A DNA stretch of 64,000 bases from Mesorhizobium sp. B1-1-8 (lineage in GTDB: Bacteria > Pseudomonadota > Alphaproteobacteria > Rhizobiales > Rhizobiaceae): NCBI RefSeq assembly GCF_006442795.2, contig NZ_CP083957.1:310001-374000 (forward strand), written 5' to 3'. The notes beneath the pieces were generated by a model. The model was not told the DNA's origin. It saw only the letters and a program-made list of their open reading frames with translations, and ran no database searches. Positions 1 to 64,000 of this stretch are shown piece by piece. Numbering within the stretch: position 1 is the first letter of the stretch; the number at the start of each line of letters is the position of its first letter. Position numbers and translations under genes: made by a program.

Positions 1-339
1 CGAGTGCGCTTCGCTAGGTTTCGTGGACAAACCCTAACCCACCCTGTCTCCAGCGCTAGCGCTGAACACTTCATACTGCTGTTCGCCGACCGCAAGGGTG
101 CCCACCAACAAGCACGCGTCGCCGCAGCGAAGGATTTGCTGCTCTGTGGCTCACTGCCAAGAGGATGATGGGTCCCGATCCCGGCTAAACAGGCATGAAG
201 GGCTTGGTAAAGCGGACGGTCTCCTTCTCCGGCACGTGAAGTGCCATAGCGCGTTCGTTGGACCCCGCAATTAAGAGAACGGTCGAAGACGACGCTGATC
301 AACGCCTCGCGCGCTCACCTGGCTGAACTCGGGATCGTT
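1..339. other. Left edge, no gene assigned
   Basis: I recognise no gene here. A 14-bp perfect palindrome, CAGCGCTAGCGCTG, lies at 51-64. A short open stretch on the minus strand runs through it and ends at a stop near 36-38, so it may be the end of a decayed gene, but I cannot assign a family. Confidence 0.3.
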
Positions 340-375
340 TCACAGCTTGGCGCTATATGGGGTGTCAGAGATCTG

Positions 376-669
376 GTGGCGCTGGTGGAGGATGCCGATC
401 ACAATTTCTCCCCGACATTGTGCGGAGTGTGTTGCATCCTTTGTGCGATCGCAACCCGCGATTCGGCGTGCGCAGGTCTGGGCATAGCCCTGTTGCCCGG
501 GTATCCGGCCGACGTCCCGATCGCGGAGGGAAGTCTTGTCCGAATCCTTCCTGTAAGTCGCCTGGATCAGATTGAGGCACTGCAGGCGCGCTCGGTTACA
601 CCGTCCATTGCCGTAAAAGCGCTCCATAAAGCACCTTGTCTGACCCCAACAGCATCGTCGTTGCCGTGA
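376..669 (+). pseudogene. LysR-type regulator, C-terminal remnant
   Basis: The reading frame contains AGLGIALLPGYPADVPIAEG followed by SLVRILP. This matches the end of the LysR substrate-binding domain, where a glycine-rich loop precedes a strand of the type GxLVRVLP. No helix-turn-helix and no upstream half of the effector domain can be read in this frame, and only about 100 codons are open. I therefore call it a decayed fragment rather than a working gene. The final 30 residues do not resemble the family, which suggests a further frame disruption. Confidence 0.4.
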
Positions 670-750
670 GGCGCCATCACCAAGTCCCAGCCCTCGCTAA
701 TTCGTAGCGTTCTGAACCCGGACCGGGGTGCGCGCTCACCCTTGCCATCT

Positions 751-1515
751 TCAGTCAAACCTGGTCCGCTCCTGCTGGGTCTGGCCGCCATTGATTTCGT
801 AAACCGAGCCCGTGACGAACGATGCCTCGTCGGAGAGCAGGAGTGCTACCACGCTGGCTACCTCTTCCGGTTTTCCTTGCCGACCCATGGCAGTCTTCGC
901 AGCGATGGTGGCGATCACTTCGGGTGGAAGGCCAACGCTGGAGGTGGTGCGGATCGGGCCAGGTGCGACAGCGTTGATCCGGATGCCCCGAGTTGCACAT
1001 TCGACGGCTGCGCTGCGGGTCAGTCCGACGATTCCGTGCTTGGAGGCGGAATAAGCCGCCCGCATCGGATGGGCCTGGACGCCCGCGGTCGACGCCATGT
1101 TCACGATGGCGCCGCCGTCATGTTCGAGGAGATGAGCGATCTCCGCCTGCATGCAGAAAAAGGTCCCTGTGAGGTTGACCGCGATGACACGTGACCAGTC
1201 GTTGGGATCGATCTGGTGCGTTTCGATCTGCTTCGGCGTGATCCCGGCACAGTTGAAAGCTACATCAAGCCTGCCGTAGGTCTTTATGGTGAAAGGCAGA
1301 AGGCGCGAAACGTCGTCCTGGCTGGAGATATCGCAGGCGATAGCCGCCGCCTGCCCTCCGGCGTCCCGTATCTCTGCCGCGACGCGTTCAGCGCTATCCG
1401 CGTTAACGTCTGCCACGATGATCTTCGCGCCACGAGTTGCCAGCAATTTCGCGGTCGCTTCGGCAAGCCCGGAGCCGCCGCCTGTCACAAGCCCAACTTT
1501 CTCCTCAAATGACAT
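751..1515 (-). CDS. SDR-family NAD(P)-dependent oxidoreductase
   Basis: This is a classical short-chain dehydrogenase of 254 residues, the usual family length. The cofactor-binding TGGGSGLAEA motif is near residue 10, the NNAG-equivalent is FNCAG, and the catalytic Ser and YSASKHG (Tyr and Lys) follow. The C-terminus has the usual substrate-loop and NGGQ end. I chose the ATG at 1513-1515 because GGAGAAAA precedes it; a longer frame to 1557 has no comparable site. The substrate is unknown. It lies 38 bp downstream of the VOC gene on the same strand and was probably co-transcribed with it. The oxidised substrate could be an alcohol or sugar, but nothing in the sequence decides this. Confidence 0.88.
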   Translation of the reverse strand: MSFEEKVGLVTGGGSGLAEATAKLLATRGAKIIVADVNADSAERVAAEIRDAGGQAAAIACDISSQDDVSRLLPFTIKTYGRLDVAFNCAGITPKQIETHQIDPNDWSRVIAVNLTGTFFCMQAEIAHLLEHDGGAIVNMASTAGVQAHPMRAAYSASKHGIVGLTRSAAVECATRGIRINAVAPGPIRTTSSVGLPPEVIATIAAKTAMGRQGKPEEVASVVALLLSDEASFVTGSVYEINGGQTQQERTRFD

Positions 1516-1553
1516 TCCATTTTCTCCATATTGATGATGGCCTTCCGTGCCGT

Positions 1554-2330
1554 TCAATATGCCTCGCCGGCCATCGGCGAGAGCACGCTGAATACGGCGC
1601 CCACGGGATCCGCCAGGACTGCGATCCGTCCATGCGCGGTATCCGTGGCCGGCATCAGATTTGTGGCACCGAGGGAAACAGCCGTTTCGACGGTTGCTGT
1701 AGGATCAGTCACTGCGAACATCACGTCCCAATAAGGCGGAATCTCCTTCGGCATGGCAGGTGGCCGCGGCAGAAGGCCGGCGATGGATCGCCCGCCAACC
1801 TGCCACTCACGCCATTGGGCCGGGTCGGACGGAACCGGCGATGTCAGTTCCCAGCCGAAGACCGCGCCGTAGAAATCAGCCGACGCCTTAATGTCATCCG
1901 TAATGAGTTCGCTCCATTCGAACGCCCCTGGTTTGTTCCAAGCCGCGGCGCCCTTGAATTCACCGGCCTGCCAGACCGCCAACTCGGCGCCGGAATTGTC
2001 CCCAAACACGGCGTATCGCCCTGCGCTACCAAGTGTTGTCGGCTCGCTGACGATCCTGCCTCCGGCCGCAATGACCGCTTTCGTAGTGGCTTCCGTATCT
2101 TTGACGGACAAGTACATCCGCCAACCCTGTCGAAGCGAGCCGGTCTTAGCGCTGATCCCGGCGACCGGCTGGCCACTCAAGAGATAAACGTCCGGCATAA
2201 GATCGGAACCAGCGGCGTTTGGCTCCAGCCAGTTGAGAAGTGCCGGATAGAAGCGGCGCGCAGCTGCACCGTCCTCGGTCGTGAGAGTGACCCAGATTGG
2301 AATTCCATATTCATCAATAGCGTTGCCCAA
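1554..2330 (-). CDS. VOC (glyoxalase-like) family protein with two domains
   Basis: The 258-residue protein has two vicinal-oxygen-chelate repeats. The first starts at PIWVTLTTEDGAAARRFY and the second at FEWSELITDDIKASADFY, both typical of the bacterial glyoxalase/bleomycin-resistance superfamily. Each half ends with a strand carrying a candidate metal-ligand Glu or Ala position (SGAELAVWQ, GAVFSVLSP). The start is a TTG at 2328-2330 with a strong GGAGG seven bases upstream. The function is not determinable: related proteins act as dioxygenases, isomerases, resistance or substrate-binding proteins. It is the first gene of a likely two-gene unit with the SDR downstream. Confidence 0.8.
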   Translation of the reverse strand: MGNAIDEYGIPIWVTLTTEDGAAARRFYPALLNWLEPNAAGSDLMPDVYLLSGQPVAGISAKTGSLRQGWRMYLSVKDTEATTKAVIAAGGRIVSEPTTLGSAGRYAVFGDNSGAELAVWQAGEFKGAAAWNKPGAFEWSELITDDIKASADFYGAVFGWELTSPVPSDPAQWREWQVGGRSIAGLLPRPPAMPKEIPPYWDVMFAVTDPTATVETAVSLGATNLMPATDTAHGRIAVLADPVGAVFSVLSPMAGEAY

Positions 2331-3035
2331 AGCACGTCCTCCATTCAGAATTCGCCTACATCCAGTGACTGGAGCGGACTATTTGTCCTGCGTTGCGTGG
2401 CCGAGCAAAATGGGACGCCAGTGAGTCGTTCGGGCGATCCAAAGCCGCGACACCCCGTTTTAATTCCTTCGCCTCAGAGCGACTTTTACGTTGCTTACGG
2501 GTCTTCGTCTTGGGAAGACTCTTCGGGCGTAGCCCCCGTGAGCAACGGCCTGCGATGCTTTCGCCGTGAAGATAGCGGGCCGATGCCATCGAATGGCTGA
2601 TCAACTGCCAAAAGCTTGTCTGCCAAGCCAATCACACTTCCTCCGCCTGGGCCGTAGGGACTCGTGGAACTGTGCTAATTACGGCGTCAGCATCGAGCCC
2701 TTGCAGCCATCTCTCAAGGCCTACTTCTACCTCGGACGATAAGACGTCTGAAATGCCGTAAATCCCAGAGATTCCGCCATTTTGCCTGGTGTGCTCGATT
2801 GCGTTCTAGTGGCTACGAGCCGACCTCACCTGTCTTGAATTACCAGACGCCCAGCGCGAAAAGTGCACCAAAGAGGACGACGATCCCCGCCAAGTTTCTT
2901 TTTGGTCAGAACGCCGTCCGGGCCGCGCTTGTGATCGCCGAGCCTGGGCTCGAGACCGAGTTTGCGGCCCGCGATCTCGGCAATCGGAACTGGCGCTTGC
3001 AGTGGTGCGACGCCGCCGCGACCCCGTGCCGGGTC
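2331..3035. other. Gene-poor stretch
   Basis: I see no convincing gene in this 0.7-kb gap. A minus-strand stretch at about 2637-2790 reads as roughly 50 open codons that look protein-like but lack a start codon and a recognisable family. It may be a remnant. Short open frames near 2356-2631 are basic and low in complexity, and I do not regard them as coding. Confidence 0.35.
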
Positions 3036-3692
3036 TCATGTCCGATTGTGACGACGCGCCTGCATGACAAAGGCCGAAAAATGGGCCACGTCAGCATCCG
3101 TCGGTTCTTGCCCGGTGAAGCTGCGCAGATAGGCCGCAAGGTGGCCAAGGCGAGTCTCCGCCGGCTCTTTCACATCGAGCACATAGTAGCCTATTTGCAT
3201 GTAATAGAGCACCCGCGCGCGAATGAGAGCGTCCTCGTCGCTGTAGCCATGGCGTAGGTAAAGGTCGCGTATGGCGCCGAGCCTCTTATCATCCGCCTCG
3301 TCGATGATCCTGCGCACTTCGGGGGAGCGGCGTGCCCACTCGCGCACTGCGAAATCGAAGCGTGGATCGAACAGGCTCTCGTCCGCCCAGCATTCAAAGA
3401 CGTTCAGCACACCGCCGATGATGGTCGCGGCGGGCCTTCCCGCTCGTTCGACGATCGCCCTGGTGTTCGTGTCGCGCCAATGCTCAAGCAGGCGATTCAG
3501 CAGATCCTGGCGGCTCTCGAAATAATGGTAGAAGCTCGATCGCGACACGCCGAGCCGCTCGCCCATCTGCAGGACGCGCACGCTTTCCACGCCCTCGGTG
3601 ACCAGCACCTCCAGGGCCAGATTGATCCAGTCCCAGCGCGTCACCTTGACGTTGCCTGGAGCGGGCTCTTTCTGCGACATCAACTTGATCAT
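3036..3692 (-). CDS. TetR-family transcriptional regulator
   Basis: The protein is about 218 residues with an N-terminal TetR helix-turn-helix. The recognition part reads VLQMGERLGVSRSSFYHYFE, followed by the usual SRQDLLNRLLEHW helix. The C-terminal ligand domain is all-helical. I placed the start at the ATG 3690-3692 (MIKLMSQKE); a second ATG four codons later is equally possible because neither has a strong ribosome site. It is divergent from the FAD-GcvT/mttB operon that begins at 3804, and a palindrome lies between them. It therefore most likely controls that operon and itself (inference). The ligand is probably a methylated amine or its product. Confidence 0.85.
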   Translation of the reverse strand: MIKLMSQKEPAPGNVKVTRWDWINLALEVLVTEGVESVRVLQMGERLGVSRSSFYHYFESRQDLLNRLLEHWRDTNTRAIVERAGRPAATIIGGVLNVFECWADESLFDPRFDFAVREWARRSPEVRRIIDEADDKRLGAIRDLYLRHGYSDEDALIRARVLYYMQIGYYVLDVKEPAETRLGHLAAYLRSFTGQEPTDADVAHFSAFVMQARRHNRT

Positions 3693-3739
3693 GACTGACG
3701 AATGACACAGCCCAAAATCTGGCGCAAGGAGGACTAGAC

Positions 3740-3773
3740 ATTGCTGTCCAATCATTGTACACGTATGTCCAAT
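3740..3773. promoter_or_regulatory. Candidate TetR operator region
   Basis: The intergenic region between the TetR gene and the FAD-GcvT gene holds ATTGTACACGTATGTCCAAT at 3754-3773. This is an imperfect 20-bp palindrome with half-site ATTGkACA (7 of 10 positions match). A second arm pair, ATTG-N5-CAAT, lies just upstream at 3740-3752. The octamer TGTCCAAT therefore occurs twice, 21 bp apart. This is typical of a TetR operator, but binding is inferred. Confidence 0.5.
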
Positions 3774-3803
3774 GTCGGGTGGTCCTGATCTTGGGAGGCA
3801 GGG

Positions 3804-6218
3804 TTGAAGTCGCATTACCGGGCCGTCGTAATCGGAGGCGGGGTCGTCGGCGCTTCGGTGCTGTATCACCTCACTAAGCTCGGCTGGACGGATGTTGCCC
3901 TGATCGAGCGGTCTGAACTCACCGCCGGTTCGACATGGCATGCGGCCGCGGGCTTCCACGCTCTGAACGCCGATCCGAACGTCGCCGCCCTCCAAAATTA
4001 TACCATCGGCCTTTATCGCCAGATCGAGGCAGAGTCGGGCCAGGACGTCGGCCTGCATATGACCGGCGGCGTCAATATCGCCAGCGACCCGAACCGTTGG
4101 GAATGGCTGAAATCGGCCTGGGCGGTTTTCCAGTCGGTCGGCATCGAGACGGCGCGCCTGGTTACACCGGACGAAATCAAGGATATCTGCCCCATCGTCG
4201 ATCTGAAGGGCGTTCTCGGCGGCCTCTACGATTCAAACGAGGGACACCTTGATCCATCTGGGGCGACCCATGCCTATGCAGGAGCGGCGCGCAAGCGCGG
4301 CGCAGACGTCATCCTGCGCAATCGCGTGGTCGAACTGAGACCGAGACCGGACGGAAGTTGGGATGTCGTTACCGAAAAGGGCACGATTGTCGCCGAGCAT
4401 GTCGTCAATGCTGGCGGCCTATGGGCAAAGCAGGTCGGCTGGATGGTCGGCCTCGACCTGCCGGTTACACCGCTGGAGCACCATTACCTCGTCACCGAGG
4501 ACATTCCCGAGATCGCCGCGCTCGACCGCGAGATCGGCGTGTCGGTCGACCTGGACGGGTTTTCCTATTTGCGGCAAGAGCGCAATGGGCTGCTGATCGG
4601 TGTTTACGAGCAGGATGCCAGACACTGGAACATGGACGGCGCGCCGTGGGATTACGGCATCGAGCTGATACCGGAAGACATCGAGCGCATCGCGCCGGAG
4701 CTTGCCAGCGCCTATGAGCGCTATCCATGCCTGCAGACTGCCGGCATCAAGAAATGGGTCAATGGCGCCTTCACCTTCACGCCGGACGGCAATCCGATCG
4801 TCGGGCCGGTGCGCGGCCTCAAAAACTACTGGGTGGCCTGCGGCGTCATGGCCGGCTTCAGCCAGGGCGGCGGCGTTGGCAAGTCGCTCGCGGAATGGAT
4901 GATCCATGGCGAGCCGCAGGCCGATGTCTTCGGCTTGGACATCGCCCGCTATGGCGCTTTTGCGGCCAACCGGGAGTATCTCAGGGAGACCACGCACCAG
5001 TTCTATTCACGCCGCTTCGTCATGACCTTCCCGAATGAGCGGCTGCCCGCGGGAAGGCCGCTGAAGCGGCCCGGTGCCTATGAGCGCATGACGGCTTCGG
5101 GCTGCCAGTGGATGGGATCGTGGGGGTTGGAACTGCCGGCCTATTTCGCGCCGGCCGGTTTCGCCGAGGCGCCAACGCTGAAGCGCTCGAATGCTTTCGA
5201 CCTTATCGGCGCTGAAGCACGCGCGGTCCGCCAGCAGGCGGGACTTGTCGATACCTCAGGTTTTTCCCGGTACGAGATTTCCGGACCTGGCGCCGCCGCC
5301 TGGCTCGACCGTCTGCTGGCGGCAAAAATGCCGGAGCCCGGACGCGCTCGGCTCGCGCCGATGCTTGGTCACGACGGACGGCTCAAGGGAGACCTAACCG
5401 TCTTCAACTGGGGCGATGGCCGCTACTGGCTGATGGGCTCCTATTATTTGCGCGAATTCCACATGCGATGGTTCGAAGATCATGTCGCGACCGATGCAAT
5501 CGTCCACGACATTTCCGATACGATGGCCGGCTTTCTGGTCACCGGACCGAACGCGCGCGAGATCCTGGCCGCGACCACGCACTTCGACGTCTCTACCAGC
5601 ACGCTGCCGTTCATGGGCTGCATGGAACTGGATGTCGGCCTTGTTCGGGCGAAAGTCTCCCGGCTGTCCATTGCAGGCGAACTCGGCTTCGAGATCCATT
5701 GTTTTGCCACCGAACATGCAACGCTGCATGAGACGCTGCTGGCTGCCGGGCGCGAGCGCGGACTTGCCCAGGTCGGTTATTACGCCCTGAACTCTCTGCG
5801 CCTGGAAAAGAGCTTTGGCATCTGGTCGCGTGAGTTCACGCAGGCCTATACGGCGGGCATGACCGGTCTCGATCGCTGGATCGCCTTCGACAAGGGCGAC
5901 TTCATCGGCCGCGCCGCCGCGCTTGATGAGCGCGAGCAGGGTGGAACTGAGAGTACCGTCGTGACGCTGGAGGTGGATGCGACGGACGCCGACGCAAGCG
6001 GCTTCGAACCGGTCTGGCACGACGGGCGCCGAGTGGGCTTCATTACATCCGGTGGCTACGGGCACACTGTCGGCAAGAGCATTGCCTTGGCTCTCGTCGA
6101 CAGAGAATTCGCGCGAAAAGGCATAGCGCTATCGGCCCATATCGTGGGCGTGGAGCGGCTCGTCCGGGTGATCGCCGCATCGCCCTACGACCCGCGCGGC
6201 CTTGCGATGCGAGCTTAG
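3804..6218 (+). CDS. FAD-dependent oxidoreductase fused to GcvT domain (DMGDH/SarDH-like), copy 1
   Basis: The 804-residue protein joins an N-terminal DAO-type flavoprotein (residues about 6-370, dinucleotide motif GGGVVGAS at 11-18) to a C-terminal aminomethyltransferase domain (about 430-800). STWHAA places a His at residue 46, the position that carries covalent FAD in dimethylglycine dehydrogenase. The GcvT half contains GELGFEIHC, the folate-site region. Members of this family oxidise an N-methyl group and pass formaldehyde-level carbon to tetrahydrofolate. The start is a TTG with GGGAGG upstream. It precedes mttB by 11 bp, so the two are surely co-expressed. The exact substrate (dimethylglycine, sarcosine, N-methylproline or another) is unknown. 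Confidence 0.9.
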   Translation: MKSHYRAVVIGGGVVGASVLYHLTKLGWTDVALIERSELTAGSTWHAAAGFHALNADPNVAALQNYTIGLYRQIEAESGQDVGLHMTGGVNIASDPNRWEWLKSAWAVFQSVGIETARLVTPDEIKDICPIVDLKGVLGGLYDSNEGHLDPSGATHAYAGAARKRGADVILRNRVVELRPRPDGSWDVVTEKGTIVAEHVVNAGGLWAKQVGWMVGLDLPVTPLEHHYLVTEDIPEIAALDREIGVSVDLDGFSYLRQERNGLLIGVYEQDARHWNMDGAPWDYGIELIPEDIERIAPELASAYERYPCLQTAGIKKWVNGAFTFTPDGNPIVGPVRGLKNYWVACGVMAGFSQGGGVGKSLAEWMIHGEPQADVFGLDIARYGAFAANREYLRETTHQFYSRRFVMTFPNERLPAGRPLKRPGAYERMTASGCQWMGSWGLELPAYFAPAGFAEAPTLKRSNAFDLIGAEARAVRQQAGLVDTSGFSRYEISGPGAAAWLDRLLAAKMPEPGRARLAPMLGHDGRLKGDLTVFNWGDGRYWLMGSYYLREFHMRWFEDHVATDAIVHDISDTMAGFLVTGPNAREILAATTHFDVSTSTLPFMGCMELDVGLVRAKVSRLSIAGELGFEIHCFATEHATLHETLLAAGRERGLAQVGYYALNSLRLEKSFGIWSREFTQAYTAGMTGLDRWIAFDKGDFIGRAAALDEREQGGTESTVVTLEVDATDADASGFEPVWHDGRRVGFITSGGYGHTVGKSIALALVDREFARKGIALSAHIVGVERLVRVIAASPYDPRGLAMRA

Positions 6219-6229
6219 GAGGTGGTCCG

Positions 6230-7771
6230 ATGATCGATAGCGCTGCAAGGGAAAGTCGCCGCGGGCGCCGCACTCGTGGCGCCGAGGCCGGCATGAGGCG
6301 GCCGGACTATCGAATGCTGCGCAACCCGTTTCTGCCGCAGCCGGTCTTTTCGGACGACCAGATAGCTGCCGTCCACGAGACGGCGTTGCGCGTGCTGGAG
6401 GAACTCGGCATCAAGGTACTGCTGGCTGACGCCCGCGATCTCTACCGGCGCGCCGGGGCTCTCGTGGACGATGATACGCAAATGGTGCGCATCGGCCGCG
6501 ACATGGCGGCGGCGGCGCTGGCCTCCGCTCCGGGATCGATCCTGGCGCATGCAGGCGACCGTTCGCGGGACCTCGCACTGGAACTCGGCGCGATGACCTT
6601 CCTGTCAGGATGCGGCGCACCCAATGTCACTGATCTTGATCGTGGCCGCAGGCCCGGCAACTTGGCGGATTTCGAAAACCTCTTGCGCCTCGTGCAAAGC
6701 TTCGACGTGCTGCACATGCTCGGCCCCTGCATCGAGCCGCAGGATGTCGACAACCATCTGCGCCACTATGCGGTCAATCGGGCGCAGCTAACCCTGTCCG
6801 ACAAGTTCCCCTTCATCTTCGCGCGCGGCACGCCGCAGGTCGAGGACGGCTTCGAGATGATCAGGCTGGCACGTGGTCTGTCGGATGACGAATTTCGCGC
6901 CGGCGCCTACTGCTATACGGTCATCAACACCAACTCGCCGCGCCAGCTCGACATCCCGATGGCGCAAGGCATCATCGACTTCGCCAAAGCTGGCCAGGTG
7001 CTGATCATCACGCCCTTCTGCCTGGCCGGCGCCATGGCGCCGATCACGGTGGCCGGCGCGCTGACGCTGCAGCATGCCGAGGCGCTGGCGGGCCTGACCC
7101 TCGCCCAGATCGTGCGTCCCGGCGCGCCGGTGGTCTATGGTTCCTTCTCCTCCAATGTCGACATGAAGTCCGGCGCGCCGGCCTTCGGCACGCCGGAGCA
7201 CGTCAAGGCGACGCTTGGCGCCGGCCAGCTGGCGCGCTTCACCGGCCTGCCCTGGCGCTCCGGCGGTGGCAGCGCCGCCAACACGTCCGATGCGCAAGCG
7301 GCGCATGAGACGCAGTTCGCGCTGTGGGGCTCGGTGCTTGCCGGCGCCACCGTCTGCATCCATGCCGCCGGCTGGCTGGAAGGCGGCTTGAGCGTCTCCT
7401 TCGAGAAGCTGATCACCGACATCGAGGCGCTGCAGACGATCGCCGAGCTTTGCGCGAGCACGCCGGGCGATGCCGAAGCCATCGGCTTCGAAGCCATTGC
7501 CGAAGTTCAGCCGGGCGGGCATTTCTTCTCGGCCGGCCACACCATGGCCCGCTACCGCACCGCCTTTTACGAGCCGCTGGTGGCGGACCTGTCGAATTTC
7601 GGTACGTGGACGGAGGCCGGCTCGCGCACGGCAACCGAACGCGCCAACGGCATCTGGAAGCGGGCGCTCGCGAATTTCCAGCCGCCGCCCTCGGCTGCGG
7701 CCTCGGCCGAAATCCTCGACGAATTCATTGCGCGCCGCACCAAGGAGGGTGGCGCGATGCCCGTCTCCTGA
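6230..7771 (+). CDS. MttB-family (non-pyrrolysine) methyltransferase, copy 1
   Basis: The 513-residue protein belongs to the trimethylamine methyltransferase superfamily (COG5598 type). It carries the conserved core YGSFSSNVDMKSGAPAFGTPE near residues 303-323 and the C-terminal AGWLEGG. The gene is read through without an in-frame amber codon, so it is of the non-pyrrolysine class. That class includes enzymes that demethylate glycine betaine, proline betaine and carnitine. Those known enzymes hand the methyl group to a corrinoid protein, and no such gene is seen here. AGGAGGT precedes the ATG. Its tight coupling to an FAD-GcvT gene suggests the two act in sequence on one betaine (inference). 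Confidence 0.88.
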   Translation: MIDSAARESRRGRRTRGAEAGMRRPDYRMLRNPFLPQPVFSDDQIAAVHETALRVLEELGIKVLLADARDLYRRAGALVDDDTQMVRIGRDMAAAALASAPGSILAHAGDRSRDLALELGAMTFLSGCGAPNVTDLDRGRRPGNLADFENLLRLVQSFDVLHMLGPCIEPQDVDNHLRHYAVNRAQLTLSDKFPFIFARGTPQVEDGFEMIRLARGLSDDEFRAGAYCYTVINTNSPRQLDIPMAQGIIDFAKAGQVLIITPFCLAGAMAPITVAGALTLQHAEALAGLTLAQIVRPGAPVVYGSFSSNVDMKSGAPAFGTPEHVKATLGAGQLARFTGLPWRSGGGSAANTSDAQAAHETQFALWGSVLAGATVCIHAAGWLEGGLSVSFEKLITDIEALQTIAELCASTPGDAEAIGFEAIAEVQPGGHFFSAGHTMARYRTAFYEPLVADLSNFGTWTEAGSRTATERANGIWKRALANFQPPPSAAASAEILDEFIARRTKEGGAMPVS

Positions 7772-7818
7772 CGGGCAATGGCTGGTGAAACGAGCCTGAT
7801 GGCCAATGGGAGGATGAA

Positions 7819-9471
7819 ATGGACTTTCTGACACGCAATGGCAAACCTGTTCCTGAAACTGTCCAGCGGATGGCGGCGGAGGCGGCCGCGGGACGCATGG
7901 ACCGCCGAGAATTCCTGGCACTCGCCAGCGCCTTCGGGCTTTCGACCGCCGTCGCCTATGGCATGATCGGACTTCCGGCACCGATCGCAATGGCCGCGGA
8001 GGAACCCAGGAAGGGTGGGGTTATCAAGGTCGCCATGCTGGTCAAGGAGATGAAGGATATACGCAGCTTCGACTGGGGCGAAATGGGCAACATCGCCCGC
8101 CAAGTCCTGGAGCCGCTGGTCAGATACACCAAGGATTTCACCTTCAAACCCATGCTCCTCGAAAAATGGGACGTGAACGACGATGCGACCGAATATGTGT
8201 TGCATGTGCGTAAGGGCGTGAAATGGAACAACGGTGACGAGTTCAACGCTGACGACGTCATCTTCAACCTTGAGCGCTGGTGCGAAAAATCGGCGCAAGG
8301 CAATTCCATGGCCGCGCGCATGGCCAGCCTGATCGACCCCGCGACGGGCAAGGCCCGGAACGGCGCCATCGCCAAGGTCGACGACCGGACGGTGAAGCTG
8401 AAGCCGTCGGTGCCGGATATTTCCATTATTCCCGCATTTTCGGATTACCCGGCCCTCATCGTGCATCGCGACTTCGAGAAGATGGGTTCGGATTTCGTGA
8501 AGAACCCGATCGGCACCGGACCGTTCGAACTCGTCTCCTACGAAACCGCCGTGCACGCGGTCTACAAACGGCGCGAGAACGGCGGCCCCTGGTGGGGCGG
8601 CGAGGTTCATCTCGACGGCGTCGAATTCATCGACTACGGCAACGACCCCAACGCCATGATCAGCGCCTTCGAGGCGGGTGAGGTCCATACCAACTATGAG
8701 ACCACCGGCGACTACGTGGCAATCCTCGACAAGATGGGACTGGTGCGCAGCGAAATCCTGACCGCCGGCACACTGACGGCCCGCATGAACGTCAACAACA
8801 AGCCATATGACGACCAGAGGGTGCGCAATGCCGTGCAACTCGCGGTCGACAATGGAGCGGTGCTCGAACTGGGTTACAACAATCTAGGTGAGGTGGCGGA
8901 AAACCACCATGTGTGCAGCATCCATCCCGAATACGCGCCGCTGCCCAAAGTGGAGAGGAACATCGAGAAGGCGAAGGCGCTGATGGCCGAGGCAGGTCAG
9001 GCGGACTTCGAGCACGAGATCATCACCGTCGACGAGGATTGGCAGAAGAACACCGGTGACGCGATCGCGGCGCAGATGCGCGAGGCCGGCTTCAAAGTGA
9101 AGCGCACTGTTCTGCCAGGTTCGACCTTCTGGAACGACTGGACGAAATATCCCTTCTCGCTGACCGTCTGGTCGATGCGGCCGCTCGGTGTACAGGTTCT
9201 GGCCGTCGCCTATCGTTCGGGTGAGGCTTGGAATGAGTCCGGCTTCTCGAATAAGGAATTCGACGAGAAATTGGCGCTGGCGATGGCCACTCCGGACGTG
9301 GAAAAGCGGCGCGCGACTATGAAGGACGTCGAGAAGATCCTTCAGGACTCCGGTGTCCTCGTTCAGGCTTACTGGCGCAAGATCTTCAATCACTCTGCAC
9401 AGGCGGTGAAGAACTATAGCACCCATCCCATGCAGGAAACGATCTTCGAAGAGGTATGGCTGGAAACCTAG
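7819..9471 (+). CDS. Family-5 (DppA/OppA-type) solute-binding protein, Tat-exported
   Basis: This 550-residue protein has the family-5 extracellular solute-binding fold, with [21 protein letters not shown] and DVIFNLERW as hallmark segments. The N-terminus has a [10 protein letters not shown] motif followed by a hydrophobic stretch and AMA cleavage region, resembling a Tat signal although only one basic Arg pair is present. It is 47 bp downstream of mttB copy 1. No permease or ATPase of the Dpp/Opp type accompanies it in the window. It may use permeases encoded elsewhere or serve as a sensory receptor. Its place in the operon suggests the ligand is the operon substrate, although family 5 usually binds peptides, opines or larger amines. 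Confidence 0.85.
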
Positions 9472-9577
9472 GTGAGGCTCACATCGAGCGGCACGGGCTC
9501 TCCGCCATAGACACGGCCGTAGTGTCCGCCCCGATCAACTACGCCGATACGATTGCCCCAGATGCAAGGAAACAAAC

Positions 9578-10621
9578 GTGGCTACACGCTGGACCGAGGA
9601 AAGGCACATCGTCCTTGCTGTTTATCCGGGTGTATCGCTGTTGGATCTGGGCGGACCGCTGGAGGCTTTCCGCGTCTTCTCGGAGTTCGGAGGCGACCAC
9701 CGCATCCGCTACAAATGCACCGTTGTTTCTTCGCAAGGCGGCCAGGTAGCCACGGCTGACGGCGTGCCGCTTGTCGCGCAGTCAATCAAATCCCTCTATC
9801 GTGTGAAGATCGATACGCTGATCGTGCCCGGAGCCTTTCTGATCGATGAGGTCACGCGTGACGTCGATCTCATCAAGTGGGTGGCAAAAACAGGCCCGCG
9901 ATGCCGCCGCGTATGTTCCGTCTGCGTCGGCAGTTTCTTGCTCGCCGCGGCAGGCCTGTTGAAGGGTCGACGCGCCGCCACTCATTGGATGCACGCGAAA
10001 TTGCTTGCCCAACGCTATCCCGAAATAACCGTGGAAGCCGACGCCATTTTTGTCCGCGACGGACGTGTTTGGTCGTCTGCCGGAGTGACTACAGGTATTG
10101 ATCTGGCCTTGGCACTGATCGAGGACGATTGCGGTCGCGAGGCGGCGATGAGCGTTGCGCGTATGCTTGTTGTCTATCTCAAACGCGCCGGCGGTCAATC
10201 GCAGTACAGCGCGCTTCTCGCGACCCAAGGAGAAGCGGATTCTGATGCGTTCGTCGAACTCGACCGTTGGATTGCCGAGAACCTCACCACCTCGCTGAAT
10301 GTCGAGGCTCTGGCGGAGCGTATGCACATGAGCTTGAGGAATTTTACCCGTGTTTACACCCAAAAACGTGGGCGGACTCCCGCCAAGGCGGTGGAGGCAA
10401 TACGCCTCGACGCCGCGCGACGCCTCCTCGAAGAAAGCAATGACCGGATTGAGGTGATCGCCGAGACGTGCGGATATCGGGGCGAGGAGCAAATGCGGGC
10501 CGCGTTTGTGCGTGTGCTAAACGTTCCGCCTCGTGAGTATCGCCGCCGCTTCGGCCCCAGGCACAGATCGTTGGAGAAATCAAACGAAGCCGGCGGCGCC
10601 TGCCAATTCAATTCGCAATGA
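9578..10621 (+). CDS. GlxA-family regulator (DJ-1/PfpI domain plus AraC HTH)
   Basis: The 347-residue protein has an N-terminal DJ-1/PfpI-like domain (about residues 10-190). Its nucleophile-elbow-like segment CSVCVGSFLLAAAGLL is followed by two AraC helix-turn-helix motifs (about 235-330; LAERMHMSLRNFTRVYTQ and the second near GYRGEEQMRAAF). This architecture is shared with GlxA, FtrA, CdhR and GbdR, several of which control betaine or carnitine breakdown. The start is a GTG at 9578 with AAGGA upstream. It follows the solute-binding gene by about 105 bp and probably activates the operon in response to a metabolite (inference). Confidence 0.87.
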   Translation: MATRWTEERHIVLAVYPGVSLLDLGGPLEAFRVFSEFGGDHRIRYKCTVVSSQGGQVATADGVPLVAQSIKSLYRVKIDTLIVPGAFLIDEVTRDVDLIKWVAKTGPRCRRVCSVCVGSFLLAAAGLLKGRRAATHWMHAKLLAQRYPEITVEADAIFVRDGRVWSSAGVTTGIDLALALIEDDCGREAAMSVARMLVVYLKRAGGQSQYSALLATQGEADSDAFVELDRWIAENLTTSLNVEALAERMHMSLRNFTRVYTQKRGRTPAKAVEAIRLDAARRLLEESNDRIEVIAETCGYRGEEQMRAAFVRVLNVPPREYRRRFGPRHRSLEKSNEAGGACQFNSQ

Positions 10622-10696
10622 TCCGGCTGCCTTTCGCGTAGTTGGTTGTTCAAGCGTCCTGTGGCGTGTTCCGAAAGCTGATGGGGCGGGCTCAAC

Positions 10697-11069
10697 AGGT
10701 GTTGGTTATGGGGTGTGAAACCTCCATCCACAGCATGAACAGTGCCTGTCGCGTAGCGGGAATATCGGACAGCAAGAAGCCACCAGCCCAGCTCGTGTGC
10801 CGTGGCGACCGAGCGGCACGGTCTCGGCGAACGTCGTGTCGGACCCTGCAAACATTTCCTCGAAGCTTGAATGTCATGGATCCTGCTATTGGACCCGGAT
10901 CGCACGCCTTGACCCGAATGCTGCGGTTTCCAATTTCGAGGGCAGCGGTCTTCGTCATGCCAACAATTTCATGTTTAGAGCCGACATAAGCGATGATACC
11001 CGCGCCCCCGACGACGCCAAGCGCAGCTGCGGTTGGCTTTGCCGGCCGGGCGAGTGCATTGTGGCGCAC
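10697..11069 (-). pseudogene. SDR-family oxidoreductase, decayed C-terminal fragment
   Basis: One frame carries AYVGSKHEIVGMTKTAALE, which contains the SDR Tyr-region/Lys and the following helix. A different frame further on carries TGTVHAVDGGFTPHN, the typical SDR C-terminus. The two pieces are in order but out of frame, and the Rossmann half is missing. The usual YxxSK has become YVGSK. This is a degraded gene with at least one frameshift and a 5' deletion. Confidence 0.6.
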
Positions 11070-11680
11070 TAACGCTTGCGCAATAAAACCGGTACGACGT
11101 GGTGAAAAGCGATTCCCTCATCGCGGTGTTCACCCCCGGTAATCGCGGCAAACCATGCTGCCGCAGCGCCAAGCGCGGACCCTGCAGCCGTGGCGAAGCC
11201 AAAAATAGCAGCTATGTGGGCTGAAAGGCGCACCGTGCTTTCGTTGAGTTGCGCGTCAGGGCGATTGATCACGGCGGCCGCGCCGTGGCCACCAATCAGC
11301 GCCAAGAAAAACGCGGCTCCGAGTGTCGCTAGGGCCCAGACTGCGATGCCGTGTATGCCATCGCGGAATTCGCTTTCACTTTGGTTGCTGTCTTCCCAGC
11401 GCGTGCGCATTCGTCCAGCTACATAACCGCCGGCTGCAGAACTTGCTACAGCAACGATAACTACCCACAGCCCGGCCACAAGCACATTCCAGGAGGCGCC
11501 ACCGTTGGGAAGAGTCGGAGAACCCAGCGCCAAACCGGCGCTCGACCCGAATTGCAGAAGAACCACCGAAATGGCGCAAGCGATGACACCCCCGCCAAAT
11601 ATGCCTCCCCACTCAAGATAGGACGATGTAGCCACTTTTGGGGTCACTGCAGCGCTTTCCGTTGGGGCTATTTTGGCCAT
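11069..11680 (-). CDS. Multi-pass membrane protein of unknown function
   Basis: The 203-residue protein has about four hydrophobic segments. The first reads GGVIACAISVVLLQFGSSAG, the second GLWVVIVAVASSAAGGYVAG, and two more follow around AVWALATLGAAFFLALIGG and AAIFGFATAAGSALGAAAAW. Between segments 2 and 3 is a charged stretch with ESEFRDGIHG. Similar rhizobial proteins exist and are sometimes labelled PhnA-like, but I know of no tested function. I chose the ATG at 11678-11680 (MAKIAPTES) over an upstream GTG-type start. It is followed upstream by a tiny membrane protein gene on the same strand and may form a unit with it. Confidence 0.65.
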   Translation of the reverse strand: MAKIAPTESAAVTPKVATSSYLEWGGIFGGGVIACAISVVLLQFGSSAGLALGSPTLPNGGASWNVLVAGLWVVIVAVASSAAGGYVAGRMRTRWEDSNQSESEFRDGIHGIAVWALATLGAAFFLALIGGHGAAAVINRPDAQLNESTVRLSAHIAAIFGFATAAGSALGAAAAWFAAITGGEHRDEGIAFHHVVPVLLRKR

Positions 11681-11684
11681 GATC

Positions 11685-11759
11685 TTACCGCAGTCCAAAA
11701 AATGATAGAATGAACAAAACGATCACGACGAGGCCAACAAGATAGATTATTCCGTTCAC
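11685..11759 (-). CDS. Small single-pass membrane protein (24 residues)
   Basis: A GTG start at 11757-11759 is preceded by GGAGGAGGATGCC, a very strong ribosome site. The peptide VNGIIYLVGLVVIVLFILSF is almost entirely one membrane helix ending in FFGLR. Very similar short peptides occur across rhizobia. It lies 4 bp upstream of the multi-pass membrane protein gene, on the same strand, so the two are probably translated from one message. Function unknown. Confidence 0.6.
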   Translation of the reverse strand: MNGIIYLVGLVVIVLFILSFFGLR

Positions 11760-12052
11760 GGCATCCTCCTCCTGATTGCGGACCGAAACACAACGTGTCC
11801 GTGATGTTTTGGTTGCAAAAGAGCCCGGCCCGGCAATCTGGACATTGACGATAAGTGGAAATTCCGCCTGAGATCGGCATTCCAATGATGTACGCGTTTA
11901 GCAGCGGCAAAGCTGAGCAAGGACAACCGTTGCCCTGCTTCGACCGGAATGGGGCCGAGAGCAGATAGTCCGTAGTCGGCGTGACCGGGGTAGAAAGAGC
12001 GTCAGCGTGGAGAACCGCATTGCGTCAAAGGGTAACCTCGCCAACGGATCAA

Positions 12053-13107
12053 CTACCCCAGTCCGGGACCTACCCAGGGCGGCACGATGGCCCGACACTG
12101 TTGCGGCGAGATGCCGTTGAAAGCTCTGAAGCACAGGCAAAATGCGAGGCAGACATGAAGCCGCTGGCCATGGCGATATCGATCATGGGCATGCGCGTGC
12201 TTTCGATCAGGCGCTTGGCATGGTCTGTGCGAATCCGAAGATAGTGCCGCACCGGCGGCAGGCCGATATGCGTGGCGAACAAGCGTTCCAGCTGGCGCCG
12301 CGACACTCCTGCCCGATGCGCGACTTCCTCCATGGATAGCGGAAATTCGACATTCTCTTCCATGATCCGCATTGCCATCAGAAGCTTGTCGCTCACGCCG
12401 GAAAAAGCAAGACCTGACGGCCCAGTCTGTCGGTTTGACCCAGACCGCTGACCTTCGACGGTCGCGTGCCGGCAGACCTCTTGAGCAATGTAGTCGCCTG
12501 CGTGGCCGCCGATCAGATCCACCGCGAGATCGAACGCCGCCAGTTCGCCGGCGCAGGTCGAATACTGGCCGTCCTTGACAAAGAGTGAGTCGCGGATCCG
12601 TGGTCTGTGGAACACTTCGGAAAAGGCGGCGAGCCGCGACCAGTGAATCGTGCAGCGTGTATCCGCCAAGAGGCCGGTTTGGGCGAGCAGCCAGGTTGCC
12701 GTGCCGACGGCTGATATCGGCACCCCACTCCGCGCGATACCCCGCAGAAAACTGTTGAGCTGCGGCGTCAGCTGCTTTTCCACCAGTTCGCCCGCGACGA
12801 TGGCGAGTTGATAGGCCCTCCGGTCGCCGATGCCGGCCGAGAGTTCGCCCATCGAAGCATCGACCGCGACTGAAAGCCCGTTTGCTCCTTCGACGGGCTG
12901 CCTGCTCGTTCCCACGATCTGCCAGCGGAACAGCGGCAACCGGGAGACTGCATTGGCGATGCGGAACGGCTCGACATAAGCGTGAAGCGCGAGGTGGGAA
13001 AAGCCGGGCAATACCAGCACCGCGACATCAAACGGACGCACCGCCGCCACCGCCGTTTCCGCCGTGGTCAGCCCCTTCAATGCGCTGATGTTGGCCGGCG
13101 CGTTCAT
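12053..13107 (-). pseudogene. GlxA/GbdR-type AraC regulator with C-terminal frameshift
   Basis: The first 320 residues form a normal regulator: a DJ-1/PfpI domain (VLVLPGFSHLALHAYVEPFR near 30-50) and a first helix-turn-helix (MEEVAHRAGVSRRQLERLF). The second helix-turn-helix begins as IAMASGFMSASHF and then leaves frame. Reading one base over restores CFRAFNGISPQQCRA, the expected AraC ending, which stops at 12053-12055. So a 1-base deletion lies near 12133-12138; the unrepaired frame stops at 12070. The ATG at 13105-13107 overlaps the stop of hpbD (ATGA). Its N-terminus resembles GbdR-like betaine regulators. It is either inactive or a sequencing error. Confidence 0.75.
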
Positions 13108-14209
13108 CGCTCCGCGTATGTGACCACCGGCTTGCCGAACATGCCGGATTCCGGTTTCACGCCCAGCCCAGGTCGCTGCGGCACAGCGATATGACCCTTT
13201 TCGATGACGACCGCGTTCTTTGTGTCGAAATGCCCGTCGATATATTCCTGTGCGATCCACGCGCCCTCCATGCGACGCGGCTCGACCGTGGCAGCTAGAT
13301 GGACACACGCCGCCGGTCGCCGCCCCCGGCGTCATCGCAGCTGTGCGGCAAGGAGCGAATGGCGCAAAGATCGCGCACGGTCGCCATCTTGGTGAGGCCG
13401 CCGAGGCGCGTCACTTTGAAGCCGAAGCCGTCGGCGATGCCCCGCGAGATCGCGCGCAGCACCGCGTTCTGGTCCTCGGTGCTCTCGTCGAGATAGACCG
13501 GGTGCGTCACGCGGCCCTTGAGCGTCGCGATCTCGTCCATCGTGTTGCAGGGCTGTTCGAAGACGAAGGGGACCGCCTGGCAGAGCCTGTCGAGATGGAT
13601 CGCGGCGGCTACCGTCAAGCCCCTGTTGCCGTCGACCGCGATCCGCGCCTTGTAGCCGACGGCTTCCCGGACCTTGTGGACGGTCGCCACATCCTGCTCG
13701 AGGTTGCGCCCGGCGATCTTGACCTGAAGGCGCGGATAGCCGGCCTGCACCTTCTCGGCGGCGATCCGTGCCGTCTCGTCGGGCTGGCCGACGATCAGCG
13801 AATAGTAGGACGGCAAGCGCTCCGTCAGCGCGCCGCCCAGCAGCGTCGAGACCGGCACGCCGAGCTTCTGGCCGAACAGGTCGAGAAAGGCCATGTCGAA
13901 CGCGGCCTTCGCATAGCCGTGGCCGTTCAGGCGCTCGTCCATGCGTTTTGCCAGCAACCTGATCGAAGCGATTTCCGCGCCTATGAGACCAGGCGCGATT
14001 TCGGCGATCGCGGCGCGAGCGCCGAGCACATGATGCGGCTGGTAGACCGGGCCGATCGGGCAGGTCTCGCCCCAGCCGGTTAAACCGTTGTTTGTCACAA
14101 CTTCGATAAGGGTACTGTCCAGCGACTCCACGTCGTCGCTCGCCATCCGATAGACGCCGCCTTTGACCGGCAATTGGGCCGCATAGATGTTGATCCGATC
14201 GATGCGCAC
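13104..14209 (-). pseudogene. hpbD: 4-hydroxyproline betaine 2-epimerase-like (enolase superfamily), frameshifted
   Basis: The first 290 codons match the HpbD subgroup of the mandelate-racemase/enolase superfamily. LPVKGGVYRMAS, GWGETCPIGP, LQVKIAGR with the first catalytic Lys, VDGNRG, EQPCNT, LDES and GFGFKVTRLGG with the second Lys are all seen. After SCDDAGGGD the frame is lost. In another frame AACVHLAATVEPRRMEGAWI and the normal end GKPVVTYAER follow, with the stop at 13104-13106. Comparison with HpbD implies about 7 missing bases near 13306-13316 and a Trp-to-Gly change just before, so real decay is more likely than a sequencing slip. The start is a GTG 2 bp after the mttB stop. Confidence 0.8.
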
Positions 14210-14211
14210 GC

Positions 14212-15765
14212 TCAGAATTCCTCATTCAACGCATCGACGGCGGGGATCTCGCGCGAGCGCCGGTCGATATAAGCGCGCAGTTCCTCGTCTTTCGCAATGT
14301 CGAGCGCGGGTTCTTGATACTCGGCCAAGAGCCGGCGGGCATGCTCCAGCGCGCGCTGCTTGATGTCCTTGGCGCCGTCCGCGTACCACTGCTCGATCGA
14401 GTTGTTGTCGAACAGTTTTGGGATGAAGAAGGCGCGTTCGAAGTTGGCCTGCGTATGCGGATGACCAAGGTAATGACCGCCTGGCCCGACATCGCGCACC
14501 GCTGCCAGGGCCTCGTCGAAGTCGTCCCACTGGATGCCTTGCGTCATGCGGTAGCCCATGGCGCAAACCTCGGCGTCGACGACGAACTTCGCGATCGAGC
14601 AGTGCATGCCGGCTTCATTCCAACCTGCCGAATGCCATATGTAGTTGGCACCTGACATCAGCACCGCCATCATGGTCATCGCGCTCTCGTAGCCGGCCTG
14701 CGCGTCGAAGACCTTGGCCCCGCCGAGCAGGTTGGAAGTGCGCCAGGGCACGTTGTAGCGGCGGGCCATCTGGCCGATCATGAAGTTCATCAGCGAGATT
14801 TCCGGCGTGCCCGCCATCGGCGCGCCCGACTGCATCGACACGGTCGAGAGATAATGCCCGTAGATCGCCGGGCAGCCCTTGCGCACCACTTGCGTGTAGG
14901 CAAGCGCGGAAAGCGCCTCGGCATTGAGCTGTGCGACAGCCGCTGCGGTGGAGGCCGGCGTGTTCGCGCCGCCGAGAACGAAGGGCGAGCAAAGAACCGG
15001 CTGGTTGCGCCGGCAGAAGGCGCGCATGGCGCCAAGCATCACCTGGTCCCAGACCAGCGGCGAATTGCCGTTGCAGTTGCCGGTCGTGACCGCATGCGTC
15101 TCGAGGAAGTCCTTCCCAAAAAGGATCTCGCACATGTCGAGCACATCCTCGGCATTCTTGGGCGAGGTGGTCATGCCCATGAAGATCTTGTCGGAGTGCT
15201 TCACCGACGAATAGGTGATGTGCAAGTGCCGGTGCGCGACGACGATGTCCATCGGCTCGACGATGTGGTGCGCAGATGAATGCAGCGCCGGCATCATATG
15301 CGCGAGCTTATGGAAGGTGCCGAGATCCGCGATGGTCGGGCCGCGCCTGACATCGTCGAGGTCGCGCATATAGGGCGCGCCGGTCATCGGCACGAAGATC
15401 GACTTCGGCCCACCGAGCTCGACATTCTTCGCCGGATCGCGCGCGAAATATTCGATCCTGGAAGGAATGGTCTTGATGAGCTCCATGACCAGGCCGCGAT
15501 CGAGATGGACGCGGTCGTCCGCCCGCACGTCGGCGCCTGCCCTCTTCCAGTCCTCGATCGCGATCGGATCGCGGAAAACCACGCCGACGTCTTCCAGAAT
15601 GGCGAGAGACGCCTCGTGGATGCGCTCGACCTGTTCGGCGTTCATCGGCTCAACGACCGGAAGGCCGCGCTTGAGCGTCGGCAGCATGTCGATCTTTGGC
15701 GCCGTGCGGATCGTCCGCCGCGCCTCCCGCCCCCCTCTACGAGATACTTGCAGTTGAGCAGTCAT
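14212..15765 (-). CDS. MttB-family (non-pyrrolysine) methyltransferase, copy 2
   Basis: The 517-residue protein has the same core as the other two copies (STVSMQSGAPMAGTPE, then SAGWNEAGMHCS) but is the most divergent: the AGWxEGG motif is AGWNEAG. There is no in-frame amber codon. GGAGG lies nine bases before the ATG. It is directly followed by the broken hpbD gene and a GbdR-like regulator, which points to hydroxyproline betaine (betonicine) or proline betaine as substrate (inference from neighbours). No FAD-GcvT gene accompanies this copy, unlike copies 1 and 3. No corrinoid acceptor protein is nearby. Confidence 0.87.
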   Translation of the reverse strand: MTAQLQVSRRGGREARRTIRTAPKIDMLPTLKRGLPVVEPMNAEQVERIHEASLAILEDVGVVFRDPIAIEDWKRAGADVRADDRVHLDRGLVMELIKTIPSRIEYFARDPAKNVELGGPKSIFVPMTGAPYMRDLDDVRRGPTIADLGTFHKLAHMMPALHSSAHHIVEPMDIVVAHRHLHITYSSVKHSDKIFMGMTTSPKNAEDVLDMCEILFGKDFLETHAVTTGNCNGNSPLVWDQVMLGAMRAFCRRNQPVLCSPFVLGGANTPASTAAAVAQLNAEALSALAYTQVVRKGCPAIYGHYLSTVSMQSGAPMAGTPEISLMNFMIGQMARRYNVPWRTSNLLGGAKVFDAQAGYESAMTMMAVLMSGANYIWHSAGWNEAGMHCSIAKFVVDAEVCAMGYRMTQGIQWDDFDEALAAVRDVGPGGHYLGHPHTQANFERAFFIPKLFDNNSIEQWYADGAKDIKQRALEHARRLLAEYQEPALDIAKDEELRAYIDRRSREIPAVDALNEEF

Positions 15766-15783
15766 GCCGGCCTCCAGGAATAA

Positions 15784-16203
15784 GCAGTGCGGCCCGTGTG
15801 AGCCGCCGGAACTATTGCCGGAGCCTCAGGATTTGACCTACTGCAAAAGTCTCACGCGTCTGTTGACTAAAGCGCCGCGATAGCCGGCTTCGTCGGCCTT
15901 GGCGGCCCGTCGCAAGGCGCCCTCGGAGCGAACAGTCTCACCCCGCTGTTGAGTTGAGCGGCGCAGATGTCGCCGTGAAGAGTCTCGCTGGTGAGTAGTG
16001 TCGGACATCGATTGGGGGGTCGCAGATCGCGAAGCGCGGTTCTTGGAGTCCTTCTATGTTCCGCCACAAATGGGTTGGGAAGCGAACCATAGCCGGTCGA
16101 GAACGCAGGCCTCTCTTCCTGTAATGGTTTTCCGGTAAATCGAGCATCTCTTGCTCAAGTCGTCGCACCGCGCGATCATCGAAGTGTTTGGGGGAAACTT
16201 GAG
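15784..16203. other. Intergenic region between divergent mttB 2 and LysR genes
   Basis: About 420 bp separate the divergent genes. I see no gene and no clear palindromic operator. It must hold the promoters of both flanking genes; short minus-strand open stretches here have no recognisable features. Confidence 0.4.
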
Positions 16204-17115
16204 ATGGTTCGCCGCTACTACGACCTGCCCTCGTTGACCGCCTTGGCGGTTTTCGAGGCTTCGGCCCGTCATCGCTCGTTCAAATTGGCGGCCGCGGAAC
16301 TGAACGTCACACCCGGCGCCGTCAGCCGGCAGATCAAAGCAATCGAAGACGAGCTCGGAGTGCCGTTGTTTAACCGGCTGGGAACCGGCGTGGCTCTGAC
16401 CAGCGCGGGCGAGGACCTCTACAGTGTGTTGGCCAGCGGCTTTTCGCGAGCGGCGGACATCGTCCGCAATGTGAAGCGCGGCGACCGCTCCAAGAATGTC
16501 ACGCTGGCCTGCTCGGATGCCTTCGCATCGATGTGGCTCATCCCGCGCATGCCGGACTTCTGGACACGGTACCAAGACATTGCCGTCGACCACCTCATCT
16601 CCGATAGTCCGCGCGACTATCGTCGCGCCGAGGTCGAACTACGCATCCGCTACGGATTCGGTTCATGGCCAGACGAAAATGCCGAGCTGCTTTTCGACGA
16701 GACGATCTACCCCGTTTGCGGAACGGGATTTGCAAGCAAGCTTCGGGGCGCAACTGCGGAGTCGCTGGCCGACCTGCCGCTGCTGCATGTCGACTGGGTT
16801 GACCCCGACTGGGCTGGCTGGGACGAGGTCTTACGCCGCGCCGGCGTGCCGCATGGCCCGACCCGCGGCCGCCGCTTCGGCAAATTCTTCGTTGCGCTCC
16901 AGGCAGCGCAAGCGGACCAGGGCGTTGCCGTCGGATGGCACCGCCTGGTCAAAGCCCAAATCGACGAAGAAAAGCTGGTCAGGCTCACGGATCTCGAGCT
17001 GCCGGCGCCAGGCGGCTATTATCTCACCTGGAACGACAATCGCACGCTTTCCCCTGCCGCCAACACCTTGCGGGATTGGTTGCGAGAAATCGCCGCCAGC
17101 GAGCGGGAAAGCTGA
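16204..17115 (+). CDS. LysR-family regulator, GcvA-like
   Basis: The 303-residue protein has a LysR helix-turn-helix (FKLAAAELNVTPGAVSRQIK, about residues 30-50) followed by ELGVPLFNR. It then has a GcvA-type effector domain with WLIPRMPDFWTRY and a C-terminal LSPAANTLRDWL segment. GcvA-like members often control amino acid or one-carbon genes. GGGGGA lies about 9 bases before the ATG. The betA remnant downstream and mttB copy 2 upstream (divergent) are candidate targets, but no target is certain. Confidence 0.88.
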   Translation: MVRRYYDLPSLTALAVFEASARHRSFKLAAAELNVTPGAVSRQIKAIEDELGVPLFNRLGTGVALTSAGEDLYSVLASGFSRAADIVRNVKRGDRSKNVTLACSDAFASMWLIPRMPDFWTRYQDIAVDHLISDSPRDYRRAEVELRIRYGFGSWPDENAELLFDETIYPVCGTGFASKLRGATAESLADLPLLHVDWVDPDWAGWDEVLRRAGVPHGPTRGRRFGKFFVALQAAQADQGVAVGWHRLVKAQIDEEKLVRLTDLELPAPGGYYLTWNDNRTLSPAANTLRDWLREIAASERES

Positions 17116-17245
17116 GCAGGTGTCCGTCAGCGGTCGCTCGTCGCCCAACGAGGGCTAATCCAAGGTTGCTGATTTGTACGAGGCAATGGGTGCTTTCCTT
17201 GAATGTGGTCCGCCGCTTTCTCGCCCGTCATTATCGAAGGACTGT

Positions 17246-17665
17246 TTAGATTCCCACAGGTGTTGTGGGGAATATCGAGCTATCCGCAGCGCGCAGGCCT
17301 TCAACCCCGATGACTCTGGTTTCTAGGTCCACCACCGCCATGTGATCATCTGCAGAGCCCATCCGGCAGGTGCCGCACGGGTAGAAAGCGCTCTCGAGAT
17401 GCTCACGCAAAAACGCCGTCCGTCTACGCCTTGGAGCGTGGCTGAATTTCCTCGCCCGATAAGTCTCGAAAGCCGCCTGGCCGAAGATTTCACGCGTGAC
17501 ACGGATAGCGTGCCGAAACTTGCTCCAATGTTCAGGATCACTCATGTAATTGAAGCGCAAGACGGGCGCATGTGCGAAATCGGGCGAGCGCAAGGTCACG
17601 GAACCGCGTGATCTTGACATGTTGTAGCCCACGTGCGCCTGAAAGCCGTGACCACGGCAGGCCAC
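17246..17665 (-). pseudogene. betA: Choline dehydrogenase (BetA/GMC oxidoreductase), C-terminal remnant
   Basis: The frame reads [20 protein letters not shown], then [12 protein letters not shown] and YPCGTCRMG, which are diagnostic of the C-terminal half of choline dehydrogenase. The essential His/Asn region normally follows GLRVADASIMP, and here it reads [11 protein letters not shown] and then ends early. The N-terminal FAD domain (about 400 residues) is missing. This is a deletion remnant of a choline-to-betaine gene and fits the betaine theme of the window. Confidence 0.8.
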
Positions 17666-17888
17666 TGTTCCATCCCAACCTACACCCGCTGGCTCGTGCC
17701 GGCGGGCTTTGTGTCGGGTGCAACCTAGCCGCTGCCAGCCTTCTTCTTGCGGGATATAGCGCAGCCCTTGACGGGATTTTCGCTCAGGGGACTTCGGTCC
17801 ACGTATAGTGGGACTGTGGCCCGAGAGTGGAACAAATACTCCAAAGTTCTCTTTTCTTTAGAGTGAAAACTCAAGAAGGAGAGAAGTC

Positions 17889-18131
17889 ATGCCTGACGGA
17901 CCTACAGTCGTAAACTCCGGAAGCGGCGGAACAGTCGTTGCCGTAATCCTTGGCATCATCGCAATTGTTGTGTTGTTGTTCTTCACAGGAGTGATTAACC
18001 TAAATGGTAGCGGAGGGAAGGATGTGAACGTGAGCGTCAACACGCCCAAGATTGAGGCACCGGCCGCACCGTCGATTTCCAAACCCGCTGCTCCGGCCAA
18101 ACCCGCCCCGGCACCTGCTAACGGGGGCTAA
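17889..18131 (+). CDS. Small membrane-anchored protein with Pro/Ala-rich tail
   Basis: The 80-residue protein has a short polar N-terminus and one membrane helix (VVAVILGIIAIVVLLFFTGV, about 16-35). A Ser/Val segment and a Pro/Ala/Lys-rich tail (KPAAPAKPAPAPANGG) follow. AAGGAG precedes the ATG by seven bases. Related short proteins are common in rhizobia. The tail may sit in the periplasm and touch the cell wall. Function unknown. Confidence 0.7.
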   Translation: MPDGPTVVNSGSGGTVVAVILGIIAIVVLLFFTGVINLNGSGGKDVNVSVNTPKIEAPAAPSISKPAAPAKPAPAPANGG

Positions 18132-18743
18132 GTCAAGTCTGACCGCAATTACGGGCCCCGGCATTTTCGCCGGAGCCTGTAGCGTCTCGCCTCTCAGCAA
18201 ATCACTTGGCTGGGATCAGAGACGAGGACGCGTTGCTTACGGTTTGAACTACCGCTCGGCGCTATGGCGGATTAGACGTCCTCGAAAGGCTTGGCTCAGG
18301 CAGGCCCCGGCGGGTTCCGCGAGTCCCCCGTCAGATGCCAGTGCTTCTCAAAGAGGTGCAGTTTCTCGGGATATCCAAGCCGCGGCGCCGCGTGAGGCAT
18401 CCGTCGTCAAGTTCTCGGCAAATCGGCAAACCGACACCCTTATCCTCGTAGATGCCCACCATCATCGCAGGTAATGGTGGGCATCCACGAACTGGCAATG
18501 AAGGGACTATTGCTCGCCAGCACCTCTCCAATCCCGTCTTTAGAAAATGTTTCACACTGAGGACTTATCAGTTGAGGGATAAGACGTTCGTCTCGCGCGC
18601 ATTGCGACTGACGGGCGAGACACAGGTATCCGGGGGAACAACCCGGGCTTTCCGCTGTTCCCGAGTACCCTGCCGCGCACGTTGCCAATTTGCGCATCCA
18701 GGCTACTCCAGTACTGCCCGTCGCCTCCGGTCGGCGGGCTTTT
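18132..18743. other. Non-coding stretch with strong hairpins
   Basis: I find no protein gene in this 0.6 kb. Its right half carries two strong hairpins and a terminator-like stem, all readable on the plus strand, and these are listed separately as a possible RNA gene. The left half (18132-18440) has nothing I recognise. Confidence 0.45.
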
Positions 18744-18745
18744 TT
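18440..18745 (+). ncRNA. Candidate structured small RNA
   Basis: Three structures lie in order. A perfect 12-bp hairpin (GATGCCCACCAT pairing with ATGGTGGGCATC) spans 18451-18485 with an 11-base loop. A long interrupted hairpin (GGTA, GGGAACA, loop, TGTTCCC, TACC) spans 18625-18669. A GC-rich stem followed by six Ts lies at 18716-18745. No protein frame explains them. The terminator points to transcription on the plus strand. The boundaries and existence of the RNA are inferred. Confidence 0.28.
18716..18745 (+). terminator. Rho-independent terminator-like stem
   Basis: GCCCG at 18716-18720 pairs with CGGGC at 18735-18739, with further partial pairing inside, and six Ts follow at 18740-18745. 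No annotated plus-strand gene ends just upstream, which supports an RNA transcript ending here. It also abuts the 3' end of the minus-strand gene at 18744. Confidence 0.5.
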
Positions 18746-18935
18746 ATGCTTTTGAGAGCGCTGCCTTTATCTCGTCCAGCGTCTCGATGCCGTTTTCAAA
18801 CAGCATCATGATCTCTGCCGCCAGGGTATCGCGCTCGGGGCTGTCCAACGGCAGATCGGCTCCAAGCTCCTTAAGCGCCTCGGTAAGCATCGCAAGCTGT
18901 TCCGGTGTGGCAGAACCGTTGTGCCGCATCTTCAT
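18744..18935 (-). CDS. Small helical protein of unknown function (63 residues)
   Basis: The peptide is charged and predicted helical (TPEQLAMLTEALKELGADLP, then RDTLAAEIMMLFENGIETLD). It has the look of a folded small domain rather than random sequence. AGGGCG lies directly before the ATG. No family is recognised. It is convergent with the candidate small RNA. Confidence 0.5.
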   Translation of the reverse strand: MKMRHNGSATPEQLAMLTEALKELGADLPLDSPERDTLAAEIMMLFENGIETLDEIKAALSKA

Positions 18936-19391
18936 CGCCCTGAGCCCTTGTTACCGCCCGAATCGGTTCACCCCAGCCACTATTTTGCCCCTGATCGACA
19001 TTTGCAAGCGGCCCTTACAGGAAACATAAAGCACGGGAAAGCATTGCTTTTTCCATGTTGAGACATGTTGATCGGCAAGGAAATTGCTTTTTGAGCTGCG
19101 TAGCCTGATTTTCGCAGCGATGGAATTTCGCTTCGGATCGTTCAGAACCGCCAGGCAGCGCAGACGGCTTGGTTGACAGTGCCTTTCCTGCATTGTTGCC
19201 ATAGGCCAATGTCGGCTTCGCTGAATTAAACCAATCGGGTGTTCGCTGATCAATGGCTGCAGGTGGCGAAATCGCGATTTAGAGCGTGGTCGTCGCGAAT
19301 GTCCGCTTAGGCCGTGGCAAAGCTGGCATCAACGGCCGGCATGAGGCGGGATGACCAATAAAGGAGCCGAGCCTTTCAGATGCTGGCGTCG
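18936..19391. other. Non-coding stretch
   Basis: I see nothing recognisable in these 456 bp. Minus-strand open frames here are Cys/Ser-rich and start without ribosome sites. Confidence 0.4.
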
Positions 19392-19616
19392 TTAGCTTGC
19401 GCCGGCACCTGTAGAACCCTGGTTTTCGTCAAGCTCTTCATGAAGCCGACTTATTGCCTCGACGAGGGCATCCGCTGCTTCGCGGTCCAAGGCAAGGTCT
19501 AATAAGCCGCCCGTCGTCCGAATGGAGAGGATGCCAAACGCCCCCTTCTCATCCTCAACCGTGGTTACGTGGAACTCGGTCGGCACGAAAGGCGCATCTC
19601 TTTCACTTTGGCGCAT
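19392..19616 (-). CDS. Small conserved-type hypothetical protein (74 residues)
   Basis: The sequence alternates strands and one helix: FHVTTVEDEKGAFGILSIRT, then a strand LLDLALDREAADALVEAISR, and an acidic tail. AGGTGAACG precedes the ATG at 19616. This strand-strand-helix pattern recurs in small rhizobial proteins of unknown role. It is divergent from the next small gene, with about 100 bp between them. Confidence 0.6.
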   Translation of the reverse strand: MRQSERDAPFVPTEFHVTTVEDEKGAFGILSIRTTGGLLDLALDREAADALVEAISRLHEELDENQGSTGAGAS

Positions 19617-19714
19617 CGTTCACCTATGTTAAGGGGAACGACAATCGCGCAATCGGATTTCGTTTTCAAGCGACTGCAGGTCGTAGATGCCGATCACATT
19701 GTTGGAGATGAGAG

Positions 19715-19948
19715 ATGAACACTGACGAGATGCAAGCCATTGCCGACACTCTGATGCGCGTCGTTACGCCGGACATGAAGCCCAAGCAGCTAATGAAGGC
19801 CGTTAAGAAGCTGCATCCGAATGCCTCAAAGAGGGGCATCGCCAGGGCAGCCTTCTATTCGATCATCGCCCATGCTGAAGAAGATCAAGGTAAGGCGAAG
19901 AACCTTCAAGCTTTCGCGATAGCCGAGCGGGTCGGCGAAGAAGCATAG
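19715..19948 (+). CDS. Small basic helical hypothetical protein (77 residues)
   Basis: GGAGATGAGAG precedes the ATG. The protein is mostly helical and Lys-rich in the middle (KPKQLMKAVKKLHPNASKRG), which could suit nucleic-acid binding, and ends with an acidic helix. I do not recognise a family. Its context among small stress-type genes suggests a minor regulatory or adaptation role, but that is a guess. Confidence 0.6.
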   Translation: MNTDEMQAIADTLMRVVTPDMKPKQLMKAVKKLHPNASKRGIARAAFYSIIAHAEEDQGKAKNLQAFAIAERVGEEA

Positions 19949-20089
19949 AGTGCCGCCGACTGTGGAACTGTGATCAGAACAGAGACCGCTCAACCGGAGG
20001 CTGCTGCGGAAGCTCTGTGTGTCAGGCTTCTCGACCAAATCGTGGGTTTCTCCGGCATTTCCCGAGCTAGACAGCCAACCCACTAGCGG

Positions 20090-20390
20090 CTAAATTGCTG
20101 GACCCCGATGCTGAAAGAATTGCAGGAATAGTTCCCGCTCGGTGGTGATGTCGAGCTTCTCGTAAATGCGGCGACGGTGGTTCTTCACCGTACCGACGGT
20201 GATGCTGAGCCGCTCGGCGATTTTGGCGGTCGGATGCCCGGCGAGGATCAATTGCACCAGCTCGCGCTCGCGCCGCGATAGCTCCGGCCACAGGCTTTCC
20301 GGAATGCTCGGCTGCTGCTGAGGCGAGGCGCCAGGGCCGGTTGGCGCCGAGGTGCGGGAAAAGTCGCTGCCGTGCGCCTTGATGTCCAGC
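20090..20390 (-). pseudogene. LuxR-family regulator, C-terminal remnant
   Basis: The end of this frame reads LSRRERELVQLILAGHPTAK, then TVGTVKNHRRRIYEKLDITT and ERELFLQFF. It is a complete LuxR-type DNA-binding domain, closely similar to the end of the intact regulator at 62297-63349. Similarity continues upstream only to GSDFSRTSA (matching GTDFGAAPG of the intact protein) and then stops at about 20380-20395. There the frame runs into the antisense of a permease gene. The first roughly 285 residues are gone. This is one side of a deletion junction. Confidence 0.75.
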
Positions 20391-20392
20391 GC

Positions 20393-22313
20393 ATCAACAC
20401 CGTGACGGATATCGTCGTCGCGATCGTGCAGCCGGCTTTCCGCGCGCTTTCGGCCGTGCTCGATGCACCGATGCGGGCTACACGTCTGGTCCTCGTCTGG
20501 TTGCCGTGGCCGGCGGTAATGCTGGCTGTCGCGGTACTCGCCTCGAAATCGAGTGGTGCGAAGCTCGCCGCCTTTGCCGTGCTGGCGCTCGCCTACATCC
20601 TGCTTGCCGGCTACTGGCCGCAAAGCATGAGCACGCTGTCGCTGGTGCTGCTGGCCGTGCCGATCTCCGTTGCTCTTGGCTTTTGGCTTGGCGTGTTGGG
20701 TCATGGCAGACCGGGGCTGCGGCCGGCACTGCTCGGCGCACTCGACCTGATGCAGACCGTGCCTGCCTTCGCCTATCTTATCCCGCTGCTTCTTTTGTTC
20801 GGCTTCGGCCCTGTGGTCGGGCTGATCGCCAGCGCCATCTACGCGACGCCGCCGATGGTGCGCAACACCATGCTCGGGCTCGACCGCGTGCCATCCGATA
20901 TCAGCGAGGCCGGGCTGATGAGCGGCTGCACGCGCCGCCAGCAATTCTGGCAGGTCGAAGTGCCGACCGCACTGCCGCAAATTCTCGTCGGCCTCAATCA
21001 GACGACGATGGCGGCTCTGTCGATGGTCATCGTCGCCGCCATCATCGGCGGCTTCGAGGACATCGGCTGGGAAGTGCTGTCGTCGATGCGCAAGGCCGAG
21101 TTCGGCCAGAGCATCCTGTCCGGCCTGGTGATCGCGCTGCTCGCCATCCTCGTCGATCGCCTGACGATCGGCTTTGCCAAGGAACGACCGACCGGACCGA
21201 CGGCCGCCATGACATGGATAACCGGCCGCAGGTTGGCGATGTTCTTGCTGCTTGCCGCGGCGCTGTCGATTGCCATTCGTGTCTTGTGGCCTGACGAGAG
21301 CTTGCTGCCTGCCAGTGGGCTGCGCATGCAGGTCGGCGGGGTCAATCAATGGCTGCTCGGCCTGGTGCGCGATTATGCCTGGTTCTTCGACGATGTGCGC
21401 AACAGCGTCCTCTATAGCCTGCTGCTGCCGCTCAGGATCGGCATTTCGGGAGCCGACACCTGCGCTCTGGGGCTTTGCATTATCGGCGTCGATGGCGGCT
21501 GGATATTGCGCGCTCATCCTGGCCGCCGCCGCGCTATCGACACGCGGCTTCGGGTGGCGGGCCGGCATGGTCGCGCTGGCGGCCGGCCTGATCCTGTTCA
21601 CCGGCTTCCTCGGTCTGCCTTGGCCGGTCTTTATCCTTGGCGTCGCCTTGCTTGCCTCACAGGTGGCAGGTATCGGACTTGGCCTTTTCGCGCTTGCCGG
21701 CTTTACCCTGATCCTGGTCAGCGGGCTGTGGCCCCAGCTTATCCAGTCGCTCTACCTCTGTACGCTGGCGGTGCTGCTGTGCCTGGCCATCGGCGGTGCG
21801 CTAGGTGTCTGGGCCGCCTACAGCGACCGCGTCTCGCGCATCCTGAAGCCGGCCTGCGACGCACTGCAGACCATGCCGCAATTCGTCTTTCTCATTCCGG
21901 CGCTGATGTTCTTCAAGGTCGGGGAATTCACCGCGCTGATCGCCATCATGCTCTATGCCATCGTGCCGCCGATCCGCTACGTCGAACATGGCTTGCGGCA
22001 TGTGCGTGTCGATGTCGTCGAGGCGGTCGAGCAGATGGGCGCGACCCCGACACAGACGCTGCTCCACGCCAAGCTGCCATTGGCGCTGCCGGTGGTGATG
22101 CTGGGGCTCAACCAGACCATCATGGCGGCCTTGTCGATGCTCGCCATTGCAGCGCTTGTCGGCACCCGCGATCTTGGGCAGGCTGTCTATGTCGCGCTCG
22201 GCAAGGCCGATGCCGGCATGGGTCTGATCGCTGGCCTGTCGATTGCGTTTCTCGCCATACTGGCCGACCGCATAATGCAGGGTTGGGTTGGGAAGTCAGA
22301 CCTTGGTGCTTGA
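20393..22313 (+). pseudogene. Tandem-domain glycine-betaine-type permease, truncated and frameshifted
   Basis: It matches the intact fused permease at 56419-58497 along almost its whole length (LQTVPAFAFLIPLLLLFGFGP versus LMQTVPAFAYLIPLLLLFGF). The first 40-60 residues are missing because similarity begins at INTVTDIVVAIVQ, right at the LuxR junction. Near 21450 the frame changes after LPLRIGISGA and resumes as PTPALWGFAL, implying a 1-base insertion or 2-base loss. The second half then reads on to 22313 with QTMPQFVFLIPALMFFKVGE. No ATPase or binding-protein gene accompanies it. It is almost certainly inactive. Confidence 0.82.
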
Positions 22314-22904
22314 TCAGCGTAACGGTCAACCCAGCCTCAACGCTTCAGGCTCATCCGCTGCAGCAAAAACTGCGCCGGCCGATCGCGGCCGACCTGATGA
22401 TCCGCGCGGGAAAAGCGGTCTGAGGCCATCGGGAAATGAACACTGAAACGTCGTCGCTGGCGGCCCGGCAGTCCGTTGGGGTGGCGTTGGGTTGACCGCC
22501 GGGCCTGACCGATCCGGGGATACGAATCGGCTGAAGCAACCGTAATATTAGTGAACCTGCATCAAAACCCGAACTGGCCGGTTTCCACCAGCTTATGTGC
22601 CATTTCGGGAAAGAAAGTTGGTATCCAGCTTGCGACGCATTTTCGGCCGGTTGATCCCGGTCCTGATTGCGCATTGTGATCAGGTTGCAGGCTCGCCGGG
22701 CTTGAGGCTGTTGGGGTCTTCGCCCGGCGAGTTTTGCTCTTCGGTGTGCCTTCCGACACAGACGGTCATTAGACCGAAGTCTAACCGGAGCACATAGGGG
22801 TCTGCGCCGAAACTGGCACCGGACCTTGGAGTTAACAGCCGCCGGCGGCCAGAGGCGTCCCCTCTGTCGTAGGCGCTTCGAAAAGCGTGGCGAGGATCAG
22901 TGAA
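22314..22904. other. Non-coding stretch
   Basis: These 591 bp show no recognisable gene. The first 100 bp continue an open frame after the permease remnant by chance. Confidence 0.4.
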
Positions 22905-23114
22905 ATGCCCATATCAGACGAATTGCGGGATGTAGCGTTGACGTTCGCGTGCCCCAGTTGCGGGCAGCAGATCACACGGAAAGGCTCATGGTTGAAATCC
23001 ATTTCCAGGTTCAGGTGTGATCGATGCGAAGCCAAGGTGAGGATCGGCTATCCCGACAAGGTCGCGATTTTCGAGAGGCACCAACAGCAACGTCGGCGGA
23101 TACTCACAGCCTGA
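22905..23114 (+). CDS. Small zinc-ribbon-like protein
   Basis: The 69-residue protein has CPSCGQ and CDRCEAK, two CxxC pairs 22 residues apart, which is the pattern of a zinc ribbon. A strand (RIGYPDKVAIF) and a basic tail (RHQQQRRR) follow. I chose the ATG at 22905 with AGGATC upstream; a GTG six codons earlier is possible. The role is unknown; such proteins often bind nucleic acid or help assemble complexes. Confidence 0.6.
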   Translation: MPISDELRDVALTFACPSCGQQITRKGSWLKSISRFRCDRCEAKVRIGYPDKVAIFERHQQQRRRILTA

Positions 23115-23725
23115 TTGCCCCAGGGTAACCTCCCCGATCTGGTGCCGGCCATCTACCCTGCCCAATTTAAGTCTCCTCCCAAAAATCCCGCAGCGTGGCG
23201 TGGCGAAGCGTCTCCTCGCCCTTAACGGTTCTCACGAGCCCCGCCAAGGCCAGGTTTCAATCATTCGGCTTTGCCTTTCTTCCTCCCCTTCGGCGGCGAC
23301 ACCGCTGCCTCGACTATGGAATATCTAGACTAGGGGTTGTTGTCGAATCGGAGTTTTCTGATCCTGAGCTGAAGGAACGGGTATCCCTTTAGTTGAATAC
23401 CCCCAAACGCGGTGACAACCCAACTAACCAAGGCCATTGCCGCCGCAAGCGCCGCTGGCACGCTTACATCAGTTCGGCGGTATGCCCATGACGCCTGACC
23501 GGCAGATAGAGGTCGGTGACGCACCAAGCGCTTGCCCCGGTGAGATCGAACCCCAGCAAGCACCTCATCGTGCCATGACCAAAAACATATCCATGGGACT
23601 GACACCCCAAACCAGATGCGAAAGAAACCTCTGCATCTCCCTCCCCCGCAGGAAGCATCATGCAACCTGCGAGCGATAGCAAGCGGCCCTAGCTCCGCTG
23701 CGCTCGCCAACCTGCCGGCTAGTGA
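23115..23725. other. Stretch without a convincing gene
   Basis: A minus-strand frame at 23330-23710 and an overlapping one at 23464-23682 (with LSLAGCMM, a lipobox-like start) are open but look unlike proteins elsewhere in the window and lack ribosome sites. I treat the stretch as non-coding or decayed. Confidence 0.35.
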
Positions 23726-23929
23726 TTACCAGCCCTGCATGTTGTACCAGTCATCGACATCGCGGCGGACGCGGTCCTTTTCGAGGCCATAGCGTTCCTG
23801 AATTTTGCCTTCGAGCTGGTCGCGCTTGCCGGCGATGCGGTCCAGGTCATCGTCGGTGAGCTTGCCCCACTGTTCCTTGACCTTGCCCTTCACCTGTTTC
23901 CAGTTTCCTTCGACGCGGTTCCAATCCAT
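23726..23929 (-). CDS. CsbD-family stress protein
   Basis: This is a 67-residue CsbD protein with the hallmark MDWNRVEGNWKQVKGKVKEQ and DDLDRIAGKRDQLEGKIQER. It is hydrophilic, probably intrinsically flexible, and belongs to the general stress response. AGGAGACC lies nine bases before the ATG. A perfect EcfG-type promoter lies just upstream, as expected for such genes in alphaproteobacteria. The biochemical function of the family is not known. Confidence 0.92.
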   Translation of the reverse strand: MDWNRVEGNWKQVKGKVKEQWGKLTDDDLDRIAGKRDQLEGKIQERYGLEKDRVRRDVDDWYNMQGW

Positions 23930-23959
23930 GGTCTGTGGTCTCCTGTTAAACACAGCAAG

Positions 23960-23986
23960 CAAACGGGCGCTCTGCCGCGAAGTTCC
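23960..23986 (-). promoter_or_regulatory. EcfG (RpoE2)-type promoter for csbD
   Basis: Read on the minus strand, GGAAC (rc of 23982-23986) is followed by exactly 16 bases and CGTTTG (rc of 23960-23965). This fits the GGAAC-N16/17-CGTT consensus of the alphaproteobacterial general stress sigma factor. It would start transcription about 24 bases before the csbD start codon. Confidence 0.75.
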
Positions 23987-24243
23987 AACGGAAAGCTTTT
24001 CTCGAAATCGCCCGGTGGTGCTACCGCCTTCGTCATGAGCCAACCGCCGCATTAGGTCGGCTCGTCGAGCAGCGGCGTGATGCGTCCGGTTGCTCATGCA
24101 CCCAGTTCCAGCGGCTCGTGCCCCCGGCTGCTCGTGCCAGATGACTTGCCGCAGATCGCGCGTATCGACCTGCTGGCCGCAGGGCGCGCCGCCGCCGAAG
24201 AAGGAAAAGGCCGAATGGCTGAAGCCTGGCCCTTGTCGGTCGG
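23987..24243. other. Intergenic, no gene seen
   Basis: This stretch separates csbD from the next small gene. Apart from the csbD promoter at its edge I see nothing recognisable in it. Confidence 0.4.
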
Positions 24244-24543
24244 GTGAAGTTCCTGAAGGCGAGGAGATGCTTCGCAACGCCTCGCTATGGGAAGGCTTTG
24301 ACGTTCCAAACGCTGGTCGACGGTGGCATGAAAGTGACAGCGCATCGCCAGACCAGCCCGTGCCATCACAGCCAGGTGCTCGACCTGGTGAAGCTCCGCG
24401 ACCGTTTCGTGCCAGACGCGCCGGCAATGGAATGCGATCTGAAGCCGAAGCTTCGGTGCGCCAGATGCGGCGGCAAGGCAGTCGGCGTCATCTACACGCC
24501 TGACATTACGCCGACCGCCGCGGCGGTAGGAAGAAGCCCATGA
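24244..24543 (+). CDS. Small Cys/His zinc-finger-like protein
   Basis: The C-terminal part has CHHSQVLDLVKLRDRF and then LRCARCGGKAVG, giving a C-H/C-C metal-site pattern, and ends with VIYTPDITPT. Short rhizobial proteins with this layout are familiar but untested. The start is unsure: the frame opens with a GTG at 24244, and an ATG at 24328 begins the clearly protein-like part (MKVTAH). The C-terminal CARCGG knuckle suggests a structural zinc site. Confidence 0.5.
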   Translation: MKFLKARRCFATPRYGKALTFQTLVDGGMKVTAHRQTSPCHHSQVLDLVKLRDRFVPDAPAMECDLKPKLRCARCGGKAVGVIYTPDITPTAAAVGRSP

Positions 24544-24715
24544 AGGGCGGCCCGGCGGCCAACTAATCTTGGGGAGTGATAAGCCGCCGGGCCTAGGGGG
24601 GACACCTAGGACGGGGAGAACCCGTCCCAGCATGATCCCGTTTGCGGCAGTTGGCAATTGCATAGCACCATATGCGGTTTTTGCCCGATGTAGACGCCAT
24701 GTTCGTGACGGGAAT

Positions 24716-25177
24716 TCAGTTGCGGGACACGGCACGCAATCGGTCAGCTTCATCATCGTATGCATTGAGCCAACCATGGACTGCCGCCAGTCTAACGTCG
24801 CGCGGCACCTTGGCAATCATCTTATCAAAATCCAGGATATGGTCCGGCCCCCCGGAAAGGGCTCGTCGTCGGTCCCAAGCTGACCTGCCAATCTCGAAAG
24901 CTTGTTCCGCTGACATTTCCACATTTGACCCGTCTTGAGCCAGGAGGGCTCGTTGCCACCAAATCCTGGCACGTTGATGCCCTTCCTCCAGTGCAATCTT
25001 GTCCCTACGTTCCTGATGATCCAGGCTCGCCGGTTGTCGCCAGTAGCCGGCCAGTCGCTCGGACTCGTCGCGGCTCAGGCCGACAAAGAGCTCGTTGCCG
25101 GCGTGGTCGACAACAAGTCGACGTTGCGCAGAAAAGGTTTGTCGCAATTCAGCCGGCAAATTTAAGGCGTTGCTCAT
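24716..25177 (-). CDS. Hypothetical protein (about 153 residues)
   Basis: The protein is charged and mainly helical, with WWQRALLAQDGSNVEMSAEQ and a C-terminal DVRLAAVHGWLNAYDDEADR. It has no signal peptide or membrane segment. I chose the ATG at 25175-25177 (MSNALNLP) within a slightly longer frame; the ribosome site is weak. I do not recognise a family. Composition and amphipathic helices suggest a real soluble protein. Confidence 0.5.
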   Translation of the reverse strand: MSNALNLPAELRQTFSAQRRLVVDHAGNELFVGLSRDESERLAGYWRQPASLDHQERRDKIALEEGHQRARIWWQRALLAQDGSNVEMSAEQAFEIGRSAWDRRRALSGGPDHILDFDKMIAKVPRDVRLAAVHGWLNAYDDEADRLRAVSRN

Positions 25178-25329
25178 AAGCCGCAGGATGGCGCAGCGTT
25201 CGAGCGCGCGCAAGCAGCCTCACTTAATGAGATGCCGCCGCCCTTGGCGAGGGTAGCGGCGGCCATAGTGTGCATTCGGCCACGGCGGGCGCCAGGATGC
25301 GATAGGCTCAAGTCTGGTGGTAGGAAGCC

Positions 25330-25509
25330 TTGGACAAACTTCCTGTCAGGCCGCTTCAGAAATCAATCGTGATCAACGGCCTGCCAATCGGTCACGCCGT
25401 TGAAAATGGCGAGACTATTCCGGAATGTTACGAGCGGCACGTTATCGGAGGACCTGGCTCCTTCATGGTTACTGCCAATAGCGCCGCCTCAGCGGGCAAT
25501 CACATATAA
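25330..25509 (+). pseudogene. DUF1194 (VWA-like) protein, C-terminal remnant
   Basis: A 59-codon stretch reads INGLPIGHAVENGETIPECY followed by ERHVIGGPGSFMV. DUF1194 proteins end with INGLPI, then YYRDCVIGGPGAFV, so the match is clear although short. The upstream VWA-like body is not present and the last part after SFMV is unlike the family. No ribosome site is seen. This is a decayed fragment. Confidence 0.45.
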
Positions 25510-25606
25510 GCTAGCGAGAGAATTGGCATGGTTCTCGCCGCCGATCGACGTGGCGAGCTTTCCTCCCATCTGATTGACCGCGTCCTCCGGCTCGAAATCA
25601 GCCCAG

Positions 25607-25984
25607 TCAGGCCGAAATGATCGCCCATAGCTGCGTCACCCCCATCGCAAGAACGAAGATGATGCTTACTCCGATGAACAGCACCACAGGTATCTGCTTA
25701 AGGTGATCGCCGAAGCGGCTAGCCGAGAAGTCCTCGACCGCATCGTCCAGCATTGCCTTTAAGTCATCCATGGCAGCCTTGGCTGCCAAGACACCATAAA
25801 CTGTGACTGCGACCACGATCGTCGCGAGCGCGACCCTGGCGGCTAGTCCTGCTGATGGTCCGTACGCCAGTATCGCGACCATGTTCGCGATACTGGCAAA
25901 AAAAATGATCGCATAAATCTGCGTCAGATGGGCAAGTCGCGCGGCCGCCGTCATCAAGTATTGGTCAACCGTGAGTTTCGCCAT
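25607..25984 (-). CDS. Small multi-pass membrane protein
   Basis: The 125-residue protein has three membrane segments: IYAIIFFASIANMVAILAYG, VALATIVVAVTVYGVLAAKA and the C-terminal VVLFIGVSIIFVLAMGVTQL. A cytoplasmic-looking acidic stretch (MDDLKAMLDDAVEDF) lies between the second and third. GGAGGAGC precedes the ATG at 25984 by a few bases, which decides this start over one five codons upstream. Function unknown. It lies next to the exported SnoaL-like gene, 42 bp downstream of it on the same strand. Confidence 0.65.
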   Translation of the reverse strand: MAKLTVDQYLMTAAARLAHLTQIYAIIFFASIANMVAILAYGPSAGLAARVALATIVVAVTVYGVLAAKAAMDDLKAMLDDAVEDFSASRFGDHLKQIPVVLFIGVSIIFVLAMGVTQLWAIISA

Positions 25985-26026
25985 GTGCTCCTCCTGCAAA
26001 TGACCTGCTTGGGCACCAGCTATCCA

Positions 26027-26479
26027 TCATTTCCCGGAATCGGAGTTCCATATGTCCCGGTAGAGCTTCCAGCCGCCGTCCTGTCCTTTCTTCCAGACCA
26101 CCACGTATTTCCCGGCTTCATCCACCAACTTCGAATCCTTACCCGGTGCCTTGACGGAGAAAGTCCCAGACTCATATGCAAAACCCCCGCTTTCCTGGAC
26201 CTCAAGCGTGGTGAGCTTGAGCTCCGATATGCCCATGTCGATCGCGCCCTGCCATAGTTTCTGGATATTCTGGCGGCCGTCGACTCGCGCCGTATCTGGC
26301 GGGAATGCAGCCGCGTCCTCCGCGTACTTCGATGCAACCCCAGCCGCATCCTTACTGTTGTATGCTTTCACGAACTCTGCATTAGCGGCTTCGATCGCTT
26401 CTTTCGCGGACTGGGCCTGGGCAGATCCGAGGCAGAGGGACGTGAAAACAACGACCAGCAGACAATGATTGAAAGTCAT
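26027..26479 (-). CDS. Exported SnoaL/DUF4440-like (NTF2-fold) protein
   Basis: A signal peptide ([20 protein letters not shown], cleavage after AQA) precedes a 125-residue NTF2-like domain. [20 protein letters not shown] and [15 protein letters not shown] are the classic opening helix and strand, and [11 protein letters not shown] the closing strand. Members of this fold are enzymes or ligand-binding proteins, and which one this is cannot be decided. GGAGGATGAG precedes the ATG. It probably acts in the periplasm. Confidence 0.8.
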
Positions 26480-26689
26480 CTCATCCTCCCGTGTTCCGGT
26501 CTCTGGTTACTAGCTTCTCCACCGTGGAGACCAATAGTTTTGCTTCCGCGATTACGTCGATGGAGGGCAGACCGGCTCCGGCCAGCAACGATATTGCGGA
26601 AGAACCACAGAATTGGCTGGGCAAACCAGGAGCACGACTGCGCCGAAGTCCAGCGCGCCACTGGCACTGCCAGGGGACGTGGCGGCCAA

Positions 26690-26810
26690 TAAGGGTGCCA
26701 ATATCGGCGAGGCTCGGGCCGAGGACCCCTACGCTCCCAAACTGAAAGACGAAGGCGGCACGAGTGACGAACAAAACAGCAAGAATGGTCCAGCGGTTTC
26801 GCACTGGCAT
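26690..26810 (-). pseudogene. MFS transporter, N-terminal remnant
   Basis: MPVRNRWTILAVLFVTRAAF and VFQFGSVGVLGPSLADIGTL match the first membrane helix and loop of CynX/YycB-like MFS permeases. After GTLIG the expected LYxxPGxxxAxPGG continuation appears only as scrambled pieces in other frames, and the gene then ends. Only about 40 of 400 residues remain, so this is a remnant. Confidence 0.45.
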
Positions 26811-27630
26811 CCTCCAACTACCGCGCCTCGCGCGGTGTGCTCTTATTATATATTAGCAGAATGACATGTAAAACCAAGATGAAGCACCGGTTCGCACTCG
26901 GCGATCCGGTCATCGAGCCTTCTGATCGGCCCGACTTCATCAGACGTTTTGTCGAAGGCGCTCGCAATCCTTGGTTCGTGCAAGTGAACGAGCGCAGCGC
27001 ACGGGTGCTGGTAGGGCTTGGCGACCAGGTAAACTGTCTCGGCGTCTTCTGTACCCTTGTTACCGCATCCACCGGCCATTCCGCTTGACAATGCAGTCTG
27101 CTCGCCAGTTCTCCGCGAGTCTTCGGACTTCGTCGGGAGAGGCGGCGCACTAATCCTCTGCAAAGGAAAACTCCCTTTTTTGCAGCCAGCGCTCGAAATA
27201 GCGCACTGTCTCGTTGTGCTTTCCGGAAAAATCATGGGCGGGAAGCTCAAGTGCGTGTCGCCGGTCGGCGAGGAGCTGAACCTCGCGAAGACATCCCGCC
27301 CGCGCGATGCGCGGATGGTGCCGCCGTCGTTATGAAGGTCCGGCGGTTGGAAGAACCGCGGGAGATGATCCCGGCGAGCGCATGGCCTTTGGCGAAAGAG
27401 CGCTTGCGCCAATTCCCGGTTGGCTGAACCGGCGATGTCCGGTGTCGGAGGGAGGCAATCGATGGAACGACCGCCTGCCAAAAGCTGGCCACGCCGCGAT
27501 ACTAGGCCGAACTGAAAGCCGCGCTTCTTCGAGTGGGACCTCCAGCTTCGATCCGAATCTACAGCATTCTTCTGGCATCTGAGCTAATATATTGCGGCTG
27601 AGGAACCGAATTCAGCCTTGGGAGAGCTGT
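26811..27630. other. Gene-poor stretch upstream of the cyclase gene
   Basis: About 0.8 kb with no gene I can support. Frames at 26837-27088 (plus) and 26846-27481 (minus) are open but overlap each other and carry no motif or ribosome site. The promoter of the cyclase gene presumably lies at its right end. Confidence 0.4.
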
Positions 27631-30600
27631 GTGGACGTTGCCGCTTGGTTGCGAGGCCTCGGCCTCCAGCAATACGAGCAGGCATTTCGCGACAACGCGA
27701 TCGACGCGGAAGTCCTGCCGGAGTTGACCGATGCCGACCTCGAGAAGCTCGGTATGCTCCTCGGTCATCGCAAGCGATTCCTCAAGGCGGTAATGACGCT
27801 GGGGCCGTCGTCAAGACATCCCGACGCGAGCACCGATGACATTGCGGCTCAGAACCGCAGCCGGGAGCCAAGCGCAGAGCGTCGACAGCTGACCGTCATG
27901 TTCGTGGATCTCGTCGGCTCGACGGCGCTGGCGACGCGTCTGGATCCCGAGGATCTGCGTGAGATCATCGGAGCGTATCACCGCTGTGTCGCCTCTACGG
28001 TCGCCCGCTTCGGCGGCTTTGTCGCCAAATATATGGGCGACGGAGTTTTGGTGTATTTCGGTTACCCGCAGGCGCACGAGAACGCCGCCGAGCAGGCGGT
28101 GCGCGCTGGCCTTGCTCTCGTCGATGCCGTCAGGCGACTCCCGCAGCCCGAGCCATTGCGGGTTCGTATCGGCATCGGCACCGGACAAGTCGTCGTTGGC
28201 GATCTGATCACCGCCGGCGAAGGGCAAGAGCGCGGCGTCGTGGGCGAGACGCCGAACCTCGCCGCCCGCCTGCAAGCTCTCGCAGAACCCGGAGCGGTCG
28301 TGATCGGGCCGCAAACGCGGCAGCTGGTCGGCGATCTTTTCGAATATCGCGATCTTGGCGCCCTCGAGGTGAAAGGCTTTCCGGAGCCGATTCATCCCTA
28401 TCAAGTGATTCGTGAGAGTGCTGTCGAAAGCCGGTTCGAGGCAATGCATGGGACGATGCCGACGCCGCTGGTCGGGCGTGAGGAGGAGGTCGACCTGCTG
28501 CAGCGCCACTGGCGGCGCGCGAAAAGTGGTGAAGGTCGTGTGGTGCTGCTCTCAGGCGAGCCCGGCATCGGAAAATCGCGCCTCACTCTCATCTTGCAGG
28601 AGCGGATCCAGAACGAGCCACACACCCGCTTGCGCTATTTCTGTTCGCCGCACCGTCAAGACAGCGCGCTCCACCCGATCATTGCGCAGCTAGAACGCGC
28701 TGCCGGGTTGGAGCGCGACGACCCGCCTGAGACGAAGCTGGATAAGCTTGGCGCCCTGCTTGGGCCGGCCTCGTCGGAGGATGGGGCGCTGCTGGCTGAG
28801 CTGCTGTCGTTGCCGACCGACGGCCGTTTCCCGCCTCTCCAACTGGCGCCGCAGCGTAAGAAAGAGAAAACCTTCAATGCGCTGCTCAGGCAGCTCGAAG
28901 ATCTGGCGCGACAAGGTCCAGTGCTGATGCTCTTCGAGGATGTGCACTGGATCGACCCCAGCTCGCGCGAGCTGCTTGACCTAGTCATCGAACGGGTGCC
29001 GCGCCTGCCGGTTCTGCTTCTCCTCACCTTCCGCCCCGAGTTTCAACCACCGTGGATCGGGCAGTCGCACGTCACGGTTATGGTCCTCAATCGGCTCGGT
29101 CGTCGTGAAGGCGCCGCGCTGGTCCAGCGGGTCGTCGGCACCGCAGAGCTGCCGAGCGACGTGGTCGCGGAGATCATCGAGCGCACGGATGGGGTGCCAC
29201 TGTTCGTCGAGGAGCTGACCAAGGCGGTGTTGGAGAGCGGCAACGCAAAGACGGTGCTCTCACGAGCTGCCGCCACGGCGTTGAACGTTCCCGCCACGCT
29301 GCATGCCTCGTTGATGGCGCGGCTCGATCGCCTCGGCTCAGCTGTTAAGGAGGTCGCACAAATCGGCGCGGTTCTCGGTCGGGAGTTCTCCTACGAATTG
29401 CTGGCAGCAGTCGCACAGCGAAATGCCGCTGAGCTAAATGACGCACTGGATCAACTCGTCGGCGCTGGTCTGGTGTTCTGCCGCGGGACGCCGCCACTGG
29501 CCACTTACCTCTTCAAGCATGCGCTCGTTCAGGACGCAGCCTATGGCACGCTGCTGCGCGCTAAGCGCCAGGAGCTGCATAAGTGTGTCGCAGATGTATT
29601 GGAAGAAAAGTGGACCGAAATCACTGAAACGCAACCCGAGCTCCTCGCGCACCACCTTCAGGAAGCTGGGGATTGGGCAGGCGCGCTCGATTACTGGCAA
29701 AAGGCGGGAGTGGCCGCCGTGGCCAGAGCTGCCATCAGGGAAGCCGTATCGCACTTTGCCAGTGCTATTCACTGCGGCAGGAGAGTTGGCGATGTGCTCG
29801 GCGGCGCCGAACGGATGACACGTCTCCACCTTGCAATGGCCAATGCCTTGATGCAGGCTGAAGGGTATCGTTCTGAGCGCCTTGGGAAGACGCTTGAAGA
29901 TGCACGTCTTGCTGCCGCGAACACTGCATCGGTCGAATTGCAATGTGACGTTGCGCTTTCATCCGCTCCATTTTTTTATGCCACTGGGCGCAATCACGAT
30001 TACCTGACCCTGGCGGAAAAGCAGCTCGCAGACTGTGCCGATCTCCTTCCGCCGGCCTATCTAAGCGGTCTTTGGGCAACCAAGGGGATGGCTCATTATA
30101 GCCGGGGAGAACAACCGCAGGCAGCTGAAGCTTTGCGGAATGGCTTAGATTTGATTGATCATATTGACCCAAATCGGGGTATCTTGTTCGATCAACTCCG
30201 TGTCGCTGCCCAGGAATATTTTAGCGAATCGCTGATCATATTGGGTTTCTTTGACGATGCGGTCGAAGAGAAAAAGCGCCTAATTCGAAATTCTGACCAG
30301 GTCGATAAGCCTTTCGAACTCGCGTGGCGTCTTCTCGGGCTTTGCGAATTGTGCGCGCTACTTGGTCAATACAAGGAAGTCCTTGAGAACGCTACGAAGA
30401 TTGTCGAGATTTGCGAACTGCATGGCTATACGGCGCGTCGAAGCAGCGGCATTAGGTGGCGTGGCCATGCCCGCTCGCATCTAGGTGAACTGGATGCCGG
30501 CATCGATGACGTCCGGGAGAGTTTGGTTATTTGGCGTGCGCACGGCGTCGTATTTCATACCCCTGAGAAAGCATGCGAACTTTGTGATCTTCTCGTGCGC

Positions 30601-30960
30601 GCGGGTCGCATCGAAGAGGCATCGCAGATGCTTGATGATGTCGATACGCTCGTTCTCGATACGGACGAAGCGAGCTACCTGGCAGAATGCATTCGCCTTC
30701 GTGGCCAAATCGCCGCGGGCAGAGGTGACCTGACGGGTGCCACACAACTATTCGAAACGGCAATTGCCACTGCCTGTCGGCAGCAAGCGAGACTCTTCGA
30801 GCTTCGCGCCGCAACGCAACTGGCACCAGTTCTGGCACGTCAAGGTCGTGTCCATGAGGCTGCGACGCGTCTGCAAGCGGTGGTCGACACATTTAACACT
30901 AGGTATCCAATCGTCGACCTCATCGCAGCACAAAGGGCCCTGGACGCCCTGAGCCCTTGA
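27631..30960 (+). CDS. SAM-domain class III adenylate/guanylate cyclase with AAA ATPase and TPR-like region
   Basis: The 1109-residue protein starts with a SAM domain (DVAAWLRGLGLQQYEQAFRD, residues 2-60). A class III cyclase catalytic domain follows (about 85-260): TVMFVDLVGSTA with the metal Asp, KYMGDGVLVYFGYP, and VGETPNLAARLQ. Then comes an AAA/STAND ATPase (about 290-640) with Walker A GEPGIGKSRL and Walker B-like LMLFEDVHWID. The remaining 450 residues are helical, TPR-like. It likely makes cAMP or cGMP under control of an ATP-driven sensor. I chose the GTG at 27631 with GGGAGAGC; the frame is open further upstream. The C-terminal third looks AT-richer than the rest. It stands alone as a transcription unit. 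Confidence 0.9.
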   Translation: MDVAAWLRGLGLQQYEQAFRDNAIDAEVLPELTDADLEKLGMLLGHRKRFLKAVMTLGPSSRHPDASTDDIAAQNRSREPSAERRQLTVMFVDLVGSTALATRLDPEDLREIIGAYHRCVASTVARFGGFVAKYMGDGVLVYFGYPQAHENAAEQAVRAGLALVDAVRRLPQPEPLRVRIGIGTGQVVVGDLITAGEGQERGVVGETPNLAARLQALAEPGAVVIGPQTRQLVGDLFEYRDLGALEVKGFPEPIHPYQVIRESAVESRFEAMHGTMPTPLVGREEEVDLLQRHWRRAKSGEGRVVLLSGEPGIGKSRLTLILQERIQNEPHTRLRYFCSPHRQDSALHPIIAQLERAAGLERDDPPETKLDKLGALLGPASSEDGALLAELLSLPTDGRFPPLQLAPQRKKEKTFNALLRQLEDLARQGPVLMLFEDVHWIDPSSRELLDLVIERVPRLPVLLLLTFRPEFQPPWIGQSHVTVMVLNRLGRREGAALVQRVVGTAELPSDVVAEIIERTDGVPLFVEELTKAVLESGNAKTVLSRAAATALNVPATLHASLMARLDRLGSAVKEVAQIGAVLGREFSYELLAAVAQRNAAELNDALDQLVGAGLVFCRGTPPLATYLFKHALVQDAAYGTLLRAKRQELHKCVADVLEEKWTEITETQPELLAHHLQEAGDWAGALDYWQKAGVAAVARAAIREAVSHFASAIHCGRRVGDVLGGAERMTRLHLAMANALMQAEGYRSERLGKTLEDARLAAANTASVELQCDVALSSAPFFYATGRNHDYLTLAEKQLADCADLLPPAYLSGLWATKGMAHYSRGEQPQAAEALRNGLDLIDHIDPNRGILFDQLRVAAQEYFSESLIILGFFDDAVEEKKRLIRNSDQVDKPFELAWRLLGLCELCALLGQYKEVLENATKIVEICELHGYTARRSSGIRWRGHARSHLGELDAGIDDVRESLVIWRAHGVVFHTPEKACELCDLLVRAGRIEEASQMLDDVDTLVLDTDEASYLAECIRLRGQIAAGRGDLTGATQLFETAIATACRQQARLFELRAATQLAPVLARQGRVHEAATRLQAVVDTFNTRYPIVDLIAAQRALDALSP

Positions 30961-31278
30961 GGTCGCACCATCTGCGTCGACTCCGACAAGCTGGCGTCCA
31001 ATTACCCGCGTCAGCCGGAAGGACCGCGACGGACAGTTTGTCGGGCAAAAGTTGTTGGGAGGCCACTACGAACCCATCGCGCCTGGCCTGGTGCCCGCGC
31101 TTGGCGCGACACGCGCTTCCGACCGTTTCGCTTTCCTCGTTGATCAATCGTCCGGACTGGCAGATCAGCGTCGATCTCGAGGGGCCCTTTCTAAATTTTG
31201 AGCAGAGGAACCAACATTCGATTAAGTCTGCTGCTATACTCTGCACCGGTCGGAATGTAGGCCGACCGAGATTCCACC
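30961..31278. other. Intergenic, no gene seen
   Basis: This 318-bp stretch holds no recognisable gene. It should contain the promoter of the GGDEF-EAL gene and possibly the end signal of the cyclase transcript. Confidence 0.4.
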
Positions 31279-33939
31279 TTGCCATTTGCCATTCATCAGC
31301 GCTCCCGCACCTTGATGACCTGGACCAGTCTTCCGGCAGCGATTGCCTTTGTCGTGCTGCTGATTGCGGGAATTTTTGCTGACCGTCAAAACAGTATCGT
31401 TGCCGAACAGGCATTGCGCGTTGACGTTGCGAAGGAGATGAACCTCGTCCGCGCCAATCTCGAGGGCAATGTCAATGGAGACCTTCAACTGGCGCGTGGT
31501 CTGATCGCGACGATCGTTACCGAACCGAATATGAGCCAGGCCCGCTTCGCCAAGCTGGCAGAGAGCCTCTTACGCGAGAAGACAAGCGTCAGAAACATTG
31601 CCGGTGCCCCCGGCCTGGTCATCTCGTTGATGTATCCTATGGAAGGCAATGAAAAGGCCGTTGGATTGGACTTTCGCAAAGACGAAAAATTTCGTGAAGC
31701 GGCACTTCGGGCGCGCGATACCAAACAACTGGTTTTGGCCGGGCCCGTAGAGCTCAAACAAGGAGGCCAGGCGTTTATCGGCCGATTCCCTGTCTTCCTT
31801 GACCAGGACCGCCCTACTGAGACATTCTGGGGCATAGTGGCTGCCGTGATCGACGTTCAGAGGCTCTATGAAGACAGCGGTCTTTTAGACAAGAAATTGT
31901 CGATCGAGATCGCTCTGACCGGCAAGGACGCTCTGGGACGAAGCGGCGCGCGATTTTATGGTCCCGCGCGCGTGGCGGAAGACAATCCCGTCACGGCCGA
32001 GGTGCGGTTGCCGACAGGATCGTGGCAGATTTCCGCCGTTCCCAAGGGTGGCTGGAACGTCACGCCCCGGAACGCATGGATTTTGCGATTTACAATGCTC
32101 ATCGGCGGCGCTCTGGTCGTGGTTCCGATTCTCATTGCTGGGCGGCTTTTCGAACAACGGCATAAGCATTACACCGATCTGCGCCGTAGCGAACGACGGC
32201 TTGCACAGCTTTCAGAGAGGCTGGAGCTTGCGCTTGATGCTTCGCAAATCGGCGTCTGGGAACAGGATCTCGACTCGGACATCATATACTGGGACGACCG
32301 CCTGAACGAAATCTATGGAAAACCGGCAGATGGCAAACCGAGGACCTTCGATGAGTGGGCAACATCGATCCATCCCGATGATCTTGAACAGGCTAAGCGG
32401 GATTTCGTGCAGGGGGTCGCGACCGGCATATATTCTTCGGAATATCGTGTAAGGCTTCCCAACGGAGTTATTCGACATCTTCGCGCGCGTGCCAAAAGTT
32501 ACAAGGACGATACCGACCACAAAATGGTCGGAGCGGAATGGGACGTGACGGCGGACGTGGCCCTGACGCGGGAGTTGGAACGAGCAAAGAACCTCGCCGA
32601 AACGAGGAATGCGGAGCTAGAGGCGGCGACGGCGCGCAATGAGCATGCAGCGCTTCACGATTCGCTGACCGGCCTTCCAAATCGCCGCCACCTCGACACC
32701 GTGCTCGATGCTCACGCCGCCACAATGTCGACGGCTGGCAGCGGTGCCGCACTTCTGCATCTTGACCTCGATCGCTTTACACAAATCAACGACACGCTTG
32801 GCCATGCGGTCGGGGACGCCGTGCTGATCCATACCGCGAAGGTGCTGAAATCGACTGTTGGGTCGGCAGACTTCGTTGCCCGAGTCGGAGGCGATGAGTT
32901 TGTCGTAGTCTGCAACCGCGACATCTCAATAGACCAACTCAAGCAGTTGGCCGATCGGATCATACAGAGATTGCGAGAGCCGGTTCCCTATAAGGACCAC
33001 CAGTGCCGTATTGGGGTCAGCATCGGGATCGCAGTCGATGCGGGCGGTCCTGTCGACGGCCCACGCCTGATGGTCAACGCGGACATAGCTCTCTGTCGGG
33101 CCAAGGGCCGGGGACGCAATCGGTATGAGTTCTTCACCGAAGATCTCCAGTGTGAGATCGTTCGGACTAAACGGGTGGCCGATGAGATCCTCGGGGGGTT
33201 GGAACGCAACGAATTTGTTCCGCACTACCAGCTGCAGTTCGACGCGAAAACGCTAGAGGTTGCCGGCGTTGAGGCGCTGGCGCGCTGGAACCATCCGATC
33301 AACGGCCTTCAGCCGCCAAGCGGGTTCCTGAAAATTGCGGACGAGTTGAATGTCGTTTCGATTATTGACCGACTGATACTCGAACAAACTCTCCGCGATT
33401 TTGATCAGTGGCAGAAAGCCCAGCTGTTGGTTCCGCGCGCGTCGGTGAACGTCTCTGCAAAACGGCTGCAGGACGAGGAGCTGATCAACAGCCTGATTTC
33501 ACTCTCAATAAAACCTGGAACCGTTTCGTTCGAGCTTCTTGAATCAATCTTCCTCGACGATAATGATGAGCTTATGGTCTGGAACGTGAACCAGATTAAG
33601 GAACTTGGAATCGATATCGAAATTGACGATTTTGGAACCGGCCACGCCTCGATTGTCAGCTTGCTCAAACTTCAACCGCGACGGCTTAAAATTGCACGCC
33701 AGCTAATTAGTCCAATCGCCGAGTCAGCCCAGCAGCGCGAGGTCGTAGAATCGATTGTGCAGATTGGCAGGTCGTTGGGAGTGGAGGTCATCGCCGAAGG
33801 TGTCGAGACAATGCAGCAGGCCAAGATCCTCAAGGATTTGGGCTGCGACATCTTGCAAGGCTATGCGCTCAGCCGACCGATGAGCGCACGAAAGATCATG
33901 GAGTTTTTAAGCAGCCGGCGAATGCGCGCAGCATCCTGA
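31279..33939 (+). CDS. Membrane GGDEF-EAL protein with periplasmic CHASE-type sensor and PAS domain
   Basis: The 886-residue protein has two membrane helices (about 18-34 and 270-290) that bracket a periplasmic CHASE-like sensor. A PAS domain follows (ALDASQIGVWEQDLDSDIIY). Next is GGDEF with the intact signature RVGGDEFVVV and LHLDLDRFTQINDTLGH, then EAL with VEALARWNHP and the DDFGTG loop. Both catalytic signatures look intact, so it could make or degrade c-di-GMP. The start is uncertain: a TTG at 31279 or the ATG at 31315, neither with a strong ribosome site. It may shift the cell between motile and attached states. No operon partner is seen. Confidence 0.92.
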   Translation: MPFAIHQRSRTLMTWTSLPAAIAFVVLLIAGIFADRQNSIVAEQALRVDVAKEMNLVRANLEGNVNGDLQLARGLIATIVTEPNMSQARFAKLAESLLREKTSVRNIAGAPGLVISLMYPMEGNEKAVGLDFRKDEKFREAALRARDTKQLVLAGPVELKQGGQAFIGRFPVFLDQDRPTETFWGIVAAVIDVQRLYEDSGLLDKKLSIEIALTGKDALGRSGARFYGPARVAEDNPVTAEVRLPTGSWQISAVPKGGWNVTPRNAWILRFTMLIGGALVVVPILIAGRLFEQRHKHYTDLRRSERRLAQLSERLELALDASQIGVWEQDLDSDIIYWDDRLNEIYGKPADGKPRTFDEWATSIHPDDLEQAKRDFVQGVATGIYSSEYRVRLPNGVIRHLRARAKSYKDDTDHKMVGAEWDVTADVALTRELERAKNLAETRNAELEAATARNEHAALHDSLTGLPNRRHLDTVLDAHAATMSTAGSGAALLHLDLDRFTQINDTLGHAVGDAVLIHTAKVLKSTVGSADFVARVGGDEFVVVCNRDISIDQLKQLADRIIQRLREPVPYKDHQCRIGVSIGIAVDAGGPVDGPRLMVNADIALCRAKGRGRNRYEFFTEDLQCEIVRTKRVADEILGGLERNEFVPHYQLQFDAKTLEVAGVEALARWNHPINGLQPPSGFLKIADELNVVSIIDRLILEQTLRDFDQWQKAQLLVPRASVNVSAKRLQDEELINSLISLSIKPGTVSFELLESIFLDDNDELMVWNVNQIKELGIDIEIDDFGTGHASIVSLLKLQPRRLKIARQLISPIAESAQQREVVESIVQIGRSLGVEVIAEGVETMQQAKILKDLGCDILQGYALSRPMSARKIMEFLSSRRMRAAS

Positions 33940-34115
33940 GATCGACGCACGGGTTTATTAGGCCTCTCCTAGGGATTACCCCCAACCCGCGGCTCCCGCA
34001 CGCCGCGCCGACGTGGCTTTGCGCCCCCCCTGTTAATCAACTCACCGATGTTCCATTGACGGATGATTGATTAAGCGCAGGCGCAACAAAGATCGGCAAC
34101 GCTGCATGAGGGCGA

Positions 34116-34349
34116 TTATCTGGAGAATTCGCTCACCGGTTCACGGGAGTCTGAACCATCAACTTGACTACCGCTGCGGTTGCCGTAGACGAGATACAGG
34201 ACCAGCCAGAAGTATACAGCTTGTAGAAGCAGCACTGCCACAATGGCCCAGCAACAAGCGACCCACATGGAGCCGGTGGCGGTGTAGACCCACGTCGCCA
34301 CCGTGCAAACGGTCGCAACCATTCCGACCAAAAACCGCGGAAAATACAT
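34116..34349 (-). CDS. SyrA/ExoX-like exopolysaccharide-regulation membrane protein
   Basis: The 77-residue protein begins MYFPRFLVGMVATVCTVATW and has two membrane helices, the second AIVAVLLLQAVYFWLVLYLV, with a short polar tail. The length, the order of helices and the YFPRFLVGM start fit the rhizobial SyrA/ExoX family, which affects exopolysaccharide output. I chose the ATG at 34349 (four codons inside the open frame) because a GGG-rich site precedes it. The role is inferred from family resemblance only. Confidence 0.6.
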   Translation of the reverse strand: MYFPRFLVGMVATVCTVATWVYTATGSMWVACCWAIVAVLLLQAVYFWLVLYLVYGNRSGSQVDGSDSREPVSEFSR

Positions 34350-34990
34350 TTCCCAGCCCATGCCCCAACGGAAGACAGGACGTGTATTTCATTATTTTAG
34401 AATGTACGCAAGTGCGACCCATTGACCTTGCCCATTGCTCCACTCGTAACCGTCTGGTGGACGTTCGATAGACTCCAGCATCAGCATCGATTGCAATTTT
34501 TGAGGCAAGGCCTAGGTGCGGTATAGGCAACCAGCCACCGAGTGCGAAATAGCGCTTTTGCCGACGACCAGACGTTCGCCGAAGAAGCGCTGCCTCGTTG
34601 GACGCCGCTAGCTTCAAGTCGTCCGCACTCGCGATAGATGGGATGTTTCGGACGCGCTACGGCCCGAGACTGATCGCCCCGCAGTCCTGCAGTTTCAGGT
34701 AGCGACTGCATCGGCGTCTCGCTATCCGGCAAATACATCGCAGGAACCGATGCGTTCCGCGCCGGTTTACCACCTTGCGGCGCAGCGGCTCGAAAGCTTG
34801 TGCTCTGCCGGTCTGCAGCCAGCCGCGCTGACGCCCAGACGGGTCAACGCGGCGTTTGATGGCCACGGTTAATGCCGAAGGCCACTACTGGGTCATCATC
34901 CCGGTAACCCGCAACGACCCTGCAGGCAAGTTGATGACTGTGCTGCTACTGACCCTCGTACAGACGCTGCGAGAACGTGACGGTCGGTCA
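34350..34990. other. Gene-poor stretch
   Basis: No gene is supported in these 640 bp. Short Arg-rich frames on the minus strand (34481-34866) and a plus-strand frame at 34856-35059, which overlaps the aminotransferase end, show no motifs. Confidence 0.4.
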
Positions 34991-36319
34991 TCAAGATGTC
35001 GCGGTCCGGAAGCTACGAACGAAGCTGTCCACCACCTCATCGAGATCGGCCATCGATAGGCAGAGCGGCGGGCACATCCTGATTACGTTGCGGTGGGGGC
35101 CCGAGCGGCTCGCGACCAGGCCATTTTGCCGGGTCGCTTCGAACACCTTCAGCGTTGCTTCGGGCGCCGGTTCCTTCGTGGCCTGGTCCTTCACCAACTC
35201 GATTGCGAGCATCAGTCCCTGTCCACGGATATCGCCGATCAGCGGGAAATCCTTCCTGAGGTCCTGGAGTCTGTCCTTTAGCGCGCCACCCACCGTGGCC
35301 GCATTCTCCTGCAGCCGCTCCTCGCGTATAACCTTGAGCACCGCGCGTCCGGCCGCACAGGCTACAGGGTTGGCGCCGTAGGTGTGGAACAGGAATTTGT
35401 CCGCCATCGACTCCGCCACCGCCCGTTTGGCGATAACAGCGCCGAGCGGGATGCCGTTGCCGATGCCCTTGGCGACAACGACAATGTCGGGAACGACGCC
35501 ATGCGTTTCAAAAGCCCAGAAGGCATTGCCCGTGCGTCCAACGCCGGATTGCACTTCATCGATGATACATACGCCGCCTGCCGCCCGCACGCGTTCGAAC
35601 GCGCCGGCAATATAGCCGGCGGGCATCGGTACGATGCCGCCATAACCCTGCACCGGCTCGATGATCATGCCGGCCAGCCGTCCGCTGGTCGAGGTGGCGA
35701 TAGCTCGCTCGACTTCGTCGAGATATGGCTCGAGACCTTCACCGTGGACGCCGCGATACTGGTTGGGCTCGGCCACGAACGTGACCCCACCAAGTTGTAG
35801 CACGGGATGGCGAAACCCCGCTATACCGGTCACCGACTGCGCGCCAAAGGTAGCGCCATGATAGCTTGAGGCAAGCGCCAGCATATCGATGCTACCTGTG
35901 TGCGAGCGCGCCATCAGAAGCGCAAGATCGATCGCCTCGGCGCCGCTGTTTGTGAAATGCACGACCCAATCGTGACCGGCCGGCATTGTCGCGACCAGTT
36001 CCTCGGCATATTGGGCCGGAACCGGATGGTAGAACATGGTTGTGCAATGCGTCAGTTCGCTTACCTGCTCGGTGGCTGCCTTGACCACCTGAGGATGGGC
36101 GTGCCCGACCGAGATGCACAGGTTCATGCCGAGCAGGTCGATATATTTGCGGTCCTTCTCGTCCCAGACATACTGGCCCCTGCCCCGCTTGAGGATCAGC
36201 GGCTCCTTGTAGGGAACGAATTTGCGCTGCGAGGCCGAGTAGAAACGGTTGCGCCGATCGACGATGGCATCGGTGGACCAATCGATCTCCAGAGTTGAAT
36301 GGACATGCGGAGCGTTCAT
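34991..36319 (-). CDS. Class III PLP-dependent aminotransferase (AGXT2-like)
   Basis: The 442-residue protein is a class III aminotransferase. It has VHFTNSGAEAIDLAL (phosphate-binding), SSYHGATFG, CIIDEVQSGVGRTG (Asp of the PLP pyridine contact) and VVVAKGIGNGIPLGAV with the Schiff-base Lys. It most resembles alanine-glyoxylate/AGXT2-type enzymes, which act on beta-amino or dimethylarginine-like substrates. The ATG at 36317-36319 has GGAGACAC upstream, so I prefer it to an earlier one. It lies downstream of a LysR gene on the same strand and could be its target. The true substrate is unknown; a product of betaine breakdown is possible. Confidence 0.88.
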   Translation of the reverse strand: MNAPHVHSTLEIDWSTDAIVDRRNRFYSASQRKFVPYKEPLILKRGRGQYVWDEKDRKYIDLLGMNLCISVGHAHPQVVKAATEQVSELTHCTTMFYHPVPAQYAEELVATMPAGHDWVVHFTNSGAEAIDLALLMARSHTGSIDMLALASSYHGATFGAQSVTGIAGFRHPVLQLGGVTFVAEPNQYRGVHGEGLEPYLDEVERAIATSTSGRLAGMIIEPVQGYGGIVPMPAGYIAGAFERVRAAGGVCIIDEVQSGVGRTGNAFWAFETHGVVPDIVVVAKGIGNGIPLGAVIAKRAVAESMADKFLFHTYGANPVACAAGRAVLKVIREERLQENAATVGGALKDRLQDLRKDFPLIGDIRGQGLMLAIELVKDQATKEPAPEATLKVFEATRQNGLVASRSGPHRNVIRMCPPLCLSMADLDEVVDSFVRSFRTATS

Positions 36320-36387
36320 GCCGTGTCTCCAATGCTTCAAGTTTCTCAGATTGAAACCACGGAATGGGCGGCGCGCACACCGCCAAA

Positions 36388-36404
36388 TTTTCCTATCAGG
36401 ATAA
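36388..36404. promoter_or_regulatory. Candidate LysR-type binding site (inverted repeat)
   Basis: TTTTCCTATCAGGATAA is an inverted repeat (TTTTCCT / AGGATAA, six of seven positions, three-base centre) between the LysR stop and the aminotransferase start. The octamer TTTTCCTA recurs at 37425-37432 in the LysR/FAD-GcvT divergent promoter. This suggests one regulator acts at both, but it is not tested. Confidence 0.35.
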
Positions 36405-36417
36405 CTGATGAAGCCGA

Positions 36418-37395
36418 TTAGCTGTGCGATGAAAGGCGGTCGACCGTATAACAGTCAGCGGGAAGGCCGGGCAGTCGGGTGCTGATCGCGTGGGTCAGCA
36501 CTTCCGTTGTGCGTGCGGCGAAAGCCTCTGGCAGGTTTCCAAGTTCGCGCTCGCGCGCCACCAGCAGGATGTTGCGCGACAGTCCGGTGAACGGCAGCCG
36601 GTGGACGTCGATCTCCATTCCCTCTGCCAAGCCGTCGATGAGCAAGGTCGGCGTCAGGATCGCAAAGCCCATGCCGGCGGCAACCGGCGCCATCACGACG
36701 CTGGATCGGTCGCCTTCCATAGCACGCGGAATCTCGATGCGCAGGCGGCTCAGATGCTGGTCGACGCGCAGGCCGACGGGTGTCTCGCGCGAGAAGCGTA
36801 CGAAGGCGAGCTTCTTCGACAGCTTGACGATATCGCCGACATCGCCGGCAAATCCTTTTGGCGTCACAAGCAGGAACTTCTCAGTCATCACCGGATATCG
36901 CGTCAGCCCTTCGATTTCGAACAGCTCGCCGGACGTGACGGCGAGATCGGCGCGGCGGGCTCGCAGCAGGGCGACATGGTCGGTCGCAAGGCCCGCGAAC
37001 AGGCTGAGTTCGGGTATGCCGAAGTGCTTGCGGGCTAGGACTGAAAGCTCTGGCGCCAGCGTGGTTGCGATTGAGGCCAGGAGCGCGATGCGCAAAAGCG
37101 GTAGCGGCGCGGCGTTGACGCGGCGTGCGTCGGTGCGCAGGCCCTCGACTTCGGCCAGTATGGCGACGGCGCGGCGATGCAGCGCGATGCCGGCCTTGGT
37201 GAGCTCGATCGGGCGCAAATTGCGGTCGATCAGGCTGACGCCGAGCGCGCTTTCCAGGTTCTTCAGATGCTGTGAGGCCGCCGATTGGGTCATGCCGAGC
37301 ATCTGCGCCGCTTGCGTGACATGCCTGGTCTCAACGATGGCGACGAACACTTCGATCGACCGAAAGAGATTGAAATCGAAACTGCCGCTCTTCAC
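36418..37395 (-). CDS. LysR-family regulator
   Basis: The 325-residue protein has a LysR helix-turn-helix (HVTQAAQMLGMTQSAASQHL, near residues 24-43) followed by a CysB/NAC-type effector domain. I chose a GTG at 37393-37395 with CGGAG upstream (VKSGSFDFNLF). It lies divergent to the operon of two FAD-GcvT genes and mttB copy 3, and upstream of the aminotransferase. It is probably their activator, responding to the betaine or a demethylated product (inference). The divergent spacer of about 117 bp is typical for LysR control. Confidence 0.87.
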   Translation of the reverse strand: MKSGSFDFNLFRSIEVFVAIVETRHVTQAAQMLGMTQSAASQHLKNLESALGVSLIDRNLRPIELTKAGIALHRRAVAILAEVEGLRTDARRVNAAPLPLLRIALLASIATTLAPELSVLARKHFGIPELSLFAGLATDHVALLRARRADLAVTSGELFEIEGLTRYPVMTEKFLLVTPKGFAGDVGDIVKLSKKLAFVRFSRETPVGLRVDQHLSRLRIEIPRAMEGDRSSVVMAPVAAGMGFAILTPTLLIDGLAEGMEIDVHRLPFTGLSRNILLVARERELGNLPEAFAARTTEVLTHAISTRLPGLPADCYTVDRLSSHS

Positions 37396-37512
37396 CCGCA
37401 ACTCCGACTGTGACGCTTCATAAGTTTTCCTAATGTCGCGAAATTTGGGTTGAGCGCAAGCGGCTTGGCGGGAGATTGTGGCGTTCGATCCAGCGAAGGT
37501 GCTCCCACAAGG

Positions 37513-39960
37513 ATGAATGACAGCGCACGAATCGTGATCATTGGCGGCGGCCTCATTGGCCTCGGCATAGCGTTTCATCTTGCCAACCTGGGAGTGAACG
37601 ATGTCGTCCTTCTGGAGCGCCACCAGCTGACTAGCGGCACCTCTTGGCATGCGGCCGGAATTGTCGGCCCGTTGCGTGCCAGCCTCAACCTGACAAGGCT
37701 CGCGCAATACGCTACTGAGCTGTTTCCCCGCCTCGAGGAACTGACCGGACAGGCGTCCGGTTACAGGCGCACCGGCGGGCTGTGGCTGGCGCGTCGCCCA
37801 GAGCGCATGGACGAGCTGAAACGCATCGCGCATATGGGCGATGTCTGCGGCTTGACGGTTGCTATGGTCGACCGGGGCGGCGTGGCGGAGCGAGTGTGCG
37901 GCATCGTCGCGGACGATGTCGAAGGCGCGCTGTGGGTCGAGGAAGACGGCCAGGCCAATCCGGTCGATATTTGCGCCGCCTATCCGAAACGGGCCCGCGC
38001 GGCTGGCATCCGCATTCTGGAAGGAGCCGCTTGCTCGGGCATCTTGATCCGCAACGGCCGGATCGCCGGCGTCAAGCTGGCCTCCGGCGTCACATTCGAT
38101 TGCGAGATCCTCGTCAATTGCGCCGGCGCCTGGGCGCGCGAGATCGGCGCTCTCGCCGGTGTTCCCGTGCCGTTGCAGGCCGTGGAACACATGTATGTCG
38201 TGACCGAGCCGATCGCGGGCCTGCAGGATCCATTTCCCATACTGCGCGACCTCGACGAGGGTATCTATATCAAGGGCGATTCCGGAAAGCTGGTGCTGGG
38301 TGGGTTCGAGCCGAACGCCAAGCTCTTCGACGTCCGAGGTCCGGCCGGCGATAGGCCGTTCCTCGAACTGCCGGAGGATTGGGAGCAGTTCGAGCCATTC
38401 ATGGCGGCGGGACTGAACCTGCTGCCGGCATTGTCTCAGACTGGCATCAGGCATTTCATGAACGGGCCGGAGAGTTTTACGCCCGACACGAGGCCGCTCA
38501 TGGGCGAGTCACCCTATTTGCGCGGCTTCTATGTGGCCGCCGGCTTCAACTCGACAGGTATGATGTCCTCGGCAGGCGCCGGCAAGGCCATGGCCGAGTG
38601 GATCGTCGACGGCGAACCTGGGCTCGATCTCTGGTCGCTCGACATCGCGCGCTTCGACCGTTCCGCGGCAGCGCGCTCCTTTGTCGGCGCCAGGATGGAA
38701 GAAGCAGTCGCAGACCTGTTCCGCATGCATTGGCCCTACAAGCAGCCGATGGCCGGACGTGACGTGAGGCGCTCCGCCTTTCACCGTGCGTTCGCCGAAG
38801 CGGGTGCTGTATTCGGTGCGCCGACCGGCTGGGAGCGGCCGCTCTGGTTCGGTAGCGCGGAAACACGCGGTTATTGTGTCGGTGCGCAGAAATGGTGGAA
38901 CGCGGCAAGGGCAGAGGCCCAGCGGATGGCTGCAGGTGTCGGCCTGTTCGAGCTTTCGCCGTTCACCAAGCTGGATGTGCGCGGACGCGATGCGGCCACG
39001 CTGATGCAATGCCTGTGCACAGCCGATATCGACAGGCCTGAGGGCCACGCCGTCTATACGCAGATGCTGAACGCGCGGGGCGGCATCGAGGCCGACGTGA
39101 CGGTCGCGCGGGTCGGAGAGAACGCTTTCCGCGTGATCTCCGGCGCGGCGACAAGGCAGAAGGACCTTGCCTGGATCAGCCGGCATGCCGAGGATTTTGG
39201 CCTCAATGTTTCGGTCTTCGACGCTACGTCCGCGGAAGCCGTTCTCGGCGTCATGGGGCCGCGCTCGCGCACACTGCTGCAGAGCCTGACCGATGCCGAT
39301 CTTTCCGATGCGGCGTTTCCGTTCTCGACCTCGCGCCACATCGATATCGGCACCGCCACCATCCGGGCTACGCGCGTCAGCTTTGTCGGCGAGCTCGGTT
39401 TCGAGCTCTATGTGCCGGTCGAACATGCCGAGAGCGTGCTGGCGATAGTCGCCGCCGCGGGCGGTGCTCATGGCCTGGCCTATTGCGGTCACTACGCGCT
39501 GGACGGTTGTCGGCTGGAAAAGGGCTATCGCCACTGGAGCCACGATATCGGGCCGAAGGATACCCCGCTGGAAGCGGGCCTTTCCTTCGCAATTTCCTGG
39601 AACAAGGATGATTTCATCGGACGCGATGCGCTGCTGAAGCAAAAAAGCGAAGGTGTGCGGCGCCGGCTGATGCATTTCGCCGTCGATAGCGCCAATCCCT
39701 TGCTGCTGCATGACGAGCCCATCTATCGAAACGGCAGACTGGCCGCACTGACAACCTCAGGTGGTCTCGGCGGTCGCACGGGCCTGAGCCTTTGCCTGGG
39801 CTACGTTGCCTGCGATCCGGACGAGACGAAGATGCAACTGCTGGCCGGCGAATATGAGATCGCGGTGGCTGGAACACGCTACAGGCTGCGACCACTCGAC
39901 AAACCACCCTATGATCCAACCGGGTCGCGCATGCGCGCAAGCGCGGAGCAAAACTCATGA
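37513..39960 (+). CDS. FAD-dependent oxidoreductase fused to GcvT domain, copy 2
   Basis: The 815-residue protein has the same plan as copy 1: a DAO-type flavoprotein (IIGGGLIGLG near 9-18, SWHAAG with His 46) and a C-terminal GcvT domain (about 435-810) with GELGFELYVP. The His at the covalent-FAD position is kept. It overlaps the next FAD-GcvT gene by four bases (ATGA), so the two are translationally coupled and may form a heteromer or act on successive methyl groups. The start is not certain: the ATG at 37513 has AAGG directly adjacent, and a TTG upstream at 37450 stays in frame. The substrate is probably a dimethylated or monomethylated amine. Confidence 0.88.
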   Translation: MNDSARIVIIGGGLIGLGIAFHLANLGVNDVVLLERHQLTSGTSWHAAGIVGPLRASLNLTRLAQYATELFPRLEELTGQASGYRRTGGLWLARRPERMDELKRIAHMGDVCGLTVAMVDRGGVAERVCGIVADDVEGALWVEEDGQANPVDICAAYPKRARAAGIRILEGAACSGILIRNGRIAGVKLASGVTFDCEILVNCAGAWAREIGALAGVPVPLQAVEHMYVVTEPIAGLQDPFPILRDLDEGIYIKGDSGKLVLGGFEPNAKLFDVRGPAGDRPFLELPEDWEQFEPFMAAGLNLLPALSQTGIRHFMNGPESFTPDTRPLMGESPYLRGFYVAAGFNSTGMMSSAGAGKAMAEWIVDGEPGLDLWSLDIARFDRSAAARSFVGARMEEAVADLFRMHWPYKQPMAGRDVRRSAFHRAFAEAGAVFGAPTGWERPLWFGSAETRGYCVGAQKWWNAARAEAQRMAAGVGLFELSPFTKLDVRGRDAATLMQCLCTADIDRPEGHAVYTQMLNARGGIEADVTVARVGENAFRVISGAATRQKDLAWISRHAEDFGLNVSVFDATSAEAVLGVMGPRSRTLLQSLTDADLSDAAFPFSTSRHIDIGTATIRATRVSFVGELGFELYVPVEHAESVLAIVAAAGGAHGLAYCGHYALDGCRLEKGYRHWSHDIGPKDTPLEAGLSFAISWNKDDFIGRDALLKQKSEGVRRRLMHFAVDSANPLLLHDEPIYRNGRLAALTTSGGLGGRTGLSLCLGYVACDPDETKMQLLAGEYEIAVAGTRYRLRPLDKPPYDPTGSRMRASAEQNS

Positions 39961-42422
39961 GACAGCAGGCCCGCGTGGTCGTTATCGGCGGCGGCGCCAT
40001 GGGCGTGTCGCTGCTCTATCACCTCGCCAAGCGAGGCTGGAGCGATGTCATGCTGGTCGAGAGACAGGAGCTGACTGCAGGCTCCACCTGGCACGCGGCA
40101 GGGCTTTGCACGCATTTCGCCCATAACGCGACGATCATGGAGATGCGCGCGCATTCGGTGCGGCTTTACCGCGAGATCCTGACCGAGGAGACCGGGCTGC
40201 CGACCGGCTTCCATGCCAGCGGCGCGCTGCGCATTACCCGCTCGAAGGAGCGCATGGACGAATTCCGCCATGTGCAGGGACTCGGCCGGTTCGTCGGCCA
40301 TGATTTCCATATCCTCAGCCCCGGCGAGCTCAACGAAATTTATCCGCTCTGTCACACGGACGGGATCATCGGCGCCATCTACGAGCCCAATGACGGCCAT
40401 GTCGACCCGACTCTGGCGACCAATGCCATGGCCACCGGCGCGCGTTCGCGCGGTGCTGAGATCGTGCGCCACAATCCGGTGCTGGGGATCGAGCGCAAAG
40501 CATCCGGAGAATGGCTCGTCCGCACCGAGCAGAGCGACATTGTCGCCGAGCATATCGTCAACGCGGCCGGCACATGGTGCCGCGAAATCGGCACCATGTT
40601 CGGCATCGACCTGCCTGTCGTGCCGATGCTCCATCAGTATGTCGTGACCGACACGGTTCCAGAGATCGCCGAGCGTACCGCCGGGGGCGCCAAGGAACTG
40701 CCGATCATCCGTGATCCGGAGGAGAGCTGGTACCTGCGCCAAGAGCGCGACGGCTACATCGTCGGCCCTTACGAAAAGTCGGCCCATCCTTGGGCGATCG
40801 ACGGCGTGCCGCCCGAGTTCGGCATGGACTTGCTGCCGCCGGATCTCGATCGCGTCGAGCACATCATCACGCTTGCGATGGACCGAGTGCCGGCGCTTGC
40901 CAATGCCGGCATCAAGACGGTGGTGAACGGTCCGATCACCTTCACGCCGGACGCCAATCCGCTGATCGGTCCGGCCTTCGGTCTCGGCAAAGCTTGGCTC
41001 CTCACCGGCTCCAGCATGGGCGTGATGGAGGGCGGCGGCGCCGGCCGCTTTCTCGCCGACTGGATCATCGACGGGTCGCCGCCGAGCGATGCCTTGGCCA
41101 TCGATCCGCGCCGGTTCGGCAACTTCGCCGACCGGGACTATCGCATTGACAAGGCGATCGAAGGCTTCGGCATGCAGTTCGGCATCCACTATCCCAACGA
41201 GGAACGCGAAGCGGGCCGCCCACGCCGCACGACGCCAGCGCTTGAGCTTCAAAAAAGCCAAGGCGCGGTGCTGGGCGCCGCCTATGGCTGGGAGCGGCCG
41301 AACTGGTTCGCCGTCAAAGGCGCCGACCGCGATCCGCCGCTCACCTTCCGCAAACCCGGCTGGTTTGACGCTGTGCGCGGCGAGTGCCTTGCGGTGCGAG
41401 ATGGCGTCGGCGCCATCGACCTTTCCGCCTTGTCAAAGTTCGAGATCAGTGGGCGTGGTGCTGATGCCTTCATGAGTTCTCTCGGCTCCAACCGGCCGCC
41501 TGAGCGCCATGGCCGCCTTGGGCTTGTCCACGTGCTGACGGCAAACGGTGGCGTGGCATCCGAATTTACCGTGACGCGTCTTGGTGACGGCGTGTTCTAT
41601 CTGACGAGCGCGGCGCTTGCGGAACGGCATGATGAGGATCTGCTGCGCGCGCGCGCAGCGGCCTTCCCGGGCGTGACAATCGACAATGTCACCGAAAGGC
41701 GGGGCGTGCTCGCCATCATGGGCCCTCGTGCTCGCGACCTCCTTGGAAAGCTCTGCGAAGCCGATCTGTCAAATCCAGCCTTCCCCTGGCTTTCGGCCCA
41801 GATCATCCGCGTGGCGGGCATCAAGGCAGCCGCGTTGCGGGTGTCTTACGCCGGCGAGCTCGGATGGGAATTGCACGTGCAACTCGCGCAGTTCGGCAAG
41901 CTCTATGAGGCGATCACCAAAGCCGGAGTGCAATTCGATTTACGCCCGTTCGGCATCTACGCGCTGAACGCGATGCGGCTGGAGAAGGGCTATCGCAGCT
42001 GGGGTGCCGACTTAACCACCGAGCGTACGCCGCTGGAGGCCGGGTTAGACGCGCTGGTCAAGACGGACGGCCGGAAATTCGTCGGTTGCGAGGCAGTGCT
42101 GGAGCGCGTCGGCAAACGCTCCTGGTCAATGGTCATGCTTGAGATCGAGGACGACGGCGCGAGGCTTCCTTTCTACGCCCATACGGTGATCCAGGCGGGC
42201 CGCCCGGTAGGCATCATCACCTCCGGCGCCCATGGCTTCCGGACCGGTAAGACCATCGCCCTTGCCTATCTGAGGCCCGGTGTTGTGGCGGAAGGTCTGA
42301 CCGTCTCGATCCTCGGCAAGGAACTGTCGGCGGTGGAGCTGAAGAAAGCTCCTTACGATCCGAACAATCTGCGGCTGCGCGGCCTGCAGGCCGATGCGCC
42401 GGTTGCCTTCATGCCCGCTTGA
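39957..42422 (+). CDS. FAD-dependent oxidoreductase fused to GcvT domain, copy 3
   Basis: This 821-residue protein shares the two-domain architecture: VIGGGAMGVSLLYHL (about 9-23), TWHAAG with His 46, and a GcvT half (about 440-815) with GELGWELHVQ. Its start ATGA overlaps the stop of copy 2. By order of sequence features it is closer to copy 1 (TAGSTWHAA in both) than to copy 2. It is followed 14 bp later by mttB copy 3, repeating the FAD-GcvT/mttB pairing seen at 3.8-7.8 kb. The family oxidises N-methyl groups and charges tetrahydrofolate. Which N-methyl amine is used is not known. Confidence 0.9.
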   Translation: MRQQARVVVIGGGAMGVSLLYHLAKRGWSDVMLVERQELTAGSTWHAAGLCTHFAHNATIMEMRAHSVRLYREILTEETGLPTGFHASGALRITRSKERMDEFRHVQGLGRFVGHDFHILSPGELNEIYPLCHTDGIIGAIYEPNDGHVDPTLATNAMATGARSRGAEIVRHNPVLGIERKASGEWLVRTEQSDIVAEHIVNAAGTWCREIGTMFGIDLPVVPMLHQYVVTDTVPEIAERTAGGAKELPIIRDPEESWYLRQERDGYIVGPYEKSAHPWAIDGVPPEFGMDLLPPDLDRVEHIITLAMDRVPALANAGIKTVVNGPITFTPDANPLIGPAFGLGKAWLLTGSSMGVMEGGGAGRFLADWIIDGSPPSDALAIDPRRFGNFADRDYRIDKAIEGFGMQFGIHYPNEEREAGRPRRTTPALELQKSQGAVLGAAYGWERPNWFAVKGADRDPPLTFRKPGWFDAVRGECLAVRDGVGAIDLSALSKFEISGRGADAFMSSLGSNRPPERHGRLGLVHVLTANGGVASEFTVTRLGDGVFYLTSAALAERHDEDLLRARAAAFPGVTIDNVTERRGVLAIMGPRARDLLGKLCEADLSNPAFPWLSAQIIRVAGIKAAALRVSYAGELGWELHVQLAQFGKLYEAITKAGVQFDLRPFGIYALNAMRLEKGYRSWGADLTTERTPLEAGLDALVKTDGRKFVGCEAVLERVGKRSWSMVMLEIEDDGARLPFYAHTVIQAGRPVGIITSGAHGFRTGKTIALAYLRPGVVAEGLTVSILGKELSAVELKKAPYDPNNLRLRGLQADAPVAFMPA

Positions 42423-42436
42423 TCAGGGAGACAAAA

Positions 42437-43993
42437 ATGGACAAGGACGCGACGGTCGACGCTCCAGCACCACGAAGCGGGGGCCGTTCTGGAAGGCAAG
42501 GCCACCGCATGGCCCAGCTCGCGCCGCGGCGGCCTTATATCAGCCGCCGCATCGGCACTTTCAACATCCTCAACGAAGAGGGGTTGAGCCTGATAGAGGC
42601 AAATGCCGATCGGCTTCTCAAGGAGGTCGGCATGGAGTTTCATGACGATCCCGAAATCCTAGATATCTTTCGCGACGCCGGCGCCGACGTGCAGGGCACT
42701 AGGGTGCGCTTCGAGCCTGGTATGTGCCGCAGGATCATCAGCGCCACCGCCCCTTCACAGTTCAAGCAGCACGCCCGCAACCCGGCGAACACGCTGGTGA
42801 TCGGCGGTGACAACATCGTGCTCTGTCCATCCTGGGGGCCACCATTCGTGCATGATCTCGATCGCGGCCGGCGCTATGCCACGATCTCGGACTTCCGCAA
42901 TCTGGTGAAGATCCATCAGATGATCCCGTATCTGCACCACTCGGGCGGCGTCGTTTGCGAGCCTGTCGACCTGCCGGCCAACAAGCGGCATCTCGACATG
43001 CTCTACACGCATATCCGTCACTCGGACCGCGCTTTCATGGGTGCGTTCATCGGCTCGCAACGAGCGCAGGACGCGGTCGACATGGCCAAGATCGTGTTTG
43101 GCGCGGATTTCGTTGCCAATAACGGCGTGCTCTACAACGTGTCGAACACCAACGCGCCGCTGGTGCTCGATGCCAACATGTCCGGCTCGCTGAAGGTCTA
43201 TGCCCGCAACAACCAGCCGGTCGCCTGCACGCCGTGGACGTTAGCCGGTGCGATGAGCCCCTGCACCGTCGCCGGCACGCTGGCGCAGGTGCTCGCCGAG
43301 GCGCTTGCGTGCCTTTCGCTGGTCCAGCTTATCAATCCTGGAGCACCGTGTCTGATGGGGAGCTTTGCAAGCACCATCTCCATGCAAAGCGGCGCGCCGA
43401 CGTTCGGCACGCCGGAAGCGGCAAAGATGGTTTTGGCGGCCGGTCAACTGGCGCGAAGGGTCGGTGTCCCATTCCACACAGTCGGCACGCTTTCAGCATC
43501 CAAGCTGCCGGACGCGCAGGCGGAGCAGGAAGGGACCTTGGGGCTGCTGATGTCGCTTCTCGCCGGCGCGAACGTCATCAATCACGCGACGGGATGGCTG
43601 GAGGGAGGGCTTGTTACCGGCTTTGAGAAGACCATCATCGACGCCGATCTTTGCGGCAAGGTGATGAGTCTGTTCGAAGGCATCGACCTGTCGGTGAACG
43701 CGCAGGCGATGGATGCCATTGAGGAAGTCGGGCCCGGGTCGCATTTCCTCGGCAGCGCCCATACACAGTCGAACTTCCTGTCGGCCTTCTACCGTTCGAC
43801 GATCAGCGACAACAATTCGTTCGAGCAGTGGAATGCCGAAGGCGGCCTGGATGCCGCCCAGCGCGCCAATCGCCAGTGGAAGAAGCTTCTAAGCGACTAT
43901 GTGGACCCTAGCCTTGATCCCGCAATCGATGAAGAGCTGCAAGCTTTCATCGCCAAGCGTAAGGAGAGCATGCCGGACCAGGATTATTTCTGA
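42437..43993 (+). CDS. MttB-family (non-pyrrolysine) methyltransferase, copy 3
   Basis: The 518-residue protein carries MGSFASTISMQSGAPTFGTP and HATGWLEGGLVTGFEKTIID, the same core as copy 1. It has no in-frame amber codon. GGGAGACAAAA precedes the ATG at 42437; an upstream in-frame ATG exists without a site. It is the last gene of a three-gene operon with two FAD-GcvT genes. By analogy with known non-pyrrolysine members it should remove a methyl group from a quaternary amine, but the methyl acceptor is not evident because no corrinoid protein is encoded nearby. It is convergent with the ABC transporter downstream. Confidence 0.88.
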   Translation: MDKDATVDAPAPRSGGRSGRQGHRMAQLAPRRPYISRRIGTFNILNEEGLSLIEANADRLLKEVGMEFHDDPEILDIFRDAGADVQGTRVRFEPGMCRRIISATAPSQFKQHARNPANTLVIGGDNIVLCPSWGPPFVHDLDRGRRYATISDFRNLVKIHQMIPYLHHSGGVVCEPVDLPANKRHLDMLYTHIRHSDRAFMGAFIGSQRAQDAVDMAKIVFGADFVANNGVLYNVSNTNAPLVLDANMSGSLKVYARNNQPVACTPWTLAGAMSPCTVAGTLAQVLAEALACLSLVQLINPGAPCLMGSFASTISMQSGAPTFGTPEAAKMVLAAGQLARRVGVPFHTVGTLSASKLPDAQAEQEGTLGLLMSLLAGANVINHATGWLEGGLVTGFEKTIIDADLCGKVMSLFEGIDLSVNAQAMDAIEEVGPGSHFLGSAHTQSNFLSAFYRSTISDNNSFEQWNAEGGLDAAQRANRQWKKLLSDYVDPSLDPAIDEELQAFIAKRKESMPDQDYF

Positions 43994-44066
43994 GCGCCGA
44001 GTATTGTCGTCCTGGTGGCGGCCGGTTCCGCGAGGTGTTGGCCGGCGCCCGAAAAGCAGCAGGCCT

Positions 44067-45593
44067 CTACTTGGCCCTTCCTTGCACGACACGGTCAATG
44101 ATCATGGCACAGAGAAGAATGGCGAAGCCCGCGAGCAATCCCTGCCCGACGGCCGCATATTGAAGCGCATTGAGGACATCTTCTCCAAGCCCCTTGGCAC
44201 CGATCAGGGAAGCGATGACCACCATCGAAAGGCACATCAGAATGGTCTGGTTTATGCCGGCCATGATGGAAGGCATGGCAAGCGGGAGGTCGACCCGCGT
44301 CAAGAGAAACCATCTTGTAGCGCCATAAGCCTGCGCGGCCTCTCTTATGGCTGGCGGGACGCCCTGCAAGCCGAGTGCTGTCAAGCGCACGACCGGTGGC
44401 GTGCCGAAGATCAGCGTGGCGATGACGCCGGGCGGCTTGCCGATGCCGAACAAAGCGATCACCGGGATCAGGTAAACGAAGGCCGGCATGGTCTGCATGA
44501 AGTCGAGCACCGGCCGCAAGGCCGCGTAGACGCGCGGCCGGCGTCCGCACCATATCCCAAGAGGTATTCCGATCGCGAGGCAGAGAATGGCCGATGTGCC
44601 CAACAGGGCAACCGTTTCCAGGCTCTTTTCCCAAAAGCCGAGGACGGCGAGATAGGCGAGCGCTGCGGCGGTGAAGATTGCGACGCGCGGGCCGGCCAGT
44701 TGCCAGGCCAGGGCGAGAATGATCGCCATCGTCACTGGCCAGGGCATGCCCGTCAGGCCATAGGCCAAGCCATCGAGCACCAACGATATTGCGCCTGTGA
44801 TGCCGCCGAAAAAGCCGTCCCCGAGATGCGACACCGCTGCCATCAGGCTGTCCAGCCCCGATGACAAGGCGGCCTGCCACTCGGGGTTTGAGGGCGCAGC
44901 AGTGAGCCAGACCGCTGGTGTCAGCGCAGCGAAGCGATATGCCGAAAGTCCATAAGCCGCGATACAGAAGGCAAAAGCACATATCGCCAGCGGGTTATTG
45001 AGCCCACGCTGAAGCGTCGGCTTCGAACGCCAGCGCGCGAAGCGTCGCTCGAGCGTCCGATTGCCGAGGAAGCCGGCGATCAGCCTGGCGAGGAGCAAAG
45101 TGATAAGCCCGGACACAATTACAAGCGGCGCCTTTGCCTTTGCGGCCTCAACCTGCAGCCTCGCATTGCTGGCAGCTTTGTCCAGAGCGGCCGCTGATGA
45201 TTTCAGTCCTGCGGCATTGTCCGCCCCCGCCGCCTCGGCGGCCTTGGCCTGTTCCGCGCGCGCCTGCGCCTGCTTGGTGACGCGTTCGGCTCGCGCTTGC
45301 TCGACCGCGCCGAGGTTGCCAGCTGCGCCGACGCCGATCTGCACCACGGCAAGCATCTCCAGGAAGAACGTGAGCCAGAACAGCAGCGTGATGCCTCGGG
45401 CTGCGGCCCATACCGGCCCAAGCAGGGCGGCCCCCAGGTTGAACGGCCAGACGGCACCAGAAGCCCGCCGGATGCGGGCGAACACCTTTGCGTAATAATC
45501 CGGATTGCGGACGACGAATTCCCGCACGAGCCCGTCTTCTGCCGGTTGAGCCTGTTCTATGGATCGCACGGCGACCGGATCATGGGCGTTCAC
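44067..45593 (-). CDS. ProW-type betaine permease with long N-terminal extension
   Basis: The last 250 residues are a standard binding-protein-dependent permease of the glycine betaine type (FMQTMPAFVYLIPVIALFGI, EAAQAYGATRWFLLTRVDLP, then ASLIGAKGLG). The first 230 residues are unusual. A DUF2628-like start (NPDYYAKVFARIRRASGAVW, FNLGAALLGPVWAAARG) and one membrane helix are followed by an Ala-rich coiled-coil-like stretch (EQARAERVTKQAQARAEQAK) and two more helices. The start is a GTG at 45591-45593 with GGAGAGAC, overlapping the ATPase stop by 14 bases. It forms a transporter with the ATPase and binding protein upstream. The extension may tether or sense. Confidence 0.87.
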   Translation of the reverse strand: MNAHDPVAVRSIEQAQPAEDGLVREFVVRNPDYYAKVFARIRRASGAVWPFNLGAALLGPVWAAARGITLLFWLTFFLEMLAVVQIGVGAAGNLGAVEQARAERVTKQAQARAEQAKAAEAAGADNAAGLKSSAAALDKAASNARLQVEAAKAKAPLVIVSGLITLLLARLIAGFLGNRTLERRFARWRSKPTLQRGLNNPLAICAFAFCIAAYGLSAYRFAALTPAVWLTAAPSNPEWQAALSSGLDSLMAAVSHLGDGFFGGITGAISLVLDGLAYGLTGMPWPVTMAIILALAWQLAGPRVAIFTAAALAYLAVLGFWEKSLETVALLGTSAILCLAIGIPLGIWCGRRPRVYAALRPVLDFMQTMPAFVYLIPVIALFGIGKPPGVIATLIFGTPPVVRLTALGLQGVPPAIREAAQAYGATRWFLLTRVDLPLAMPSIMAGINQTILMCLSMVVIASLIGAKGLGEDVLNALQYAAVGQGLLAGFAILLCAMIIDRVVQGRAK

Positions 45594-46710
45594 GGGTCTC
45601 TCCTTTTCGCAAACCGTCGAGCAGGATCTGCCTGTCAATGACACCGACGACAAACCCATCGCGATCAGTCACAGCGAGCGGTGCGGCATCCTGTGCCGCG
45701 AGTTCGACGAGTTCGGCCAGAGATTCCCGGCAATCCACTCTGCGCAACCGCTCCAGGTCCGGCTCCGGATGATACCGGCTCCTGAAATTGTCGACCGACT
45801 CCATGATGCGCCCGGCGGTGATCACTTTCAGGCGCGAGATGTCGGCGACGAATTTCGCCACATAGTCATGCTTCGGTGATGTGACTATCTCCTCGGGCGT
45901 GTCGATCTGGACGATCACGCCGTCTTTCATGATCGCAATGCGGTCGCCGATCCGGATCGCCTCGTCGAGGTCATGGGTTATGAAGATCACTGTCTTGCCC
46001 ATCGAGCGCGAAAGGCCCAGGAACTCGTCCTGCAGCTGCCGCCTGATCAGCGGATCGAGCGCGCTGAACGGCTCATCCATCAGCAGGATCGCCGGATCGG
46101 CAGCCAAAGCGCGGGCCAGTCCTACGCGCTGTTGCATGCCGCCTGAGAGTTCATGGCAGTAACGATCCCCCCAGCCCGATAGGTTCACCTTGGCGAGCGC
46201 CGCCTCTGCGGCATCGAATCTGCGCTGCTTGTTAGCCGCCTGGATCTCCAGCGGGAGCGCGACGTTGTCGCGCACGGTCCGATGCGGAAGCAGACCGAAG
46301 CTCTGGAACACCATGGCCATCTTACGGGACCGCAATGCCCGCAACTCACCGGGCGACTTGGCCATGACGTTTTCACCATCGACAAAAATCTCGCCGGCGG
46401 ATGGCTCAAGCAGGCGGTTTATATGGCGGATCAATGTCGATTTGCCACTGCCCGACAGACCCATGACGCAGAAGATTTCACCCGGCCGAACCGAGATGTT
46501 GACATCGGCTACGCCCACGACACAGCCGAAGCGCTGGGCGACTTCGTCCTTGTCGAGGCCGTCGCGCAAAATCGCCGCTAACGCCTCCGGCCCGCGGGCG
46601 CCAAAGATTTTCCAAACGCCCTTCATGATGATGGCGGCAGCGTGGGTTGCCACGGCTTCGCGGTCCGCCGAGCCGGCTCCGCCCGATGCGCTGACCGGTG
46701 CGGCGTCCAC
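45580..46710 (-). CDS. ProV-type glycine betaine/proline transporter ATPase
   Basis: The 376-residue protein has Walker A GLSGSGKST, the Q-loop VFQSFGLLPHRTV, the LSGGMQQRV signature, Walker B LLMDEPFSALD and the H-loop FITHD. Its N-terminus (KIFGARGPEALAAILRDGLD) and C-terminal regulatory tail are those of quaternary-amine ABC transporters. The start is GTG at 46708-46710 with GGAG upstream. A pair of GC-rich hairpins lies between the binding-protein gene and this gene. They may set a lower expression of the membrane parts compared with the binding protein (inference). Confidence 0.93.
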   Translation of the reverse strand: MDAAPVSASGGAGSADREAVATHAAAIIMKGVWKIFGARGPEALAAILRDGLDKDEVAQRFGCVVGVADVNISVRPGEIFCVMGLSGSGKSTLIRHINRLLEPSAGEIFVDGENVMAKSPGELRALRSRKMAMVFQSFGLLPHRTVRDNVALPLEIQAANKQRRFDAAEAALAKVNLSGWGDRYCHELSGGMQQRVGLARALAADPAILLMDEPFSALDPLIRRQLQDEFLGLSRSMGKTVIFITHDLDEAIRIGDRIAIMKDGVIVQIDTPEEIVTSPKHDYVAKFVADISRLKVITAGRIMESVDNFRSRYHPEPDLERLRRVDCRESLAELVELAAQDAAPLAVTDRDGFVVGVIDRQILLDGLRKGETRERP

Positions 46711-46755
46711 CGGCTACAGCTCCCGTCCGATCACGGGCTTTAGCGGCCTGGCGAC

Positions 46756-46803
46756 AATGCAGGCCCTTTTGGGGCCTGCATTGGCCCTTTTGGGGCCTGC
46801 ATT
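46756..46803. repeat. Tandem 21-bp repeat forming hairpins
   Basis: A 21-bp unit occurs twice without a gap at 46762-46782 and 46783-46803. With the preceding five bases the first copy forms a perfect 11-bp stem (46756-46766 pairing with 46772-46782, loop TTTTG). It lies between the binding-protein stop and the ATPase start, so it can act as an RNA processing or attenuation site in the transporter transcript. Confidence 0.8.
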
Positions 46804-46817
46804 TTCCGTCCTCGACT

Positions 46818-47783
46818 TCAATGACCGAACCATTTCGCCACTTCATCAGAGTGCGCTTTGATCCATTCCTTCGCCACATCGTCTGCCGGCTTCTTGTCGA
46901 CGATGATAGCGTAGGCCCATTTGCTGATGTCGTCCGGATTGAAAGTAATCCGATCCAAAGCGGCAGTCAGTTCCGGCTGCCGCTGCGCCAGCGAGGCTGC
47001 ATAGGCAATGTGGACGGTGGTGTCAGCATAGGCGGACGACGCTTTCGATTTCTCGAACCATTGAGGGTCCTCGCTCGGCTGCAGCATCACGAACTTGGCT
47101 GGATCGTGTTTCGGCTCGGAAAGGAAGGCCAGCTTGTAGCGGGCGAAATTCTGGTGCGGACCGTAGCAGTAGCCGACCCACGGCTTGTCGGCCTTCGCGG
47201 CCCGGTCGAGCGATGCCGCAGCTACGGCTTCGTCGGTGACCTGCAGATCGAAGAAATCGGCGAAGCCATAATCACGGGCCCGCACCTTTTCGATGTTGGT
47301 CGACTGCCAACCTGAAGCGCCGATCCAGATTTCGCCTTTGCCATCGCCATTGGTGTCGAATATTTTGGCGTTATCGGGATTGGCGAGATCGGCGACGTCC
47401 TTGATGCCGTATTTGTCGACCGTGACCTGGGTCACGCAGTAGCCTTGCTTGGCTTCGTAGCCATTCTGCGCGAGTTTTACGGTACCCGCGCCTTTGACAT
47501 ATTTGTCGACGAGGCCCTGCTGGTTCGGTAACCACACGTCCGGCCAGATATCGACCTCCCCCTTGTTGCGGTCCATCGCTTCCCAAATGACCGGTACGGC
47601 GGTGGTGGTGACCGTGGACACGTCGAGCCCGAGCTCCTGCTCGGCCGCGTCCTTGATCACATTCATGACCGCCGTCGCGGTGGCGTAGTTTGGGTCCGGC
47701 ATTGTAACGTCTGCAGCAGACGCCAAGGTGGCGGGCGCCAGCAGCAGGAGGCCAAGAGCCGGTGCAAGAAGTTGGTGTTTCAT
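46818..47783 (-). CDS. ProX/OpuAC-type betaine-binding periplasmic protein
   Basis: The 321-residue protein has a signal peptide (MKHQLLAPALGLLLLAPATL, cleavage near ASA-A). The binding-protein fold of the glycine-betaine family follows, with GEVDIWPDVWLPNQ and a WQSTNIEK segment typical of the aromatic ligand box. Several Trp and Tyr residues that could form the cation box are present. GGGGAACATC precedes the ATG. It is the first gene of the transporter unit and likely binds a betaine in the periplasm; which betaine is not decided. Confidence 0.9.
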   Translation of the reverse strand: MKHQLLAPALGLLLLAPATLASAADVTMPDPNYATATAVMNVIKDAAEQELGLDVSTVTTTAVPVIWEAMDRNKGEVDIWPDVWLPNQQGLVDKYVKGAGTVKLAQNGYEAKQGYCVTQVTVDKYGIKDVADLANPDNAKIFDTNGDGKGEIWIGASGWQSTNIEKVRARDYGFADFFDLQVTDEAVAAASLDRAAKADKPWVGYCYGPHQNFARYKLAFLSEPKHDPAKFVMLQPSEDPQWFEKSKASSAYADTTVHIAYAASLAQRQPELTAALDRITFNPDDISKWAYAIIVDKKPADDVAKEWIKAHSDEVAKWFGH

Positions 47784-47840
47784 GATGTTCCCCAGTCGAG
47801 TTGCGCTTGTTTTTCAGTTTATTCGTCACGTTAGCGAAAC

Positions 47841-47966
47841 ATGCAGGCAATCCATCCCAAATTTGGCCGCATTAGCAAAAACGATGAAGCGCATAAGGCG
47901 GCTGAGTTGGCGAAGGATATCCAATCGCTCGTCAAGGCCGCCGCTGACCTGATACTCAGGCCGTGA
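47841..47966 (+). CDS. Possible small protein (41 residues)
   Basis: A short frame opens with ATG at 47841 and reads IHPKFGRISKNDEAHKAAEL, then AKDIQSLVKAAADLILRP. The helical, protein-like composition stands out from random sequence. There is no good ribosome site and its end overlaps the Rieske gene end by 11 bases. It may be a fragment of a larger lost gene. Confidence 0.25.
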   Translation: MQAIHPKFGRISKNDEAHKAAELAKDIQSLVKAAADLILRP

Positions 47967-48309
47967 CATAAATGCCCCCGGCCTCGACGGTGACTGCGAA
48001 AGTCCGCGCGCGAACGGACGGGTTGACCAAAGCCGTACCCGACTTGATGTCGAATTCCCATCCGTGCCAGGCACAGCGAACGATTTCGTTCTCGCGGTGA
48101 TAGATGAATTCGGGTCCCTCGACGGGAGCGGTCGTTCCGCATTGCGGCCCTTCGCAGAGCGGAGCGCCGCGGTGAGGACAGACATTCAGCAGCGCATGGA
48201 AACTATCGCCGATCCGGAACACGCCGATCGACAGGCTGCGCACCTTGGCGATGAATGGCGTCCCGACCTGGATTTCGTCGGCGCGGCAAATATACGTTTT
48301 TTCAGCCAT
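47956..48309 (-). CDS. Rieske-type [2Fe-2S] ferredoxin
   Basis: The 117-residue protein has a complete Rieske cluster site: CPHRGAPLC and CAWHGWEFD, giving two Cys and two His ligands. No catalytic oxygenase domain is attached, so it is an electron carrier. GAGGACCCAA precedes the ATG at 48307-48309. The gene lies 11 bp after the amidohydrolase on the same strand. It probably passes electrons to an oxygenase, but no oxygenase alpha subunit is in this window. The reductase at 50478 might reduce it (inference). Confidence 0.88.
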   Translation of the reverse strand: MAEKTYICRADEIQVGTPFIAKVRSLSIGVFRIGDSFHALLNVCPHRGAPLCEGPQCGTTAPVEGPEFIYHRENEIVRCAWHGWEFDIKSGTALVNPSVRARTFAVTVEAGGIYVTA

Positions 48310-48320
48310 TTGGGTCCTCG

Positions 48321-49403
48321 TCACGCTGCCGCGGCGGCTTGTGGGCGGGGTATGCGCTTATAGACGTCCAGTGCATTCTGGCCGAGCACCTTGCCGCGCC
48401 ATTCCGGCGGGATGTGCAACGTGTTGACGTCATCGTAATCCCAATGCGGATAGTCGGACGCAAACAGTAAAGTGTTCTCCCCGTCCATCGCCTCCAGGAT
48501 CGCCCAGAGGTGGTTGACGTTCGACGGCTGCTCCAATGGTTGGGTAGAGAAGCGTATGTTGCGCCGGCTGTATTCCGATGGCAGCATCTTCAGCCATGGC
48601 GTCTCTTTGCGGAGGGCTTTGTAGTCGGCGTCAAGTCGCCAAAGCACCGAGGGGACCCAAGCTATGCCGCACTCGATGAGGACGAAGTAGAGATCCGGCC
48701 ATTTCTCGAACACACCATGCGCGATCATGCTGGCGACATGCGACATCGCCGACATATGCAGGATCGCATGGGTCTCCCAGAAGAAAGTGGTGGGCGCGGG
48801 CGCGACGGCGTTCCAGTTGATGCCGCCATGTCCGCCAAGATGTATGGCGAACGGCAAGCCTACCTCGGCGCAGGCTTCGAAGATCGGGTGATAGAACGGA
48901 TCGCCGTATGGCCGGACCGAACCCTGCGAGGCCAGAACTTGCGCCATTCTAGGATGCGCGCCGAGCCGCCGGATCTCTGCGGCCGCAAGGCGTGGGTCCT
49001 GCGGCGCGATGACGATGGAGCCCATGAAGCGGCTGTCTTTCGGCAGCCATTCGTTGATCTGGTAGTCATTATAGGCGCTTACAAGCGCGCTGGCGTAGTA
49101 GGGATTTGCCAGCGTCGAAGCTTCGATCGGTTCGTCGCCAGTCAGGATTGCCACTCCGATATCGTATTTATCGAGGTGCTTGTCCTTCATGATCAGGTAA
49201 TTGTCGGCCTCGACTTTCGGCCGCACATCTTTGCGGGAGAAATCCTGCGGATGAAACCAGGGACGATGGCCGTGCGGAAAGGCACCGACAGGGCCGGTCT
49301 TCTCGCCTTCGATGAACATGTCCTTCCACACGCCCGACAGGTAAGGCTCCAGCACCGTCGCGCTGGACCAGTAATTGTGGCAATCGCAATCGACTATGAA
49401 CAC
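48321..49403 (-). CDS. Amidohydrolase-family (ACMSD-like, COG2159) metal hydrolase
   Basis: The 360-residue protein starts VFIVDCDCHNYW, placing the metal-binding DxH near residue 7. It keeps HLGGHGG and the later ASDYPHWDYDD motif, which gives the metal-binding Asp. This family includes decarboxylases and hydrolases of aromatic or heterocyclic intermediates. I chose the GTG at 49401-49403 with AGAGGGAAAA upstream; the frame is open well beyond. It forms a unit with the Rieske gene and is divergent from a LysR gene. The substrate is unknown, possibly a ring-containing betaine product (inference). Confidence 0.85.
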   Translation of the reverse strand: MFIVDCDCHNYWSSATVLEPYLSGVWKDMFIEGEKTGPVGAFPHGHRPWFHPQDFSRKDVRPKVEADNYLIMKDKHLDKYDIGVAILTGDEPIEASTLANPYYASALVSAYNDYQINEWLPKDSRFMGSIVIAPQDPRLAAAEIRRLGAHPRMAQVLASQGSVRPYGDPFYHPIFEACAEVGLPFAIHLGGHGGINWNAVAPAPTTFFWETHAILHMSAMSHVASMIAHGVFEKWPDLYFVLIECGIAWVPSVLWRLDADYKALRKETPWLKMLPSEYSRRNIRFSTQPLEQPSNVNHLWAILEAMDGENTLLFASDYPHWDYDDVNTLHIPPEWRGKVLGQNALDVYKRIPRPQAAAAA

Positions 49404-49529
49404 TTTTCCCTCTTTGATGATGTGGCGCCGCTGCACGCCCTGGGTCCTGCACCGAACTTCCGCCTTGTCAGTGTTTGGATCAAGCGTATGATCGGGCGGA
49501 TTCGATCGTAAAAATCGATTGGCTGGCCT

Positions 49530-50390
49530 ATGCAACTGGAACAGGTCGAAACCTTTCTGGACATCATCGAGTCGCGGAATTTCAACCGGTCGGCGGAGCG
49601 CCTCGGGCTGACTCAATCGACGGTCAGCACCCGCATCAAGAACCTGGAATTCGCCGTCGGATCGCAGCTCTTCCACCGCGGCCGGGCCGGCGCCGAGCCA
49701 ACAGCGGCAGGGCGGCGTTTTGAGACTTATGCGCGCTCGATGCTGTCGACCTGGTCCCAGGCGCGTCACGAGGTGCGCGCCTTCAACAGATTCGAGGGAA
49801 GCCTGCGGGTCGCTGCCCAGGTCGGCATGACCCGCTCGATCCTGCCGGGTTGGCTCGAAATGCTGCTGCAAGTCTTGCCCAGGTCCTCAATTCATGTCGA
49901 ATCCGATTATTCGCCGCAGATGATATCGGATCTGAGCCTGGGAAATCTTGATATTGCGGTGATTTATGCTCCTCGCTACCTGCCCGAGATCACATACGAT
50001 CAGCTCATGGTCGAGGAATATGTGATGGTCTCGACCACGGCGCGCAGGCTTTGCGATGTAAGCCCGGACAACTACATCCGACCCGGTTACACGGTGGCGC
50101 TTGAGAAGGCTCATGCGGAGGTGCTGCCAAACCTCACCGCGTGCCGGCTTTCGATGGGCTCGGAGACGTTGGCGGACAATATGCTGAGGCGGGCCGGCGG
50201 CACATGCTACATGCGCGCCGACGATGCGCGTCGCTTCGCCGCCGAGCGGCCCTCCTCCCACATCGTCGAAGAAGCTCCAACGCTGCATCAGCCAGTCTAT
50301 ACGGCGGTCCTCGCACGACGCCGGCATGAGCCGATCATCAAGAAAGGCGTCCGCGCGCTTCACCTCGCTGTCATGTCGCTGGAAAGTTGA
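49530..50390 (+). CDS. LysR-family regulator
   Basis: The 286-residue protein has a LysR helix-turn-helix (NRSAERLGLTQSTVSTRIKN, about residues 19-38) and a PBP2-type effector domain. It is divergent from the amidohydrolase/Rieske unit with about 126 bp between, and 87 bp upstream of the reductase gene. It therefore likely controls both sides. There is no strong ribosome site before the ATG. The inducer is unknown. Confidence 0.87.
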   Translation: MQLEQVETFLDIIESRNFNRSAERLGLTQSTVSTRIKNLEFAVGSQLFHRGRAGAEPTAAGRRFETYARSMLSTWSQARHEVRAFNRFEGSLRVAAQVGMTRSILPGWLEMLLQVLPRSSIHVESDYSPQMISDLSLGNLDIAVIYAPRYLPEITYDQLMVEEYVMVSTTARRLCDVSPDNYIRPGYTVALEKAHAEVLPNLTACRLSMGSETLADNMLRRAGGTCYMRADDARRFAAERPSSHIVEEAPTLHQPVYTAVLARRRHEPIIKKGVRALHLAVMSLES

Positions 50391-50477
50391 TCGATATCAT
50401 CGATCGTAAACACCTGGAGGACCTACTGTATCGAACGCAGGTCTGCTGGCAATCTCGGCCCGTCAAACGCGAGCCAG

Positions 50478-51536
50478 ATGATGAACGCCTTCAGTTCCTT
50501 CTCCTCTTCCTGCCGCTCCGACCGCTCCAGCGGGCCCTTTACGCTGATCTGTCGCCGAGTCATTCAGGAGACGCACGACGTAAAGACCTTCGTCTTCTCC
50601 CCAAAGAGCGGGCAGGCGGCCCAGTTCAAAGCTGGCCAGTTCATCATGCTCAATCTGGTGATCGACGGTGCTCCGGTCATGCGGAATTACTCGATCTCGT
50701 CGCCACCGACGCGGCCGGGTGACCTGAGGATAACGGTCAAGCGTGTGCCCGGCGGCCTCGCTTCCAATTGGCTGCACGATAATCTCGAACAGGGAAGCGA
50801 AATCGGGATCGATGGCCTGTCCGGCGGCTTCAACTGGGATGACCTGGCGAGTGAGCGGCCGCTTTTCCTATCCGGCGGCAGCGGCATAACGCCAGTTATG
50901 TCGATGCTGCGCACGCTCGCTGACAATGGTTGCGACAAGGACATCTGCTTCATCCATAGCGCTCGCTCGTCAAAAGATATCATCTTCCGTGAGGAGCTTG
51001 AGGACCTGGCACGCGACCACTGCAATTTTCATATCCATGTCCTCTGCGCCAAACCCGAAGATAAGTGGCGCGGTCCGGTCGGCCTGGTCGACGAGTCGAT
51101 GCTGCTAAAGCTTGCCCCCGATATTCGGGAGCGCAGCGTTTATGCATGCGGGCCCGAGCCCTACATGAAGGCGATCCGAGGGGCCCTCCACAGCATCGGC
51201 CTGGATCCTGATCGGTGCCATGAGGAGAGTTTCGGCGGCTTGACAAGGCTGGCGCCGACGTCGTCTGCGAACCAAGCCGCTTCAGTGCGTTTTGCCCGGT
51301 CAGGCATAGGCCATCAATGCCGTTCGACACAGACGCTGCTTGAAATCGCTCGGAACGTTGGTCTGTATCTTCCCAGCGCGTGCCAGCAGGGAATTTGCGG
51401 AACGTGTCGTGTGCTCAAGCTCAGCGGCGACGTGGAAACGACCGATCTCGGCGGCCTCAGTGCAGAGGACAAGGCTGAGGGATACGTACTCGCCTGCTGC
51501 ACCCGCCCGCTCGGGGAGGTTACCCTGGACGTTTAG
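50478..51536 (+). CDS. Ferredoxin-NAD(P) reductase with C-terminal [2Fe-2S] domain (GbcB-like)
   Basis: The 352-residue protein has an FAD domain (MRNYSISSPPTRPG), an NAD-binding domain (FLSGGSGITPVMSML, CGPEPYMKAI) and a C-terminal plant-type ferredoxin domain (CQQGICGTCRVLKLSG and a final CC). This is the layout of GbcB, the reductase of glycine betaine monooxygenase, and of stachydrine demethylase reductases. No oxygenase (GbcA-type) gene is seen in the window. The ATG at 50478 is followed by a second ATG; the site upstream is weak. It may serve the Rieske ferredoxin at 47956. Confidence 0.87.
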   Translation: MMNAFSSFSSSCRSDRSSGPFTLICRRVIQETHDVKTFVFSPKSGQAAQFKAGQFIMLNLVIDGAPVMRNYSISSPPTRPGDLRITVKRVPGGLASNWLHDNLEQGSEIGIDGLSGGFNWDDLASERPLFLSGGSGITPVMSMLRTLADNGCDKDICFIHSARSSKDIIFREELEDLARDHCNFHIHVLCAKPEDKWRGPVGLVDESMLLKLAPDIRERSVYACGPEPYMKAIRGALHSIGLDPDRCHEESFGGLTRLAPTSSANQAASVRFARSGIGHQCRSTQTLLEIARNVGLYLPSACQQGICGTCRVLKLSGDVETTDLGGLSAEDKAEGYVLACCTRPLGEVTLDV

Positions 51537-51829
51537 CCGCGGCAGGAATCCCAACCGTGAGATGATTCTCGCGCAAGACTCGGGATCAGTTGACGTTCTC
51601 TCCCAAAGCTGACGTTCTGAGGCTTTCATGTATCAGCAAGGCGGGCCGCTCGGGGTAGCTCAGGATCGCTAGTCGCACTCTGCGGAAAGTCACTGGAAGA
51701 GGACCGGCGCGTCCCCAGTCGCGGCCTTGTCTGCTGATTGGTCAGAACAGCCAAGCGCTCTGTGTCAGAGTGCAGGGCGGCGAGCTCATTATCACGTGCC
51801 AGGCCAAAAATATTACAGCGTCACTGTGA
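51537..51829. other. Intergenic, no gene seen
   Basis: Nothing recognisable lies here apart from the end of the reductase unit. Plus-strand frames at 51727-52008 overlap the small minus-strand gene and show no motifs. Confidence 0.4.
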
Positions 51830-52117
51830 TCAGCCAAGCCAAGGGCGAAAGATGGTTCTGCTCGGAAGCGGAGGCCGTTGCGGCTGGTTGGCGACGGTCG
51901 AACCGAGCGATAATTGGGGGCACATCGCCTTCCAGTAGCGGTTCCAGCCTGGCGAGATATCGATCACGTCGCGCGCCTTGCGGTCGGCCGCTTCGTGGAA
52001 AGTGGTGAACGCCTCGATCTGGCGGATGCGCAGCCGGTTGCGCGATTCATAGTTGAGCAGCCGCTTGGCCGCCTGCTTGCTTCGAGTTTTCAGCGTGCCG
52101 GCGCGGCTCGTCGTCAT
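51830..52117 (-). CDS. Small basic hypothetical protein (95 residues)
   Basis: GGAGGTCGC lies directly before the ATG at 52115-52117, which is the main support. The N-terminus is basic and helical (KTRSKQAAKRLLNYESRNRL, then RIRQIEAFTTFHEAADRKAR), and GWNRYWKAMCPQL follows. The final 25 residues look less protein-like. No family is recognised. Confidence 0.45.
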   Translation of the reverse strand: MTTSRAGTLKTRSKQAAKRLLNYESRNRLRIRQIEAFTTFHEAADRKARDVIDISPGWNRYWKAMCPQLSLGSTVANQPQRPPLPSRTIFRPWLG

Positions 52118-52226
52118 GCGACCTCCGCGAAGGCCCGCCCGCATCAGACCTTAGCCTAGCCGCAGCATATGGGCAAAAGTGACAGGTCGGGGCAATGCTC
52201 CGCCGACCTGTCGGGCTTGTACGGCC

Positions 52227-52544
52227 TCAATAATTGCCGTTGTAATATCGGTCGTCGCAGGGCGCAGTGTAGATCCGGCCGTAGCGGTCCTGGTAGCGGC
52301 AGAGCTGGTCGCCGCGACGCTGCGGCGTGCTGGCTGAGCCGACCACAGCGCCAAGCAGAGCGCCGCTTGCGGCACCGATGACGGTGCTCTTGGTATTGCC
52401 GCCAATCGCCTGGCCAACCAGCGCGCCACCAGCGCCGCCAATCAGCGCACCGGTTGTGGCCCGCTGCTGGCCCTCGGTCTGCGTCTCACAGCCGGCGAGA
52501 GCGGCGGTCATGAGCACGGCCACAATAGCCCTCTTGATAATCAT
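52227..52544 (-). CDS. Glycine-zipper outer-membrane lipoprotein
   Basis: The 105-residue protein has a lipoprotein signal (VLMTAALAGC, Cys about residue 19). A glycine-zipper two-helix region follows (TTGALIGGAGGALVGQAIGG, STVIGAASGALLGAVVG), then a C-terminal CRYQDRYGRIYTAPC with a possible disulfide. This is the pattern of 17-kDa surface antigen-like and YMGG-type proteins. AGGAG precedes the start; ATG at 52544 or the GTG just before it. It is likely anchored in the outer membrane. Confidence 0.8.
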   Translation of the reverse strand: MIIKRAIVAVLMTAALAGCETQTEGQQRATTGALIGGAGGALVGQAIGGNTKSTVIGAASGALLGAVVGSASTPQRRGDQLCRYQDRYGRIYTAPCDDRYYNGNY

Positions 52545-52862
52545 CACGAAAACTCCTCTGAAACCCCAAGGGACTAAGAAGCAGGGGCGAACGAGGGCTG
52601 AACTGCGATTGCATTGCGGCGGAACGGCGGCATGCCGGCTCACGAAGTGAAACACGGTTTCGCGGCCGTTGAAGACCATGGTTTCCAAATCAGAAAGACG
52701 ATGCGCACGCCGGTAAGTTGTTGCCTTTGTACTTTGCCTTCGATGGCACAAGGATAAAGGTCATTACACGGTGGTTCTGACGCCAATTTCTCGGTCGAAG
52801 AGGGCTCAGGAACGGGCTCGCCAGCTTCGATAAGACCCTCGACATGGAAGGCCAAGCCCTGT
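52545..52862. other. Intergenic stretch upstream of the lipoprotein gene
   Basis: About 318 bp between the lipoprotein start and the endolysin remnant. A minus-strand frame (52640-52930) shows no motif. I see no clear regulatory site beyond the lipoprotein ribosome site. Confidence 0.35.
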
Positions 52863-53114
52863 TCAGCGAGTTGACGTGCCTCGTGAAGGCTTCCACCTGC
52901 CGTAACGCCTGATAAGTCGGGAAAAGACACGCCAAAGTCGCTGTCTTCCTTGCTTATGGATCAACTTGCGTAGTGACGCATATGTTGCGAGCGGGACGCC
53001 GCGCATCGTCGCGCTGCCGGGATCGGCGGGGTTGTCCGACCAGCCGCCCTCGGATTTGAGCACGAGCGCAAGCGCAAGCGCAAGCGCAAGCGCCCGCGCA
53101 AAGTTGCGGTCTAT
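52863..53114 (-). pseudogene. GH108 (ZliS-like) lysozyme family, broken N-terminal remnant
   Basis: The frame reads VLKSEGGWSDNPADPGSATM, then RGVPLATY, which is the catalytic EGG start of glycoside hydrolase family 108 endolysins. The body after about 60 residues is lost. The place of the start codon is ATA (53112-53114) with AAGGAA in front, so the ATG seems to have mutated. Before the EGG motif a repeated GCTTGC unit encodes Ala-Leu repeats. This is a decayed prophage-type or toxin-release gene. Confidence 0.6.
53066..53093. repeat. Hexanucleotide repeat (GCGCAA), about 4.7 units
   Basis: The unit GCGCAA is repeated four times plus four bases within the GH108 remnant and codes for alternating Ala and Leu on the minus strand. 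It probably expanded by slipped-strand mispairing. Copy number could vary between isolates. Confidence 0.8.
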
Positions 53115-53297
53115 GATGATCTTCCTTGGTGTGGGAGAAAAATTTTGCCGGCGAACGTGCCGGCGTCCAATCCGCGCTTCAGAAAAGTCTTAATTAACAT
53201 ATGATAATGTTGGTGGACGGTGGGTGGGGACCCGCCGGGCGGTGTTCATAAATGGGGCAGCGGCGTTGCCTGGCACGCCGAAGGGGTTTGGGGCAAA

Positions 53298-53510
53298 ATG
53301 GCGTTTTCTGAAACAGGCGAGTGCCGGTGTTGCGGCGGCAGCGGCATGACGTTCGAATGCCCCAGATGGCGAAGCTCGAACGGCCATTGCTGCCCGGCGG
53401 GCACGCATCGGCAGCGGTGCCCAGGCACCAGCATACGCTGTGCCGAGTGCGAGGGGACGGGCAAGCCGGGGCACGCCTCCGAGGCCTATGCCACGGCAAG
53501 CACCGCCTGA
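53298..53510 (+). CDS. Small DnaJ-type Cys-rich zinc protein
   Basis: The 70-residue peptide has CRCCGGSGM and CAECEGTGK, two CxxCxGxG knuckles like the zinc modules of DnaJ, with further Cys between. There is a G-rich stretch before the ATG but no clear ribosome site. No longer J-domain is present. It could be a small chaperone-like protein or a fragment. I consider it a moderate-to-low call. Confidence 0.4.
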   Translation: MAFSETGECRCCGGSGMTFECPRWRSSNGHCCPAGTHRQRCPGTSIRCAECEGTGKPGHASEAYATASTA

Positions 53511-53527
53511 GGATTGCTGTCGCTCGG

Positions 53528-54442
53528 TCAGACCTCGATCAGACGTTCCGACGGCCCGCCAAGATAGCGCGACCAGATGTGGTCGGTCAGCAATCGCCGG
53601 TATTCGGGAGCCGTGGACGGTCCCATATACGAGGCCTTGCCGATATGCAGCATCGCCCCGTCCAGGATCTGGTATTTGACGTCGAGCTGGCCGAGATGGA
53701 TGGGCAATTCACCCTCGCTCGCCAGTTCGAAACAGTCGGACGAAAGCCGCGAATAGATCGGATCCCAATTGCTGCCGCCGGTATCGAGACCACGGGCGCC
53801 GTTCCCCCTGAAATCCAGGGCCAGACCTTGGAAATCATGATATCGGAAGAAGCACAGCCCCGCCCAAAGGAACCAGCCCGGATCGTCTGCGGACCTGGTG
53901 AACTTGTAGTTGGAGGCGGAAATGAGCTTCAGGCCGTAGCCGGTCTTGCCCGCCATGCGCGCTGAAATATCCAGCGGCGCGATCGGCAGGCAGTCGTGAT
54001 CGAGGAAGCCGAATGTCTCCGGCTTCAGGTGGCGAACGATGTTGTAATAGATCCAGTTCATAGCGTTGCCGTGCGAGCGGCTCGGGTGACGCTCCGGATT
54101 CCTCGGCAAGCCGAAATAGGGAACGCCTCTGGCCTTGCAGACCATCTCGATGGCGCGCCTGGCCTCCGGCGACCTGGAATTGTCGACAACGACAAGCAGC
54201 ATTCCGCTTGCGTATTTCTGCCAGCCCTTGGTCAGGGCATCGACGACCCAGGGGGTGTTGAATGCCACGACGAAACATAAGCGGCTTGCTCCGGTCATTC
54301 GCAGTTCATCGGCAAAAGCGCGCCCTCTGGCGGGGCTCATCAGCCGAAAGAAACGGTAAACGAGCCAGTCGCGCGTCAGGATGAGGCTGTAGATGACGGG
54401 ATTGCTGCGGAACGCCGCCACAAACTTTTTCGAAAGCCGCAT
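53528..54442 (-). CDS. GT-A-type glycosyltransferase-like protein
   Basis: The 304-residue protein has a nucleotide-sugar-binding region beginning RLCFVVAFNTPWVVDALTKG, then VVDNSRSPEARR. A DxD-like motif FGFLDHDCLPIAPLD lies near the middle (about residue 148), as in GT-A glycosyltransferases. No signal peptide or strong membrane helix is seen; the first 40 residues are amphipathic. GGGGGA lies before the ATG. It may act on surface polysaccharide. The donor and acceptor are unknown. A methyltransferase remnant lies beyond, pointing the other way. Confidence 0.72.
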   Translation of the reverse strand: MRLSKKFVAAFRSNPVIYSLILTRDWLVYRFFRLMSPARGRAFADELRMTGASRLCFVVAFNTPWVVDALTKGWQKYASGMLLVVVDNSRSPEARRAIEMVCKARGVPYFGLPRNPERHPSRSHGNAMNWIYYNIVRHLKPETFGFLDHDCLPIAPLDISARMAGKTGYGLKLISASNYKFTRSADDPGWFLWAGLCFFRYHDFQGLALDFRGNGARGLDTGGSNWDPIYSRLSSDCFELASEGELPIHLGQLDVKYQILDGAMLHIGKASYMGPSTAPEYRRLLTDHIWSRYLGGPSERLIEV

Positions 54443-54983
54443 TTTTTCACTATCCCCCGGGATCGTCCCGCCGCGCTATAGAATGAAAAGAGCGGGATGG
54501 AAATGGCGCGTTGGTGGGGCAGCACGGAAGCCGATGCGCACCAGGTGCGTATGAAGGCATAAGAGATTTGAGTTGCTCGACAGCAGTCGGGAAGCCGCTC
54601 AGACAGAAGGTAGCAGAGGTTACTGAATAAAGGACGTCTTTGGTTACATCGCCTATGGCGATAACGAGCCCGAGCCGGTTCATCAATTCTTCAGTGCATA
54701 CGGCGATGTGCCAATTGCTCAGCAGATTGCAAGAGCTGGTCGATATCGTCTCTGGCGAAGGGCCGTGGACTTATGGCAGCAGCGGCACATTCGTGCCGGA
54801 GGCATTCGCAGAATCGAAGCGACCGAGCTTAGCCGCCTCGGAGGCGACGCGCAGCCTGGCAAAAATTGCAGCCTTGAGATGTTGCTTGGGTCGTGGGGAT
54901 GGATTGACGGCGTTGAGTTGCGCACTTGTTGGCGATGATGTTAGCAATGCTTTCTCAGCAAAAAATCAGGACGTTCTCCCGAC
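54443..54983. other. Stretch without supported gene
   Basis: An open plus-strand frame (54640-55089) overlaps the methyltransferase start in another frame and has no recognisable motif. I treat the stretch as the promoter region of the two divergent genes. Confidence 0.35.
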
Positions 54984-55711
54984 ATGCATGTCGTTCAAGA
55001 CTCATACGAAACCGGCATCCCCACACAGTTTTCTGCTGTCAGAATTTTTCAGGACGAATGGGTCTGCGCCGTGCCTGGGGCTGGTGTAGGCACGGTTCCG
55101 CTATTTCAAGACGCCAGAGTACAGTGGGCCATCGAAAAGGCTGGCGGTGTGGCCGGGAAGAGAATTCTTGAACTCGGCCCGCTAGAAGGCGCCCATACCT
55201 ACATGCTGTCTCAGGCCGGCGCGACATCGGTGCTAGGGCTGGAGGCAAATACCCGGTGTTTTCTCAAAACCTTGTTGTGAAAGAGGCGCTTGGGATCAAG
55301 AACGTGCGTTTCCAGTTCGGCGATTTCGTTCCTTGGCTCGCCAAGAACAACGATCACTTCGACTATATCCACGCCGCGGGCGTCCTCTATCACACGGTCG
55401 ATCCCGTCGCTGTCCTCGACGCAATCTGCAAGGCTACCGACCAAGTCTACGTTTGGACACACTATGCCGACATGGCCGCCATGCCGCAAACGGATGCGCG
55501 ATACGTCGCCGTCGAGGGAAGTCATGCCCATGGCGTCGACTATAAGCTGTACCGCCGCCAATGTCCGACGACGCCTTCAACAGACCCAAAGTTCTGCGGC
55601 GGCGTCCACAAAGACCCAGCGTGGCTGGAAAAGCCGATGATTCTGCACATCCTTCACGAACACGGCTTTAAGATAGAAATCGCGCACGACGAGCCTCTAC
55701 ACCAGAATTGA
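54984..55711 (+). pseudogene. Class I SAM-dependent methyltransferase with frameshift
   Basis: The first part reads RILELGPLEGAHTYMLSQAG (motif I, SAM binding) and VLGLEANTRCFLK. The frame then shifts and resumes as NLVVKEALGIKNVRFQFGDF with the later motif DYIHAAGVLYHTVDP. A run of four As at 55266-55269 would need five to keep the frame, so a 1-base loss explains it. With the repair the protein would be about 242 residues, normal for the class. It could be a true mutation, a slippery or phase-variable run, or a sequencing error. The substrate is unknown; the glycosyltransferase nearby suggests glycan methylation. Confidence 0.72.
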
Positions 55712-55916
55712 CCATGTTTCTCTGTCTTTGGGCAGCGCTAAGCCCCAGCCATTATTCGGTTCCAGGACTGCCCAGCAACGCCTGACGACCAAAACTGGGA
55801 ACGCCTTCCCGTCGTCTGCATCCAGGGTTAAGCGCAATTTTTTCGGTTTTGCCGCGTGCAGCGCAATAGTCGCCTCACGACTTCATTTGTATGCAAACAA
55901 GGTTTCGCAAAGGGAG

Positions 55917-56105
55917 CTAAATCTCCGGATCCGGTGGAGGCCCGAGTATCGGCTTCAAATCCGCTCGTTTCAACAGCTCGATCGACTGTTGGATGGTTTG
56001 GCGCGCTTCGGCGATCACGTTGACGGTCTCCTCAAGAAGCTTTCGCCTTTTCTCTTGAGCGAGTCTCGCCTGCATGAGATAGAGGGTGACATCCCAATCC
56101 ACCAT
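55917..56105 (-). CDS. Possible small coiled-coil protein (62 residues)
   Basis: The peptide has a long amphipathic helix (LMQARLAQEKRRKLLEETVN, then VIAEARQTIQQSIELL) followed by a Pro-rich end (ILGPPPDPEI). The composition looks real, but the ribosome site is weak (ACAAGCG). No family is recognised. Confidence 0.4.
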   Translation of the reverse strand: MVDWDVTLYLMQARLAQEKRRKLLEETVNVIAEARQTIQQSIELLKRADLKPILGPPPDPEI

Positions 56106-56418
56106 CGCTTGTAACGGGCATGGGCCAAGAAAGGTTCCATAGCTTAGCTAAATTGTTGAATGCCGACCTGTCGAGGATAGTAGTCCTATTTTGCGCCAGG
56201 TCTGTCATAGTCGCCATTCGAGCGCATTCTACCGGCGGGGAGCGAGGGGTCTGGACAGATCACAATCGTTCTGACCACTCGGGCAAGCGCACTGGCACCA
56301 GGCACCGTCGCGCATCTATCGGCCAGCTGCCAAAGCGGCTCGTCTTCGCCACGGCCGCGGCGGCTGCGGCGCTGATCACCCAATTCGTCATGCGAGCCGC
56401 ATTTGAGGCAGCAAGTCG
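56106..56418. other. Intergenic, no gene seen
   Basis: This stretch lies between the small minus-strand gene and the end of the fused permease. A plus-strand frame at 56120-56422 is open but shows only an Ala-rich tail and no motif. I see nothing I can assign. Confidence 0.35.
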
Positions 56419-58497
56419 TTAGCGCGATGATTTGACCGTGGTCGAGACAGTCGCCCGCATGATGCGGTCCGTGATCATCGCGACGAATGCTATCGACAGG
56501 CCAGCAACCATGCCCTGCCCCGCGTCCGCCTTGCTCAGCGCAATGTACACCTGCTGTCCAAGATCTTTGGTGCCAACGAGCGCTGCTATGGGCAGCATCG
56601 ACAAGGCGGCCATGATCGTCTGGTTGACTCCCAGAACGACGACTGGCTTGGCTACGGGAAGCTCGACATGAATCAGACGTTGCCAGGCGGTGCAGCCGAT
56701 CTGTCGGGATGTCTCCACGAGGTCCGTCGGTACTCCCCTTATTCCGTGCTCCACATAGCGGATGGGCGGCACGATCGCATACAGCACGATCGCGATCAGG
56801 CCAGTCAGCTCGCCCACCTGGAAAAACATCAAGGCAGGGATGAGAAAAATGAACTGAGGCATGGTTTGAAGCGTGTCACAGACGGGCTTCATCAAACCCG
56901 AGACCCGGTCGCTCTTGGCCGCCGCTATCCCGAGAAGTCCGCCGGCCAAGGTGCATATCAGCACGGCGAGAAGGCAAAGATAGAGGGACTGCCCCAGGGG
57001 GATGTAGAGGCCTGTACTCACCACAAAGGAGGTACCAATGACGGACAAGGTAGCCAATCGCCAACCGCCAACCGACCAACCAAGAGCCGTCACAACCACA
57101 ATGAAGGCGAGCCAGGGAAGCCCGTTGAAGCCGAAGAGAAGGAGGGCTGATATGAGCAAGACGCCAGTGGCCAACCGCCATCGCTCCCCGAACCAAAGCC
57201 AGGCTGAAATCGTCAGCGCAGTTACGCAATAGACCGCATTGATTTGAGGCGTCCATGCAAAGCCCCAGGTGAAAGGCGTTACAGCGCCAATCAGGCCAGT
57301 CCGAAGCGGCAGCATGAAATGGTAGAGAACGAAGACCTTGAAGGCGTCAAGCGGCGCTGAAAAATCATGCACAAGCCCAATCACGACGCGGTTCAGGAGG
57401 TCTGGATTGATGACACCTTGAACCTTGTCGATCAAGGCCATATCCCCAGGGGAAGCATGCAACAGCGCGCCGATAAGCAGGGGTACAACCAGAAGAACCC
57501 AGGCCGGTGCCCAAGCGGGACGCACGTGGCTACGCGGGTTAGCCAATCCAAAGGTGATCCGATCGACGACCATCGCCAGCACGGCGATCACGAGGCCGGA
57601 CAGAAGGCTCTGGCCAAATTCGGCCTTGCGCATCGAGTTGAGGACTTCCCATCCGACGTCATTGAAGCCGCCGATGACGGCCGCCATGATGACCATGCTG
57701 AAGCTGGCCATGGTCGTCTGGTTGATGCCCGTCAGTATCTCGCGCTTGGCGGTCGGCAGCACCACATGCCAGAATCGCTGACCCCTTGTGCAACCAGCCA
57801 TGCTGCCCACTTCCAGGAGAGCGACGGGAACGCCGGCAAGCCCCAGCATCGTGCAGTGAACCATCGGCGCGACCGCGTAGACGACGCATGCGATCAACCC
57901 GACGATCGGTCCAAAGCCGAAAAGCAGCAAAAGCGGAATCAGAAATGCGAAGGCCGGAACCGTCTGCAACAGATCGAGCATCACCATCGTCATGCCGTGA
58001 ACGTACTTCGACGAATGGGCTGCCACTCCAAGCAGGAAGCCGAAGGTGACGGCAATCGGCACAGCCAGAACGACCATGGAGAAGGTGTTCATTCCCTGCT
58101 GCCAGTAGCCGGCAGCGACGATGTAGCCGAGCGCGGCCGCAATGAACAATGCGAGCCGCCAACCTCGCGCCAGCCAGCCGACGAACGCGAAAAGGGCGAG
58201 CGTCGCCGGCCATGGCATCCACCGCAGGGTGGCGCTGCACACGTTCAAGGCAGCGCCGAGTACCCCCGCCAGGAATCTGCAGGGCGGGGTTAGAACCGGA
58301 ATGATTAAGTCAAATATGCCATTTACCAAGGATGCGACCGGCAACAGCCAGGCCGCTGGATAGTTCAAAATCCATGGCGCAGACGCCCGCGCGGCAAGGC
58401 AAAGCGCAAGGAAGGCGAGAACACCGAGCCACACCCATTGCCTTAACCTTATGGGCAGGCTCTCGACAGGCGCAAGCATGGCCTCCTGGGCGCTCAC
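56419..58497 (-). CDS. Fused tandem ProW-type betaine permease
   Basis: The 692-residue protein contains two complete permease domains in one chain. The first carries QTVPAFAFLIPLLLLFGFGP and the EAA-like loop MAGCTRGQRFWHVVLPTAKR. The second carries QTMPQFIFLIPALMFFQVGE and SRQIGCTAWQRLIHVELPVA. Usual ProW proteins have one domain and pair as homodimers, so here the two halves can form the pore covalently. The GTG start at 58495-58497 overlaps the ATPase stop (GTGA) and has GAGGAG upstream. It works with the ATPase and binding protein upstream. A degenerate paralogue lies at 20393-22313. Confidence 0.88.
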   Translation of the reverse strand: MSAQEAMLAPVESLPIRLRQWVWLGVLAFLALCLAARASAPWILNYPAAWLLPVASLVNGIFDLIIPVLTPPCRFLAGVLGAALNVCSATLRWMPWPATLALFAFVGWLARGWRLALFIAAALGYIVAAGYWQQGMNTFSMVVLAVPIAVTFGFLLGVAAHSSKYVHGMTMVMLDLLQTVPAFAFLIPLLLLFGFGPIVGLIACVVYAVAPMVHCTMLGLAGVPVALLEVGSMAGCTRGQRFWHVVLPTAKREILTGINQTTMASFSMVIMAAVIGGFNDVGWEVLNSMRKAEFGQSLLSGLVIAVLAMVVDRITFGLANPRSHVRPAWAPAWVLLVVPLLIGALLHASPGDMALIDKVQGVINPDLLNRVVIGLVHDFSAPLDAFKVFVLYHFMLPLRTGLIGAVTPFTWGFAWTPQINAVYCVTALTISAWLWFGERWRLATGVLLISALLLFGFNGLPWLAFIVVVTALGWSVGGWRLATLSVIGTSFVVSTGLYIPLGQSLYLCLLAVLICTLAGGLLGIAAAKSDRVSGLMKPVCDTLQTMPQFIFLIPALMFFQVGELTGLIAIVLYAIVPPIRYVEHGIRGVPTDLVETSRQIGCTAWQRLIHVELPVAKPVVVLGVNQTIMAALSMLPIAALVGTKDLGQQVYIALSKADAGQGMVAGLSIAFVAMITDRIMRATVSTTVKSSR

Positions 58498-59591
58498 GTT
58501 GCTCCTCGCTGCGTGGTGTCCTTTGCCAGAACCTTCGCGATGACCTCGGAGGTAAGCAGGCCTACTGGTCCCTTGCCCTCGCGTGTAATCACGAACGATC
58601 GAGTACCGGCAATGCTCTGCGGCAACAGAGCCTCGATCGGCATCCATTCATCAATCTGGTGAGCCCCCTCGCCTGCATTCCAGTTGCCGGGAATCGCCTC
58701 CATGACGGAGCCTGCCGTCACGACCTTTGTGAGAGAAATTTCCTCGGTGAAGCTTGCAACATAAGAATCCACCGGATGAAGCATGATCTGCGCCGGAGTC
58801 CCGATCTGAATGATCCGGCCTTCGCGCATGATTGCGATCCTGTCAGCCAAACGGAAAGCTTCCTGGATGTCGTGCGTGATGAACACGATGGTCTTCTGGA
58901 GCAGGCGTTGCAGCCGCAGGAATTCGTCCTGCATCTGGCGCCGGATCAGGGGATCGAGAGCGGAGAACGGTTCGTCCAGGAACCAGAGTTCCGGACCGAC
59001 CGCCAGCGACCGGGCAATACCGACGCGTTGCTGCTGCCCTCCGGAAAGCTCGTGCGGCATGCTGCGCTCGCGGCCCTGCAGGCCAACCAGCGCTATCATT
59101 TCCTCGCCCTTCCTGATCCTTTCGGCCGGCGGCATTCCCTGCATGCGCAGCGGAAAAGTCACGTTGTCGAGCGCATTGAGATGCGGCAACAAGCCGAAAC
59201 TTTGAAAGACCATGCCCATAACTTTGCGACGGACTTCCACCATCCGGCGCTCGCTGGCTGCCAAAAGGTTCTCTTTGCCAAGCCAGACCTCGCCATTCGT
59301 TGGCTCCACCAGACGCGACAAACATCTCACCAGCGTCGATTTGCCCGAACCGGAAAGCCCCATGACGACGAAGATCTCGCCTTGTTGGACCTCGAAGCTC
59401 ACATCCGCCAAGGCAAGGAAGTGCCCACTCGCTTCCAGCCGACGCTTCAATGCGGCAGCCGGCTCGGTCGACGAGAGCGCCGTGTCCAGCGCTTTGGTGG
59501 GACGATGTCCGTAGATCTTCCAAAGGTTGCGGCATCGAAGCTTGGCGCTTGGCTTGTCGGCGCTGCCTGCTCGATCAGCTAGATTGGTCAT
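58494..59591 (-). CDS. ProV-type betaine transporter ATPase
   Basis: The 365-residue ATPase has GLSGSGKST (Walker A), VFQSFGLLPHLNA (Q-loop), LSGGQQQRVG, LWFLDEPFSALD (Walker B) and FITHD. The tail after residue 270 is the regulatory extension of ProV-type proteins. I use the ATG at 59589-59591 (MTNLADR); a GTG at 59624 with AGG upstream is possible. It is translationally coupled to the fused permease (GTGA overlap) and lies 75 bp after the binding-protein gene. Confidence 0.92.
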   Translation of the reverse strand: MTNLADRAGSADKPSAKLRCRNLWKIYGHRPTKALDTALSSTEPAAALKRRLEASGHFLALADVSFEVQQGEIFVVMGLSGSGKSTLVRCLSRLVEPTNGEVWLGKENLLAASERRMVEVRRKVMGMVFQSFGLLPHLNALDNVTFPLRMQGMPPAERIRKGEEMIALVGLQGRERSMPHELSGGQQQRVGIARSLAVGPELWFLDEPFSALDPLIRRQMQDEFLRLQRLLQKTIVFITHDIQEAFRLADRIAIMREGRIIQIGTPAQIMLHPVDSYVASFTEEISLTKVVTAGSVMEAIPGNWNAGEGAHQIDEWMPIEALLPQSIAGTRSFVITREGKGPVGLLTSEVIAKVLAKDTTQRGAT

Positions 59592-59666
59592 GTCGAACTT
59601 GTCTTCGCTGGTTTTGAAAAGCACTGAACCTGGGCTGCCACCCAGATTCAGCGCGATCGGGTCCCT

Positions 59667-60602
59667 TCAGTTTTGAGCTGCCTTCAGCCAGTCCTGCCAA
59701 TCGCTTTGATGCTGATCCAGCCAGCCATCGACCGCCTGGTCCAGGTTCTTGCCCTGCTTGTCGACGGCATAGATCATCTTTTGCTGGTCGTCCGCATGGA
59801 GCTCGAGTGACTTCATCATCTGGTAGCCAGCGGGCCACTTCTGCCCGAAGCCGGCCCACACCACCTTGATCACCGGCGGGGCGACGATGCATTCCGCGAG
59901 GTCCTTCTCATCGCAAGGCGGCATTTTGAGCCATTCTACCGGTGTCTCAGCCAACACCCAATGGGGAGACCAGAAACGCATCAGCAGCGGCTTGTGCGCT
60001 GCGACAGCGGCTTGAAGCTCCGCAACCAACGCTCCCTCCGAGCCGGCGGGGACAGGTGTGAATGGAATATCGAATTTCTTCAGTTCCGCTCCGCTTACAG
60101 ACCCCCAATCCGCAGGGTAATCGAGCAGTCGGCCGTTCGGGAAGGTCTCTGGCGTTGCGAGCGCCTGCACGCATGATGGATTTTTTAGCGCGGACCAATC
60201 GGGCAATTCGGGACATGCGGTTTTGGTGTCGCTCGTATAGATCCAGCCGTCGCGGCTCTGCAGGCCGAGTTCGCCGATCTCCTCGAGCTTCCCTTCCGTC
60301 TTTGCCTTGGGATAGACATCTCCCAGATTGCTTGGCCAGACCTCGGGAGAAAGGGCCAATGTGCCATTTGCGATCCCGGTGAATTGCGGCAGCGTCCCTG
60401 CGGTGACGTATTCGACCTTGTAACCCAGTTTCTCCAGCAGCTTGCCCGCAATGTGGGCGGTAAGGTTCTGGCCGGTCCACTCGTTGATCGCGATCTTGAT
60501 TGCCGTGCCTGTATCGCCCAGCGGCTTTGCAACCGCCAAAGGGGCACTCATGAGTGCGAACGCGATCGGCATCGTCAAAACGGTAAGCTTGCGACTGTGC
60601 AT
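59667..60602 (-). CDS. OpuAC/ChoX-like substrate-binding protein
   Basis: The 311-residue protein has a signal peptide (VLTMPIAFALMSAPLAVAKP). The betaine/choline-binding family segments KIAINEWTGQNLTAHIAGKL and LALSPEVWPSNLG follow, with HWVLAETPVEWL further on. Several Trp residues suit a cation box. GGGAGG precedes the ATG by six bases. It heads the transporter unit (binding protein, ATPase, fused permease). The SDR gene upstream on the same strand may be in the same transcript. Confidence 0.9.
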   Translation of the reverse strand: MHSRKLTVLTMPIAFALMSAPLAVAKPLGDTGTAIKIAINEWTGQNLTAHIAGKLLEKLGYKVEYVTAGTLPQFTGIANGTLALSPEVWPSNLGDVYPKAKTEGKLEEIGELGLQSRDGWIYTSDTKTACPELPDWSALKNPSCVQALATPETFPNGRLLDYPADWGSVSGAELKKFDIPFTPVPAGSEGALVAELQAAVAAHKPLLMRFWSPHWVLAETPVEWLKMPPCDEKDLAECIVAPPVIKVVWAGFGQKWPAGYQMMKSLELHADDQQKMIYAVDKQGKNLDQAVDGWLDQHQSDWQDWLKAAQN

Positions 60603-60662
60603 TCTATTCCTCCCATGGTGGTCGTTCTTGTTGACGAAAACCGTCCTTCCAGGCGGGGCGCG

Positions 60663-61472
60663 TCAGCCCGTCATATGCCGCGGGGGAGCGCTCACCGGAG
60701 CGAAGATCCCTGCCAGCATGCCGCCGTCGACCGGCAGTTCCGCACCGGTGACCAAACGGGCCGCATCCGAAGCAAGGAACAAAATCGCCTCTGCTATATC
60801 CAAGGGCACTGGCAATCTGCGCATGGGCACCGCACCGCTCAAGCCGGCAATTGCCGCTTCGCGCCCGCCGACTTCCTCGGCGAAGCTGTCCAACATCTCA
60901 GAGTCGACATAGGTTGGATGAACCGAATTACAGCGGATGGGCAGCGCGTTCGCCGCACAGTACAGCGCGACCCCTTTCGTCAGCAGCCGCACAGCCCCTT
61001 TGCTCGCGGCATAGGCTACCGCATCATCGGCTGCGATGTTGCCGTAGATTGAGGATATGTTGACGATCGAGCCCGTATTGCCTTTGTCTTTCATCGCGCC
61101 GACGGCTGCCCGACAGCCCAGGAAAGTCCCGGTTGCGTTGACGTCCATTGTCCGGCGCCAGTCCGCGAGCGAGTATTCGATGAAATCGCCGTCGCTCCAG
61201 ATGCCCGCACAGTTGACCAGAACGTCGATCCTTCTGGAGTTCTGAAGAACTGCCTCGACCGCAGCCGACCAGGATGTCTCCTGCGTGACATCGAGCGCGA
61301 CAAAGAATGCCGACTCTCCGATCACGGCCGCAGCTGCCTCCCCCCGGGCCAGGTCGATGTCGCCCAGGAACACTGTTGCCCCTTGGCGGGCAAAGAGACG
61401 TGCCGTCTCGCGGCCAATTCCGGAAGCCGCTCCAGAAATGAGAGCTACTTTTCCGGACAGCCGCGCAGCCAT
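60663..61472 (-). CDS. SDR-family oxidoreductase
   Basis: The 269-residue protein has ISGAASGIGRE (cofactor site), VNCAGIW, NISSIYG (Ser) and YAASKGAVRLL (Tyr, Lys), all expected for a classical SDR. I chose the ATG at 61470-61472 because GGAGCAATC lies before it. It sits between the BetI-like gene and the transporter operon. It could oxidise an alcohol intermediate such as a hydroxylated betaine or aldehyde, but the substrate is not shown. It is probably part of the BetI-like regulon (inference). Confidence 0.87.
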   Translation of the reverse strand: MAARLSGKVALISGAASGIGRETARLFARQGATVFLGDIDLARGEAAAAVIGESAFFVALDVTQETSWSAAVEAVLQNSRRIDVLVNCAGIWSDGDFIEYSLADWRRTMDVNATGTFLGCRAAVGAMKDKGNTGSIVNISSIYGNIAADDAVAYAASKGAVRLLTKGVALYCAANALPIRCNSVHPTYVDSEMLDSFAEEVGGREAAIAGLSGAVPMRRLPVPLDIAEAILFLASDAARLVTGAELPVDGGMLAGIFAPVSAPPRHMTG

Positions 61473-61583
61473 GAGATTGCTCCTTCGGTTAAGGTCTGCA
61501 AAGCGTATTGAATTTCGGGAGCCCAACAATGGTGCCAACGGTCACCATGACAAACGCTCTGCACGCCGGGGAACGACAACGGC

Positions 61584-62213
61584 TCAGCCCGATTGCAAGC
61601 GTGAGCCTGTCCTAGACAGATGCTTGTCCCACGCTATGTGGGGAATCCGGTGAATAAGGTAGTCGGCCAATTGCGCGAGCGCTTCGGAAGCAGCGAGCTC
61701 GCCAGGCCGCAACCCCAGCCTTAGCCAAAGCCCATCGATCAGCGTCGTTATGCCCAGCGCCACGGTTTCACGCTCATCGACTGGAACAATCGCCGCCAAG
61801 GCGCTGATCAAATTCGAATGCATCCGGGCATGAACGACGCGCTGGATTCGCGCCAGCTGCGGCTCCCGAGGGACTTCAGCACACAATGCGAGCCAGGCAT
61901 GGCAGATACCCGGGGTGAAGAACGCGGTGGCGAAATTGCCTTCGATGATCGCCCATAGCCGCTCCTCCGGACTTCGTGCCAGCCGCATCAAGCGAATGAC
62001 CTCATCCCGCAACAGCGAATTCGAATGCCTCATCGCGTGCTCGAAAAGCTCCTGCTTGGTTTTGAAGTAATGATGGACGATGCCCTTGGAGGCGCCGGCC
62101 CTCTGGGCGACTTTTTCCACGGTCGCTCCGGCCATGCCTTCCTTTTGAAGGACCTCATAGGCCGCGTGGCGCAGTTCGCGTCGACGGATATCACTTATTT
62201 TTGTCAGGCTCAT
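61584..62213 (-). CDS. BetI-like TetR-family repressor
   Basis: The 209-residue protein has a TetR helix-turn-helix ([20 protein letters not shown]). The ligand domain resembles BetI along its length: the signature [20 protein letters not shown] matches [20 protein letters not shown] of E. coli BetI. BetI represses choline/betaine genes and releases on choline. The start at 62211-62213 has no good ribosome site, so a leaderless or weakly translated message is possible. It is divergent from the LuxR gene and upstream of the SDR and transporter. Its operator probably lies at 62250-62269. Confidence 0.82.
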   Translation of the reverse strand: [209 protein letters not shown]

Positions 62214-62249
62214 TAGCCGACATTGACATATCTGGCCAAAGGGATCAAG

Positions 62250-62269
62250 AATTGGCCATCCGACCAATT
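62250..62269. promoter_or_regulatory. Candidate BetI-type operator
   Basis: AATTGG at 62250-62255 and CCAATT at 62264-62269 form a perfect 6-bp inverted repeat with an 8-base centre between the divergent betI-like and luxR-like genes. TTGGCC-type elements repeat nearby. Binding is inferred. Confidence 0.5.
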
Positions 62270-62296
62270 TCCGATCCGATAGGCCAAGGAGGAGAG

Positions 62297-63349
62297 ATGA
62301 ACGTCCATTCTCCAGTAAGCGCAGCGGGATTCGAAGTTCCCTACAGCATGGCCAAACTTGGTTTCTGTGACGCCATCGGTCGCGCGAGCGCGGCAATCGG
62401 CGACGAGACGTTTTACGACAGGCTCCTGGAGGTCCTGAGTTCCCTCGTCGACACCGACCTCCTTTCCCTGGTGCGGTATTCGAGCTTTGGCGCTCCCGAC
62501 CTGATTATTCCTCGGGAAATTCGCAGCGAAGTTGCAGCGCCTTACGACTCGGGCCTCTACGCTCTTGACCCGTTTCATCACTATTGGCGTGAGGTTGGAG
62601 TGCCCGCCGTTTGTTCGCTGCGCAGGCTGGCGCCGACGGATATGTGGAAAAGCCGTTATGCCTTGGAGTTCCTGCGCGCTGCTCGCATAAGCGATGAGAT
62701 CGCGGTCTTCCTTCCGCCCATTGGCGGAGCCAGTCCGACCCTCATTGTCGATCGGGCCGAGGGCGAGTTCGCCGCGGCCGAGCTTGACCGCATCGACAAC
62801 GTATTCCCTCTCCTGGCGGGGCTGCATAGTGCCCATCTCAAGGCCATAATAAACCATGGCCTGACGGCCGACGCGGCCGAGAAGCCGTTGCGGCTCATTG
62901 ACCGCAGCGGCAAGGAACTTGCGGCCAACAACGCGTGGAAGCGATTGGCGGCGCATCCTGTTGCAGGGCTCGCCGAAGCTTTGGCTGACTTGGCCAAACC
63001 CGGCAAAACGCAGGTATCACTTCCCGACGGGCGGCTCGTCGTCAGATCGCCACTGGGGACGGACTTCGGCGCGGCGCCCGGCGGGCTTTGCGACCAGGTC
63101 GAAGTGTCCACCATGCATGCGCCAGCCGGATGCTCCGACGGCTGGCTTGCGGGTCTTACCCATCGGGAGAGACAGATTGTCGAGCTAACGCTCGAAGGCC
63201 ATCCAATCGCCAGCATAGCAAATCGGCTCGGGGTCAAGCGCGGCACCATCAAGAACCATCGGCTGCGCCTCTATCAGAAGCTCGACATAACCACCGAGCG
63301 CGAGCTCTTCCTCTATTATGTGCAGAACTTGCGAGCCGGTGGGTTCTGA
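62297..63349 (+). CDS. LuxR-family transcriptional regulator
   Basis: The 350-residue protein ends in a LuxR DNA-binding domain (LTHRERQIVELTLEGHPIAS, GVKRGTIKNHRLRLYQKLDI). The 280-residue N-terminal part is not a known autoinducer domain by eye. GGAGGAGAG precedes the ATG at 62297. It is divergent from the betI-like gene and likely controls the transporter unit, the SDR and the monooxygenase beyond. A truncated paralogue remains at 20090-20390. The inducer is unknown. Confidence 0.87.
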   Translation: MNVHSPVSAAGFEVPYSMAKLGFCDAIGRASAAIGDETFYDRLLEVLSSLVDTDLLSLVRYSSFGAPDLIIPREIRSEVAAPYDSGLYALDPFHHYWREVGVPAVCSLRRLAPTDMWKSRYALEFLRAARISDEIAVFLPPIGGASPTLIVDRAEGEFAAAELDRIDNVFPLLAGLHSAHLKAIINHGLTADAAEKPLRLIDRSGKELAANNAWKRLAAHPVAGLAEALADLAKPGKTQVSLPDGRLVVRSPLGTDFGAAPGGLCDQVEVSTMHAPAGCSDGWLAGLTHRERQIVELTLEGHPIASIANRLGVKRGTIKNHRLRLYQKLDITTERELFLYYVQNLRAGGF

Positions 63350-63359
63350 ATCAGCCTAT

Positions 63360-64000
63360 TCACTCGGCAGCGGAAGAAAACTCAAGCTCGGCAAGTCTTG
63401 GTACAGGCAGCCGGGTTCGTCCGAAGCCAAGGCTGCGCGCACGCTTTCGACCGCGCCGAAGCTCCCTTTCCAGCTCAGCGAAATAGATGTCCTGGTCGAG
63501 CTGCATCGTATGGCGCGCGGAGGCGTAGTAGCGGCTCATGTGCCTTTTCTCATCGGCGACAATGGTGCGTTTCTGCTCGTCCTCGGCTGGCAGCGCGTAT
63601 TCGCCCGCCAGATAGGCCGCGATCCATTTTGCCTGGCGATCAGCAAGCGCGAAGAGAGTGATGCTCGGTTGCGCCAGCGCGATGAAGAACAGGTTGGGGA
63701 TACCTGGTTTAAGCACGCGCTTGAAAAGAGGCAGCCGATTGCTGGGCGCGGAAATGAAGGCCGGGTCGAAGAATGGAAAAGTGACCTTGTAACCGGTGGC
63801 CCAGACGATGATATCGACGTTCTCGCGACGGCCGTCTTCAAAAACCACGCTGTCCCCATCAAGCTTCCTGATACCTGGCCTGATTTCGATATCGCCCGAA
63901 GCGACGAGCGTTGGGAACGTGTCCGACACGGAGACGTGCGCTTCGAAAACGCGGTGGTCCGGCTTCGGCAGGCCAAAGTCTTCCATGTGACCGACGGCGA
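63360..64000 (-). CDS. Flavin-containing monooxygenase, C-terminal part (cut by window edge)
   Basis: The visible 213 residues are the C-terminal half of an FMO-type enzyme. VGHMEDFGLPKPDHRVFEAH, VASGDIEIRPGIRKLDG, then VDIIVWATGYKVTFPFFD carry the ATGY motif typical of the family. The FAD and NADPH Rossmann motifs lie beyond 64000. Such enzymes oxidise N- or S-containing compounds, including trimethylamine. The stop at 63360 is convergent with the LuxR stop, 10 bp away. Its link to the betaine theme is inference. Confidence 0.85.
   Translation of the reverse strand, partial: AVGHMEDFGLPKPDHRVFEAHVSVSDTFPTLVASGDIEIRPGIRKLDGDSVVFEDGRRENVDIIVWATGYKVTFPFFDPAFISAPSNRLPLFKRVLKPGIPNLFFIALAQPSITLFALADRQAKWIAAYLAGEYALPAEDEQKRTIVADEKRHMSRYYASARHTMQLDQDIYFAELERELRRGRKRARSLGFGRTRLPVPRLAELEFSSAAE

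Follow-up and report, generated by a model that had tools for sequence, protein, structure and literature searches.

A paired FAD-GcvT and MttB locus of Mesorhizobium looks like a further member of a cobalamin-dependent betaine demethylation pathway

Introduction

Homologues of the methyltransferase MttB occur in rhizobia; in Mesorhizobium alhagi, the accessible text of one report (PMC4302635) describes an mttB gene that is strongly induced by salt, finds no salt phenotype in the knockout and calls its function unknown. Here we analysed a 64 kb stretch of DNA (the window), part of contig C2 of a Mesorhizobium genome of two contigs and 6.19 Mb, in which a gene for an FAD-GcvT protein is directly followed by a gene for an MttB homologue. 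This locus (locus 1) raises the question of where the methyl group goes. An earlier note on this DNA, which had seen no corrinoid protein and no reactivase in the window, suggested an aerobic demethylation route in which both families work together, possibly with a different methyl acceptor.

Results

The open reading frames confirmed that the two genes lie 11 bp apart on the same strand, with a ribosome-binding site in the gap. The FAD-GcvT gene (3804..6218, plus strand, TTG start, 804 aa) encodes a dimethylglycine-dehydrogenase-like protein, predicted to be a tertiary-amine demethylase that delivers methylene-tetrahydrofolate (methylene-THF), and the MttB gene (6230..7771, plus strand, ATG start, 513 aa) encodes a predicted quaternary-amine:corrinoid methyltransferase without pyrrolysine. 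In the sequence of the 11 bases between these tandem genes (6219..6229, plus strand), a ribosome-binding site of the AGGAGG type precedes the MttB start. Further genes on the plus strand encode a family-5 solute-binding protein (7819..9471, PF00496), possibly co-transcribed with the pair and directly 3′ of MttB also in three of the 80 orthologous loci described below (L026, L087 and L089; 85–91%), and an AraC regulator of the GlxA/GbdR type with DJ-1/PfpI and HTH domains (9578..10621). Divergent from the pair is a TetR regulator (3036..4058, minus strand, PF00440 at residues 146–189); counted by eye, 45 of the 80 loci have a TetR match 5′ of the pair or of MttB. The longest TetR frame overlaps the FAD-GcvT start, yet its TetR domain begins only at residue 146. 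Elsewhere, the window holds a second FAD-GcvT/MttB pair with overlapping genes (locus 2, 39957..43993, plus strand), an extra FAD-GcvT gene upstream of it (37450–39960), and a third MttB gene (14212..15765, minus strand) that adjoins an enolase-family gene and has no FAD-GcvT neighbour; an ORF scan of two further parts of the window added nothing. Judging by their sequence starts, the 22 widest-spread ORF clusters in the flanks of the 80 loci include no transporter from which the substrate could be read.

The MttB frame is open under translation table 11 and contains no in-frame amber codon, so the protein has no pyrrolysine, as had been claimed. The Pfam family PF06253 (MTTB) spans residues 10–508 with 635 bits, and phmmer matched the protein to MtgB (2qne/9yce) and to S. 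meliloti 4yyc at ∼290 bits. A structural model (mean pLDDT 63.3) was matched by Foldseek to 2qne, 9yce, 4yyc and 7xcl with query TM-scores of 0.70–0.75, and also to the MttB-MttC complex 7xcn. The protein has the same fold by Foldseek as the Methanosarcina barkeri trimethylamine methyltransferase MttB (7xcl, 7xcn), but it differs from that enzyme in lacking pyrrolysine and is 23–24% identical to it. We place it in the non-pyrrolysine MttB superfamily (COG5598) and predict a cognate corrinoid protein as its methyl acceptor. That the protein might be an enzyme of another kind was considered and rejected, as fold and family match MtgB.

Compared with the MtgB-type paralogue of the same genome, the locus-1 MttB is 35% identical, which could mean that its methyltransferase function has been lost. 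We regard such a loss as highly improbable, since the PF06253 match is full-length with the family positions conserved, and the frame is open and kept at 70–88% identity across 80 loci. In the MttB-MttC structure, docking contacts come mainly from a C-terminal loop of the partner subunit, according to the accessible part of PMC9842639. A stretch aligning with this loop exists in the locus-1 MttB, with 32% identity to the MtgB-type paralogue against 36% elsewhere, in a region where the model is poor: residues 410–466 have pLDDT values below 50, and the docking-loop equivalent is modelled at low confidence.

The FAD-GcvT protein has the Pfam layout DAO, FAO_M, GCV_T and GCV_T_C, and its closest PDB match is the dimethylglycine dehydrogenase 4pab (549 bits, residues 4–784). 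It aligns over nearly its whole length with dimethylglycine dehydrogenase (4pab, 4p9s, 5l46) and has the STWHAA motif in common with it; the histidine of WHAA, which we take to be the site of covalent FAD attachment, is present in 15 of 15 aligned paired proteins. GcvT domains accept carbon at the methylene level. On these sequence features the protein belongs to the dimethylglycine dehydrogenase type and is predicted to oxidise a dimethylamine with THF, though unlike dimethylglycine dehydrogenase it is the operon partner of an MttB.

The pairing of the two families exceeds chance. Profile searches found nine MttB genes and nine FAO_M matches in the genome, and four of the nine MttB genes have an FAD-GcvT neighbour, whereas nine members of each family among ∼6000 genes (an estimate) would be expected to give ∼0.03 neighbouring pairs. 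We collected 80 orthologous MttB loci with 70–88% identity to the locus-1 MttB, the named ones mostly from Mesorhizobium, and counted an FAD-GcvT gene beside MttB if at least 90% of the protein was matched at an identity of at least 55%. A full FAD-GcvT gene was found at 61 of these loci, a remnant at 3 and none at 16, which bears out both the repeated pairing and the co-occurrence of COG5598 with FAD-GcvT genes in related genomes, for which the earlier note had proposed a neighbourhood check. Two of the 61 (L065 and L092) have the match split in two pieces and their FAD-GcvT genes may be broken, and at L095 the gene order is reversed. In a further sample of 40 MttB loci (about every second row at ranks 54–134, with ranks counted by hand, of the best-scoring MttB rows of the order-wide search), a full-length FAD-GcvT was present in the 8–12 kb stretch at 10 loci, 6 of them with it on the same strand and at most 1.3 kb from MttB; this count excludes partial matches to the oxidase half at L111, L115, L117 and L135. 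A DNA search of plasmids gave as its best result 5% coverage in two Leisingera plasmids. A literature search found no paper that joins a trimethylamine methyltransferase, an FAD-dependent oxidoreductase and a glycine cleavage T protein in an operon, and of 13 papers on proline betaine epimerase and methyltransferase, none of the 10 listed concerned this locus in its title or the start of its abstract.

With FAD-GcvT absent or a remnant at 19 of the 80 loci, the pair is not obligate. This would be expected if both enzymes were real but acted on separate substrates and were merely co-regulated, a reading we consider unlikely given the tight operon at locus 1, the occurrence of pairing in two MttB types of the genome and the existence of both gene orders. 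The locus-1 MttB clusters with two further paired MttB proteins of the genome (45–47% identity), and the FAD-GcvT partners of these three cluster likewise (48–63% identity); the locus-2 MttB is closer to the MtgB type (57%) and its partner FAD-GcvT is of another type. In addition, MttB and FAD-GcvT distances correlate across 15 hand-picked pairs (r 0.78, a value reached in 0 of 5000 permutations), which also speaks against separate substrates, although the correlation fits joint function and common descent alike. A second MttB copy of the locus-1 type (88% identical) lies on contig C1 and has no FAD-GcvT.

The absence of a corrinoid protein and a reactivase holds for the 64 kb window but not for the genome. 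A genome-wide search of the kind the earlier note had asked for gave a single B12-binding_2 match (MtgC) and a single RACo_middle match (the reactivase), both on C1, in a genome with nine MttB genes, and a full corrinoid set lies near C1:2.885–2.914 Mb. In the stretches around these matches (L011 and L012), Pfam identified a RACo-type (RamA-type) reactivase (L011:5053–7122), the Pterin_bind protein MtgD (L011:7534–8508), an MTHFR (MetF, L011:8589–9680), an MTHFR C-terminal protein (L011:9677–10348), a DUF1638 protein (L011:13792–14538), MtgC with B12-binding and B12-binding_2 domains and a GDIHDIG motif (L011:14706–15515), an MttB beside it (L011:15676–17250) and an MtgE-like S-methyl_trans protein (L012:3552–4589), as well as an FAD-GcvT gene (L012:9010–11592) with its own paired MttB (L012:11721–13610). 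Three more FAO_M matches lie at C1:2.849–2.875 Mb, and CobN is encoded in the genome. The names MtgC, MtgD and MtgE are taken over from PMC12478193. The MttB adjoining MtgC scores 968.9 bits against S. meliloti 4yyc, and because it is the better glycine betaine candidate we file locus 1 as an MttB branch of the MtgBCD(E) system discussed below and not as MtgB itself. The genome search gave no match to MetE, and with the B12-binding_2 match being the only one, nothing points to a classical MetH; for these reasons the genome's sole methionine synthase is probably built around this same corrinoid protein.

The association of MttB with corrinoid genes extends across the order. We surveyed 199 evenly drawn genomes of the same order (completeness of at least 90% requested; MtgC matches accepted up to E = 1e-45), of which 70 contained MttB, 75 MtgC and 79 a RamA-type reactivase. 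MtgC and RamA were both present in 69 of the 70 MttB genomes, while among the 129 genomes without MttB only 6 had MtgC (one match at only 44% identity) and 10 had RamA (one below the family cut-off); Fisher tests, which ignore kinship, gave 3.8e-45 for MttB versus MtgC and 2.6e-41 for MttB versus RamA. In the sole exception, G136, the MttB match is a fragment (profile positions 3–234) at a contig end of a 1250-contig assembly. MtgC was also found in all 49 genomes searched of the 80 with a locus-1 MttB orthologue, in 3 of them in pieces only. About half of these 49 have a classical MetH-like match as well (long open frame, 35–39% identity), and hence do not all rely on the split methionine synthase alone. 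Among 68 genomes with coordinates for both genes, the distance between MtgC and the best MttB is at most 1.5 kb in 34 and at most 20 kb in a further 19, while in 15 the two are farther apart or on different contigs; the locus-1 MttB is not close to a corrinoid gene, being on C2 with MtgC on C1.

These data bear directly on the proposed different acceptor, in which MttB would work without a corrinoid and hand its methyl group to something else, such as folate on the neighbouring protein's GcvT domain. The window without a corrinoid gene, the repeated adjacency and the correlated divergence of both proteins would fit such a scheme, but the genome contains MtgC, a pterin methyltransferase and a reactivase, MttB genomes nearly always have MtgC and RamA, MttB stands without FAD-GcvT at 16 of 80 loci and in the 88% identical second copy, and the carbon that GcvT domains accept is at the methylene level. 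Moreover, in relatives that have been characterised the methyl acceptor is a corrinoid protein (PMC8604678). A different acceptor is thus unneeded, and genome content and co-occurrence speak against it; we rejected it on these grounds and regard a corrinoid-free acceptor as very unlikely. A cognate corrinoid protein and methyltransferase elsewhere in the genome, shown to be required, had been named as a finding that would count against the idea. Both are present, and we infer that the locus-1 MttB requires it. What stands of the earlier proposal is the aerobic demethylation route involving both families, in line with their adjacency and co-occurrence.

We therefore consider it very likely that the pair provides the steps particular to its substrate in an aerobic betaine demethylation route that depends on cobalamin and shares the MtgC hub on C1. 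Beyond the gene identities, genome-wide presence, co-occurrence and conserved pairing observed here, we infer the reactions, the shared hub and the order of steps, which is modelled on work in Ruegeria (PMC12478193). MttB (6230–7771) would remove a single methyl group from a quaternary amine and load it onto Co(I) of the sole MtgC, MtgD would pass it to tetrahydrofolate, and the MetF-type reductase of the C1 set would oxidise the methyl-carrying product, with the cobalamin re-reduced by the RamA/DUF1638 module. FAD-GcvT (3804–6218) would then oxidise the dimethylamine product to the monomethylamine, the carbon being trapped as methylene-THF, so that a plant-type betaine is probably demethylated by one enzyme of the pair after the other. 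Docking onto MtgC is predicted, for an MttB only 35% identical to the MtgB type and 32% in the loop. One hub serving all MttB paralogues, as we propose, would explain why locus 1 has no corrinoid gene of its own. We give very little credence to a variant in which MttB and FAD-GcvT form a complex that channels the intermediate, and in which a shortage of cobalamin makes MttB turn to GcvT-bound THF as its methyl acceptor.

Discussion

The closest known system is MtgBCD(E) of aerobic Alphaproteobacteria (Mausz et al. 2025, PNAS; PMC12478193), a glycine betaine demethylation system and split methionine synthase whose modules are also found in this genome (MtgC, MtgD, RamA, DUF1638, MetF, an MtgE-like protein and several MttB). 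In Ruegeria, the accessible text of that paper describes transfer from MttB to MtgC, from MtgD to THF and on to MetF2, followed by steps predicted for dimethylglycine and sarcosine; mutants of mtgC and of mtgD did not grow on glycine betaine and were methionine auxotrophs, two MttB homologues were induced on glycine betaine, and the corrinoid-system genes are dispersed. According to the same paper, such bacteria have as many as seven genes with an MttB domain, for which the authors suggest diverse substrates; marine bacteria often have the genes for later demethylation steps close to mtgBCD, and in S. meliloti mtgBCDE lie together. Unlike in that system, locus 1 and the hub are on different contigs, and the locus-1 MttB is the divergent one described above, not the MtgB type.

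A shared hub has a precedent in the MtqC-centred system of Eubacterium limosum (PMC8604678), where the MttB enzymes MtpB, MtcB and MtyB share one corrinoid protein, a reactivase and a THF methyltransferase, and where MtyB did not methylate free cobalamin. In contrast to the route proposed here, E. limosum is an acetogen whose methyl-THF goes into the Wood-Ljungdahl pathway, and the accessible part of that report names no FAD-GcvT partner.

Locus 1 is well conserved and ordinary in kind, and looks like a further member of the pathway described in 2025. It also carries a caution, as a partner gene missing from a window need not be missing from the genome. The analysis places a rhizobial betaine locus in a route that depends on cobalamin and was recently demonstrated in a marine bacterium, and sets nine MttB paralogues against one corrinoid protein in this genome. 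If MtgC is indeed the core of the methionine synthase, the use of plant betaines in root-associated bacteria would be tied to B12 and to the supply of methionine.

The second FAD-GcvT/MttB cluster of the window lies on the (+) strand at 37450-43993, where two FAD-GcvT genes and one MttB gene follow each other in a row with a 4-base overlap at each junction, and a choline/betaine-type ABC transporter (44067-47783) faces them. Together, the row and its transporter look like a complete three-step N-demethylation cassette. A second betaine-type ABC transporter, at 56419-60602 (-), comprises an OpuAC domain, an ATPase and a permease with two BPD_transp_1 stretches.

A second copy of the locus-1 MttB, 88% identical, is found on contig C1 (L015:7843-9396, (-)) with no FAD-GcvT beside it; judged by the starts of their sequences, several ORFs around this copy resemble flanking ORFs of many of the 80 loci orthologous to the locus-1 MttB. 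At three of those loci (L057, L063 and L082), the MttB match is full but has short FAD-GcvT remnants upstream of it, which suggests that the partner gene was lost secondarily.

The enolase-family gene adjoining the third MttB (13295-14209 and 12070-13335, (-)) matches the hydroxyproline-betaine epimerase structures 4e8g, 2pmq and 4h2h. Since these matches stop at residue 298 of about 376-391 and the 3′ end is apparently out of frame, the gene may be broken.

Searches of the genome returned zero matches to MetE and no B12-binding_2 match beyond a single one; methionine synthesis seems to depend on three proteins encoded on C1 (L011 and L012): MtgC, MtgD and one that is MtgE-like.
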